Part shown: positions 1 through 64,000 of the stretch, one piece after another
How positions within the stretch are numbered: position 1 is the stretch's first letter
How the letters are laid out: each line of letters starts with the position of its first letter
Source of the DNA: Rhizophagus irregularis
Lineage: Eukaryota > Glomeromycota > Glomeromycetes > Glomerales > Glomeraceae
DNA: 64,000 nt
Reading direction: 5' to 3'
Assembly: GCF_026210795.1 (NCBI RefSeq)
Contig: NC_089447.1
Span: forward strand, 2,730,501 to 2,794,500
Notes under the pieces: generated by a model
Databases searched by the model: none
Told to the model about the DNA's origin: nothing
The model's input: only the letters and a program-made list of their open reading frames with translations
Position numbers and translations under genes: made by a program

Positions 1-390
1 TGTGAAAAAATGATACATGCTAAACAAGAAGCTGGCATCACTAAATCTATTAAAATGACATCAACTCCTACTTCTTCCACATACACAGATGGGTTAAATA
101 GATATATGTTGCTCCAGTCAACCATCAACTGACACGAAACCATAATTAACTGCATGACCAGATGCAAGAATCACCTAACTGACTAATCACCAATGGATGC
201 AAGCAACCATGGAAATCAAGAAAATCTTTTGCTTAATTGCAGTGCAGTGGGTCTTGTAATCTACCAGGCATAGATATCAGGGCAATTTGCTAAAATGGTG
301 CATTTCAAACCTACGTGATTAGCCAATATGATCATCCAACAGTGCACATGTAGGGTTCCAATAAGGAATGACGAATGGTTTACAAATTAA
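1..390. other. Window-edge segment of unusual composition, possible decayed element
   Basis: The first ~390 bases are visibly richer in G and C than the flanking intergenic DNA and have few homopolymer runs. The + strand frame starting at base 1 is open for about 42 codons and then continues with scattered stop codons, which is the look of a decayed coding sequence. No domain is recognisable. It could be the end of a degenerate transposable element or the tail of a gene lying to the left. From about 390 to 630 the sequence is ordinary AT-rich spacer carrying the 3' flank of the PTH1 gene. Confidence 0.3.
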
Positions 391-630
391 CAATATTAGT
401 TTAGTTTTATAGTTTTTTACTTTTGTATAATCACTAGCATTATTCTAATAAATTTGTAAATGTACTGCGGTTAGCAAAAAAAAATAAAATTATAAACCTT
501 ACTCTTTTCTTTTTTTATTTTAGTTTGTTGATTAAGTAAAAAATACCAATAATACATAATTAACAAATAAAAATCAATTTTTAAAGACAATGCAATATAG
601 ATAATTTCCGGTCTATTACGTCACATAAAA

Positions 631-1786
631 CTATCCGAGATTTATACTAGTTTTAAATAATTCATCTTTACATCTTGGAAACACGTCATTGTTGTAAATT
701 TCCATTTCATCAGGAGGAATACGCGACAAAACAAAATTCGACACAATATCATGTGATCGATCATCTATTTCGCTTGGGGGTCTTCCTATACCAATTCGTA
801 GTCTTAGAAATTCCTGAAAATAAGTAAAAATCATATGAAATTAATTTATAATTAATAAAAGCAATAAAAACAAAATTAGAAAATTATTACATCAGTTTTC
901 AAATGATCAATCACTGATTTAATTCCGTTGTGACCACTATGAATTGAAAAATATTAATGTTTAAATTTTGATTATTAATTCTTTCCCTTTTTTACATTAC
1001 TTTGCACTGCCACCATTTTTTATGCTGAGTTTGCCGAGTTCACGTTGCATATCATCATGTATGATTATAATATTTGAATGCGAAAACCCAAGTTCTCGTG
1101 CTATTTTAATTGTCAACGATTTATTAATTACTATTTAACAAGTAAATAAAATGAAACTTTCAAAGTACAAACATGCTTTTGAGACCGATTTCCCGCTAAC
1201 ATTCATAAATAATAAAGGTTTCATCAATGTCAATTTTAAGGGAACGAAGCCGGGCTTTGGTTCAAGATTTTTGAGTTTAAGCGTAAGTGTAGAGATTGAA
1301 GTAGAAGTCGAGGATATTGTTTGTGCATTCAGCAATCTCGATGATAATTGAAGTAAAGAAGGAGATCTCGAAGAATCGGATAATAATGGCAAATCGTTTG
1401 CTGAAGGAAGATTAACACTTTGAATTACATTATCCTCATCTTGTGCGATAGTATCACTGTTAATGATGTTTGCTTTATTCTCTTTATTTTTTCTCTTCTT
1501 TTCTTTCTTAGTAGATGGGTTTAAAGATTGAGAAGAATCAACATACACTGTTGTTGGTTGTGTAAGATATGCATGGGTTGATTCATTTTTTGACCAGGTG
1601 AGGTTTAATTGTGATGCTAGATAATCTAAAAGAAGCAACCCAATGCTATGCCTTGTTTGTGGGAGCGTATAATTTCCCAAGCCAACTAACTGAATATCGA
1701 ATCCGTGACAACATTCGTATCAATTCAAAATTTAAACAAGAATTGAATTGGTCAAAAAAACCTACCAACACTCGTTTGGGTACCAT
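631..1786 (-). CDS. PTH1: Peptidyl-tRNA hydrolase (Pth1 family)
   Basis: This enzyme hydrolyses the ester bond of peptidyl-tRNA released from stalled ribosomes and recycles tRNA. Five coding exons join in frame on the minus strand. Exon 1 (ATG at 1786) encodes only MVPKRVL, then a GTAGGT...CAG intron, and exon 2 starts LVGLGNYTLPQTRHSIG, the family's N-terminal GLGNPG-like loop with the catalytic His. Exon 2 also holds a Lys/Asn-rich insertion of about 90 residues before the KPLLFMNVSG block (family: KPxTYMNxSG). Exon 3 gives IIHDDMQRELGKLSIKNGGS with the catalytic Asp, exon 4 GHNGIKSV, and exon 5 IGIGRPPS and the C-terminus. The internal insertion is unusual for the family. The gene diverges from the UTP16-like gene, with 103 bp between start codons. 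All catalytic motifs are present, so the gene looks intact. Confidence 0.9.
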
Positions 1787-1889
1787 TTTAGAGAATTGAG
1801 ATTCAACACAGTCCGGCGATATCATGTGATATTAAAACCGCTGATAATCAATTTTTTTTTTTTTTGAAATCTCATTATCTATATACTGT
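1787..1889. promoter_or_regulatory. Short bidirectional promoter PTH1 / UTP16-like
   Basis: Only 103 bp separate the two divergent start codons. The spacer holds a near-perfect palindrome ATATCATGTGATAT at 1819-1832, an E-box-like core CATGTG, and a run of about 15 T at 1852-1865 next to the + strand start. The shared-promoter role is inferred from position. Confidence 0.45.
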
Positions 1890-2798
1890 ATGTTTAATTC
1901 CGAAGGAACAACACAAAGATCGGACGATGAGGCTCCTGAAGTGGTCTCCAATTCAACTAGTAAAATTAAAGCATTGGAAATTAAAGAGAAAGAACGTGTA
2001 GTGAAACAAAAGTATGCATAATTATATATGGCAAGAAGATTAGTGGGATTTAATCAAAAGTCCAGAACATGTGCAGTAAAATTTTTTTTTTTATTGAAAT
2101 AATTCAAGGTTACTGGAAATTAAAAAACGAAAACGTCGTGAAATTGATGCTAAATTAAAAGAACAAAAAAGTCGTAAAATAGCCAAACTTTCGGCTGTCC
2201 CTAACTCTAATAAAAAAGTGGATAATATTATGAAAAAAATAAAAGAGGAAGGATTACCGAAATTCTTGCCAACAGAATTATTAGAAGATTTCGTAAATGA
2301 AGATGATAAGACGAAAAGAAGGTTTTGAGAGCTTTGAATTTTTTACGATAAAGAATAGATATAACTAAATATTTATGTTCGTATTAGAAAACAAAGTGAA
2401 CATACACAAATTAGGTTAGAAATGAGCAAAGTGAAACCACGAATTAAAAAAAGGAAAAAGAAGCAACATAATACTGGGTGGGTTATTGATTTTTGATTTT
2501 TCAAAGATAATTTTTTAAATTAACATTTTTATTATTCTATACAAAAAGTCCTTTCACCGTTGTTGCTTTACAAGATCCTGACCTTGATAGACCGATTCCA
2601 ACTCCAAAAGAAATCATGGAATTTAAAGATGATCACTTTTATGGAGAAAGATTACCCAGGAAAAATGGTAATTTTGCATATTTTTTGTTTATGTAAATTA
2701 GAAGAAAATATTTACTATCGTCATAACTTATTTAATTAGCTATATTGAACGCGAGTCAGGGAATAAAAGGTGCAGCCATTAGGTTTTGTCGAAAATAA
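1890..2798 (+). CDS. Small basic nucleolar protein, probable Utp16/NOL7-like U3 snoRNP factor
   Basis: Five exons join in frame from ATG 1890 to TAA 2798, about 190 residues. The protein begins with an acidic Ser-rich segment, then a long Lys/Arg/Glu-rich coiled-coil-like stretch (LLEIKKRKRREIDAKLKEQK), the motif GLPKFLPTELLEDF, another basic block (KPRIKKRKKKQ) and a C-terminal segment PFTVVALQDPDLDRPIP. The LP-x-ELL motif between basic segments and the FTVV strand are what one expects of Bud21/Utp16 and NOL7 family proteins, which act in the small-subunit processome. The assignment rests on this pattern only and no catalytic signature exists to confirm it. It pairs divergently with PTH1 and converges on MSH2. 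Confidence 0.5.
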
Positions 2799-2883
2799 TC
2801 ATTTATTTCAACCAATTTTTTGGAATATTTATTTCACTATCCGCTTTATTAAAATGTGAGAACTCGCATGCTTCCCTATGTAC

Positions 2884-2905
2884 ATTATTATTATTATTAT
2901 TATTA
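2884..2905. repeat. (ATT)n microsatellite
   Basis: Seven consecutive ATT units lie in the 130-bp spacer between the convergent UTP16-like and MSH2 stop codons. Confidence 0.9.
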
Positions 2906-2928
2906 AGCAGAGAATATAATACAGTACA

Positions 2929-5900
2929 TCAGAATCCAGCAATAACATCCTGACACCATGAGTTACTTTCAATTCTTTCTTGATATTTATTTCTAACTAT
3001 AGAAATACGTTCTATTATTGATTGATAATCCATAGATTCAATGTTAGGAGTATTTGCTATTTCTTTCATGAATTCTTCGATAATAGTGCTTCCTTCCTAT
3101 AGATATAATAATGATCACAATTATTTTGATGGTATTTATAGAATATTTATTAGAATCTTTAGTATTATTACCTCGATTTCTTCTTTAGAAAACGTAGTTT
3201 TACCATCAATTTCCATCGTGTTTTCATCTATTTAGAACAAATAATCAAATTTAATGACATATAGATTAAGCTAAATTAACACGATTAGAATAAACTTACG
3301 TTTAGTAACATCCTCCAATTGTTTCTCTTTTCTTCTCGCAAGCTATTTTTTTTTTAATTAAATAAATATTGTAAATATTGAAACCAAATATAACCGAAAA
3401 TAAAAAGAGGAATTCTACCTTGACAACAGTATCGGGAAAATTTGCCAATTCTGCGACATGAATACCGAAACTCTCATCACAAATACCTAAATAGAATTCA
3501 GTAAGTATATTTCTTCGTTAAATAATAACTGTAATACTTCTATGCGGAAATTTCTTACCTTCTTTGACTTTGTACAATAATGTAATGTCTCGTCCACCTG
3601 AAGGGTTTACCCCAATATGTGCCGTAACATGTAAATTATATGCGTAAGGAACTTCTTCCGTTAATGCCGTCAATTCATGAAAATGCGTTGCAAACATACA
3701 AAAGCATCGAATTTTCTTCGAAATATATCTTTTTAATGAAAGTTAATTTAATAATTGCCCGGGTTGTTTTCTTTTTTTTAAAAAAAAAAAATTTCATAAA
3801 ATGAACAAACTCTGAAATCGCCCAAGCTAAACCAAATCCATCATAAGTACTAGTTCCTCTTCCAAGCTCGTCGATAATTATCAAAGAATTGGTCGTTGCA
3901 GTCTATATATCAATTGTTGGAATTAAATATTACAAATAGAAGAATAAACTATATGACAAAACTAACCTTTATAATATTTGCTGTTTCCAACATTTCCGCC
4001 ATAAATGTAGATACACCTTTAAGTTGGCTATCGCCAGCACCCACTCTTGCAAGGATACAATCAAATACACAAAGACTTGCTTCTGTACAAGGAACAAAAC
4101 AGCCAGTCTGTGCCATCAAAGCAATAACACCAATCTATATTGAAAGCAGTTTAATTAATAATAGTTAAAACATTAGAAATGATTATTACTATTTTTAATT
4201 ACTTGTCGGATATAGGTTGATTTTCCCCCCATATTTGGCCCAGTGATAATTAATAATTCTTTTTGATCTATAATAAAATTCAAAATTAAAATTACAAAAC
4301 CGACGATGTAAAATAAAAATAAATATCCACTTACCTCTTATTAAGCTAACATCGTTTGGTATAAACGAAACGTCATCTTGCACCTCTATACAAGGATGGC
4401 GAGCATTTTTCAAGACAACGTTTCCTTCCCCTATATTAATAAAGTCAGATAAATATCCAAAAATTACAGAGATTTCGGGAGTTTGTACAGTAAAATGTTA
4501 CCTTTATTATACATCTTGGGGCGAATGTATGGTACGGGTGCGTGAACCGCAACATGTGCAAAACTATTGTATAAGTAAGTAAATATGCGTAACAATAATT
4601 TTTCAATTCACACATCGTTTCATACCTAAGTATAACATCAAGGTGAGCCATTAATCCATTCAAAGTTTCCAAAGCAGGACAATAGGATGCTATAAAAACA
4701 CAGCTTTTTTATTAATTTACTATATTCATAAATATTTTTTTTTAAGAAAAAAGAATTGTTTACCTGCTATCTCAATTACTTCCTTAACCAATGTATTTTG
4801 CTCTTTCTCATATAATCCTAAATTATCATGAAACGATGTACTCAATTGTCTCAATTTATCTGTTGTAAAGTAAACACCACCACGCTGTGTAGAAAGTTCA
4901 TGATACTGTTTTTTCCCACGAATACAAGTTGCATCCTTTTTTTTCCATAAGAAAGGAAATTATAAATTAACTAAAGCAAAGTTTTAAGTACAATTATACA
5001 GAAACTCCTCATTATAAATACATTTCGAGTAATTCTGAAACAATATCCATAAACGTTTTGTTTCTCAAGATGCAATTTTTTATCCGTATCCATGCAAAGA
5101 TCTTCTCCGACCTTAATATAGTACAAATCAGAATATTTAACAGTATTTTCAGTACGTGAAGTAAAATATAAAGAAATATTCACCTTCTCATGCTCTTCGT
5201 TAATTTTTTCTTTGATCCCATCAATTTTATTCTGAATTTCTTAAAAAAAGAAAATATTATTAAACATCTACAATTTATCAATACATACATTTATTTTATT
5301 AATACGAACACATACGTTTTAACTCTGAATTAAAATCAGCTTTAATCATAAATTGATGATAATCTGCAGCTTCTAAATCAATTGTGGTTTCAACCATTTC
5401 TTGATATTTCTCAAGTTCACTGTAATGTTCCTACATACAAATGTTGAAATTAATACCAATAAAAAATATTTATTCGTTTTAAAAAACGAATATTTACTTT
5501 GAGTTTAGCATTATATATTTCCTCGATAAGTTCTTTGCTAGAGTCATTCATAGAATCAAATAATTCTAGAGCTTCAATTAACTTGGGCAACTTTATTATT
5601 ACTTGATAGACTCGTATAACGTCCTAAGAGTAAATTCATAAGTTAGTTATTAAGTCAAGAAAAATTATTGAGACGAACAAACCTGTAACGATGCTATTCT
5701 CTTTTGGAATCGTTTCGATAAGCGATGAAGATCAGGTATACTCTTCAAATGTTCCTCCTAAATAAATAAATTTTTACGGTTTAAATTACTCGTTGTTTTT
5801 ATCTATACCTATTTAAAGTTAACATACGCGTAAAGATAACCTAAGTTCCGTATCTTCCGCAAAGATTTCTACCAATGAATGTCTTAATTCTGTAAGAATA

Positions 5901-7902
5901 AAAATAATTAAGTTAAATGCAAACAAGCAAATAAATAAACAAACAAAATAAAAAATAAATGATCATATTCATACCTATCTCTTTGATATCCATCAATGGT
6001 TGTTTCAGCCATTGGCATAATAATCTAGAACCCTGAGCAGTCTTACATTTATTTAAAAGACCAAACAAACTAGAATTCTTATTGGAGCCTAAAAATTTAT
6101 TAATAATTAATCAATTAAGAAAAGAAAAGAGAAACTAAAATACGTGAATACCTTCTTGTGGACTTTGCATTAAATTCAATGCCCTTAATGCTGAAGCATC
6201 TAATTTCATATATTGTGACAAATCATGATGTCTCAGAATATAATGACCAAAATTACTATCATCAGTCATGAGCTTTAAATTAAAAGGAAAATCATAATAA
6301 AATGTTGTTAATTACTAAATTATAAAATTCGAAATAAGTGAAATAAGTTATTTCACAAATTACCGATAGGTATTTAATGAGACTTGCGCAAGCAGTCATA
6401 GCATGCTTCATTTCAAATTCAGCTGAATAAGAACAAATTAAATCAAATCATTACTAAGTTATAAATAGAATTTTCATACAAAAAAAAAAGTGAAACTAAC
6501 GAAGAGTCGCGGCAGATACATCATCACCCAACAAACGGTTAAGATCTTGTTCAATATTCTTGATTGTAAAATCGCCTGGCAATAAATGAAAATAAGTATT
6601 CTATGAGTTATATAATAAACGAAAGTTCTCAATTGGAAATGTCTTAAATATAATTACTTTTTTTGCGTTCAGTGATAACAATGTCAAATTTTTCAATGAT
6701 ATCCCTTAATTTCGATAAATCATAATCTTTACGTGACTCATCTGCTGGAATAACACATTCTTTCACTCCGAGTTGAGCAAGTAAAGACTAAAACATTAAT
6801 TTAAAATACACTATTAAAATATGAAAAGAAAAAAAGAATTGTGTTTCATAAGAATTAAATGGTATACCTCAAAATTTGAAAATAATTCATTATCAATAAA
6901 TTCTGATACGCCTAATTCTCTTATTGTTGTATCAGCAAATGAAACTCCAACCATTCTTTGATCACCTCGTATTCCCAATTTAACTGATAATACTATAGGT
7001 GAGGCTGAAATTTCAACGTTAGAAAACAAATGATCTTCAAATGCCTGGATGTTTCCTGGAGAAGCCTATATTAAAAATTTATTCGTTTTAATTAATGATC
7101 TAGAAATGATATATGATAAAAAAAATGATAAAATAATCGATCGTACATTTTTGACTAATTTCCATAAACCCTTTGATCCTTGAGCCCAAATTTCAATTTT
7201 CAATTGTTTATTTAATAATGCATCACGTAAAAATGTGTCACATGTTAAACGTGATAATGTACAACTGGGGACTTTATTTTTACCTATATTGATGTTAATA
7301 AAAAAATCAATTTTTTTTCAAAGTAAACTGATTGCATAATGATTGCACATACCCAAATATCTAATCACAGAGGAAGTATTATAGATATTTTGTGCAATAT
7401 ATAAAGCATCATCTTCATGGACACTATAATAATCCTATATTTATATTAAAAAATATATATATATATTATATGAAAATATTTCACAAAAAGATTTATTTGT
7501 AATAAATCATAGACAACCAACCCCATTACTTCTCTCAAATAATCGGATAGTATTACTCGATTTCTATTATTAAATGGATTAATTAATTTGATTATTCGAT
7601 TTTATGACTAATCTATACTTCTAAAATTTGATAAACCGATATATAACCTGCGGAAGTCCATTTATAAAAGCAAAAAAACCTTGCTCGCCTTGCTTGCTTT
7701 CTGTATAAAAAAAAACACGATAAATTGCAAGACAACAAGTAAGAATGATATGCTTCTATCTTTTTTGATGATACAATATTTGAATATAAAATATATGTTT
7801 CCACTATTAAAAAACATTTCATTACTAACCAAACGTCAAATCTGGTCTATCTTTTATTGGATTTGCCATATTTTTATTAAACTGATAAAACACAAAAGAC
7901 AT
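2929..7902 (-). CDS. MSH2: DNA mismatch repair ATPase MutS homologue 2
   Basis: MSH2 is the common subunit of the MutS-alpha and MutS-beta mismatch sensors in the nucleus. About 20 short exons on the minus strand can be read collinear with the family. Exon 1 starts [15 protein letters not shown], followed by [31 protein letters not shown] (family: TVRLFDRGDFYTAHGEDA), connector and lever segments ([40 protein letters not shown]), then the ATPase with Walker [15 protein letters not shown] near 4220, [16 protein letters not shown], Walker [20 protein letters not shown] near 3860 and [13 protein letters not shown] near 3690. The C-terminus [15 protein letters not shown] leads to a stop at 2929. 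Every diagnostic motif is intact; frame changes between exons are all explained by GT-AG introns. A second in-frame Met 11 codons downstream could also start it. The upstream region carries two ACGCGT boxes. Confidence 0.95.
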
Positions 7903-8738
7903 AATATTTTTAGATGAACGGATATTTGCTATGAAAAAGAGAGATCAAAGTTTACGCGTAGAAAGAAAGTTAACATGACGCGTTAAGTGATTGACAGATT
8001 GATTTAATCTTCTGCGCATTGGTACAATTCAAGTATTTTGTGTAACGTATAAGTTGAATATCGGAATTCCAACCATCTCATTCAATGTTAAAATAATCAT
8101 TAAACAAGAAACTTAGATATTCCAAGTTATACTCTACATGCGGAGCTCACGTGATCTTTAGGAATTTCAAAGATACATGAAATTGACTCAATGATTGTAG
8201 AGACGAAGAAAAGGAATGTTATTTCCAAAAAATTTATTGACCTGGTTGTATTATGGGATAAAGCTGCGGAATGAATTATGTTTTAAGATCGATCACGTGG
8301 TTTATTTCCGCTAGAATTTTTTTGGATCGCGTCACAAAACGAGCTAAATGACCAGCATTAGACATAATTTGCTAACCCCTGGTCCCTAATGTCGATTCAA
8401 CGTGACATTTTTTTGCTGCAAATACGCAGATATGATTTTGAAAATCGGTAGTACAACTTTCCATAATCGACAAAAACGTCAGTAACTTTAACCCAAAAAT
8501 GGGAAAAATACATCCAAAATTTTTATATAAATTAAACTTTAATGCTTAAATAATTTATGGACAACTGATCCTTTCAAATCCACCAATTTTTTTTTCTCCC
8601 TTGTTTTTTTTAGCCTTCACTTACTTCCCTTGTAAAAAAAACGTTTTTTTCTTTCGCGGTATTAGGACCAAATCACTCATCGATTTTTTTCAGTTATTCT
8701 TCTTTGGAGTCATCAACTTTAAAAGATAGTTTATAAAC
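7903..8738. promoter_or_regulatory. Divergent promoter region MSH2 / H2A.Z
   Basis: This 836-bp spacer separates two divergent start codons, both of genes used in chromosome replication and maintenance. It contains ACGCGT at 7954-7959 and 7978-7983 and CACGTG at 8148-8153 and 8294-8299. T-rich tracts lie close to the H2A.Z start. No ORF of interest was found in it. Confidence 0.5.
7954..7983. promoter_or_regulatory. Pair of MCB-type ACGCGT boxes upstream of MSH2
   Basis: Two exact ACGCGT hexamers, 24 bp apart, lie 52 and 76 bp upstream of the MSH2 start codon. In yeasts this hexamer (MluI cell-cycle box) is bound by MBF and drives G1/S expression of DNA replication and repair genes. Function here is inferred from sequence and position. 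Confidence 0.5.
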
Positions 8739-9747
8739 ATGGTAGGTTACTTTTAACGTATTTTTTTTTTGTCACGTGAGCAAGTCGTTCTTCGTGGTTC
8801 ATGTTTTGCTTTTGTTCGTATATATAAAGTATATTTTTGATGTTTCTTTATTTTTTTAAAATACTTTCTCTATATACTTTGATAAAAACCGCGTTTTTTT
8901 ATTAAATATTCAGTTACTTCTTAAATGTAAAAAAAAAACTCATCTTTAGTCGCGTTGGTTTTTTTTCTTTCCTAGCTTTGTATTGTTTATTTTAACCAAA
9001 TATGTAAATAAATCAGTTAACAAAATAAAATAATAAAAATTACTTCTAATAATAAACTCTTATTACTTTTTCACAAATAAGGCTACTGGTACTAAAGCAC
9101 CTTTTGGCGCACCAACTGCTGAAAATGGTGCTTCTGGAAATACTGGAACCGCTGGAAACGCAGAAAACTCTAACCACCAACAAAAAGCTGAGAGACCTCC
9201 TGTCGTGTCCAGGTCACAGAGGGCCGGCTTGCAGGTAAAAAATTTATATTTATTTAGATTATATTTTTTTTTGTAAACTATAACATAATAATTCCGTTCA
9301 AATTTTACATAATGACTATTGCTGCGCCACAATGATCTAACTCAAAATGTTTATAATAGTTTCCTGTTGGTCGTGTTCATCGTTATTTGAAAAAAAGAAC
9401 TTTAAATAATGCCAGAGTCGGTGCCAAAGCAGGAGTCTATTTAGCAGCTATTTTAGAATATCTTACAGCTGAAGTACTTGAACTGGCAGGAAATGCTTCA
9501 AAGGATCTCAAAGTGAAAAGAATTACACCTCGTCATTTACAGCTTGCAATTCGAGGTGATGAAGAACTTGACACGCTGATTCGAGCTACAATTGCCGGTG
9601 GCGGTGTATTGCCGGTAAGCTTATGATTTTTAATATTCTAGGAAGCTTTTTAACATCCTATGTTAACCCTTTCCTTTTCTTTCTTTCCAGCATATTCATA
9701 AAAATCTTCTTAATAAATCAAATCAAAAGTCAAAAAAGTCATCGTAA
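8739..9747 (+). CDS. HTZ1: Histone variant H2A.Z with atypical N-terminal tail
   Basis: H2A.Z replaces H2A in nucleosomes flanking promoters. Coding exon 1 is the ATG alone (8739-8741) followed directly by a GTAGGT intron. Exon 2 (9082-9234) encodes the N-tail ending SRSQRAGLQ, exon 3 (9360-9614) the histone fold starting [10 protein letters not shown] and including [20 protein letters not shown] and [10 protein letters not shown], and exon 4 HIHKNLLNK and a basic tail. The segments [20 protein letters not shown] and [12 protein letters not shown] are diagnostic of H2A.Z rather than canonical H2A. The tail is odd: 52 residues before the core rather than roughly 25-30, rich in Gly/Ala/Asn/Thr and with only two lysines (K6, K36), whereas H2A.Z tails are normally lysine-rich and acetylated. 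The fold itself looks normal. Confidence 0.93.
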
Positions 9748-10330
9748 ATCATTAAAGATAGTATATGCTACAGGATCCAGAATGTAAATATTTTGCCCTC
9801 TTGAACTACCCTATCTTGTTTAATATAATTAATACGTTAATTTCGTAACCACTTTCTAGTATTAGGTAGTTGATCGGAATATTAGACAGAAAGTTAATAA
9901 ATCCTCGGATGCGGTTAACGTTGAAATTGCACTTTATTGCTATTCTTTTAATATTTTGTCTATTATAATGTTTTTGCAATAAGTGCTTACGATCCCCGTA
10001 TTATGGATTTCTTTTTTTTCATTAAAGAAATAAATAAATACAAAATATCATTTTGTATTTTCTTTTTTTTTTTAAGGGTAAAAAAAAAATTTCTATGAAA
10101 TTAAAATTCGAGATAAGAGGAGGAAAGTGAAATTTAATTTGTATTTAATTTCCAATTTCATTCCGATAAAAAAAAATTATTTTTTAACAAATATAAATAA
10201 ATTGTTTAGTTGACTGATCTACAGAAATTTTGTTATATTTATTAATATTTTTAATTTAACTAAGAAACTACAAAGGGAAAAAACAATGACATTACAAAAG
10301 CCAAACCAATCTATCCTGTAATAATTTCTA
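9748..10330. other. Convergent 3' spacer H2A.Z / TRAPPC6
   Basis: AT-rich 583-bp spacer between two convergent stop codons with several A and T homopolymers. It presumably contains both 3' untranslated regions and polyadenylation sites; no gene-like ORF is seen. Confidence 0.6.
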
Positions 10331-11220
10331 TTATGATTTTGCAATTTTGATTTGGAATGAACCTATAAAGATGAAAATTCAAAATTAGTAATTTCTAAAA
10401 AAAAAAAAAATCCAATCTAAATAAATTACATTGTGGTAAAGAGTTTGTTTCTGCAATGACTACGCTGACAACACCCAAATTAGCCAAAGCTCCTCTAATT
10501 AATCCACATGGAAACCAAAGATACTATAAAAAAATGAATAAATTTAACATATTGAATTAATAAATAAAATAAAAAATTTTTATGTTACCGGAACTGCTTT
10601 CTTAGCCGCAGCTTCGCTACCAGATTCAGTTGACATTCTAAGGAACCATCTAAAACCATTATCTTGAAGTACATAAACTCCCTAAATAAAAGGATTTTAT
10701 AAATTTAAAATAAACAAATATAAATGGATATATCAAAAGGCTCTTACTCTATGATTGGTTTTCAAGTTATCGATTTGTTTTTTAAAAATTATAGACCATA
10801 GATCCTTACAGATAAATTTTACAACATCGAGTGTATCAACGAATCTAGGACGATCTCTAGTAAACCTATTATACAAAAATAAATCAACACAAAAATTTAA
10901 ATTATATATATATTAATTTATTCGCTTTACCTTTCAACTAAACTTTGTCCAACTTGATAACCCAACATTTCTAATTTATAATAAACGGCTTCTTTATCAT
11001 TTTCTGAATCGACAGTAGTTCTATACATTAAATCTACCATTTCCATAATAAGAAACTCTAAACAACTTTCATTAACATGTGTAGGTCTTAAATTAACACC
11101 TATATTTCCACCAACAGAGCCTCCTCCTATATTTGAGGTTGAACTTTGTACTTCATCTCCTGAGGCTAATGAAGTGAAAAATGGTGTTATGGCTGAGGAG
11201 GCTGTTTGAAGTACAGACAT
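10331..11220 (-). CDS. TRS33: TRAPP complex subunit TRAPPC6 / Trs33
   Basis: TRAPPC6 is a core subunit of the TRAPP complexes that activate Rab1/Ypt1 in ER-Golgi and Golgi traffic. Exon 1 (11220-10927) has a Ser/Gly-rich N-terminal extension of about 55 residues not found in short family members, then [14 protein letters not shown] and [16 protein letters not shown]. Later exons give [54 protein letters not shown] and the C-terminus [14 protein letters not shown], ending at the TAA at 10331. These match the Bet3-fold order of human TRAPPC6 (FCKDLW, NHQGTYVLQDN, CGLLRGAL, CKFQVVIPKS). The last intron splits the Cys codon. Confidence 0.93.
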
Positions 11221-11437
11221 TTCTATTTATGATTTTTTTTTATTTTCAAGAAAAAACTTTAATTTGATTGTAAATATATTGAACGTGATAAATGAGACCT
11301 GACAATGCGTAAAAAAAATTCAGTGAAGCGAAAAATTTTGAAATCCGAAAACCAGTGATAAATGTGTATAATGTAGTACAGATACTAATTTGTATTAGTT
11401 AAATCACGTGAATTAAATTATTAAATTTTATTATCAG

Positions 11438-13730
11438 TTATGAAGTAATTGATTTTAAAAGTACTGGAACCGGAATATTCCAATATTCCAATTGGCGTAT
11501 GATTGTTTGATAAAAATTTATAACGTATGAAGATAATATGTTTTTAGTAGAAATTATTGCTTTGATTATAAACTGATATTCCTCAGACAATGAGTCTACT
11601 TGTCGGTTTGTAGTGTTTTTCGTGGTTGAAGATTCGTGAGATTTTGTGTCGGTTTCGATCTAAAAATGTTTTATTTTTTTTAGTTCTAAAACTTTTTAAA
11701 GAAAAAAAAAATTTTAAATAGATACGAACCTCAACTTTAGATGACTCTTCATTATTTATCTGCTTATCATTACCGCGTATACTTTCTTGATAAACATGTC
11801 TGAAATGTTCAATAGCACTCAAACTTTCTGAAACTCGATTAAACGTATTGAAAAGCGCGACAATTTCTGTACGCGTCAATAGGTTGGGGTTTACTTTTGG
11901 ACTATAGTAAAATAAAATTATATTAGAATTACATTTATTATTGTCGACATTTTGATGTTAAAAAAATTTACTTTAAATACTCGTCATCATAAGAAAATAG
12001 AACTTTCAAAGCTGTTCCAAGTCCAGAAATCTGTAATTTACCCCATAATCGACATTTGTCGCATCCAACACAATCCATTATACGTGACACATTTCTAAAT
12101 CTGGCTTTGAATTCCTCTTTTAATAATCGTGATTCAGGGGAAGCAAACATTTGTTTTTCATCAAATGTTTCTGGACATGACCTCGCCACGTTTAAAAGTT
12201 CGCTAACCATTGCCTTAACCTGTAAATCTTGATTCTTGTCTCCGGTACAGAATTCATAACCATTGAGGTAATCTGCTGCTTTTGATATAGCTCTTAGAAG
12301 GACAATATAATTAAAGTATACATTTTGAAGACGTTCGGGATGTGAGGCAACACGAGTGATGAAACATTCAAGATTTGGTCCCTATATAAGAAAAAAATCG
12401 TCAATAAAGAAATGTAAATCATAAATATAAATAACATTCTAAATATTTACCCATTGACCAGTGGTTTGATTTAAATATTCATTACAAATATGAATTGATA
12501 TTGAAGAATGTAACCCTAAATAAAGTATTTAGGATTTGAATAAGTTATAGCGACCCTATTTCTAGAGAACCGCAGTTATGTACATAAATAACGTACCGGA
12601 TATTAAACGATAATATACTCGCTTTTCGAAACAAATTTCTTCATTATCGGTCGGGTCACTTCTTCGTGCTACATTCTGAAGAATATTACCTAGCTGCTTA
12701 CCCGTCGAAGATGAAGCGAAATGATTATTGTTGAACTGATTATTGTTTATAGGAGGAATAATATTAAAACAATTTTCTTCATAAATAGATTTCCATACGC
12801 GGCTAGCTGACGCTCCAGCGTAACCGGTAAACCGTTCAGGGTTATCAAGAAGATTAACAAACACACCCTCTATAAATTATTGAAAATTATATTTATTTCA
12901 CCCTGAATTATGCAATAGGAATTAAATTTACTTTGATATTAACACTTACCAGAATCCGATTCGTCTTCAACAACACAGAAATCTTGGTCAGTGTATTCAC
13001 ATTTTTTAAATGGTTGGAAAAACTAAAATAAAGTTTTTTTATTGAAACAAGAAAAATAAATAAAAAATAATAGAATACAATTACACTTACTGTACCGGCT
13101 TGTGAAGTTTGTAACGCGCCGAGAACATCACTCCGCCACATTTCGGGTACATTGGACTGTTATTAATGCAATACGCATAAATTTAATCAGGTTGATCAAC
13201 GAAAAAAATGAGAAATAATACATAAATTTTATACCTCATCTGTTGTTTCAACTGCACATGCTTGATTTACACACATCCCATACTCTTTCCAAAACGGACA
13301 CTCTTTATATAATTTTAACTATCACCATAAAATTTGTTAATAATAATCCTTACTGAATATAACCGGTTGTAATTTTGCTAACCTTGTAATATTTAAAAAA
13401 TTTTGTCTTAGACAGTTCGCGTAATCGTGGAGTTAAATCATTATTTATTTTTTCTACCGTCTCGAAATCGCAGCAAGCATCACTTATCATACCTGAAGGC
13501 TAAAAAAATTTGATAAAATGATTAATTATGTTCCAAAATTTTAACAACCGGGGCTCGTTTATTTTCTTGATACTAACAATGCAATAATTTTGATCAGTTT
13601 TGTCCAGCAAAATTTCCACTCGCGATTGCTCTAAAGGCGTTTTTAAAGCTAGGATAGAATCTCGTATTGAAAATAACAAAGGGGATCCTATTGAAAATAA
13701 TAGAAGTAGAATGAATTGCGAACTTCGCAT
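11438..13730 (-). CDS. ERO1: Endoplasmic reticulum oxidoreductin 1
   Basis: ERO1 is the FAD enzyme of the ER lumen that re-oxidises protein disulfide isomerase and passes electrons to oxygen. Exon 1 starts with a hydrophobic signal peptide (MRSSQFILLLLFSIGSPLLF) and is followed by the Cys-rich N-terminal region (SGMISDACCDFETVEKINND; KECPFWKEYGMCVNQACAVE), then VNLLDNPERFTGYAGASASR, YEENCFN, EKRVYYRLISG and the active-site segment RIMDCVGCDKCRLWGKLQ with the C-x2-C-x2-C cysteines near residue 390, then GLGTALKVLF and RTEIVALFNTFNRVSES. The gene has about 9 exons. After the usual family end (about FRHVYQESI) it continues with a roughly 90-residue tail whose last third is hydrophobic/aromatic; yeast Ero1 also has a C-terminal membrane-association tail. 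It ends 218 bp from the TRAPPC6 start. Confidence 0.94.
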
Positions 13731-14057
13731 ATTTGTAAAAAGGAAAAAATGTATATAATGATATATTAAGTGTGTGAAATGATTAAAATGCTAAAAGAAA
13801 GATGCTAGAGTTGGACTTAGACCTTTAGAACATATTTATAGTTTTATAAAAATGGAAAATCCTCATTTAAATAATCACCAGTTTTTAATATCATGCTATA
13901 TTATTAATATATTGTATGTCAATTAATGATTGGTTGCACGAAAAATGACGAGATGTTACTTATTTGTGAAACTGTCAATCACCTGCCTTGATAATCGAAA
14001 AACTGTCCATAAATGTTGGGAAACGAACAGTTTAATCTGCAGTGAAATTCTGTAAAT
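13731..14057. promoter_or_regulatory. Divergent promoter region ERO1 / KNL2-like
   Basis: This 327-bp AT-rich spacer separates two divergent start codons. No strong binding-site palindrome was recognised. The regulatory role is inferred from arrangement only. Confidence 0.4.
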
Positions 14058-16380
14058 ATGGATGAGAAACCTTCGATTTCTAAAAATTCCTTGTTTGATA
14101 TCTTTAAAAATAACAACGAAGCTGCTTTACGATCTCCAACTCCTAGTCATTTACTAAATCGATCTGGGAATTCTGCTTTCAAGACTCCTCCATTTGGGTC
14201 AACACCGGTCAATTATAATAATATTCCTTTGCATCTGGGGAACGAACATTTGTTTTTAAGTCAACAATTTCATAACACATCAGCTAATGATTATGATCCA
14301 GAAGAAAATTTTCCCTCTTTTTCCTCTTCTGTGTCTACCTCGACTATCTTGTCTAATTTATCTCCGTCGTCAATATACTCGCCTCATTCGCAAAATCTAG
14401 GGCATGGTTTTGCAGAGGCTACTATTATACCAGGAAATAGCTTGCAGAACCCACTTAGTTTTAGTAGCTTTCAGCCTAACTTATCATCTATTACCGGAAC
14501 TTTCTTAGGAAGTTCATATGGAAGGATGGAAAACCAACCAAAACATCCAATTAGACCATTTCCTGTGCGAGGGGTTTCTCCGCAGTTACATTATACACGT
14601 GGCTCGTTTTCAAAAGATTTTAAACCTTCTAGTATAGTATTATCTTTAAATGACAATAATGACAATGACAATATTAACAATGATAGCATCAGTAACATTG
14701 ATAATACATCATTAGTTAATGATAATAGTAATTCACCACGTCAAGATGAAGAGATTAAAATGGTTTCTCTCGATAATGAAGATCTCGAATCAATAAGTTA
14801 TCAATATGACTTTGAAATATTTGATAAGAGCAAACAAGTAATACAAGAAAGTCAAAGCAATCAAATAGAACCTTCCGAAGATGACAAATGTTTAGAGCTC
14901 GTCAAATGGCATCTAAAAATCATATCTATTAAAGATATACCTGTTTCGGAGGTATGTTTTACATATTTTAATCCGTCATTAATAACGAATGCAGAATATT
15001 TTGACAATTTCTATTTTATATTAGATACCAGAGGGAATTATACCGGAGGGAACTGACTTTTGGATGATCCTGTCGGGTATCGTAAATGGAACACGTGATG
15101 TAAGAATTCGATCACGTAGAAAAGTTATGATTTGATTATAACTAATTTTGTATCTTATTTTAGAAATGGCACAGTGGTGCAGTAATTGCAAGAGAACATA
15201 ATAGGCGTGTGCAAACTGCGAAAGACAAATCATATATACTAATTGGGAAATTATCAGCTAAAAAAATGAAAGCAGATGGTAAATATTTGATGCGCCTATA
15301 GTTACAGTTGGAATTATGCTGTATTGCCGTAAACTATAAAAAACTATAAATTTTTACGAATACGGCGTTACTATATATATACGACATATATATATGTATA
15401 ATTGCTGTAATATAATTTCCACAGTAACTATATATACTTGAAAGAAATAATATTATGTTGAATGATTCTAAAAAATAATAATGTATTTCTGAAATAGGTT
15501 TTTCTGAAGGATTGATTAAAGCGTTTGAGGATGGATTTCCGGAGAATTGGCGAGAACTATTACTTGCTGATTTAAAATCCTTGAATGACGAAATAAGTCT
15601 TTCTTTTAAGGAAAGATGTAATCTTCGTGAGGAAAATTCGTCTCGTGAAAAACGTAGTAATTCTGAGGAAGAAAGTGCCCCTCAAAAGGAGAGTAGTAGA
15701 ATTTGTGAAGAACAAAACGAAGTAGGCCCACTTCTTGAGGAAAATGTTTCTCACGTTGAAACTCCAGAGAAAAAAATTACTCCACGTCTAGAAAATAAAA
15801 GTTCTAGTAAAAGACGGTTTAAAACACCTGACCAAAAACAAAGAAGTATTGTAACATCATCTGGTCGTCTCATACGAGCCCCCGGTAACTGGTGGGAAAT
15901 CAAACCCGTTAAGCCCGAACCAAACGTGAAGGAAGAACCTAAACGACGAAGATTCTCAAAACGCATTCTATTGTCAACTGAAAAGAATACACCCCCACCA
16001 TCATCATCATCCACTACCGAAGAACATACCCCAACGTCAAAAACTGGTAAATGTGTATTATTCATTAAATTATAAAGTGTAATTAATTAATTAAAATTTA
16101 CTTTATTATCAGAAGCGAAAAAAAGGAACCGGAAACAATTTTATAGAGGGACTCGAAAGCGACGTGCTTCACGGAAGGGCAATACAACTGGAAATAAGAT
16201 GGAAGCTTTTCATGAAGAGAAGTCAGATAAAGTAAATGCTGAAAAAACTACGGGTAAAAACCAATTTTCCCAATTAGCGATTAACAAACACATTATATAT
16301 TAACTACTATTTATAATTATGTAGTTGACATGCCACGCCACGAGGTTTACGTTCTTGTTGAAACTGGTAAATCTAAATAG
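14058..16380 (+). CDS. KNL2: KNL2/Mis18-binding-protein-1-like centromere protein (SANTA domain, CENP-C-like motif)
   Basis: Proteins of this family license loading of the centromeric histone CENP-A. Six exons (14058-14951, 15025-15099, 15164-15278, 15498-16046, 16113-16253, 16325-16380) sum to 1,830 nt, or 609 residues. Residues 1-270 are a Ser/Asn/Pro-rich disordered region. Residues about 278-382 form a SANTA domain: LVKWHLKI, TDFWMILSGIVNG, KWHSGAVIARE, YILIGKL, GFSEGLIKAFEDGFPENW. An acidic/basic linker follows. Residues about 480-498 contain SSGRLIRAPGNWWE, which resembles the CENP-C motif of KNL2 proteins (S-G-R-...-P-...-W-W/F-W). The C-terminal ~100 residues are very basic (RRRFSKRILL; RKQFYRGTRKRRASRK). 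The SANTA call is strong; the CENP-C-like motif is a by-eye match and needs a profile test. No SANT/Myb domain is seen. Confidence 0.82.
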
Positions 16381-16722
16381 AAGATTTGCTATTATACAGG
16401 ATTTTCTTATATCAAATAAAATTTGTACATTTTATCGTAATCATTCATGATCATTCGTAATAATTTGTAGTCAGCTTTAATGCATATACTTTAAGTCACA
16501 TGACTAAAATTTCAATAGCTATTAAATGTTGATCAGTGTTTTTTACGCAAAATCAGGGGAATGATATAAAATATGAGAAAAAAATTTTGATCGTGACATG
16601 TGAAAACCGTTTTACTAAAAGGTATAAATAAAAATATAACTTCCCTCTACCAAAAAAAAAAAAATCCTTTTATTATTACATTACTAACGTTCTTTACTTT
16701 ATAAACTTACATATTCATAATC
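16381..16722. other. Spacer between KNL2-like and NTF2-like genes
   Basis: AT-rich 342-bp spacer holding the 3' end of one gene and the promoter of the next on the same strand. A TCACATGA-type site lies near 16497 and a poly-A run at 16652-16664. No coding signal. Confidence 0.5.
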
Positions 16723-17575
16723 ATGGATTTAAGCCAATCAGCCCAAATTCTTCCTGGTAAAAATTTTGTTGAAATTCGGAAATCATCGAAATAAAACTAA
16801 TATCCTTTTGATTTATTTTTTTAGCACTTGTTGCAGACCTTCTATCTTATGAAGAAGAAAAGTATAATCATGTTTTGAAAACATATTTTACCGAAGACGC
16901 AGTTTTGACCCACCCAATTTTGAATGTTCAGGGAAGAGAGAACATTCGTAAAGTTTTTCGTGTTTGGACGTCACTTAATAAGCAACCGCCTGAAATGACA
17001 AACAAAGATCATTTGGTTTTCAAGTGAGTGTTTGTAGCTATATCAATTACCGTGATTTTATTAAAATAATATATCTATATTTTATTTTTAGTGGTATTAC
17101 CGCTGTTATAAATGTAAACCAACTTTTGTGTCCTCGAATTTTTCCATTTCTTCATTTTGCTGTACCTTCTGTAACAGTCTTAAGATTCCGTGAAGGAGAC
17201 GATGGATTATTTTATATATATAAACAGGAAGATAATTGGACTCTCGAAGGACTTATTAGAAGTGTTCCATTGATTAATTGGTGGTATGAAAATGTAGTTC
17301 GTGCTATGTTCGGAAATATGGTTACAAATATGGGATCATTTCTTGCTACTGCAAATATAGCCACTTCTCAATTAACTATCGCTGCTAATCATATTAATCA
17401 ACATGGTGGTGATGCTGTAGTTAAAGGCCAACATCGCGCATATAAATATGGAAGCGATATGGCCAGTAATGTTACTTCAGTATTTAGTAGAACAATTGGA
17501 ATTAATTTTGGAACTAAAGGTTCTGACCATCAACATTATATAACCAATGGTGAAGCTTCACTTGAAACTTCTTAG
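16723..17575 (+). CDS. NTF2-like (SnoaL/SigF-like fold) domain protein
   Basis: Three exons (16723-16756, 16825-17023, 17092-17575) sum to 717 nt, 238 residues, and the frame is maintained through both introns. Residues about 12-150 look like a cone-shaped NTF2-like domain: ALVADLLSYEEEKYNHVLKT, YFTEDAVLTHPI, VQGRENIRKVFRVW, a strand-rich middle (VTVLRFREGDDGLFYIYKQE) and EDNWTLEGLIRSVP. This combination is typical of fungal proteins annotated SigF-like NTF2-like. The C-terminal 80 residues are helical and Ala/Thr/His/Asn-rich without a recognised domain. There is no signal peptide. The ligand or reaction, if any, cannot be read from the sequence. Confidence 0.7.
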
Positions 17576-17731
17576 AAATATGTTTTATTATGCAACTATA
17601 AATTAATTATAAGTATTTATGTTTTTTACGTTTTATCAAATTTTGATATAATAACAAACATTGCTTTTTTTTTGAACGACATATTTTACTACAATAGTAA
17701 ATAAAAAAAATCATTTAATATAAGCCTTTAC

Positions 17732-19875
17732 TCATAATTCTTCTTCACTACATAATAAATATTCCTCAATATGTTTTCTCATCTGTTTTCTATTAATTTT
17801 TTTCTTTCTTTCTTCAACTCCTTCAGCAACATAAGGAGGTAGGATAATTTTTTTGTTGGTTATTTTAATATCACGTATATCCACACGGCATGCATAACAT
17901 AATGAATCTGCAAACTCAGCATTTACCATGGATTCATCATTGCTGGTATCGTTACAACCGTTAATACAGCCACCTGAAGTTGTGTTCTTTGAACAATTTA
18001 GTTGTATATCATTACATCCATTAGATTGTTGTGATGAAGGAATTGTCATTACTATAATTCTATTTTGCCATATTTTATTATTTTCTTGGTATGGCCTATA
18101 AACAAAATATAGGTTAAAGAAATTAAAAAAAAATTCAATCCTTACGAATGACTAAATCACGTACATTAAACAAATTACACAACGATTTTCTTTCATAATA
18201 GAATCTGATGGCGTAAGTTTTGCCCCAGTTCTCGCTATCGTACTAACAGTTGATGGAAATTCTTTTTCTAATCCCACAATGAAATCTGTAAGAATATTAG
18301 AAGAAAAAATAAATTCAATAATCGATAAGAAGCATTCTTGATAAAAAGTAATGTTAAATTCCGTAAGCTGATCTCAGTATCTACTATAAAAACTTACCTT
18401 CAGTTAGTCTCTCGATACTGGCTTTAGCGTGCATCATACTTGTTACATTTTGAACATAAACATCATCTAGCCCGGCAAATTGATTGTATATTCCAATTTC
18501 TTTTGATAGCATGTCTTTCATTGGTCTCGTAATTATTACATCTATCAAATTTATTAATATGTAACTTATTATTAAATTATTATGCTCACTGGACTTCCAA
18601 TTTTTCCAATTTTAATAAAAAGCTACATATATTATATATGTAAAATAGTGCATATTGAATATTGAAAGAAAGGATTGGAAGATCTAATCCCAATAAAAGT
18701 CATTAAAAGCTTTCAAGAACATCACCGATTATACCTTCAAACCAATTTGTTTCACCAGAAGTCTCTAAAGGTAAGCTAAATCCACGTCCTTTACTTGTCA
18801 ATGAAATTATTTTTATCGATAATCTTGTTGAACAATCTCCCAAAAATAATCTCGTGCATCTACAATAAAATAAAGGTTAATTTAAAGTATTAAATATGTA
18901 GTAAGACAATTAAAATTCTTATATTTTACCCATTTTTTCTTGCAGTATCAATTAAATAGCATAGTTTCAAATACCATATAAAATCTTCTTTTACGGTTAA
19001 ATTCGAAATATTATTTAACAAATTTGATAATTTCTCAGCGGGAGATTCAGTAGGATCTTTCTGTTGTGAAATTTTAGCATCAATTTCTATTTCAATAACA
19101 CTATTATAAAATCCACTTTTAGTAACATCAGAATTATATATGTCTTGTAAATATAATCCTATAAACGGATAATTATATTTTCGTACGGATTGTTCTATCA
19201 GTGGTATTGTACTTTTCTAATATAAAAAAAATTGATGAGTTTGACTAAAGAGAGAAATTCGAAAATTCAAGTTTTATTATTTACTACACCTGATTAAGCA
19301 ATAAGCTTTCATCAATATGACAAACAACAATTTCAGAATATACCCGCTTATGTGGAATTGCTTCATTATATTCATTTATTAATTGTAACATTGCCCTAAC
19401 AACGAACGTCATAAGAAAGTTTTGAACCCACGGATCAATTATCCGATTCGAAAACGGTTTTATTAAAAAGTGACAAAAACCTTGAAGAAGGACCACCCGA
19501 AAATCCAACCATTATTTTTTCTCCACTACCATAACTAGATGCAGTACGAGATTTTTCTACATTTTTTCGGAATTTACCAACAAATACATGTTGAAAACAT
19601 TTCCTTTGATTAATAAAGAGGCAAGGCTAATTGTTAATTTTAATATTATTTAATGTAAATAATGCAAAAATTATTGTATATTTACTTGCAATATGTAGAA
19701 TGTCGAATTAGTATTATTGCTTTTGCCGTTTTACATTTAACACAGTTCTTTGTAGTCGGTTTGAATTTTACTGATTTTTAAAACCAAATAAATTCTTAGA
19801 AAAAAAAAATCTTTTTTTGAAAAAAAAAGACAAACCATTGAGGTCCAACGAAGTTTCCTCTTGAATACTGCACAT
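17732..19875 (-). CDS. NCS2: Cytoplasmic tRNA 2-thiolation protein 2 (CTU2/Ncs2)
   Basis: CTU2/Ncs2 works with CTU1/Ncs6 and Urm1 to thiolate wobble uridine 34 of Lys, Glu and Gln tRNAs in the cytosol. Exon 1 starts MCSIQEETSLDLN at 19875. The next exons give CVKCKTAKAIILIRHSTYC (zinc-ribbon-like cysteines) and KCFQHVFVGKFRKN. An ATP-pyrophosphatase-like loop MVGFSGGPSSR follows; it continues as AMLQLINEYNEAIPHK across an 80-odd-nt GT-AG intron, which explains an apparent frame break there. The C-terminus holds DSLCYACRVDIRD (second Cys pair), LPPYVAEGVEERK and an acidic end. The motifs match both ends of the family. The gene converges on the NTF2-like gene with 156 bp between stops. Confidence 0.9.
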
Positions 19876-20995
19876 TTCAAAAATAAAAAAAATTTTTAAA
19901 ATTTTTAATTATAAATACACGTGGAGTTACACAACATTTACGATATATGATTATGGTTTATGATGGAAGTTATGGTCTGGTTTAGTATATAGATGGGATT
20001 GATGAAATTGGAATTTAAAATTTTTAAATTTACTTCTTTAATCGATCTTATTCCTTTTATTTGATGTCAATATCGAAATAAAAGTTTTGAGATCAAGAGC
20101 AGTAGTTACTATGCAATCATGACCCATAAAGTCACGCTGTTTTATTGCGATTTATTTATTAGTTAGCTTGCGTGATTATGTGTATTAAAAAGCTAGCGTG
20201 CTGAATTTATATCAAAAAGTACATTCGTTTTTTATACAAAAAACATTAGAAAATGTAACTAAAATTTCTATTTTTCTTTTAATAAAAAAAAAGATATATA
20301 TAAAATCATTTGTAGCGGATAACTTAAAATTTCTTTTGTTCTGTCATTAAAATCGATTATACCCTTCAAAAATTAATTTCAGCAATCTATGAATCAGAAA
20401 TTTCACATTAAATTGTATATTTTTTGTGTATTGTATCCTCTATCATTTAAAGCTATATTTTCTGGTCTTAAGTTTTTTACATCACTATACAACTTAAAAA
20501 AGGAAGGAAAGGAAAATTAAAGCTAAAACAAAAATATACATGCCACAAAAAAAGCGGCAAAGAAAGGAATATACAGATTCACGAAAACCAGGAATTAAGT
20601 AAAGTAATTCCAAATAAAATTCGTGACAGATAAAAGTAAAAAGGAAAAAAAACAGATAAAAGAAATGGACTATGTTGAATTATTAAATTGCAATGACTTG
20701 CATTGCTTATTTTCCAAATGTTCCTATAAAATTTATTGAACTTGCTAAATCCAATCTATGGAGAAACAACACAAATAATGAAAAATGCAGGATCAAGAAA
20801 GCCAACTTTATGTTGATGATTCTAAATGGATTAAAAGTGATGTTAAGACCAGTAAGAAAATAAAAGGAAAAAGAAATATCCAATTGGAGTTAACGAAATA
20901 TGGATTTACGCAACACCTAGCTCAATCCCAACCGAAATATATTTATATATGTACCATCCTGCTTTGCTTTTTTTTTTCCTTTGACACAATCTATC
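19876..20995. other. Spacer between CTU2 and the Sfp1-like gene
   Basis: About 1.1 kb of AT-rich DNA with poly-A/T tracts. A CACGTG box at 19918-19923 lies 43 bp upstream of the CTU2 start and may be regulatory. The only ORFs are short and non-conserved in appearance. The right part is expected to hold the 3' untranslated region of the Sfp1-like gene. Confidence 0.5.
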
Positions 20996-21520
20996 CTATC
21001 CTCGATGAATTATGGAAGGATGTGAGGAATGTGAAGGATGTGAAGGATGTGCATGTTCGAGGTGATATTTTAGTCCATTTGGATTCTTATATCGTTTTTC
21101 GCATTCAGGGTAACTACACCTATAGGGTTTAATAACCGGCTTCTTTTCCTCCGTGTCTGATAGAGCGGACCGATGTCCATGTTCAGTGTGATACTTTAGA
21201 CCGTTTGGATTCTTATAAGACTTGATACAACCAGGTACTGTACATTTAAAGGGTTTGTCGTTTGCCTCTTGGGTAGCAGCCTTCGTGACGCGATGACTTT
21301 TCGCTTTGAGATGGTGGTGGTGAGACGCGATGACATGGTCATATTCTGGTGAGTAATAAGACAACTTGTGTCCAGTCGTCTCGTAAGCTTTATAACCGTT
21401 GCTTTTCATGCTGTTTGTAAAAGAAAGCTGGGTAAGATCTTGATGTGTATTTGGAGCCAAGGTGGTCTGAAAGTATTTAGATGGCTGACAGATAGATTGA
21501 TCAATATTGTTTAGTTCCAT
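20996..21520 (-). CDS. C2H2 zinc-finger protein of the Sfp1/JAZF1 type
   Basis: Single-exon gene encoding 174 residues. Residues about 1-85 are low-complexity with a HHHH run. Two fingers follow: FKCTVPGCIKSYKNPNGLKY then H-x4-H, and YRCSYPECEKRYKNPNGLKY then H-x4-H. The C-x4-C spacing and the K-x-Y-K-N-x-N-G-L-K-Y-H core define the Sfp1/JAZF1 subgroup; Sfp1 in yeast activates ribosomal protein and ribosome-biogenesis genes. The two fingers are almost duplicates of each other. The tail is His/Pro/Ser-rich (HPSHPSHSSHPS). Nuclear location and a transcription-factor role are inferred; the target genes are unknown. The promoter carries a CRE palindrome and a very long poly(dA:dT) tract. Confidence 0.82.
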   Translation of the reverse strand: MELNNIDQSICQPSKYFQTTLAPNTHQDLTQLSFTNSMKSNGYKAYETTGHKLSYYSPEYDHVIASHHHHLKAKSHRVTKAATQEANDKPFKCTVPGCIKSYKNPNGLKYHTEHGHRSALSDTEEKKPVIKPYRCSYPECEKRYKNPNGLKYHLEHAHPSHPSHSSHPSIIHRG

Positions 21521-21554
21521 GATAATAGAATTCCCTTAAACTTAGGCGTTAGGA

Positions 21555-21613
21555 TTTTTTTTTTTTTTTTTTTTTTGCAAAAAAAAAATTTTTTTTTTTT
21601 TTTTTTTTTTTTT
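21555..21613. repeat. Long poly(dA:dT) tract upstream of the Sfp1-like gene
   Basis: Twenty-two T, then GC, ten A and twenty-five T, beginning 35 bp upstream of the Sfp1-like start codon. Such tracts exclude nucleosomes in fungal promoters; here that is inference. Homopolymer lengths may also be affected by sequencing error. Confidence 0.8.
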
Positions 21614-21659
21614 CACTGAAAAAAAGCCAATGAAAATAAAAATATTGGTAAACAAAGAT

Positions 21660-21683
21660 TGACGTCAAATATATATGACATCA
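21660..21683. promoter_or_regulatory. CRE/ATF-type palindrome TGACGTCA plus half-variant
   Basis: An exact TGACGTCA lies at 21660-21667, 140 bp upstream of the Sfp1-like start, and a one-mismatch copy TGACATCA at 21676-21683. bZIP factors of the ATF/CREB family bind this site. Function is inferred. Confidence 0.45.
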
Positions 21684-21949
21684 TGACCACTTCCAATAAG
21701 AGGAAATTGTTTTTTTTGCACGAGCTATTATTCTTGCGTGAGTATGTGGAACTATAAAACGAGATCAATGGCCTTGTCAAGTAATATATAAAAAAAAATC
21801 TTTTTTACAACATTCGATTGGCCACGGTCTTTTTTTTTTTTGCGGACTTTTACGGACGTTACTGCAACTTCTAAAACGCTGATCATCTGATGATACTTAG
21901 CCAAATATAGAAAGCGCAAGTCTAATGGCGCAAAACTCGTCCTTCACCA

Positions 21950-24060
21950 GTTTACATGTGTTGAAAAATTCACAAGTACAAGAGTACAAATCTCTTACAC
22001 AATATTTAGCAAATACAATTATATATAATATATATATATTAAATATATAATAATTTCATAAAATAATATATTTTTTATAAAAAAAAAATTTAAAATCAAA
22101 CTTTAGCTAAGATTTTTTTTGAATAAATAATAAATAATCTGTAGATTAATTTTTATTTCTTTTTGAATTTTGTTTTTTGCTTTTTTTTTTTTATTATTAT
22201 TTATAATTTTTAAATTTTTGATTAATATAATACCAAATTATTAAAATTGAAAATAAGTTGTATATTATAATATAAATTTAATATGTATTTTAAACTAAAC
22301 TAATAATAATAAAATATTTTTTAAATCACTACTTTTTTTTTAAATATTATATTTTTTTAAAAAAAATACTTATTATTCAATTTATTTTTTTAATCTAAAT
22401 TTTAGAAAAAAAAAATGTAAAACATTTATTTGTTTATTTTTATTATTTATTTTACATATTTAATAAATTTATTAAAAAAAAAACAATAAAATTAATCAAG
22501 CTTTTTTTAAACAAATAATATCTTCTTAGATTAATTCAAATTATTTTATCATTTTACAATGTATTTAAATAATTGTTAATCAATTAAGTAAATTAACCAA
22601 ATTTACAAATTTATAAATTGATAAATTTTAAGATTATTCAAATTATTTAAATTAAATATATAAATATAATAATAATTATTTTCATTCTATTTTATAAATT
22701 TAATTAGTGAATTCCTAATACTTTATTATATAATAATATAATAATATAAAATCTTTAATATACTTCTGTAAAAGTTATTATAAAACTATAAAAATTTAGT
22801 AAAATTATTTAAATATAAATATTATAATTTCCTATTTTATAATTATATACTGTTCAAATTATTTTAAAATGTTATAATTATAATTTAAGATGTCTATAAT
22901 TCATTTAATTTATAAGTAATTTAACTATATAAAGTGGTGAAATATTATAATTAAATTTGGAATTTACTTATAATTATAGCAGTTTAAAATAATTTTAACA
23001 ATATGTATAATATACATAATATTTAAATAATTGAATTATTTTAGGATTATTTATTTAAATTATCTATTATTCTATTTAATAAAATATTTAGATCTCAAAA
23101 TTTTCAAATAGATTATTCAATATTATTTATAAGGTAATTTGGTAAAAAAAATAGAAATAAAACAAATTTTACCAATTCAATTAATTTAATATAATAAATA
23201 ATTCTTTAATTAATAATTTTTTATAAATACTTTTTTTACTATTAAAATTAATATGATTTATATATATTTTATTAATTTTATTAATTTTATTTAATTTTAA
23301 TAAAATTAATATTAATACTAAAAATACAATTTTAAAAATTATAAAATTGCTAATATTATTTAATAAAATATTGCTTTCTATAAAATTGCTATAATATGAT
23401 AATATTAAAATAGTTATTAATAATTCAATTAGTATATCAATAGCAATACTTTTTAAATATATATTTAAGTAGTAATTCTAAACTTTTTGTTAATTAAAAT
23501 GTAATTTACTAATTTAAATAATAGCTAAATGTTATAGTTAACCAATATGCATTAATAATTATTTATAGAAAAAAGTATTTAATATCAATCATACTAATTA
23601 TTAATTAAAAAGTATTATTCTAATTTTATTTTATTGATTATAAATAATAACTGACTAATTGAATATAAACAAAATTATCTGTAAAAGTCATATATATTAA
23701 TAAAAATTAATTATTAAATAATCTTATTTTTTCATATTTACCTAAATAATAGTTAATAATAGTATATAAAAAATTAATTTATAATTTATATAATTACTCT
23801 AATAAACGTTTTTAAACTATCCTTTTTTTAGTAAAATTAACTAAGAGTTAATATTTAAACAAAAATTAGTAAAACCAAAAAAACAATTGTAATTATAAAT
23901 GATGTAATAAATAAATAATAGTGAATAAACCATTTTAAATTATTAAATAAATTCCTACACAAATTTTTATTATTATTATTTTTTTTTTCTCAAATATATT
24001 ACATGAATTATTCTTTTTTTTTGTATACATCTCTTTATAACTAAAGTTTTAATCAATACA
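21950..24060. other. Gene-free extreme AT-rich segment
   Basis: About 2.1 kb composed almost entirely of A and T; several 60-base lines contain only three to six G or C. Neither strand has an ORF with protein-like composition, and no RNA gene or splice pattern is visible. It lies between the 5' region of the Sfp1-like gene and the 3' end of the fumarate reductase gene. Composition is clearly lower in GC than the other spacers of the window. Function unknown. Confidence 0.75.
22851..23000. repeat. Imperfect 33-bp inverted repeat in the AT-rich segment
   Basis: Arms at 22851-22883 and 22968-23000 are inverted copies with about four mismatches, enclosing an 84-bp loop. Because the sequence is nearly two-letter, such matches arise readily by chance; the shared G and C positions make it only mildly notable. 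Confidence 0.35.
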
Positions 24061-24099
24061 ATGATATGAGATATAATATTAATTAATTATATAGAATTC

Positions 24100-26770
24100 T
24101 TATTTCTTCAAAGTACCAATAACCTAAGAAAAAAAGATTAGCAAATTTAAAAAAAGTTCTTACAAATTAAAGACTAAAGAAAATAAATAAATCAAAGATA
24201 CTTTACAGTTTGCGGAGCATATTTATCAATTACATTCTTTTCATGTAACATATTGAACTAAACGAAAAAGAAGAAAACATTATTATTATTTAATCTTTTT
24301 TTATACCAATATTTAAGGAAAAAATACTTACTTCTTCACTTGCATCTTTACCAGCATATAGCAATATACTACGTTTACCGCCAGGATGATCTATAAAGGA
24401 AGGAATAATTTTGAATTTTACAATAAAACAACCTTTTTTATGCTAATAAAACTAACCTGGGAGAAAACTTGTAACATTTAAAACGCGTCCGTTTATAGCG
24501 ACTAATAATGTAATTTAGGCAAATATGAATTAGTAAGCCATAAAAAAGAACGACTTTACTAAATCACACCACTGGCGCTCAACACTATAGTGTGCATTTT
24601 CTCAAAAGCTATGGTATTGCGAAAAACTAATAAAGATATATGTGAAGTATATGCTGCAGAATTAAATACTGAAAGTGGAATATAATTATTATATTAATAG
24701 AATCAGCTTAGCTTATCTACCAATAATATAAAATAAAAAGGTAAAGTAACAAATAAAAAATACATAAATCATATAACTATGACGTTGAGCGCCATGGCGT
24801 GTTTTATAATTTTCGAAAAAGAAAATACAAAAAAATAAAAATAAAAAGTACTTTACCCCAACAATCTTGTTCAGTATTATGCTTAGCTACATCATCGATC
24901 GTATATTCTTTCTGCTCAACTGTTGGAGCTGCTTTTTTTTCTTCGGGTTTACTAGCAGCTGATGGTTGAGGACTTTGTTTTGCGACAGAATTACCACCCT
25001 GTTGCCCCCAATAAATTTCCAAATGTACTTTTTGATTTGTAGGATCAACGTTAACAGTGGCTTGATAAGGAGCCAATTGACCAGCAATTTGTCCAAGTCG
25101 ACGAGTAGCAGTTGCACTGGACAAATTTTGTAATAAATGGCGTGATGCAGTATCTCCAGCAACACGACCAAATACGACACATCCTAATAAAGATGATCCA
25201 CCAAGACGACTATATATATTCGAATGTAAGATAACTTAATAAACTACATAACCTTAAATTTTATATATCGTAGGTGTACTTACTTTGCTCCGTGAACTCC
25301 TCCAGCAATTTCACCAGAAGCATAAAGCCCTGGAATTGTTTTTCCTTGTACATCTTTTACTTCAGAATCAGGAGTAACTTCAACGCCTCCCTATAAATTT
25401 AATTTTTGTTAAATTAAAGAAACAAAAGTAAAGTAAAAAATATATAATATAAAATGTAATTTCACCATAGTGTAATGTAAAACTGGTGACATTAAAGAAA
25501 CGTGGAAATTGTCATTAATTGACAATGGCGCGTTTTGAAAGAATTTCTTCCCATATGGATCTTTCTTTTTACCAGAAGCGATATCATTGTAATCATCAAA
25601 AGTTGCTTTTAATTGTGATACGGAGACGCCAATTTCTTTTGCCAATTCTTCACCGGAATTAATTTTTTTCATTAATCCACGTCCAGCATAATGTTTACAA
25701 TGCCATTCAATCTCTTTTGAAGCTTTACTATTGAGCACAAGTCTAACTGGGCCTTTTGTTTTCCAAATTTCACCGGTAACATAGTCACGATGTCCTAATT
25801 CATCACAGAATCGTTTTCCTTCTGCGTTTAATAACAAACCTCCAACACCTCGAAGTGCTTCAGCGGCCAAAAATTTAATTTTAGAATTTGGATCTTTAGG
25901 ATCAACAAGACCAGTCGGATGTACTTGAACTTTTTCAAGATCAATAGCTTTGCCGCCAATAGCCAAAACCATTTTATGACCATCTCCGGTACAATGATCT
26001 CCATTAGTGGTAGGTAAATCATAAATATCTGGTCGATATTTTTTAAGTAACGAATTTTCCGTGAAATCAGCTGCATAACCGCCAGTAGCCAAAACCACGG
26101 GACCGTATTCTTTTAATGTTTGACCGTCCTTTTCGTATTCTACACCAATAACTTCTTCACCTTCTTTGATCAAATTTGTTACACGCGCTTTCTTGATGAT
26201 ACGTGCGCGATTTGGCTGGTTTTCAGCAATATCTTCGAGACGTTCCATCAAAGCATATGTAATTGTCATACCAGGAAACATCTCCTTTCCACGATGTGTA
26301 CGAGGTTGAGAGTGTCCACCTAACCGTGAAACAAGAGAAAGGTCCAAATTGAATTTATCTTGGAGCCATTCGACGGCAGAAGCAGAATTTCCTGTAAGAA
26401 CTTTAATAAGGTCAGGTCGAGCAAGATCCCGAGCTGAGCGCGTTGTATCCTCCTGAAATAAAGCGGCAGAGTCTTTAATACCAAGAGCTGTATATCCAAA
26501 AAAATAATTTTTATTAATTATACCAATCAAAAAAAATTAGTTTTTCACATTTCCTTCTCTCTAAACGTAAACTTTCGTTCCAAATATAAACTACCTACCT
26601 ATTTGAGTTTTGGTTAGAGCACCGTTAATACCAGAGGTAGCCTTGGTAGAATTACCACCAAAGAAAGAGTTCTTATCAATAACAAGAACATTAGCACCAT
26701 GTTCCAAGACTGTATGAGCGGCGGAAAGTCCAGAAAGACCACCGCCAACGACAATAATTTGATTAGCCAT
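24100..26770 (-). CDS. FRD1: Soluble fumarate reductase flavoprotein fused to cytochrome b5
   Basis: FAD enzyme of the Osm1/Frd1 type, reducing fumarate to succinate to reoxidise flavins/NADH. The start at 26770 gives MANQIIVVGGGLSGLSAAHT, a Rossmann FAD-binding loop with no targeting peptide, then FFGGNSTKATSGINGA. Later segments include GGHSQPRTHRGKEMFPGMTI, VVLATGGYAADF, VQVHPTGLVDPKDPN, GLLLNAEGKRFCDELGHRDY (active-site Arg region) and GLYASGEIAGGVHGANRLGG. A Pro/Ala/Lys-rich hinge (SPQPSAASKPEEKKAAP) leads into a C-terminal cytochrome b5 domain: YTIDDVAKHNTEQDCW, NVTSFLPDHPGGKRS and EEFNMLHEKN, with both heme-ligand histidines. About 9 exons; one intron of about 320 bp interrupts the b5 domain and contains a MITE-like insertion. 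The stop is at 24100. The b5 fusion is known in some fungal fumarate reductases. Confidence 0.92.
24562..24804. mobile_element. MITE-like element with ~30-bp terminal inverted repeats and TA flanks
   Basis: The left end (24562-24591) and the reverse complement of the right end (24776-24804) align over about 30 bp, sharing the block GGCGCTCAAC and CACxCCA, with a one-base gap and about four mismatches. A TA dinucleotide lies immediately outside each end (24560-24561 and 24805-24806), the target duplication expected of Tc1/mariner-type transposition. The 243-bp interior is AT-rich with no ORF, so it would be non-autonomous. It lies in an intron of the fumarate reductase gene, and the GC-rich ends contrast with the intron around them. 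Family assignment is inference. Confidence 0.65.
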
Positions 26771-27011
26771 TATTATATTAGTTTAAATGATATTCGCGGT
26801 CTTTAAAGAAGGTTTCAAAGAGTATAACCTTGCGTAAAAAAGAAGGTCAATACTATCTATATATATAAAAAATTTTTTTTTTGTTTTATGCATGATATCA
26901 TGATGATCAATGGAAAAAATCACCTGTTGTTTACAGATTGAAAAATTATAATTATCAATTATCATTCGGTAAGATCCACGAAAATCCATCTGGTCCTTTT
27001 TTATTTCAGTT
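26771..27011. promoter_or_regulatory. Short divergent promoter FRD1 / NOL8
   Basis: Only 241 bp separate the divergent start codons. The spacer carries a poly-A/T tract around 26866-26888 and a TCATGATATCATGATGA near-palindrome at 26890-26906. A shared promoter is inferred. Confidence 0.4.
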
Positions 27012-29958
27012 ATGTCAGATTTAAAAGTTTCTTCTCCCGTAATTGAAATATTGGAGAAACGTGTATACATAGGGGGTCTTTCTAAAGATATTAACGAAAA
27101 AGATTTGGAAATTCGGTTTAATTCTTTTGGAGTTGTATCAAAAGTAGACATCATACGACAGTCTACAGGTGAAATAATATAAGCTTTTGACATTTTTTTA
27201 TTATAAGAAGTGTTTATTTTAGTATATGGACGCGTTTTTTCATTTTGGTGGGTTACTTAATAGGGGAGTGTCGCGGGTTTGCCTATGTTACATTAAAGAC
27301 AACTGATAGTAGCTGGAAAAAATGTATGAATCAAAATAGCTTTATTACAAAATGTATTCAGTATTTTTTTTATAATAAATTGTAACACATCATTAACTTT
27401 TGTAAAGGTGTTTCTCTTTTTAATGGAGCTAAATGGAATGGAATGACTTTAAAAGTTCAGGAAGCGAAACTCGATTATAAACAGAGGCAATAAAATTAAT
27501 TCGTTGATTTTATATTTTCACGTGATCAAGTCGTAATTACTTTTTTTTTAAAAAAAAAATATATAAATTTAAAGATTGAAAAGCGAATGGGAAATTCAAA
27601 AGTCTTCAACTCCGCCATGTAAAAAACGTAAACGGGGTCATTTTCATAACGAATTTGCCGAAGATATGAGCTTAGTAACTGATAATAATTTTGAGCACAG
27701 AAAGGTTTTTTTTTTTTTTAAAGAGAAATCTACTATCTAAATATTAAATATATTAAATTAAATACTTTTTTTTAATGATTTATTTAGGGCTGGAAAAAAA
27801 CAAAATATGGTCGTGCAGTATCAGTTATGCGATTAAAAAAGGACGATGGAACAAGGGTAAGAAATCTAAATAATCTGCTTATTTATAGCAAGCATTAGTA
27901 TAATTAATAATATATATATTTTTTTACTTTAAATAAAGATAATAATTGATCCCAGTCGCTATAAAGGCAATATTTTGAAATTTTCTGATAAAGTCATTGA
28001 TGTTAAACCAAAATCACTTGCTCAATTACCATATTTTTACGAGGAATATGAAATTAAAGAGAAACAACCTTTAATAAATCAAAATGATGAAAATAAAAGT
28101 CAAGATGATTTTGATGCGAAATCGGATGATAAATTAGAACAAAACAATTTTACATCATTCATTCCTAAATTTACTAACCAAACACTTGTAGTTACTCAAA
28201 CTCATTTACCTCCTTCAATTATTAATGATCTTAGAAAATTGAAATTAGAAAAATTAGAAAATGAAAAGGATGAAAAAGATGAAAAAGATGAAAATAATGA
28301 AAAAAACTTATTAAAACAAGAACAATCCAATCAAATCCGTTTGGAAGCACTTAAACAGCGTGCGCAAGAAAAACGTGCGGAAAGAGAAAAGATCACACAA
28401 GCGTTAAGAATAGGAACTGTTTTAAACGTAAGTACTGTTTATGTGATATCTGTTTTTATCTTATATTTTACATTGTTGGCTTTTAATTTTAGAACACAAA
28501 ACGCATAGTGTTTAGTGATAATGATGACACAAAACAAGATACAATGAAATTGTTTGATTCAGATGAATCTGACAAAGATGAATCAGTAAAAGAAAACGAG
28601 TTGATGGGTCAGTATTAATGAAAAAAAATATAGGTGTTGCCTTTCTTTAAATCTTCACTTTTTATGTGTATCTGATTAAAAAAATTTTTAATTATAGATA
28701 TTGTGGTAAATCCGCTCTTTGAGGGTACTTCAGGACGGGATCGCCTTAATTTGCAAAAAAAGTTTCATGGTGATGAACGATTTAAATTGACAGAGGATTT
28801 TGTTAGCGATGAAGAAGATAATCAAAAAGATGAAATAAATAAAATTTCTTCTGGTAAAGCTGATGATGACGAAAATCACGAAATTACCAAATTGTTAAAA
28901 GAAGAAAGAGACAATCAATTTGATATCCTAAAAGTTATGTTTGGAGATGATATGAAGCCTGAACAATCAAATTCGAAAAAGTATGTCATAAATCAATATT
29001 AATATTTATATTGTATACATAAATTTACATTTAATTTGCATATAACAGGAAAGAAACTCAATGGAAAAATATGGTTCATTTTGATCCTGACGCACCAGAA
29101 GCTAAGTCGTTGGAAGTTCAAAAAAAAGAAGTTGATGGTAACTTATCCCTTAAGAGAAAGGATATCGTTTTTTTTTTTAAAAAAAAAAGTATTTATATTA
29201 TTTATTACAATAATCAATAGAAATTACTCCATCATTATCACAACCTTTGCCCAAAGTATCAAAGGATGTAAAAGTAGAAATTAATGCTGATTTAAAAGGA
29301 ATATTTACTTCTCAATCATCAAATGGTAATACGATCTTGGATACTTATAATTGTATTCATTCAACTCATAATTATTTTTCTTTAATAGATAAACCTTTCT
29401 CACTTTTCGATGATGACGATGATGATGATGCTGAAAGCGAGATTCAAGATATGAAATTACATGATGAGAATGAATCGGCTTTGGTACGTCTTTATTAATT
29501 CATAAATTATTTCACAATAATTAATGCCCCCAATTTATATTTGAAATTTATTAGGTTGATAAAAAGGAATTACCTGTAACTGATAAAATAGAAAGAGTAG
29601 ACAAAGTAGCGAATCAAAAAATTCAAACTTTTTCGGAACCACTATTCTTTTTTCATTTTGGAGACAACGAGTTATTAAAGAGGTAGGTTTTTTTTTTGTA
29701 TAATTAATTGAGAATTTTTGAAATTAATTTTTATTTTTTAGATCACACTTCAGAGAAATGAAAATATTCATGCGTACGTCACCAGTGTAAGTGTTAAAGT
29801 CATGATTAAGTGGTCGTTTATTTAATTAATTGTTGATTTTTTTTAGTGAAGAAATTGTTTCTAATTGGGAAAAAACTTCACGTGACTTGACGAAAGAATA
29901 TAAACGTAAACATAAATCCGTATCGCGTAAAATGAACAAGATAAAGAAAAAAAGATAA
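27012..29958 (+). CDS. NOP8: Nucleolar RRM protein NOL8/Nop8
   Basis: NOL8/Nop8 is a nucleolar factor for 60S ribosome biogenesis. About 14 short exons can be read from ATG 27012 to TAA 29958. The N-terminal RRM has RNP2-like KRVYIGGLSKDINEKDLE and RNP1-like CRGFAYVTLKTTDSSWKKC, then NGAKWNGMTLKVQEAKLDYK. The middle has the family motif KYGRAVSVMRLKKDDGTR and IIIDPSRYKGNILKF, a Glu/Lys/Asp-rich region, KRIVFSDNDD and KLFDSDESD, then NPLFEGTSGRDRLNLQKKFH and DERFKLTEDF. The C-terminus shows FFFHFGDNELLKRSHFREMK and VSNWEKTSRDLTKEYKRKHK, both characteristic of NOL8. Long charged disordered segments are normal for the family. Confidence 0.88.
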
Positions 29959-30155
29959 TTTTGTTACATTATTTATATTGTTTTTTATAAATTTATACTT
30001 AATAAAGTAAAATATTTTATTTGATAGTAAAATATATTTTTTATTTTTTTTTAAAATTTATAAATTTTAGTTTATTTTATTACACTTGTAAATAAAAATT
30101 TATTCATTCTACTAATAACAAAATCCTTAAATAGTAAATACATAAACCATTTTCT

Positions 30156-31369
30156 TTAGTCCTTTTCAACAATACGTTGAAGATGATCATCAATTTCATT
30201 AATTGATAATGTTCTGAACTTTGGATCATCCTTAGTGACAACAGCAACCTCAATTTCAGTTGATTTAAAATCAGCTGATAATACTGACGAAAGAGTATTG
30301 ATAGCCAACTATTATATTATATTATTAAATCAAATTAATAAATCAGATCATTTATTATTATGAAATAATTTTAATTTTAAATTACCTCTACTGTTTCTTC
30401 AAAATCTAAAACTGGATCCTTTTTAAGTTTTTTCTCCAAATGATTCAAAGCTTCTTGCTGTTTAGCTCCTGCAGCAGTAGCTTTATATCCAACATAATAA
30501 CCAGCGGGATCACATTTGAAAAGTTGCGGTCCTCTTTCATCATCATATCCAATTAGAATCATAGCTATAAAAAATAATGTTCTTTTTTTTTTAAACCCCA
30601 TAATTTGATTTTATTTAAAAATTATGTAATAAATAAACTTACAAACTCCCAAGGGTCTCATAGCAGCATGTTGTGTATAAACTTGATTAATATTTGCAAC
30701 ACGTTTTGCAAGCATATCTGAAGGCATATAATATCCAAATTTATAACGAAATTCAGCAGCTTCTTGTCTTGCACGAGTAACTTGAGCTCTTGCATCAGCT
30801 TCATTAGAATAATAAATGAGAAATTGGGAAATTATAATTATAATTAGTTTGATCTGCTTTACATTTGAAAAAAAATTAAAAGTTTTTAAAAGTTTCACAC
30901 CAATCAAGCCTGTCATAACACATCCAACATAAGGTGATAATTGAAACATATGTGTAACAGTAGATGGATCAAGCAATTTATCCTAAATAAAAAATTGAAT
31001 TAAAACAAAAATTATAAAGATAGATTATATGAAGTTTAAATAACATACTGGAATTTTTTTCTGTGTCACGATAACAACACTATCTTTACCACGAACACCA
31101 ACAGACGTTACTCCAGAGTTCGATATTGCCTTAAAAGCATACTCTATAAAAAAAGATATGAATTATTAAAATGTTTAACAAAAGTTTCGCGTAATTATCT
31201 CGATAATATTAAAAAACATACCAACTTGATAAAGGCGTCCTTCTGGTGAAAAGATAGTAATATGACGATCATAACCTGCGCTTGATCCTATAATCAAAAA
31301 AAAAATAGATTAATATTTGAAAATGATACTTTAAAAGAAATCTTTTGCAACGACTTTACCACGGTTCAT
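30156..31369 (-). CDS. SCL1: 20S proteasome subunit alpha type 6 (alpha1, Scl1)
   Basis: Alpha-ring subunit of the 20S proteasome. Exon 1 encodes MNR plus one base (ATG at 31369), then [20 protein letters not shown] and [80 protein letters not shown] and the C-terminus [12 protein letters not shown]-like acidic end to TAA at 30156. All are collinear with PSMA6 at about 246 residues. An apparent in-frame extension after MTGLI is unspliced intron; joining at the GT-AG sites restores the family sequence. Three CACGTG boxes lie within 540 bp upstream. Confidence 0.95.
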
Positions 31370-31440
31370 ATTGAAAAATTGATAAAAAGACACTGCGTAA
31401 TCTAATAGTAGATCTAATTACGTACAAAAATTTCAGTTAT

Positions 31441-31906
31441 CACGTGAAGATCTAAGATTTTCGCTTCTTCACGTGGTGAGTATGCATAAAAATGCGGATG
31501 TGTGATAAATAGTCTTTCTTTATGAAAAATATTTCAAAGTTCCCAGAATTGAATAGTAAAAATGAAAAATAGAAAGGGGTGACGCATTGTGATAATTAAC
31601 AATACTAAACCTAACCTAACTCTAAACTAATGTAATTCCGCAGCCCAAACATAGACGGGAAACATTTTTGTGCAGGGTGCGTAAAATTCAAATTCTCAAT
31701 AAATAAAAAAACGTCGACGATCATTTTTGAAAAACATATAAAAGTCAAAAACGGAATTAATTAATTGATATTTTGATATTTATAGAGTGATAGTTCAGAA
31801 TATATATAAGATTTTCGTTAAGAAATTCAAAAGAATTTTTTATCTCGTTTTTACCTTTAATTTATACAATTTTAGAAATGATCAGCACAAATCATCATAT
31901 CACGTG
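31441..31906. promoter_or_regulatory. Cluster of CACGTG boxes upstream of the proteasome gene
   Basis: CACGTG occurs at 31441-31446, 31470-31475 and 31901-31906, i.e. 72, 101 and 532 bp upstream of the PSMA6 start codon, the outer ones within TCACGTGA. This is the Cbf1/USF-type bHLH site. Regulatory function is inferred. Confidence 0.4.
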
Positions 31907-32266
31907 AATATTAAACGAAAGATACCATAACATCTGGGGTAAAATTAGATTCTTTCCAAAAATGTATTAGTAAGTGATGCTGTCAAGGATGCAAAGAAAA
32001 AAAAAAATTGTGCTATCGCACAAAGAAAAATGATCTAATTTGTGAAAGGTTAAAATCAAAAGAACAATATTATTATTAAAAATAGATTTTTATAAATACG
32101 CTAAAAATTGTAAATATTTTCTTCGTGAGACTGTGACAATATTCGAATTATAACAAGAAACAAAGAACGTTTTTATTTACAATTACCATATATGGGGTTC
32201 TGTTCCTTATTTAAAATTTCTATTTAAAATTTCTATCTATGATAATAGTACGAATCATGTGAAAAA

Positions 32267-32593
32267 TCAATGGCGCAGCATTATACAAATAAACTTATGT
32301 AATTTGAATGCTAAGCCACCCACAATTTTTTTTTTAAAAAAAAATCACTAGTTTTTTTTTTATTATTATAGCGTGTGCATGCATGCAGTTGACTTACCAC
32401 GCCATTTACCCTTATAACGAATTGTAAGAGAAATATCTAATCGATGAGGATAACTCGTATACTAAAAAAAAAAACGCGTAATTAGAATTTAAAAGCAAAA
32501 GATGTAAAAAGGAGAAATCTTTAGAAAGAAATATTTTTATCAATCGATACCAGAATTACAATTTGGGAAGGATAATCGTCTGAGGAACCGATC
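32267..32593 (-). CDS. Possible small multi-exon gene, unrecognised
   Basis: Three mini-exons on the minus strand have consensus borders and compatible phases. 32551-32593 (TTTCAG before, GTATCG after) can read IGSSDDYPSQIVIL; 32398-32461 (a 12-T tract and TTAG before, GTAAGT after) reads YTSYPHRLDISLTIRYKGKW; then an exon from 32310 runs to a stop at 32267. The middle exon is richer in G and C than its surroundings. I do not recognise the product and could not find a start codon in a compatible phase; an ATG at 32953 begins a short basic peptide but its natural donor has the wrong phase. It could instead be an alternative upstream exon of PSMA6, since the 32398 donor has the same phase as PSMA6 intron 1. 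Low confidence. Confidence 0.25.
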
Positions 32594-34586
32594 CTGAAAT
32601 CTTTTGAAATCCAATTAAAAAATCAAAAGATTTCTGATAAGAAATGTAGGGGATTATTATGGGACGTGATTCATTATTAATAATCTTATTCAAAAATTTT
32701 TTTTTTTTTTTTAAAGAAAAGAAAACTTATGAAATAAAAAAAAATTTACCGAAAAAAGTAAAATATTTTTGTGAAATAGAAACTTTTAGAAAAAAAAAAA
32801 AGATTAAGGGAAGATGATTATGCTCATAATCAATATATCGAGCAGTAAAGATTAAATAGGCAAGAGGGATCAAAAGGCTAAAAATGTTTAACAGAAAAAA
32901 AAACAAACGGTTCCTCAATTGTCTACATTTGATTGTTGAGCTTTCGCCTTCATGTTAATAATTTAAACATTTATAGAATTTATCAATAAAAGTATTAATT
33001 AAATTTTAATAATATTCATTCATGTCACAAACATTCATCCAATTCCAGATTTTACAATAGATTGAAATAATTTAAATAATTTGGATTAGTATTATTAAAA
33101 ATATCGATAACTGGTTTGATTACTTAGCCTATTACTTTTTTTGGATTCATCGGCAAAAAAATAAGTTGAAGTTCCACTTGCTGACGTGAAAATCTATTTT
33201 GCCGTAATCATGATGGCGGGAAATTAAGCTTAACTTTAAATGTACTAAATATATCTTATATCCTGATTGTTTACCTTATTATTTTTAATGATTGCATGTA
33301 GAAATTATCAAAACTATCATGAAGCTTTTTGAATACTCTTGTGTTGATGAAACATTTCACCCCTAAATTCAAGTTTGAATATTTTTAATTTATCACATCT
33401 TAAAATCTTTTCTTTTTATCTCTCTTTTCCAAACAAGTTTTTTTTTTAGACTGATTGCGTAATCCATGTTAGATTGTGTAAATAATCGCGCGATAATATT
33501 ACGCTTAATCCGTTTAAATACTGCGGCGGATCGTTTAATTTGATGAAAGATGGATCGACGTGCATGTTGATAACTTTAAATATCCTTTTAACATTTAAGG
33601 TACTTCTTTCTGTTAACTTGTTTTTATTCAAGTTTAAAATAAATGAAAGATAAGCATTTATTACGTTTACTGATTTTTAAGCTAAGAATCACTATTTTTA
33701 GTCACAGAACAGACAGGGGTTATTAAAATGCTTACTTAAATTTTTAAATTGATTCCTTTTCCACCTTTTTTGGTGAGAAGCCGTTGATCGAATAAGAAAG
33801 ATTTGTTCGTGTTTTTTTTTCGTGCTTCAAATTATTGTTGGACAAAATGACTTCCCCTCTTTACAGGTTGATTTTTTATTGATTTTAACAAAATATAACG
33901 GCATGTTTTAAAATAAAACGGGTTAAAGATTGTGGGTTCTGGTCCGTGTTCCCTTCGTTAATCAAAAATTATCTAAATCTTTTTTTTTTTTTTTTATGTA
34001 TTGAAATAAAATATGAAAGAAAAAGATGATTCTTTTTTTCTTTAATAAATATCTTCTCCATATGATTTTTTTAAATTTGTTTTTTCAGTGTTCCATCGAA
34101 ATATCTGATATAGTCAGAACTTGAATAACGCGTCGCATCGTAACACTTTTCACCCCAACCTCTCCCCATATTTGTTTGGAATTGATTGCTGTGCAACCCG
34201 AAGATTAGCCAACATCTCAGCCAAGGATTTTCACATCTATTTTATGTAGATTATTTGTTACTTTACTTTAATGTACCTTTACGCATGGGAAAAAAAAATT
34301 TTTTTTTTCTTATCGATTGATGAAAAATCTTTTCTTTGTAATATAACTATAAACAAATAAATTATATTATATAATATGTTTTACATTAGTGTTCTATGAG
34401 TTAATATAAAAGGAGCTTTGTAAAAAGAAACATAAATTTCAAACCCCGAAATTTTTTTTCATTTTTTCGGGAACGATTCTGTAATTATTGTAATTATTGT
34501 AATTATTGTAATTATTTATTTATTTTTTATTTAAAATATTATCTTTTTGAGTATATACACACTTATTGTAAAATAATAACACGTTA
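32594..34586. other. Long spacer upstream of the giant gene
   Basis: About 2 kb of AT-rich DNA with poly-A/T runs. It includes an E2F-like GGCGGGAAA at 33215-33223 and a short hairpin CCCGAAA/TTTCGGG at 34445-34471, neither of proven meaning. No convincing coding exon was found apart from the possible ATG noted at 32953. It presumably carries the promoter and 5' untranslated region of the giant gene. Confidence 0.5.
34482..34516. repeat. Short tandem repeat, 9-bp unit TAATTATTG
   Basis: Almost four copies of the 9-bp unit lie about 70-105 bp upstream of the giant gene's start codon, in its probable 5' untranslated region or core promoter. Confidence 0.8.
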
Positions 34587-37500
34587 ATGACGAGCTTTCC
34601 TGAGGATTATTTCTACCTTAAGGTAGGTTCAACGAGCCTTGTATTGGACGTTGAACGTGCTACCACTTTCTTTGGATTTGGTGGTTCAAGCGTAAAGGAA
34701 GGTTCAAAAACTGTTATCGCTTCGCAAAAAAGTGAAGCAGAAAATGATGCTGCCTATCAACTTTGGAGACACGAAAATGGTTATCTTGTTAATAAACAAA
34801 CCAATTTATATTTAGAAGTTGATAATGGTAAGTATTTTAAAATCGTTATAAAAAAATTTTAATGACGTATCGTGTTTGCAAAAAGCGAAATGTGTATTAT
34901 ATAATCATGTCCAAATATAGTATAATTCTGGATTTTCTTTTAAATATCCAGTAAATTCTCCTATTTGTAATACAGAATCACGTGAATTTAATATTTATTT
35001 TAATTTTATTCTATAGGAAAACCTGGTAACCGTATTGTCCTTCATCATCAAAAACCTGGTTCTAATGGTTCTAATCAACGATGGGCTTTGACCAAGGAAG
35101 GATACATTTCTTTAAAAAGCCATCCTAAATACGTTATCGATGTGAAAGGTGGTAATGCAAAAGAAGGATCACATGTTGTGCTCTCTGATAGCGGCTCAAA
35201 AAGTTTTATAAAGTCTAACTCTGCCAAATGGGAAATTGTCTCTTTAAGCAAGAAACGTCGTAGTATGTATTTAAATTAATTTTTCTACACATGATTAGGT
35301 TATATAATATTAGATCCAGAAAATCATTAATTTCTCTTTTCTTTTTACCTTCTTAAGATGAAGGAGCGATTGGTATTATTAGATTGGAATTAGTAGAAGC
35401 TAAAGGTCTTAAAAGTGTTGATTCATTCTTTGCTGGTGGTAAGTATCTATTTCTTTAAACCGTTCATTAATTCTTGATTATTTGAAAATTATTCACAAAA
35501 AAATTTCAAAATTTAAGGAAAATCTGATCCTTACGTTCGAGTTTTTCACGAGGGTGGTCAAGACATTATTGCTCAGACTAAATTCATTGACAATAATTTG
35601 GATCCCGTTTGGAATGAAGTTCATTACTTGCCAGTAAATAATATTGGGGATAAATTCATCTTGGACGTGATGGATTTTAATGCTTTTACTAAAGACAAAC
35701 CGCTTGGTCATTGTACTTTCGAAGTTACTAAAGAACTTGTTAAAGAAGTTTCACCTAATGTATTTGAAGGAACACCGAATGGCATTGATAAGTGAGTATG
35801 AACGCTAATATTATTAGTTTTTCTTTAATTAATTGAAAGCTAACAGGTTTTTTTTTTTAATTAATATTTAGATGGGCCAATCTTTCAATTCAAGGAAAAC
35901 TTCATTACAAAGCAAAATTTTCCCCTTTAACTTTAAGTTCTTTACCAAAACCAACACCAGATTTCCTCGCTAATCTTAAGGAAAAACCCTTTGATAAATC
36001 AACACTTTATGTCCTTATTACATTGCAAGCACCAAATGGTAGCTTCCCTCCTTCTGACACATTAGCAAACTTGTTCGGTTATTCTAGTACGAATGAACTG
36101 TTTGAATTGTATAAAAATCATGTTCATGATGATAGAGTCGTAAATAATACCAATAAGACAATTTGGACCACTAGTATGGTAAGTCTTGTCACTATGTAGT
36201 TTATGTATCAAAAAAAAAAAAAATTATTATTATTTTTAATCACATTATTATGTTTATTATTTATAGGTATTATGGTTTTTGAGATATTTATTAAAAGAAC
36301 ATAGAAGTGAATGGGGAGGAATTTATGAACGTTCAGAACGATATATCACTAAAGAGTTAGGTGGTGATTTAGAAATTGAAGAAATTGTAATCGCAGGTGG
36401 AAGAAAAGCCGTACGGGAGAGATTTGAAATTAAAGTTGTTGATGGTAAGTAATTCACATTTGCTAATTGTATTAGAGAGTTTTATATGTACATATTAAAA
36501 ATATATTTACCTATTTATTCTAAATTATTAGATAAACAAATTATTACCCGAGAAAATGTCAAAACTCATGATGTCACTCGTATAATTAGACATCAAACTA
36601 GCACTGGTGCATTCCAAGCTAGTGATGAACTTGCGAAATTAATGTCATTTAATAGTTCAGGGCAACTTCGTACAGCACTTACTCGACATATTAACTCTCA
36701 ATCTAAAAGTGCTAAAATCACGAATTATGAAACCCAAGTGTGGGTTACTATACTCGTATTATACTACTTCCGTCTTGTTGGAGTAGATCATAAAACAGAA
36801 TGGGAGGAATCTTATTTAAGGGCTTACAAATGGTTATGGGTACAATTCAAAGGGAAAGAAAAAATTGAACAAGAAGCCTTTAAAATCATTGAATCATTTG
36901 TTAAAGAACGATATAGTGTTAAAGAAGATGTCATGCAATTAGACGAACAATTTATCAAACATATTGCTGATAAGATTGATTTCATTAAAAAGGGTGGAGT
37001 CTCAGTTAGTAGAGGTATTTCTGGTAAGAATTATAATTTTATTTTAACTAAATTATTATTTAATATTTAAAGGTATTAATTATTTAATTATTTCATTTTA
37101 TTTTATCAAATTAGCCAAAAAACTTCATGGTGTTGCGCGAATTCATATTGTCAGTGCCAAAAATCTCATGAAAGCAGACTCATGGTTTGGTGGTGGTGCC
37201 TCAGATCCATATGTAAAAATTATTGGCTTATCCAGCGGCGAAGTTTATGGTGAAACTCGTGTCGTATACAACAACATTAATCCTGAGTGGAATCAAGTTT
37301 TTTATATTCCAATTTATGACCTTAATGATAAAATCAAGATTCAAATTTATGATTATAATGCTTTCTTTAAGCATGTAACTTTGGGATCTTACGTTCTTGA
37401 TCTTAAAGACTTTGTTAAAGTTTTAAGCAATGGAGCCGTTACAGGAAAAAAATTAGATACTACATGCGAACTAAGACCTAATAAAGGAAAACTTCATTTT

Positions 37501-40500
37501 ATTGCCGACTTCCATTCCTATTCTGAACAAGATTATACAACGACTATTATCTCTAAATCTACAATCACCATCCAACATTTGTATATTTTGATAACTTATC
37601 AGCGTCCAGATGGTGGATTTGAATTAAATGACAGATTAGCAAAATTATTAAATTTTGATACCAAGGAGGAATTGGTAAAATCATTTACCGCTTATATAGA
37701 AAGAGAAAATGATGATAGAGTAAAAGCTCTTCATATCGATACTTGGGGTACCGCATTACTTACAGGTAATTTTATCACTACTTCATATTAACGCATATTT
37801 TTGTAGTTGTTTTTTTCCCCCATATTTTAAATTAAATTTATATTTTCTTATCCCTTTTCATATAGCATTCCTTAAAACTCTATTATGGGAACATAGACAA
37901 GAATGGATGACAACTTATACAAAAGCCGAAACTTACTTAAGTGAAATTGTTACGGACATTGAAACCGAGGAACGGCTATATACTTTGGCCAACAGATTTG
38001 TCATCGAACGTTTCAAATTCACTGAATGGGAAAGTGAAGAACAAAAGAAGAGTCTCGGTATTATTGGTATGTTTATAATTTTTTTCACACTTTGTCACTT
38101 TGTTTAAAAAAAAGAAAATTTGATTTTAATTTTAAAATTATTTATTATTTAAAATAATATTTGACAGTTCAATCAAAGAAAATTATCATTACTCGCCGTA
38201 ACGTTACCATACGTCATGTACGTCGTTTCTTGAGCTATCAAAAAGAATCGGGTTGTTTTGAACTTGACAATCACTTGGCTGAAACTCTTGGATTCAGTTC
38301 AGCCGAAGAAGCAAAGAAAAGCTTGGAAACTCATTTCTCATCAAATTCAAAAGTTTCAAAACTTGATGTCAACTTACAAAGTTCGGCTATAATGATTTGG
38401 TATATAAGATACGTATTGGTCGATTTCAGAGGAGAATGGGTTGATAAATATCAAACAACATCAAAATGGATTACTGAGCAGGTAAAAGATAAACAAACCG
38501 AAGAAGAACTCCTTGAAGCCGCAAGAAGCTTTGTCAGAAAGAGATTCGATGTTGATGATGAGGCATTGAAAGAAGATGAAACCTTCGAAACTACTTTGGC
38601 TCTTACCCCAGAAAATATTCCTTCAGAAATAAAAAGGCAAATCGAAGAAGATGAAATAAAGAATGAGAATGATGCTATTGTAACAGATCAAGTCATCGGA
38701 CTTCTTAAAATTAAAATCAAAGGTGCCCGAAATCTTCCAAAGTCAAGTTCATGGTTTACTTCTTCAAAACCAGATCCTTATATTAAAATTCTTGATGCTT
38801 CTGGTCAAGAAATTGTTCGAACTCGTACTATTTCTGAAACGATTGAGCCAAAATGGGAAGAAGTTCATTATGTTTCAATTCATGGTACTGGAGAAAGCAT
38901 TACCTTCGAGATTATGGATGAAAATTTATTTGTAGCTGATAAACCTCTTGGTACTTATATTTTTGAAACCGCCAAAATTGTTAAAAAATCTGAAGATGGT
39001 TTCTACACTACTAGTGAAACTGTAAGAGAATGGTTCCCTCTTATTATTAATAAAAAACCTAGTGGTGAATTAGATATGGAAGTCCAATTCGTTTCTACTC
39101 AATATAGCTGGAAAGAGAGTTTCATTTTCAGCAAAGATACTCTTACTATTGAACATATTTATATTATTCTAAGTTGGAGAAATTCTAGAGGTTACTTCGA
39201 ATTTTCTGATGATGTATCTCATTTCTTTAACTTTAAATCTCAGGAAGAATTAAAGAGTGACTTCTTGAAACTCACCACTGAATCCACTGAATTGCAAAGT
39301 TTAAGTGAATCTGCTCTTAGTACTGCATTAGTAATCACATATTTAAAAATTTTATGTTGGAAATATCGTGTAGAATGGAATAAAGTTTCAGCAAACAGTG
39401 AAGAATGGCTAAGTTCAGAAGTCAATAATATTGAACTTGAAGACAAATTATATGAAATTTGTGAAAAATTCATTATTGAGAAATTCAATGTTAAAGATTT
39501 TGAGGAAGAACAAAAAATTGTTTTGATTTCAAGTAAAGTTTCTATTTCTATTTCTATTTTTTTGTTTTTTTTTTGTTTTTAATTTTTATGCGATATTATA
39601 TTAATATGTTTCGAATAATATTAAAATTTTTATTAGCTCATAAACGTTTCATCCTTACACGTAAAATGGTTACTATTCGTATCGTTCGTCGTATTCTTGC
39701 CTATCAAACTCAAGATGGTAACATTCCTCTTAATAACAAGACTGCTGAACTACTTGGATTCGAAAATGCTGAAGATCTTAAAAAAGAACTTCAAACTTAC
39801 TTTAAGAGTGAAAACGTTAAGAAAGTTGAACATTTATGGGCTAGTGCTTGTATAATTTGGTACCTACGTTATGTAGCATTAGATTATCGTAATGATTGGC
39901 TTGAATCCTTTGAAAAAACTTCCGAATATTTAAGAGTTCAATGCAATGATTCGAAATTAGAACAAGAAGTTTTAGATTGTGCTAAAGAATTTATACACAA
40001 ACGATATCAAGTTGATAATGAATCTGTTGAAGAAGATAATAAATTTGCTGTGACTTTGAGTAGAAAGAAGGAAATGATTGCAAAGGAAAAAGAAGAAGAA
40101 GCGATAAATGAAGGTTTGTATATATATATATATAATATTATTAACAAAATTATTTTGCAAGAATAAGTGTTAATAATTTAATTTTATTTTATTGTTTTTT
40201 AGCCAAGGTTAAAAGAAAACCATCACTTCTTGTAAAACCAGTCGTTACTGTTGAAACAGTCAAGAAATACATTAAGTATCAAAATAAAGAAGGGAAATTT
40301 ACCTTTAACGATGATATTGCCAAACAGTTGACATTTGAGAATAGCGAATCCCTCAAAACTTCTATTAATAAACACTTTGGTTCTAAGCTTACTTCAAAAC
40401 TTGATTTGGATATTTTAACTACAGCTATATCAATTTATTATCTTCGCTTAGAAGGCTCTGAACATCGTTCTGAATGGTCAACTACTTATGAAACCTCATG

Positions 40501-43500
40501 CAAATGGTTAAAACAACAAATTAAAGATAAAGAAGTTGAGAGTGAGTTACTTAAAAGTGCAAGATCATATGTCATTATTACTTATAATGTAGATAATGAA
40601 ACAATTGATAAAGACTCTAAAGAATTTCCAGGTTCGTGAAATATTTTAATTTGTAATTTTCGTGTTTATTTTATTTACTTGAGATTAATTTGTATTTATT
40701 ATTATGCGAAAAGCTATTCCTATTCCTGATGAAAGTGCAGCAGCACCAGATAAAGGAAAATCTGTTGATAAAGGTCAACATGCAGAAACTAAAAGTAGGG
40801 AGATAGGGGTAGAAGCTAAAAAACAAGATGCAGTTATTACTCAAAGCGAAAGCCAACGTAAAGCAATTCTCGACGTTCAATCATCTACTACAGTTGAAAA
40901 GACTCAATCAATCATTTCTTATCAACAAGGAGATGGATGCTATAAATTGAGTGATATAGTTTCCAAGAAACTCGAAACTTCTGAAGAAACTTTAACCGAA
41001 TCAATTCGTACTAGTACTACTAATGAGACCATTCGAAAATTAAAACCTGAAGTTCTTTCAACCGTTTTGACGATCAGTTATTTACAAACTTTTGCTAATC
41101 AACATGAATCCCACTGGAAAGTACAAAACGAAAAAGCAAGAAAATATCTTATTAAGGAAGTAGGTGAAGACAAAGTAGAAGAAATTTTGGCCGCAAGCAA
41201 GAAAATAGTAGTAGAAAGAGCAACAAATAAAGTTATTCGTAAACAACAACGTTCTGCTTTCGCTACAATCCAATCATCGACTACCCTTGAAAAGACCAAA
41301 TCCATTTTATCTTCATTTAAAACGGATCATTTTGAATGGAATCCAACTATTTCGAAGAAACTTGATATTTCTTCTGATAAATTGGTCTCTACTTGTGAGT
41401 CATATGCTAAAACTGAAGAACTTAAACAAACAATTAAACAAAATCCTACAGTTTGGCAAACTGCTATTCAGCTTCATTACCTTGAACTTACAGCTCCTCA
41501 TCATGAAAAACATTGGAGAGGTCAATATGATACCGCAAGAAAATATATTAAAAGTCAGATCAAGAATGAAAAATTAGAAAAAGAATTGTGGGAAGCTTCT
41601 TATAAGTTATGTGCTGAAAAAGCTACACAAAAGGTTATAGTCAAAAAGAGACGTGTAGCTTTATTACATCTTCAATCAAAGACTACAGTCGAAACAACAA
41701 AGATCATATGTTCAAAACAAAAACCCGAAGGTTCCATTGAAATAAGTGAAGAAATTACTAGAAATTCCGGTATCTCATCTGATTCTATCCTTAAAACTGT
41801 AGAAACTCATGCTACCACTGAAAGTTTGAAAAAAGTAACGAATGTGGATGTCTGGAAGACGGCAATTTCATTATCTTACCTTGAAACCTATGGTACCGCT
41901 CACGAATCAACTTGGAAAGTTCATTATGATAAGGCCAGAAAATTTATAAAAGAAAAAGTCAAAGATGAAAAATTAGAAGCAGAAATATTAAAAGCAAGTA
42001 AAGAATTAGTAATTCAAAAGTCTACTACAAATGTTATTCGCAAGCAAGCCAAAAAGGAAAAGAGAATAACTTTATCTTATCTCGATAAGAAGACTTCACC
42101 TTCAACAGTAATTAGTATTGTATCAAAACAAAAACAAGATGGTTCACTTGAATTGGGCACGGACCTTAAGAAGCAACTTGATGTTTCTTCTTCCGAATCT
42201 CTTGTTACATCAATCGAATCAATTGGAGTTAGCGAAAAACTCAAGAAAGTTATCAACTCCAAAGATACAAAATTAGTTGAATCAGCCCTAACAATTAGCT
42301 ATTTACAAAATGCTGCTTCTTCCCAAGAGCGAAACTGGCGTGATAAATATGATAAGGCTATATCATATATTCGTAAAGAAGTAAACGATGAAAAATTGGA
42401 AAAAGAACTCTTAAACGTTTGTAGGAAATATATTGTACAAAAGAGCGTTACAGAAGTAGTCCGAAAGAAACAATTAAAGGAAAAACGAATTGCCTTAACT
42501 GCTGCTCAGTCAAAAACCACTGTAGAAACTACTAAGAAAATTGTTTCAGCTCAAAAATCAGATGGTTCATTCGAATTGAATGAACAAATAAGTAAACAAC
42601 TGGATATCTCTTCACCAGAAACTTTATTAAATACTTGTCATACCGTTACAACAAACGAACGCGTCAAGACAATCAAAGATAGTTCAGTTTGGACAACTGC
42701 AATTACACGTAAGAAAATTCTTATAATATTTTAATATATATATTCAATTTAAATACTCATCTATTTATTCTTTTCATTTATTAAGTTATTTATTTACAAT
42801 ATAACGCTTCATCTCACGAATCAACTTGGAAGGAACAATATGACCGTGCCAGAAAGTATCTCAAAGAAAAAGTTAATGATGATGAGTTGGAAAAGGAGAT
42901 CTTAAGAACAACCAAAACAATAGTTGTAGAAAAAACCAGTAATAAGGTTATAAAAGAACAAAAGAAGGAAGAGAAGCGAGCTGCATTGTCCGCTATTCAG
43001 TCAAAGACTGATGTTAAAACCATAACATCACAACAACAAAATGACGGATCATTCGCGCTTAATGATGACATCAAAAAACAAATTGACATTTCTTCCAATG
43101 AAACTCTTACCAATTCTGTGTTGACTTATACCACAAATGAATCTGTGAAGAAATATGTTAAAGACGTAAAATATAATAAAGCTATCACAACTGCGATTAC
43201 TATTTCTTACTTAAAAGTCTATGCGTCTAATAATGAGTCAACATGGTCTGAGCAATACAAAAAAGCTAGAAAATATCTTAAAGAACAAATCAACGATGAT
43301 GCTCTTGAAGAAGAAATTATAAAAACTTGTTCGAAATTAGTTGTTGATAAATCTACAAAGAAAATCACCGAAAAGAAGAAGAAAGCTGAAAAACGTGTAG
43401 CACTTTCTGAAGTTCGGAAAGTTGGTTCCGTTGAAAAAGCAGAAAAAGTTATCTCTAATCAAAAGAGTGATGGATCGATTGAATTAAGTGATACTACTCG

Positions 43501-46500
43501 CAAAGACCTGAATATCAGCAACGAAACTTTGAAGCTCACTGTCAATACTTTAACTAAAAACGAAAAATTAAAAAATGCACCAGTTGAAGTTTGGAATACT
43601 GCGATAAGCTTAAATTATTTGAAAATTAACTCTGATGAACTCGGAGGAGCGTGGAAAGATAAATATGAAAAAGCAAGAAACTATCTCAAAACTCAACTCG
43701 GAGGTGACGAAAATGCTGAAAAGGAAATCTTGAAAGTGACAAATAAAATTGTAGTAGAAAAGGTCGTACTTAAACAAACCGAAGTTGAAAAACAAAAAGC
43801 TTTAGCAGCCATCCAATCTAAAACCACTGAAAAAACAATCAAGACTGTTGTTTCAACTCAACAACAAGATGGATCTTTTGAATTGAGCGACGTGGTCTGC
43901 AAGGATCTTGACGTCTCTTCAGAAACTCTTATCACGACAATGAAAAATTACGTATCAAGTGAAAAATTGAAGAAGATTAATGATAAAAAATTATTTTATA
44001 CTGTTATCACTCTAGCTTACCTACAAACTACATCGTCTTCTCAAGATAGCCAATGGAAAGATAAGTATGAGAAGGCTAGAAAATATGTTAAAGAAGCAAT
44101 TAAGGATGATGATTTAGAAGAAGAAATTTTGCAATCATCACAAAAATTTGTTACTGAAGCTTCCACAAATGTTGTCCGCAAACAAGCTAAACAAGAAAAG
44201 AAGACAGAGAAAACTGCGGCATTGATCACTCTTAAATCAAAGACCACTCCCGAAACAACCAGAAAGATCGTAGAAAACCAAAAACCCGATGGTTCTATTA
44301 AATTAGACAAAACGATTTCCGAGAAAATTAACATCTCTTCTGATAACATACAATCCTCAGTTCAAACTTATGGTGTTAGCGATAAATTAAAATCAGTCCC
44401 ACAGAAGGTATGGGAAACGGCCTTGTCACTCCGCTACTTAACCATTACCTCTCAATCTCAAGATCAACATAAAGAACAATCTGAAAAAGCCGAGAAGTAC
44501 CTTATTGAGGAACTCAAAGATAAAGAATTAGTGGAAGAGTTATTAACTACGTCAGAAAAAATTATTGTAGAAAAAAGTGTTGAAAAGGATAAGAAAGAAA
44601 CTGTCGCTACTATTCAGAACTCTACCACAACCGAAAAAGTAAAGGAGATAGTATCACTTCAAAAAGAAGATGGATCTTTAGAAGTCACTGACACCGTTTC
44701 TAAGGGGCTTGATACTGAGTCAACTGATACATTAGTATCTTATTTTAAATCTTATTTCAATAATAAAGGAACGAAAGTACCAGAGAACAAAAAAGTAATA
44801 GATACTGCTATAACTTTATCCTTCCTCAGAAAAACATCATCTACCGATAAATCCCCAGAATTAAAAGCAAAAATTGAAAAAGCAGAGACATATTTAAAAA
44901 CTGAGCTAGGAAGTGAAGAAGAAATTAAAGAAATATTAGAAACAACCGATACAATTGTTGTTGAACACGCAACGAAAAAAGCAACTAAAGAGAAAGCAGA
45001 TCAAGTTGTTGTCGAAAAAGTTCAGAAAACTATAACTGAAGAAGAGATCACAGAAGTCATTGAAACTCAAGATAACGAAGGTTCATACGAAAAAATATCC
45101 AACAAGATTACCGAAAAACTGGGAGTAATCACACCTGAAAATATTTCATCCTCCGTCCGTATCACTGATGAACGTGTCAAAAAATTTGATACCAAAGTAT
45201 GGAATACATTTATAACAATTGCTTATTGCAATAAAGTATTAGGAAAACAACAATCAACTCAAAATGAAAAAGCCCGCGCTTGGTTGCATGAACAAATCAA
45301 GGATGAAAAATTAGAAAAAGAAGTTTTAGAATCTTGTGAAAAATATGTTATTAAAACAGTCTCTGAAAAAACAATCAAAGTATCTACTGAAGAAAAAAGA
45401 GAACAAAAGAAAGAAAAGAAAGGTTGGGGATTAGGTGGAATTGGCTCGTATTTTGGTAGTGCAGTTAAATACACAACCGATACCGTACAACATACCGCTG
45501 ATACTGTATCTTCTACACTTTTTAATCTTAAATCAACAACCACTCCTGAAACAACCAAGAAGATCGTAGAAAACCAAAAACCCGATGGGTCTATTAAATT
45601 AGACAAAACCGTATCCGATCAAATTAACATCTCTTCTGATAATATACAATCCTCAATTCAAACTTATGGTGTTAGCGATAAATTAAAATCAGTCCCAAAG
45701 AACGTATGGGAAACAGCCTTGTCACTCCGCTACTTAACTATTACCTCTCAATCTCAAGATCAACATAAAGAACAATCTGAAAAAGCCAAAAAGTACCTTA
45801 TTGAGGAACTCAAAGATGAAAAATTAGTAGAAGAGATATTAACAACGTCGGAAAAGATTATTGTTGATCAAAGTGTCAAAAAAGGGAAGGAAGATGCCGT
45901 TTCCACTATCAAAAAATCTACCACAACCGAAAAAGCAACAGAAATAGTATCATCTCAAAAGGAAGATGGATCCTTAGAACTTACTGACACCGTTTCTAAG
46001 GCGCTTGATGTTGAATCTAATGAATCATTAGTTTCATCTATTAAAACTTATTTCATCGGTAAAGGAACGAAAGCACCGGAGAACAAAAAAGTAATAGATA
46101 CTGCTATAACCTTATCCTTCCTCAGAAATACATCATCCACCGATAGCTCACCAGAATTAAAAGAAAAAGTTGCAAAAGCAGAAAAATATTTGAAGATTGA
46201 GTTAGGAAGTGAAGAAAAAATTAAAGAATTATTAGAAAAAACCGATACAGTTGTTGTTGATCATGCAGCCAAGAAAGTAATCAAAGAAAAAGCTGAACAA
46301 ACGATAGTCCAAGAAATTCAAGAAACTGTAACTGAAGAAGAGAGTATAGAAGTTATTGGAACTCAAAATAAAGAAGGTTCATATGAAAAAATATCCGACA
46401 AAATCACTGAAAAACTTGGAGAAATCACAACCGAAAATATTTCATCCTCCGTCCGTATTACTGATGAACGTGTCAAAAAATTTGATACCAAAGTATGGAA

Positions 46501-49500
46501 CACATTTATAACAATTGCTTACTGCAACAAAGTGTTAGGAAAACACAAATCAAAATGGACAGATCAAAATGATAAAGCCCGCGCTTGGTTGCATGAACAA
46601 ATCAAGGATGAAAAATTAGAAAAAGAAGTTTTAGAATCTTGTGAAAAAATAGTAGCTGAAAAAGCTTCTAATAAAAAGAAAGAATCTTCCTGGCCTTCTT
46701 TGTCTACTTCTTTGACTGGTTGGGGATCTAGCTGGGGTAAATATATTACCGATACAGCTAAATACACAACCGATACCGTACAACATACCGCTGACACTGT
46801 ATCTTCTACACTTGTCAATCTTAAATCAACAACCACTCCTGAAACAACCAAAAAGATCGTAGAAAACCAAAAACCCGATGGTTCTATTAAATTAGACAAA
46901 ACCGTCTCTGACCAAATCAACATCTCTTCTGATAACATACAATCCTCAATTCAAACTTATGGTGTTAGTGACAAATTAAAATCAGTCCCAAAGAACGTAT
47001 GGGAAACAGCCTTGTCACTCCGCTACTTAACCATTACCTCTCAATCTCAAGATCAACATAAAGATCAATCTGACAAAGCCAAAAAGTACCTTATTGAGGA
47101 ACTCAAAGATGAAAAATTAGTAGAAGAGATATTAACAACGTCGGAAAAGATTATTGTTGATCAAAGTGTCAAAAAAGGAAAGGAAGATGCCGTTTCCACT
47201 ATCAAAAAATCTACCACAACCGAAAAAGCAAAAGAAATAGTATCATCTCAAAAAGAAGATGGATCCTTAGAACTCCCTGACACCGTTTCTAAGGCGCTTG
47301 ATGTTGAATCTAATGAATCATTAGTTTCATCTATTAAAACTTATTTCATCGGTAAAGGAACGAAAGCACCGGAGAACAAAAAAGTAATAGATACTGCTAT
47401 AACCTTATCCTTCCTCAGAAATACATCATCCACCGATAGTTCACCAGAATTAAAAGAAAAAGTTGCAAAAGCAGAAAAATATTTGAAGACTGAGTTAGGA
47501 AGTGAAGAAAAAATTAAAGAATTATTAGAAAAAACCGATACAGTTGTTGTCGATCATGCAGCCAAGAAAGTAATCAAAGAAAAAGCTGAACAAACAATTG
47601 TCCAAGAAATTCAAGAAACTGTAACTGAAGAAGAGATCACAAAAGTCATTGAAATTCAAAATAAAGAAGGTTCATATGAAAAAATATCCGACCAGATTAC
47701 CGAAAAACTTGGAGAAATCACAACCGAAAATATTTCATCCTCCGTCCGTATTACTGATGAACGTGTCAAAAAATTTGATACCAAAGTATGGAACACATTT
47801 ATAACAATAGCTTACTGCAACAAAGTGTTAGGAAAACACAAATCAAAATGGACAGATCAAAATGATAAAGCCCGCGCTTGGTTGCATGAACAAATCAAGG
47901 ATGAAAAATTAGAAAAAGAAGTTTTAGAATCTTGTGAAAAAATAGTAGCTGAAAAAGCTTCTAATAAAAAGAAAGAATCTTCCTGGCCTTCTTTGTCTAC
48001 TTCTTTGACTGGTTGGGGATCTAGCTGGGGTAAATATATTACCGATACAGCTAAATACACAACCGATACCGTACAGCATACCGCTGATACTGTATCTTCT
48101 ACACTTTTTAATCTTAAATCAACAACCACTCCTGAAACAACCCAGAAGATCGTAGAAAACCAAAAACCCGATGGTTCTATTAAATTAGACAAAACCGTAT
48201 CCGATCAAATTAACATCTCTTCTGATAACATACAATCCTCAATTCAAACTTATGGTGTTAGCGATAAATTAAAATCAGTCCCAAAGAACGTATGGGAAAC
48301 AGCCTTGTCACTCCGCTACTTAACCATTACCTCTCAATCTCAAGATCAACATAAAGAACAATCTGACAAAGCCAAAAAGTACCTTATTGAGGAACTCAAA
48401 GATGAAAAATTAGTAGAAGAGATATTAACAACGTCGGAAAAGATTATTGTTGATCAAAGTGTCAAAAAAGGAAAGGAAGATGCCGTTTCCACTATCAAAA
48501 GCTCTACCACAACCGAAAAAGCAAAAGAAATAGTATCATCTCAAAAGGAAGATGGATCCTTAGAACTTACTGACACCGTTTCTAAGGCGCTTGATGTTGA
48601 ATCTAATGAATCATTAGTTTCATCTATTAAAACTTATTTCATCGGTAAAGGAACGAAAGCACCGGAGAACAAAAAAGTAATAGATACTGCTATAACCTTA
48701 TCCTTCCTCAGAAATACATCATCCACCGATAGTTCACCAGAATTAAAAGAAAAAGTTGCAAAAGCAGAAAAATATTTGAAGACTGAGTTAGGAAGTGAAG
48801 AAAAAATTAAAGAATTATTAGAAAAAACCGATACAGTTGTTGTTGATCATGCAGCCAAGAAAGTAATCAAAGAAAAAGCTGAACAAACAATTGTCCAAGA
48901 AATTCAAAAAACTGTAACTGAAGAAGAGATCACAAAAGTCATTGAAATTCAAAATAAAGAAGGTTCATATGAAAAAATATCCGACCAGATTACCGAAAAA
49001 CTTGGAGAAATCACAACCGAAAATATTTCATCCTCCGTCCGTATTACTGATGAACGTGTTAAAAAATTTGATACCAAAATATGGAATACATTTATAACAA
49101 TTGCTTATTGCAACAAAGTATTAGGAAAACAACAATCAACTCAAAATGAAAAAGCCCGCGCTTGGTTGCATACTCAAATCAAGGATGAAAAATTAATAAA
49201 AGAAGTTTTAGAATCCTGTGAGAAAATAGTAGTTGAGAAAGCTTCTAATAAAAAGAAAGAATCTTCCTGGCCTTCTTTGTCTACTTCTTTGACTAGTTGG
49301 GGATCTGGCTGGGGTAAATATATTACCGATACAGCTAAATACACAACCGATACCGTACAGCATACCGCTGATACTGTATCTTCTACACTTTTTAATCTTA
49401 AATCAACAACCACTCCTGAAACAACCAAGAAGATCGTAGAAAACCAAAAACCCGATGGTTCTATTAAATTAGACAAAACCGTTTCCGATCAAATCAACAT

Positions 49501-52500
49501 CTCTTCTGATAACATACAATCCTCAATTCAAACTTATGGTGTTAGCGATAAATTAAAATCAGTCCCAAAGAACGTATGGGAAACAGCCTTGTCACTCCGC
49601 TACTTAACCATTACCTCTCAATCTCAAGATCAACATAAAGAACAATCTGAAAAAGCCAAAAAGTACCTTATTGAGGAACTCAAAGATGAAAAATTAGTAG
49701 AAGAGATATTAACAACGTCGGAAAAGATTATTGTTGATCAAAGTGTCAAAAAAGGGAAGGAAGATGCCGTTTCCACTATCAAAAAATCTACTACAACCGA
49801 AAAAGCAACAGAAATAGTATCATCTCAAAAAGAAGATGGATCCTTAGAACTCCCTGACACCGTTTCTAAGGCGCTTGATGTTGAATCTAATGAATCATTA
49901 GTTTCATCTATTAAAACTTATTTCATCGGTAAAGGAACGAAAGCACCGGAGAACAAAAAAGTAATAGATACTGCTATAACCTTATCCTTCCTCAGAAATA
50001 CATCATCCACCGATAGTTCACCAGAATTAAAAGAAAAAGTTGCAAAAGCAGAAAAATATTTAAAGACTGAGTTAGGAAGTGAAGAAAAAATTAAAGAATT
50101 ATTAGAAAAAACCGATACAGTTGTTGTTGATCATGCAGCCAAGAAAGTAATCAAAGAAAAAGCTGAACAAACAATTGTCCAAGAAATTCAAGAAACTGTA
50201 ACTGAAGAAGAGATCACAAAAGTCATTGAAATTCAAAATAAAGAAGGTTCATATGAAAAAATATCCGACCAGATTACCGAAAAACTTGGAGAAATCACAA
50301 CCGAAAATATTTCATCCTCCGTCCGTATTACTGATGAACGTGTCAAAAAATTTGATACCAAAGTATGGAACACATTTATAACAATAGCTTACTGCAACAA
50401 AGTGTTAGGAAAACACAAATCAAAATGGACAGATCAAAATGATAAAGCCCGCGCTTGGTTGCATGAACAAATCAAGGATGAAAAATTAGAAAAAGAAATT
50501 TTAGAATCTTGTGAAAAAATAGTAGCTGAAAAAGCTTCTAATAAAAAGAAAGAATCTTCCTGGCCTTCTTTGTCTACTTCTTTGACTGGTTGGGGATCTA
50601 GCTGGGGTAAATATATTACCGATACAGCTAAATACACAACCGATACCGTACAACATACCGCTGATACTGTATCTTCTACACTTTTTAATCTTAAATCAAC
50701 AACCACTCCTGAAACAACCAAAAAGATCGTAGAAAACCAAAAACCCGATGGTTCTATTAAATTAGACAAAACCGTATCCGATCAAATCAACATCTCTTCT
50801 GATAACATACAATCCTCAATTCAAACTTATGGTGTTAGCGATAAATTAAAATCAGTCCCAAAGAACGTATGGGAAACAGCCTTGTCACTCCGCTACTTAA
50901 CCATTACCTCTCAATCTCAAGATCAACATAAAGATCAATCTGACAAAGCCAAAAAGTACCTTATTGAGGAACTCAAAGATGAAAAATTAGTAGAAGAGAT
51001 ATTAACAACGTCGGAAAAGATTATTGTTGATCAAAGTGTCAAAAAAGGAAAGGAAGATGCCGTTTCCACTATCAAAAGCTCTACCACTACCGAAAAAGCA
51101 AAAGAAATAGTATCTTCTCAAAAGGAAGATGGATCCTTAGAACTCCCTGACACCGTTTCTAAGGCACTTGATGTTGAATCTAATGAATCATTAGTTTCAT
51201 CTATTAAAACTTATTTCATCGGTAAAGGAACGAAAGCACCAGAGAACAAAAAAGTAATAGATACTGCTATAACCTTATCCTTCCTCAGAAATACATCATC
51301 CACCGATAGTTCACCAGAATTAAAAGAAAAAGTTGCAAAAGCAGAAAAATATTTGAAGACTGAGTTAGGAAGTGAAGAAAAAATTAAAGAATTATTAGAA
51401 AAAACCGATACAGTTGTTGTTGATCATGCAGCCAAGAAAGTAATCAAAGAAAAAGCTGAACAAACAATTGTCCAAGAAATTCAAAAAACTGTAACTGAAG
51501 AAGAGATCACAAAAGTCATTGAAATTCAAAATAAAGAAGGTTCATATGAAAAAATATCCGACCAGATTACCGAAAAACTTGGAGAAATCACAACTGAAAA
51601 TATTTCATCAACCGTCCGTATTACTGATGAACGTGTTAAAAAATTTGATACCAAAATATGGAATACATTTATAACAATTGCTTATTGCAACAAAGTATTA
51701 GGAAAACAACAATCAACTCAAAATGAAAAGGCCCGCGCTTGGTTGCATACTCAAATCAAGGATGAAAAATTAATAAAAGAAGTTTTAGAATCTTGTGAGA
51801 AAATAGTAGTTGAGAAAGCTTCTAATAAAAAGAAAGAATCTTCCTGGCCTTCTTTGTCTACTTCTTTGACTAGTTGGGGATCTAGCTGGGGTAAATATAT
51901 TACCGATACAGCTAAATACACAACCGATACCGTACAACATACCGCTGACACTGTATCTTCTACACTTGTCAATCTTAAATCAACAACCACTCCTGAAACA
52001 ACCAAAAAGATCGTAGAAAACCAAAAACCCGATGGTTCTATTAAATTAGACAAAACCGTCTCCGACCAAATCAACATCTCTTCTGATAACATACAATCCT
52101 CAATTCAAACTTATGGTGTTAGTGACAAATTAAAATCAGTCCCAAAGAACGTATGGGAAACAGCCTTGTCACTCCGCTACTTAACCATTACCTCTCAATC
52201 TCAAGATCAACATAAAGATCAATCTGACAAAGCCAAGAAGTACCTTATTGAGGAACTCAAAGATGAAAAATTAGTAGAAGAGATATTAACAACGTCGGAA
52301 AAGATTATTGTTGATCAAAGTGTCAAAAAAGGAAAGGAAGATGCCGTTTCCACTATCAAAAAATCTACCACAACCGAAAAAGCAACAGAAATAGTATCAT
52401 CTCAAAAGGAAGATGGATCCTTAGAACTCCCTGACACCGTTTCTAAGGCCCTTGATGTTGAATCTAATGAATCATTAGTTTCATCTATTAAAACTTATTT

Positions 52501-55500
52501 CATCGGTAAAGGAACGAAAGCACCAGAGAACAAAAAAGTAATAGATACTGCTATAACCTTATCCTTCCTCAGAAATACATCATCCACCGATAGTTCACCA
52601 GAATTAAAAGAAAAAGTTGCAAAAGCAGAAAAATATTTAAAAACTGAGTTAGGAAGTGAAGAAAAAATTAAAGAATTATTAGAAAAAACCGATACAGTTG
52701 TTGTTGATCATGCAGCCAAGAAAGTAATCAAAGAAAAAGCTGAACAAACAATTGTCAAAGAAATTCAAAAAACTGTAACTGAAGAAGAGATCACAAAAGT
52801 CATTGAAATTCAAAATAAAGAAGGTTCATATGAAAAAATATCCGACCAGATTACCGAAAAACTTGGAGAAATCACAACTGAAAATATTTCATCCTCCGTC
52901 CGTATTACTGATGAACGTGTTAAAAAATTTGATACCAAAATATGGAATACATTTATAACAATTGCTTATTGCAACAAAGTATTAGGAAAACAACAATCAA
53001 CTCAAAATGAAAAAGCCCGCGCTTGGTTGCATACTCAAATCAAGGATGAAAAATTAATAAAAGAAGTTTTAGAATCCTGTGAGAAAATAGTAGTTGAGAA
53101 AGCTTCTAATAAAAAGAAAGAATCTTCCTGGCCTTCTTTGTCTACTTCTTTGACTAGTTGGGGATCTGGCTGGGGTAAATATATTACCGATACAGCTAAA
53201 TACACAACCGATACCGTACAACATACCGCTGACACTGTATCTTCTACACTTGTCAATCTTAAATCAACAACCACTCCTGAAACAACCAAAAAGATCGTAG
53301 AAAACCAAAAACCCGATGGTTCTATTAAATTAGACAAAACCGTCTCCGACCAAATCAACATCTCTTCTGATAACATACAATCCTCAATTCAAACTTATGG
53401 TGTTAGTGACAAATTAAAATCAGTCCCAAAGAACGTATGGGAAACAGCCTTGTCACTCCGCTACTTAACCATTACCTCTCAATCTCAAGATCAACATAAA
53501 GATCAATCTGACAAAGCCAAGAAGTACCTTATTGAGGAACTCAAAGATGAAAAATTAGTAGAAGAGATATTAACAACGTCGGAAAAGATTATTGTTGATC
53601 AAAGTGTCAAAAAAGGAAAGGAAGATGCCGTTTCCACTATCAAAAAATCTACCACAACCGAAAAAGCAACAGAAATAGTATCATCTCAAAAAGAAGATGG
53701 ATCCTTAGAACTCCCTGACACCGTTTCTAAGGCGCTTGATGTTGAATCTAATGAATCATTAGTTTCATCTATTAAAACTTATTTCATCGGTAAAGGAACG
53801 AAAGCACCAGAGAACAAAAAAGTAATAGATACAGCTATAACCTTATCCTTCCTCAGAAATACATCATCTACCGATAGTTCACCAGAATTAAAAGAAAAAG
53901 TTGCAAAAGCAGAAAAATATTTGAAGACTGAGTTAGGAAGTGAAGAAAAAATTAAAGAATTATTAGAAAAAACCGATACAGTTGTTGTTGATCATGCAGC
54001 CAAGAAAGTAATCAAAGAAAAAGCTGAACAAACGATAGTCCAAGAAATTCAAGAAACTGTAACTGAAGAAGAGAGTATAGAAGTTATTGGAACTCAAAAT
54101 AAAGAAGGTTCATATGAAAAAATATCCGACAAAATCACTGAAAAACTTGGAGAAATCACAACCGAAAATGTTTCATCCTCCATCCGTATTACTGATGAAC
54201 GTGTCAAAAAATTTGATACCAAAGTATGGAACACATTTATAACAATAGCTTACTGCAACAAAGTGTTAGGAAAACACAAATCAAAATGGACAGATCAAAA
54301 TGATAAAGCCCGCGCTTGGTTGCATGAACAAATCAAGGATGAAAAATTAGAAAAAGAAATTTTAGAATCTTGTGAAAAAATAGTAGCTGAAAAAGCTTCT
54401 AATAAAAAGAAAGAATCTTCCTGGCCTTCTTTGTCTACTTCTTTAACTAGTTGGGGATCTAGCTGGGGTAAATATATTACCGATACAGCTAAATACACAA
54501 CCGATACCGTACAACATACCGCTGACACTGTATCTTCTACACTTGTCAATCTTAAATCAACAACCACTCCTGAAACAACCAAAAAGATCGTAGAAAACCA
54601 AAAACCCGATGGTTCTATTAAATTAGACAAAACCGTATCCGACCAAATCAACATCTCTTCTGATAACATACAATCCTCAATTCAAACTTATGGTGTTAGC
54701 GATAAATTAAAATCAGTCCCAAAGAACGTATGGGAAACAGCCTTGTCACTCCGCTACTTAACCATTACCTCTCAATCTCAAGATCAACATAAAGATCAAT
54801 CTGATAAAGCCAAGAAGTACCTTATTGAGGAACTCAAAGATGAAAAATTAGTAGAAGAGATATTAACAACGTCGGAAAAGATTATTGTTGATCAAAGTGT
54901 CAAAAAAGGAAAGGAAGATGCCGTTTCCACTATCAAAAGCTCTACCACTACCGAAAAAGCAAAAGAAATAGTATCTTCTCAAAAGGAAGATGGATCCTTA
55001 GAACTCCCTGACACCGTTTCTAAGGCGCTTGATGTTGAATCTAATGAATCATTAGTTTCATCTATTAAAACTTATTTCATCGATAAAGGAACGAAAGCAC
55101 CAGAAGACAAAAAATTACTTGATACAGCTATAACCTTATCCTTCCTCAGAAATACATCATCCACCGATAGTTCACCAGAATTAAAAGAAAAAGTTGCAAA
55201 AGCAGAAAAATATTTAAAAACTGAGTTAGGAAGTGAAGAAAAAATTAAAGAATTATTAGAAAAAACCGATACAGTTGTTGTCGATCATGCAGCCAAGAAA
55301 GTAATCAAAGAAAAAGCGGATCAATCGGTTGTCCAAGAAATTCAAGAAACTGTAACTGAAGAAGAGATCACAAAAGTCATTGAAATTCAAAATAAAGAAG
55401 GTTCATATGAAAAAATACCTGACAAAGTTACCGAAAAACTTGGAGAAATCACAACTGAAAATATTTCATCATCCGTACGTATCACTGATGAACGTGTCAA

Positions 55501-58500
55501 AAAATTTGATACCAAAGTATGGAATACATTTATAACAATAGCTTACTGCAACAAAGTGTTAGGAAAACACAAATCAAAATGGACAGATCAAAATGAAAAA
55601 GCCCGCGCTTGGTTGCATGAACAAATCAAGGATGAAAAATTAGAAAAAGAAATTTTAGAATCTTGTGAAAAAATAGTAGTCGAAAAAGTTTCCAATAAGA
55701 AAAAAGAATCATCACCTTGGTTTAATTTGTTACCCACCTGGGGTAGTAGTGATACCACAAAACAAACAACAATAAAGAAAATCGAATCCATTCCTGTAGC
55801 TCCTACCACTAGTACAACAAAATCCCCAGAAAAACCTAAAGAAACTACCACTAGTACAACAAAATCCCCAGAAAAACCTAAAGAAACTACCACTAGTACA
55901 ACAAAATCCCCAGAAAAACCTAAAGAAACTACCACTAGTACAACAAAATCCCCAGAAAAACCTAAAGAAAGCGCGGTTAGTAAATTGGCTGAAAAGTTTT
56001 CCGGTACTCCTAGTACTGGTTCTCCTAGTACTGCAAGTCCTGCAACACATCATCCCAAGACAGATACTAGAGAAGTTCAAAAAGATCAACCCAAAAAAGA
56101 TCAGCCTACTCCTGCCAAACCTGAAACTGAATCAAAAACGAAACCTGGATGGTTTGATAATATTTCTACAAGTGTTGTAAAATTAAGCAAAGATATTGAA
56201 GACGCAATCACCTGGGGCGAGAAAGATGATGATGATCATGATCATGAAAAAGTCGATGCTCTTGATACAGTTAAAACGTCATCTACGACCAAAGAAGTTA
56301 TCCAGTATGTAGTATCAAAACAAAATGACGATGGTTCTATTGAGGCTGGCGAAACCGTTTGTAAACAATTAGATGCACCTTCTAAAGAAACAATAGTGAC
56401 TACTGTTCAACAATATATCACCAATGAAAAACTCAAAAACGCAAAACCTATCTGGATTACTACGGCCGTAAACATTGCATACCTCAAAAATTTAGCGGAT
56501 CAGCATGAAGGTGAATGGAAAGAAAAATATGAGATAGCTCATCAATATCTAACTAAAGAAATTGGAAATCCTAAAGAGGTGGATGAATTAATAGACGCTT
56601 CTAGCAAATACGTTGTAAAACAATCGACTCAAAAAGTTATTAAAGATAAAAAGAAAGCAGCTGTTCTTGCTATACGATCATCAACCCCAAAAGAAACCGT
56701 CAATGATGCGATATCATCTCAGAAAAATGATGGATCTTTTGAAATAAGCAAGACGATCACCAAAGAACTTAATGATACTTCCCCTGAGGATTTAGTCAAG
56801 AAAGCACAATCCTATGTTAAAAGCGATAAAATTCAACCTAAAAATTCCGATTCTATCTTTAAAACAGCACTCATGCTCGGATATCTACGTACAGCCACGA
56901 CAGATACGGATAATCCTTCAAGCGCCGTATCAGAAAAATATAAGAAAGCCAGGGATTACCTTAGCTCTCAAATTGGAGATAAACAACTAGAGGAAGACAT
57001 CATAAAAGCATCAAGCAAAGTAGTAATTGACAAAAGTTCAGAAAAGGTAGCAGAAGCATCTAAGAAAGAAGCTTTAAAAGAAATACAAATTACCCCTGAA
57101 ATCACTAAAACTATTGTTTCAACACAAAAAACTGATGGTTCCTTTGAAGTTAGCAAGGAAATTACCGATAAGCTCAATTCTACCTCTCCTGAATCTCTAG
57201 TGACCTCTGTAATAACTTATACCAAAAATGATAAACTCAAAAATGTTAAACCTTCAGTTTGGCAAACCGTTATATCAATGTAAGTACACACTAACCAACC
57301 TTATATAAACACATTTTTTTCTTCTTCTATTCTAACTTATTTTTTCACATTTTATTTTAGGCAATATTTGAAAAATACAGCTAGTCAACACGAAAATGAT
57401 TGGAAAGACAAGTACAATAAAGCTGAAGAATATGTTCGATCTCAGCTCGGAGATGATAATTTAGTAAAAGAACTTTTGGTAACTTCGAACAAATATGTCA
57501 TTGATCGTGTAACACGTGATATAGTTAAGGAAAAAGAAGAAAGAACTCTTCAAGTCAGAAAAAGTATATTTGATGAAGATACAAAGAACACAACAATTTC
57601 CGTTTTGAAAGGAGAATACAACGTTGATGATGTTCGTTCAATTTGCTCATCTCAGAAAAATGATGGTTCAATTACTCTCCATAAATCAATCAAAAACCAA
57701 TTTAATGTCTCCAGTACTAATCGGTTAATTACGAATGTGAAAAGTTACATTAGTAACCAACATTTAAGATCATATGATGATTCGGTCTTTGAAACTGCGC
57801 TCACGATTTATATTTTAAGATATGTTCTTGTTGAACACAAAGGTGAAACTCAAGCTGCCTATGAACGCGCTAGCTCTTGGTTGATTAAACAACTTAATAA
57901 CAATAAAGAATTAGAAAAGGAATTATTTAGCGCATGTGAACAATATGTGATCGAAGAAGGCTCCAGAAAAATTGAACATGTAACTGTAGAAGAAATAGAA
58001 AAGGTCAAACTTGAAGTTTCCGAAGACACTCGCCAAACTGTGCTTAAATATCTTCAAGAACGTTCCATCCTTGATGACGCTCACGCAATTCGCACATCTC
58101 AAAATGACGATGGCTCTTTCACCTTACATTCATCAATTCTTGAACAATTTAAAATTTCATCAATTGACGAATTTGTTAAAGGAATTACTCGTTATGTTGG
58201 CACCAAAAATCTAAAGAATTGTGATAAATCAATCTGGCAAACTTTATTTATTATTACATATTTCAAATATGTTTTAGTTGATTACGAAAGTGAATGGCGT
58301 AACATTTGTGAAAAAGCAAATAAATGGGTAGCCAGTAAAAAACTTAGTAAAGAAGAGTTGGAAGAATTAGACTCTGCCTGCGACCAGTATCTGATTGAAA
58401 AAGCTGTAGAGGCTTATAATAATCAAACCATAAATGTTCAAGTTACTAAGCTTGATGTAGATGAAACAACAAAAACTACCATATATAATGGACTTAGATC

Positions 58501-59218
58501 TGATGCTAAAGTTGACCATGCTCTTTCTTTATGCAAATCCCAACATAACAATGGATCTTTCACTCTTCACAAAATAATTTCCGAACAACTCAAGATTTCT
58601 TCACCCGAAGAAGCTGTCGAAACTCTTAAATCTTATGTTGGTAGTTTACGTTTGAGACGTCTTGATAAGAGTCTTTGGATATCTGCATTTATTGTCACCT
58701 ATTTCAAAATTGTTTTGGTTGAATACGAATCCGAGTGGCGTAAAGCCTGTGATCGTGCAAGTTCCTGGATCAGCGAACAAGTCCATAATTCTGATTTGGA
58801 AAAAGAATTATATTCAGCCTGTGAACAATATTTGATTCAACAAGGTTGCGAATTTCTCAATAGCAAAAATACTACCATTGTTACAGAAGTTTTAAATAAA
58901 CCTTCTCAATCTGTTATTTATGGATCTGACGGTCGTGCTGTAACACAAAAAGATTCTTATCTTAACTCCGAATTGATTGTAGCAGGAGCAGCAGCCAGAG
59001 CAAAATGTAAAGTCAAACTTGAAAGCACTCAAAATAAGACCTTGGAAGATGTATCAAAAGCTACTGAACTGGCACTCAAATATACCGAAGATGAAGTTAA
59101 TAGATTATTTGACAATAATGTTACTCATGGTAATAAAGATGATGTCTTAAATCGAGCTAAAAGAGCCACTAAATTTTTGATGGACGAATATTACAAACCA
59201 GGTGGAGATTGTTGTTAA
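34587..59218 (+). CDS. Giant beta-trefoil/C2/helical-repeat protein, ~7,762 residues
   Basis: Unrecognised giant gene. Fifteen exons join with GT-AG borders: 34587-34827, 35017-35262, 35358-35438, 35518-35791, 35872-36178, 36267-36444, 36532-37023, 37115-37765, 37866-38066, 38168-39532, 39637-40113, 40203-40631, 40714-42708, 42786-57279, 57361-59218. They total 23,289 nt, an exact multiple of three, with one stop at the end. Residues 1-162 are a ricin-B-type beta-trefoil (QRWAL, AKWEI). C2 domains lie at about 165-275, 612-720 and 1066-1170 (SDPYV/PDPYI, DPVWNE/EPKWEE, D-x-D/D-E-N loops). Between and after them about 48 repeats of ~130 residues carry Q-x-x-D-G-S-F-E-L and W-x-T-A-x-x-x-x-Y-L plus a W-x-x-x-x-x-x-A-x-x-Y/W-L helix, similar in pattern to VWA5-type C-terminal repeats. 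No signal peptide or membrane segment is seen. The C-terminus is GGDCC. A membrane-tethered scaffold is a guess from C2 and Cys-Cys; no function is known. Confidence 0.85.
44231..55747 (+). repeat. Nine-copy tandem coding array, ~1.29 kb unit
   Basis: Copies begin with LKSxTTPETT at about 44231, 45527, 46820, 48113, 49397, 50690, 51974, 53258 and 54551. Spacings are 1296, 1293, 1293, 1284, 1293, 1284, 1284 and 1293 bp, all multiples of three. Each unit encodes three successive helical repeats (KPDGSIKL, KEDGSLEL/P, NKEGSYEK) and a linker with WPSLSTSLT and TTDTVQHTADTVSSTL. Copy 1 is clearly diverged and copy 9 loses the standard linker; copies 2-8 are nearly identical at DNA level, including silent sites. 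The 9-bp length difference corresponds to two alleles of one segment: long KHKSKWTDQN and short KQQSTQN. Confidence 0.95.
55804..55970 (+). repeat. In-frame 42-bp minisatellite, four copies
   Basis: Four essentially identical 42-bp copies encode TTTSTTKSPEKPKE repeats, a Pro/Thr/Lys-rich, probably disordered and phosphorylatable (S/T-P) hinge that separates the main tandem array from the final six helical repeats of the giant protein. Confidence 0.95.
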
Positions 59219-61821
59219 AGATTCATAATATTATATTAGTATTATTTATTAGTATATATTAAATATATAGTTTAAAAATATAGTCTTTTTATCTTGTAGC
59301 TATTTTATTTTATTTTATTTTTATCAAAAGAATTTGTTATATTTATTATTTATTAAATAAAATTTATTGATTTTGACCTTATAAATTTTTATACTTTTTC
59401 GAAGTGAAAAAAAAAAATACGCGTAATAAATGAATTTTGACGTTAAAATAATGACTTTTAAATTTTGACTGATATTTTTTTTTTTTGAAAATATATTATT
59501 GAAAGTCGAAATTTTATTAATCGATTTGATCTTACCAATCAAATTCATTTCTTTTTGATACAGCTGCGGATTAAGAACATTATGTGATTGTATTCCACAA
59601 ATTTTATTAAAATTATCCGCCAATCTATCAGAATATACTATAAAAGCTCCTTTAAACAAGGATTAAAAAATATACACAAATTTTAATACACTATTGGTAT
59701 AAAATTTCGATCAAATAAAATCCAACCAAATATGATCGCTCAAATTGCAGTTACAAATTGCTCGAAATTTTAACGGGAGAACTTCTTGGCTGCATCCTCT
59801 AATAATTCTCACCGTTATAAATTGATCAAAATGTGAATTAATTATGTTTAATTCAAAGGAATAATAACAAGGAAAATTGAATTCCTAGTATCCAAGGGGA
59901 GTACAAAAGTATAAAAGCACAAAATAATAAGATTTCACCAATTATCATAACACCAACAGCCATGAATAAATGACGGAGATACTTTCGTAAAATTAAGCAG
60001 CTCTCAAAATATCCTAAGTAAAGAATCAATTATGTACTACAATTTTTAAATTGAAAGAAAAAAAAAAATGATGATCGTGATTTATTTCGATAAATTACTA
60101 TTAGATCACAAAAATCGGGCGCATTGTAACAGTGATTAGAAATTTGTATTTTCTTTTATATTATTGTAACTCTTGTCAAACATCAAAAGAAAAGGCGAAA
60201 TATTTTTCTAAAAATATTTAATAAAATTATAAATAACTATATTTATATATATATTGCCTTTAATTTCTTTTTACTAAAACACAACATTTAACAGAATTCT
60301 TTACAAGAAATTCCCCTTTCTTTCCTCCCCCTATTTTTCAACGATCATATTCGTCATTTTAGCTGATAATTGGTTTATTTCAAATAAAGTTCATTTTTAT
60401 GCTTGTTTCATTTGAGGGGGGGTTTTTTTTTTGACGTATATAAAGAATAAATAATCGGATTGTAAATAAATAATTATAGTGTATTCCAAATATCACAAAC
60501 AATGAAGCAAGCAGTCATAAAGCATTAAAAAGAATCACAACAGATATAACTAAATTTTATACGACGGGGAGAAACTCCATTGATATATATCGAAAATTTT
60601 TTTGAAGATCCAATCCAAAAAAGGAAAAAAACTCGAAACGAATAATTTTTGTTTCAATGTTTAAAATGTTTAAGTTACATGACCACAATATTAAAAAAAA
60701 AAAAAGTTATTATACAATAATATTATATCAATATTATATCATATTATTTTTTTATTCTTTTTGTTTTTTAGATATTAATAATCAATAAAAATAAAAAAAT
60801 GGGGAAATCAAATAAATAAATAAAATAAAATAACAAATATTCGGAGGTTTACAAAAGTTAAAAATTTTTTATTTTTATAACTTGAAATGACGATGTTCTT
60901 TGTGTATCTAGCGAACGCTTTGCGTTAATCAAATGAAAGAAAAGTAATAAATTAATCCGCTAATTAAATTTAAATTTATATGAGGAAAAATTTTCACAAA
61001 TTTTTCACAAAATGATGATAAAATTCTTTCTGTAATACTTATTAAGTATTAACCGACTTGTAATTAGAATTATTAAGTGGTCAAACGCATTAATTGTTTA
61101 CAACTATCTATTTATTATTTAATAGTTATTACGGACAATTTTTTTTTTTTTGTTAATTTCCTTTAAAGAGGAACTGAGGAAGGATTATTTAAAAAATAAA
61201 TCCCCATATTCGTTACAAAAAAAAAACATTAAAAAAAAACTTTTCGAAAAAAAAGAATTGTGTATTTTTCCGAAATGGTTAGAAAATTATTATTGATTGT
61301 AGTTTAATAATACATATCATATTGTTGTGTCATTCCATTGCATTACCAAGTTACCCCGTAAACTTTTTTTTTTTTGATATTCAAATAATAATAGTAATAA
61401 TAATTTGAATATCATAAATCATTAACCATTGTTTATGCATAACTTTATTAAAAACTATTTAAAACCAAGCGTTCACAAAATTTAAATTTAATTTTTTACT
61501 ACCCACAAGCTTTTTTTTTTTTAAATTTAAAAAAATAAAAATTAAAAAAAATCAAAAAAAAAATCAAAAAAAAAATAGACTTTTTCTTAACTTTCTAAAG
61601 TTTAGTCTAAAAAAAAAAAAAAAAAATTTTCGAATTTATAATAAATTGATTTTTATTAAAAAAAAAAAATATTATTATATAAATAATACATTTTTCTTTT
61701 TCGAGTCGAATTTTTATATTAGTAAATTCAGTAGAATCCTTTATTTATCTTATTTATATTTTATGAATTAATGAACAATTAATTAATTTATCAACCTTAA
61801 AGATATAATAATAATAATAGA
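59219..61821. other. Spacer between the giant gene and the receptor gene
   Basis: About 2.6 kb of AT-rich DNA with many A and T runs, especially 61500-61680. It includes the 3' region of the giant gene and a long upstream region of the receptor gene. A 111-codon minus-strand ORF at 59324-59659 has low-complexity Lys/Asn/Ile composition after its first 45 codons and no recognised domain. No RNA gene seen. Confidence 0.5.
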
Positions 61822-63794
61822 ATGACGCGTACAATAACATTATTATTACTGGTAATAATAATATTTTTAATAAAGCATAGTAATGGTTTAATAATCTCAA
61901 ATAATAATGACACCGGCAGGCCCGGTGAAGGAAAAAAAGATAGCATACAATCAAAAGATCCAATAGGCAGTGGAATATTATACGTAGGGGGAATAGTAAC
62001 GTCATTCGCAAATGTAGTGGGATGTTGTATAATAATCATAATAACTTTTAATAAATGGAAAAAACGTAAACCAGAAAAATTATCACCCTCACAAAGATTC
62101 CCACTTTATATGTCAATAATGGACTTATTAATCGCGCTTACAACGATACCAAATTTATTTTATCCAATGCAAAATGATAAATTATTAAATTCTGGTGGTT
62201 TATGTGAAGGAATTGGATTTAGTATATCATTATTCATTGTAATGAATATGTCATTAATGGCAGTTATCGCAGTGGTTACTTATTTACGTGTATGTATGAG
62301 ACGTGTTGTAAGTTTAGGAAATTATGATTGGATATTAGGAGCAATCATATTAGTACCTAGTTCATTAATTAGTATATTAACGATTGTGACTTATGGATAT
62401 GGAGAAGACAATTATTGGTATGTACTAATAAATATAAATACTTTTTTACTTAACTTTAATAATAATAATAATAATAATATCCTTTTTTTTTTAGGTGTTT
62501 TATGAATAGAATAGATTATCAAAATGGTAGTAAAGTTTCAATGATAACATTGATAATATTTGCTTATATAGTAATAATAATAACTACATTCTGTTATTTG
62601 AAAGTAATAAAAAGAATTCATGGTGTAGAAACTATGCTTACTTCTCCTGTGTTTAAATCCATTCGAAAAAGGCGTAATATATCAACTTCGCGGGATATTT
62701 CAAGACGTAAATTTTCAACTGCATCATCATTACGATCTTGTCCATCAATGTTATCATCCAAATCTTCTCATACATCACAAAATACTTCGGATGGATTAGA
62801 ATTGAGACCACCTAGTTTCTTCATGAACACTTTAAGTCAATATCGAAACTCTTCAACAAACCCAAATATACCTACAATCGAACAATTAAAAATAGCTTCA
62901 AATATAACAAGAGCAACACGTAAAATGGCCTCTTACATATTTCTACAATTAATGCAATACACTCCTTTTATAATATATTGCCTATGTTTTTTATTTGATA
63001 TAATTCAATCTTGGGTATATATATTATTTATTGTATTAATTAATTTAGGTGGTGTTGCTAAAAGTCTTGCTTTTTTAAGAAATGAAATATTTTTTAAAAA
63101 AAATGATTCAAATTATAGTGGGAATAGTAGTGGTACAACAAGACATAGTAGAAATAGTTCCAATAATTCTATAACTTCCCCATCAAAATCTTATCCTTCA
63201 AAGAAAAGTCACCGATTAAATCCTTCATTAAGTTCAACAATTTCAAATTATTCATCTCATTCTAATAATAATAATAATAATAATAACAATAATATAGGAA
63301 TGATGAGTACAATAGTTGAAAATGATTTACCTAGTCTACCAAGTTCTCCTACTCGTGCCAATACTGATTTAACTTTGGTTGATAAGAATGATTCATATAT
63401 TACTAAAGATAGAAATACGTCAATTTATAAGAATAATGATGTTAACAATGATGATAATATCATTGAAGTGGTAGATGATGATTTAGAAGGAAGTGAAAGT
63501 AGTGAATATGAATGGTGTGAAGATGATATGATTGATATTGATTTTTTAGTACCATTCATATTTTCTGATCAAAGTATTATTACAACTCCTCCTCCTGCTT
63601 TAACATTTAGTTCAGAAACACGAAAAATTTTCAATAGGAACCTTCGTGAATCCTCCTTATTAAATATTAATACTCCTTCTAATATTGAATCTTCTACCTT
63701 TAATAATAGTTATTGTAATTCTTTTATTTCTTATAATGAGAGCATACCTGATCCTTATTTTCATAATAATGGTGATAATTCTTCAATCTCTTAA
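61822..63794 (+). CDS. Seven-transmembrane G-protein-coupled receptor
   Basis: Two exons (61822-62417 and 62495-63794) sum to 1,896 nt, 631 residues. An N-terminal hydrophobic stretch (residues 4-20) may be a signal peptide. Helices are visible at about 50-76, 88-110, 119-146 (MSLMAVIAVVTYLRVCMRR, an E/DRY-like position), 158-183, 213-237, 342-366 and 372-392. The loop between helices five and six is long and Ser/Arg-rich. The ~240-residue C-terminal tail is Ser/Asn-rich and contains an Asn run coded by AAT repeats and an acidic patch. The pattern fits fungal receptors of the cAMP-receptor-like/Git3-like group; the ligand is unknown. It would sit in the plasma membrane and signal through heterotrimeric G proteins. 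Confidence 0.78.
62457..62480. repeat. (AAT)n microsatellite in the receptor intron
   Basis: Seven to eight AAT units lie just upstream of the T-rich acceptor region of the single intron of the receptor gene. A second AAT/AAC run in the coding exon near 63264-63294 encodes a poly-Asn tract. Confidence 0.85.
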
Positions 63795-64000
63795 TTTTAA
63801 GTGTAATTTACATCATACATTTATGAAAAAAATATTCACTTTTTTTAATCTGTAAAAATTTGTATAATTGTCGTGTTCAATTATAATTAGTAATATCGAA
63901 ACTTTTTTACTTCTTGAGAAAAAAAAAAAAAGAAAAAAATATTATTTTTTTTGGGGAATAAAGAAAGAAGAAATATATATGTACATATATTGTACATATT
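63795..64000. other. 3' flank of the receptor gene
   Basis: AT-rich sequence after the receptor stop codon with poly-A runs near 63920; probable 3' untranslated region. No further gene is visible before the window ends. Confidence 0.5.

Follow-up and report, generated by a model that had tools for sequence, protein, structure and literature searches.

The 64,000-nt stretch of the Rhizophagus irregularis genome analysed here (the window) raises the question of whether the exons found between 34587 and 59218 on the + strand encode a single giant protein, of what such a protein is built and what it might do in the cell. A preliminary description had assembled fifteen GT-AG-bounded exons into one frame of 23,289 nt encoding about 7,762 residues, and the rebuilt gene model agreed with it. 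Once the 15 exons are joined, the open reading frame is 23,289 nt long, i.e. 7,762 aa and a stop codon, with a computed mass of 879 kDa and a pI of 6.6; to our knowledge, the product would be among the largest fungal proteins. The 14 introns (77-189 bp) are all of the GT-AG type, the donor of intron 10 being GTAAAG at 39533, and retention of any one of them (14/14) introduces one or more in-frame stops. Exon 14 by itself contributes 4,830 codons.

Several adjacent genes, or a mis-assembled array, might have been joined in error, as the model was derived from DNA rather than RNA and introns 10, 11 and 12 lie, by their coordinates, between domains and never inside one. Against this, introns interrupt five of the repeats described below (R1, R2, R3, R12 and R45), so that the exons concerned must be joined. 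Moreover, a second prediction from R. irregularis, P0018 ("unnamed protein product", 7,754 aa, 48 repeats, cluster of 15 sequences), which comes from another assembly, was identical to the window protein in 7,600 of 7,771 alignment columns. The five gaps of this alignment (3, 3, 3, 3 and 14 residues, at window residues 2868, 4431, 5290, 5718 and 6652) all lie away from the exon junctions. In Funneliformis, P0019 (5,302 aa, partial) carries the matches to R1-R9 in order in one protein. A joining error is thus very improbable, and a single 7,762-aa protein encoded by one gene was confirmed at the level of the genomic sequence.

The architecture of the protein was established with Pfam for the N-terminal domains and with a dedicated profile for the repeats, for which 17 stretches of the giant served as seed before iteration on the giant itself. 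All features are encoded on the + strand. The protein begins with a ricin-B-like beta-trefoil (34587..35246, aa 1-157; ricin-type match of 34.1 bits for a Pfam cut-off of 25.6), the nearest solved chain being 6lci mdaA-1 (E 3.8e-10). Three modules follow, each made of a C2 domain and two repeats: C2 domain a (35363..35929, aa ~165-300) with R1-R2 (35957..36923, aa 310-573), C2 domain b (37120..37530, aa ~609-745) with R3-R4 (37537..38559) and C2 domain c (38680..39111, aa ~1062-1205) with the first two repeats of the R5-R7 segment (39115..40597). The array then continues through R8-R15 (40860..44176) to nine super-units of three repeats each, R16-R42, with eight aromatic, amphipathic-looking linkers (44216..55699). 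A Pro/Thr-rich spacer (55700..56248), repeats R43-R48 (56249..58861) and a conserved tail ending in Cys-Cys (58862..59215, aa 7645-7762) complete the protein. All three C2 domains scored above the Pfam cut-off, and the solved chains closest to C2 domain a are those of myoferlin and synaptotagmin-1. The trefoil and the three C2 domains of the preliminary description therefore stand, but the C2 domains do not form a single block, the order being trefoil, (C2-R-R)x3 and then 42 further repeats. About 48 repeats with a D-G-S-type core had been counted previously; the profile returned exactly 48, each with a score of 99.9-148.2 bits, values that are not independent because the profile was built from the giant itself. 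One extra stretch, at -2.5 bits, was spurious. The repeats are diverse: clustering at 80% identity leaves 26 of the 48 as non-redundant and the median pair identity is 25%, so that the repeats may differ in their partners or have none. Within the Pro/Thr-rich spacer, a 42-bp unit (14 aa) is present in four perfect copies at 55803-55970, and the 14-residue gap of P0018 falls in the same stretch.

The trefoil and C2 domains suggest docking on a membrane or glycolipid. Judged by eye from the motifs, the Ca2+ ligands of the C2 loops look incomplete, with Asn for the second Asp of loop 3 in all three domains and, in C2 domain c, a Ser in loop 1; the Ca2+ dependence of the head is therefore doubtful. 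Structure prediction of the head modelled the domains separately and did not fix their relative placement (pTM 0.39). This low value fits a string of beads but may also reflect the shallow alignment of 11 sequences. As the giant has no transmembrane-like stretch (best 19-residue mean hydropathy of 1.47), the protein is probably cytosolic.

To what do the repeats correspond? The Pfam search returned no family covering them, and their best sequence match among solved structures had an E value of 0.12. AF2 modelled the single repeat R11 as a helical domain of eight helices (pLDDT 89.4). The likeness to the C-terminus of VWA5-type proteins proposed in the preliminary description was examined against the VIT genes of the same genome. 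VIT-domain matches are present at about ten places (contigs C2, C7, C13, C14, C15 and C21), several of them near-duplicates, and the stretches downstream of nine VIT loci were used for the comparison. At L059, the one locus scanned for vWFA, the VIT domain is followed by a vWFA domain (VWA_3, 80.5 bits) and then by the C-terminal domain (CTD). The repeat profile matched the downstream end of six of the nine loci with 25.9-36.8 bits; the remaining three gave 7.7 bits, 2.8 bits or nothing. For comparison, the top score was 11.5 bits among 4,950 shuffled sequences and 8.1 bits among 616 real ORFs from 11 other stretches, once the ORFs of L046 (73.7, 34.2 and 25.0 bits), a locus already found to carry true repeats, had been set aside. 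Conversely, a profile built from the six CTDs found the other three VIT loci at 70.3, 59.5 and 18.0 bits; counting the six from which it was built, this profile matches all nine loci. On the giant, the CTD profile recognised R7, R1 and R6 (19.2, 11.4 and 11.1 bits), the other 45 of the 48 stretches reported scoring at most 7.0 bits, whereas the best of 50 shuffled proteins reached 2.3 bits. Comparison of the two profiles with each other gave a probability of 94.6.

These reciprocal tests with their controls give good support to the assignment of the repeat to the VWA5A-type CTD, as represented by the VIT genes of this genome rather than by human or Dictyostelium sequences, and this part of the earlier interpretation was upheld; taken as a whole, that interpretation is partly supported. 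Giant repeats and CTD both open with a Q-x-x-[DN]-G-x-F motif, with Y-L and Y-E-K-A helices further on, and both are predicted helical domains, R11 by AF2 and the CTD according to the available sections of the Vwa1 study (PMC10539598). The same sections describe the CTD of human VWA5A as 101 residues long and homologous to that of Vwa1, and present an AlphaFold prediction in which the CTD forms a bundle of helices that docks on the vWFA domain within the same chain. They also report that overexpressed Vwa1 domains disturb Dictyostelium development in a Vwa1-dependent manner, with disturbed dimerisation or a release from autoinhibition offered as possible explanations; tandem copies of the CTD are not mentioned in them. 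VWA5A and Dictyostelium Vwa1 carry one CTD after VIT and vWFA domains, whereas the giant carries 48 copies together with C2 domains and a trefoil, and a Pfam scan of aa 1-1100, ~1069-1344, exons 11, 12 and 13, 14, 15 of the giant detected neither VIT nor vWFA. We regard the identity of the giant, that is its gene, its architecture and the homology of its repeats, as highly probable.

The nine super-units were compared with each other at the codon level. The dN/dS ratio was 0.10-0.40 in all 36 pairs; dS was 0.046-0.163 among super-units 2-9, the first super-unit being more distant from the others (0.27-0.35). These values indicate that the super-unit array is under constraint and point to its having been copied or homogenised fairly recently. 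In the linkers, the hydrophobic moment of a 31-residue piece picked by eye was reached in none of 2,000 shuffles. For two shorter pieces, chosen in the same way, the proportions of shuffles reaching the observed moment were 0.15% and 0.05%.

Protein searches identified relatives in eight named Glomeromycotina genera besides Rhizophagus: Funneliformis, Diversispora, Acaulospora, Gigaspora, Cetraspora, Dentiscutata, Racocetra and Scutellospora. A first search returned 17 proteins, 12 of them with the repeat and the other 5 all listing a Pfam C2 domain; two further searches added 4 and 15 proteins, all with repeats. Many of these entries are partial. Outside Glomeromycotina, no repeat was seen in these searches, which reach only relatives sharing five-residue words. 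The first nine repeats of Funneliformis best match R1-R9, in order, and repeats 1-7 of both Dentiscutata and Diversispora best match R1-R7; the order of repeats 1-7 is thus kept in the three relatives compared. For Funneliformis R1-R6, the second-best match in the window is the repeat of the same parity in another module (R1 with R3, R2 with R4, etc.), which suggests that the C2-R-R module arose by triplication. In Racocetra and Scutellospora, R43 or R45 is the best match for 22 of 23 and 14 of 23 repeats, respectively. These comparisons suggest an old head and a separate growth of the arrays. In Funneliformis, Racocetra and Scutellospora, too, groups of repeats are set apart by linkers, of other sequence, that begin with an aromatic, helical-looking piece. 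The tail is common to the giant, Diversispora and Cetraspora. Cysteines cluster close to the C-terminus of Diversispora P0026; elsewhere P0024 ends in Cys-Trp, no cysteine is present at the end of P0028 or P0029 and Cetraspora P0034 has another end. A borderline match to the CipC-like DUF3759 was obtained in the P0026 tail (aa 634-708; 25.8 bits for a cut-off of 25), and Pfam gave none in the window tail, P0023 or P0034. A separate observation concerns Scutellospora calospora P0021 (4,124 aa), in which R43-like and R48-like repeats precede R4-R7-like ones; this prediction may be a fusion in which the end of one copy runs into the beginning of a second.

Scattered partial or degraded copies of the giant gene occur elsewhere in the genome, twice each on contigs C31 and C5 and also on C28 and C17; among them are C31:956160-958733, L041, L042, L043 and L046. 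The copy at C31:957219-958250 contains eight internal stops and that on C17 has short frames. At L039 (C31:1018500-1028400), between positions 2921 and 7230 of the locus, split kinase ORFs directly precede a 1,076-aa repeat ORF, a layout that resembles the kinase-repeat proteins of Gigaspora and Diversispora. Within the window, the neighbours are ordinary, with matches to peptidyl-tRNA hydrolase (1138-1719, - strand), a SigF NTF2-like domain (16994-17572, + strand) and FAD_binding_2 (25412-26536, - strand); a 7tm_1 match (61801-62502, + strand) is sub-threshold at 20.2 bits for a cut-off of 30.5.

What might such a protein do? In VWA5A-type proteins, the single CTD has a vWFA domain as its predicted docking site, and a docking scaffold therefore appears the most likely role for the giant. 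The N-terminal trefoil/C2 head would dock on a membrane lipid or glycolipid, and the body would form a bead-like string of 48 helical domains of the VWA5A-CTD type. Should the repeats have kept the docking role of the CTD, itself an AlphaFold prediction, the 48 copies would offer vWFA-domain proteins a multivalent platform; the 879-kDa molecule would gather partner proteins at the membrane at many sites, VIT-vWFA proteins being the first candidates. The incomplete-looking Ca2+ ligands, the three VIT loci that the repeat profile did not clearly hit, the low scores of the CTD profile on most repeats and the divergence among the repeats speak against it. We put forward this putative mechanism tentatively; for the explanation as a whole, in which identity and mechanism are blended, our confidence is evenly balanced.

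Two other roles were weighed. The giant could be a passive tether between two membranes or between a membrane and a droplet, the C2 head acting on one side, the linkers and the cysteine tail on the other and the repeats serving as spacers. The recurrence of aromatic, helical-looking linkers in Rhizophagus and three other genera, their hydrophobic moments and the Cys-Cys end of the window protein, with the cysteine cluster of P0026, would all agree with a tether. However, the pieces chosen for the moment test were picked by eye, the ends vary between relatives as described above, and constraint on the super-units is not obviously needed by pure spacers; we therefore consider a tether unlikely. 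Less probable still is a signalling or recognition sensor, whose repeats would bind a ligand and control the kinase in fused relatives, the array evolving by duplication and homogenisation. Kinase and repeats do occur in one protein in Diversispora P0004 and in Gigaspora P0012 and P0031, the split kinase ORFs of L039 lie just before a repeat ORF, and the low dS among super-units 2-9 accords with such turnover. Yet Pfam gave no kinase match in the scanned parts of the giant, dN/dS stayed below 0.41 in 36 of 36 super-unit pairs, with no diversifying selection at this scale, and both strains compared have 48 repeats.

Known systems resemble the giant in part. Multi-C2 membrane proteins such as ferlins, synaptotagmins and tricalbins also carry several C2 domains; unlike them, the giant has pairs of CTD-type repeats between its C2 domains and no transmembrane-like stretch. 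A possible structural relation to alpha/alpha-toroid proteins, represented by the complement thioester domain and by class II terpene cyclases, was also considered. Lah/leashin are giant fungal tethers; like them, the giant would be a very large fungal scaffold. The domains of the giant are known. The titles and abstract openings returned by a thin literature search did not describe the protein, and within that limited search neither the combination of domains nor their 48-fold amplification nor the family was described.

Arbuscular-mycorrhizal fungi live in symbiosis with plants, and their cell biology is difficult to approach; the VWA5A-type CTD also occurs in a human tumour-suppressor family. 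The constrained super-units belong to a family with members in nine genera of these fungi, Rhizophagus included. The giant offers 48 natural variants of the CTD, a domain without a model in the copy of Pfam searched, and the question of its binding partner is therefore directly testable. In a further extension of the scaffold proposal, which we regard as speculative and rather doubtful, arbuscular-mycorrhizal fungi would have reused a tail domain thought to be autoinhibitory, the 48 tail-type domains docking vWFA domains in trans, and the kinase-fused repeat proteins would form the signalling arm of the same docking system. If this were true, one membrane-held molecule could bind dozens of VIT-vWFA proteins simultaneously and thereby open or cluster them.
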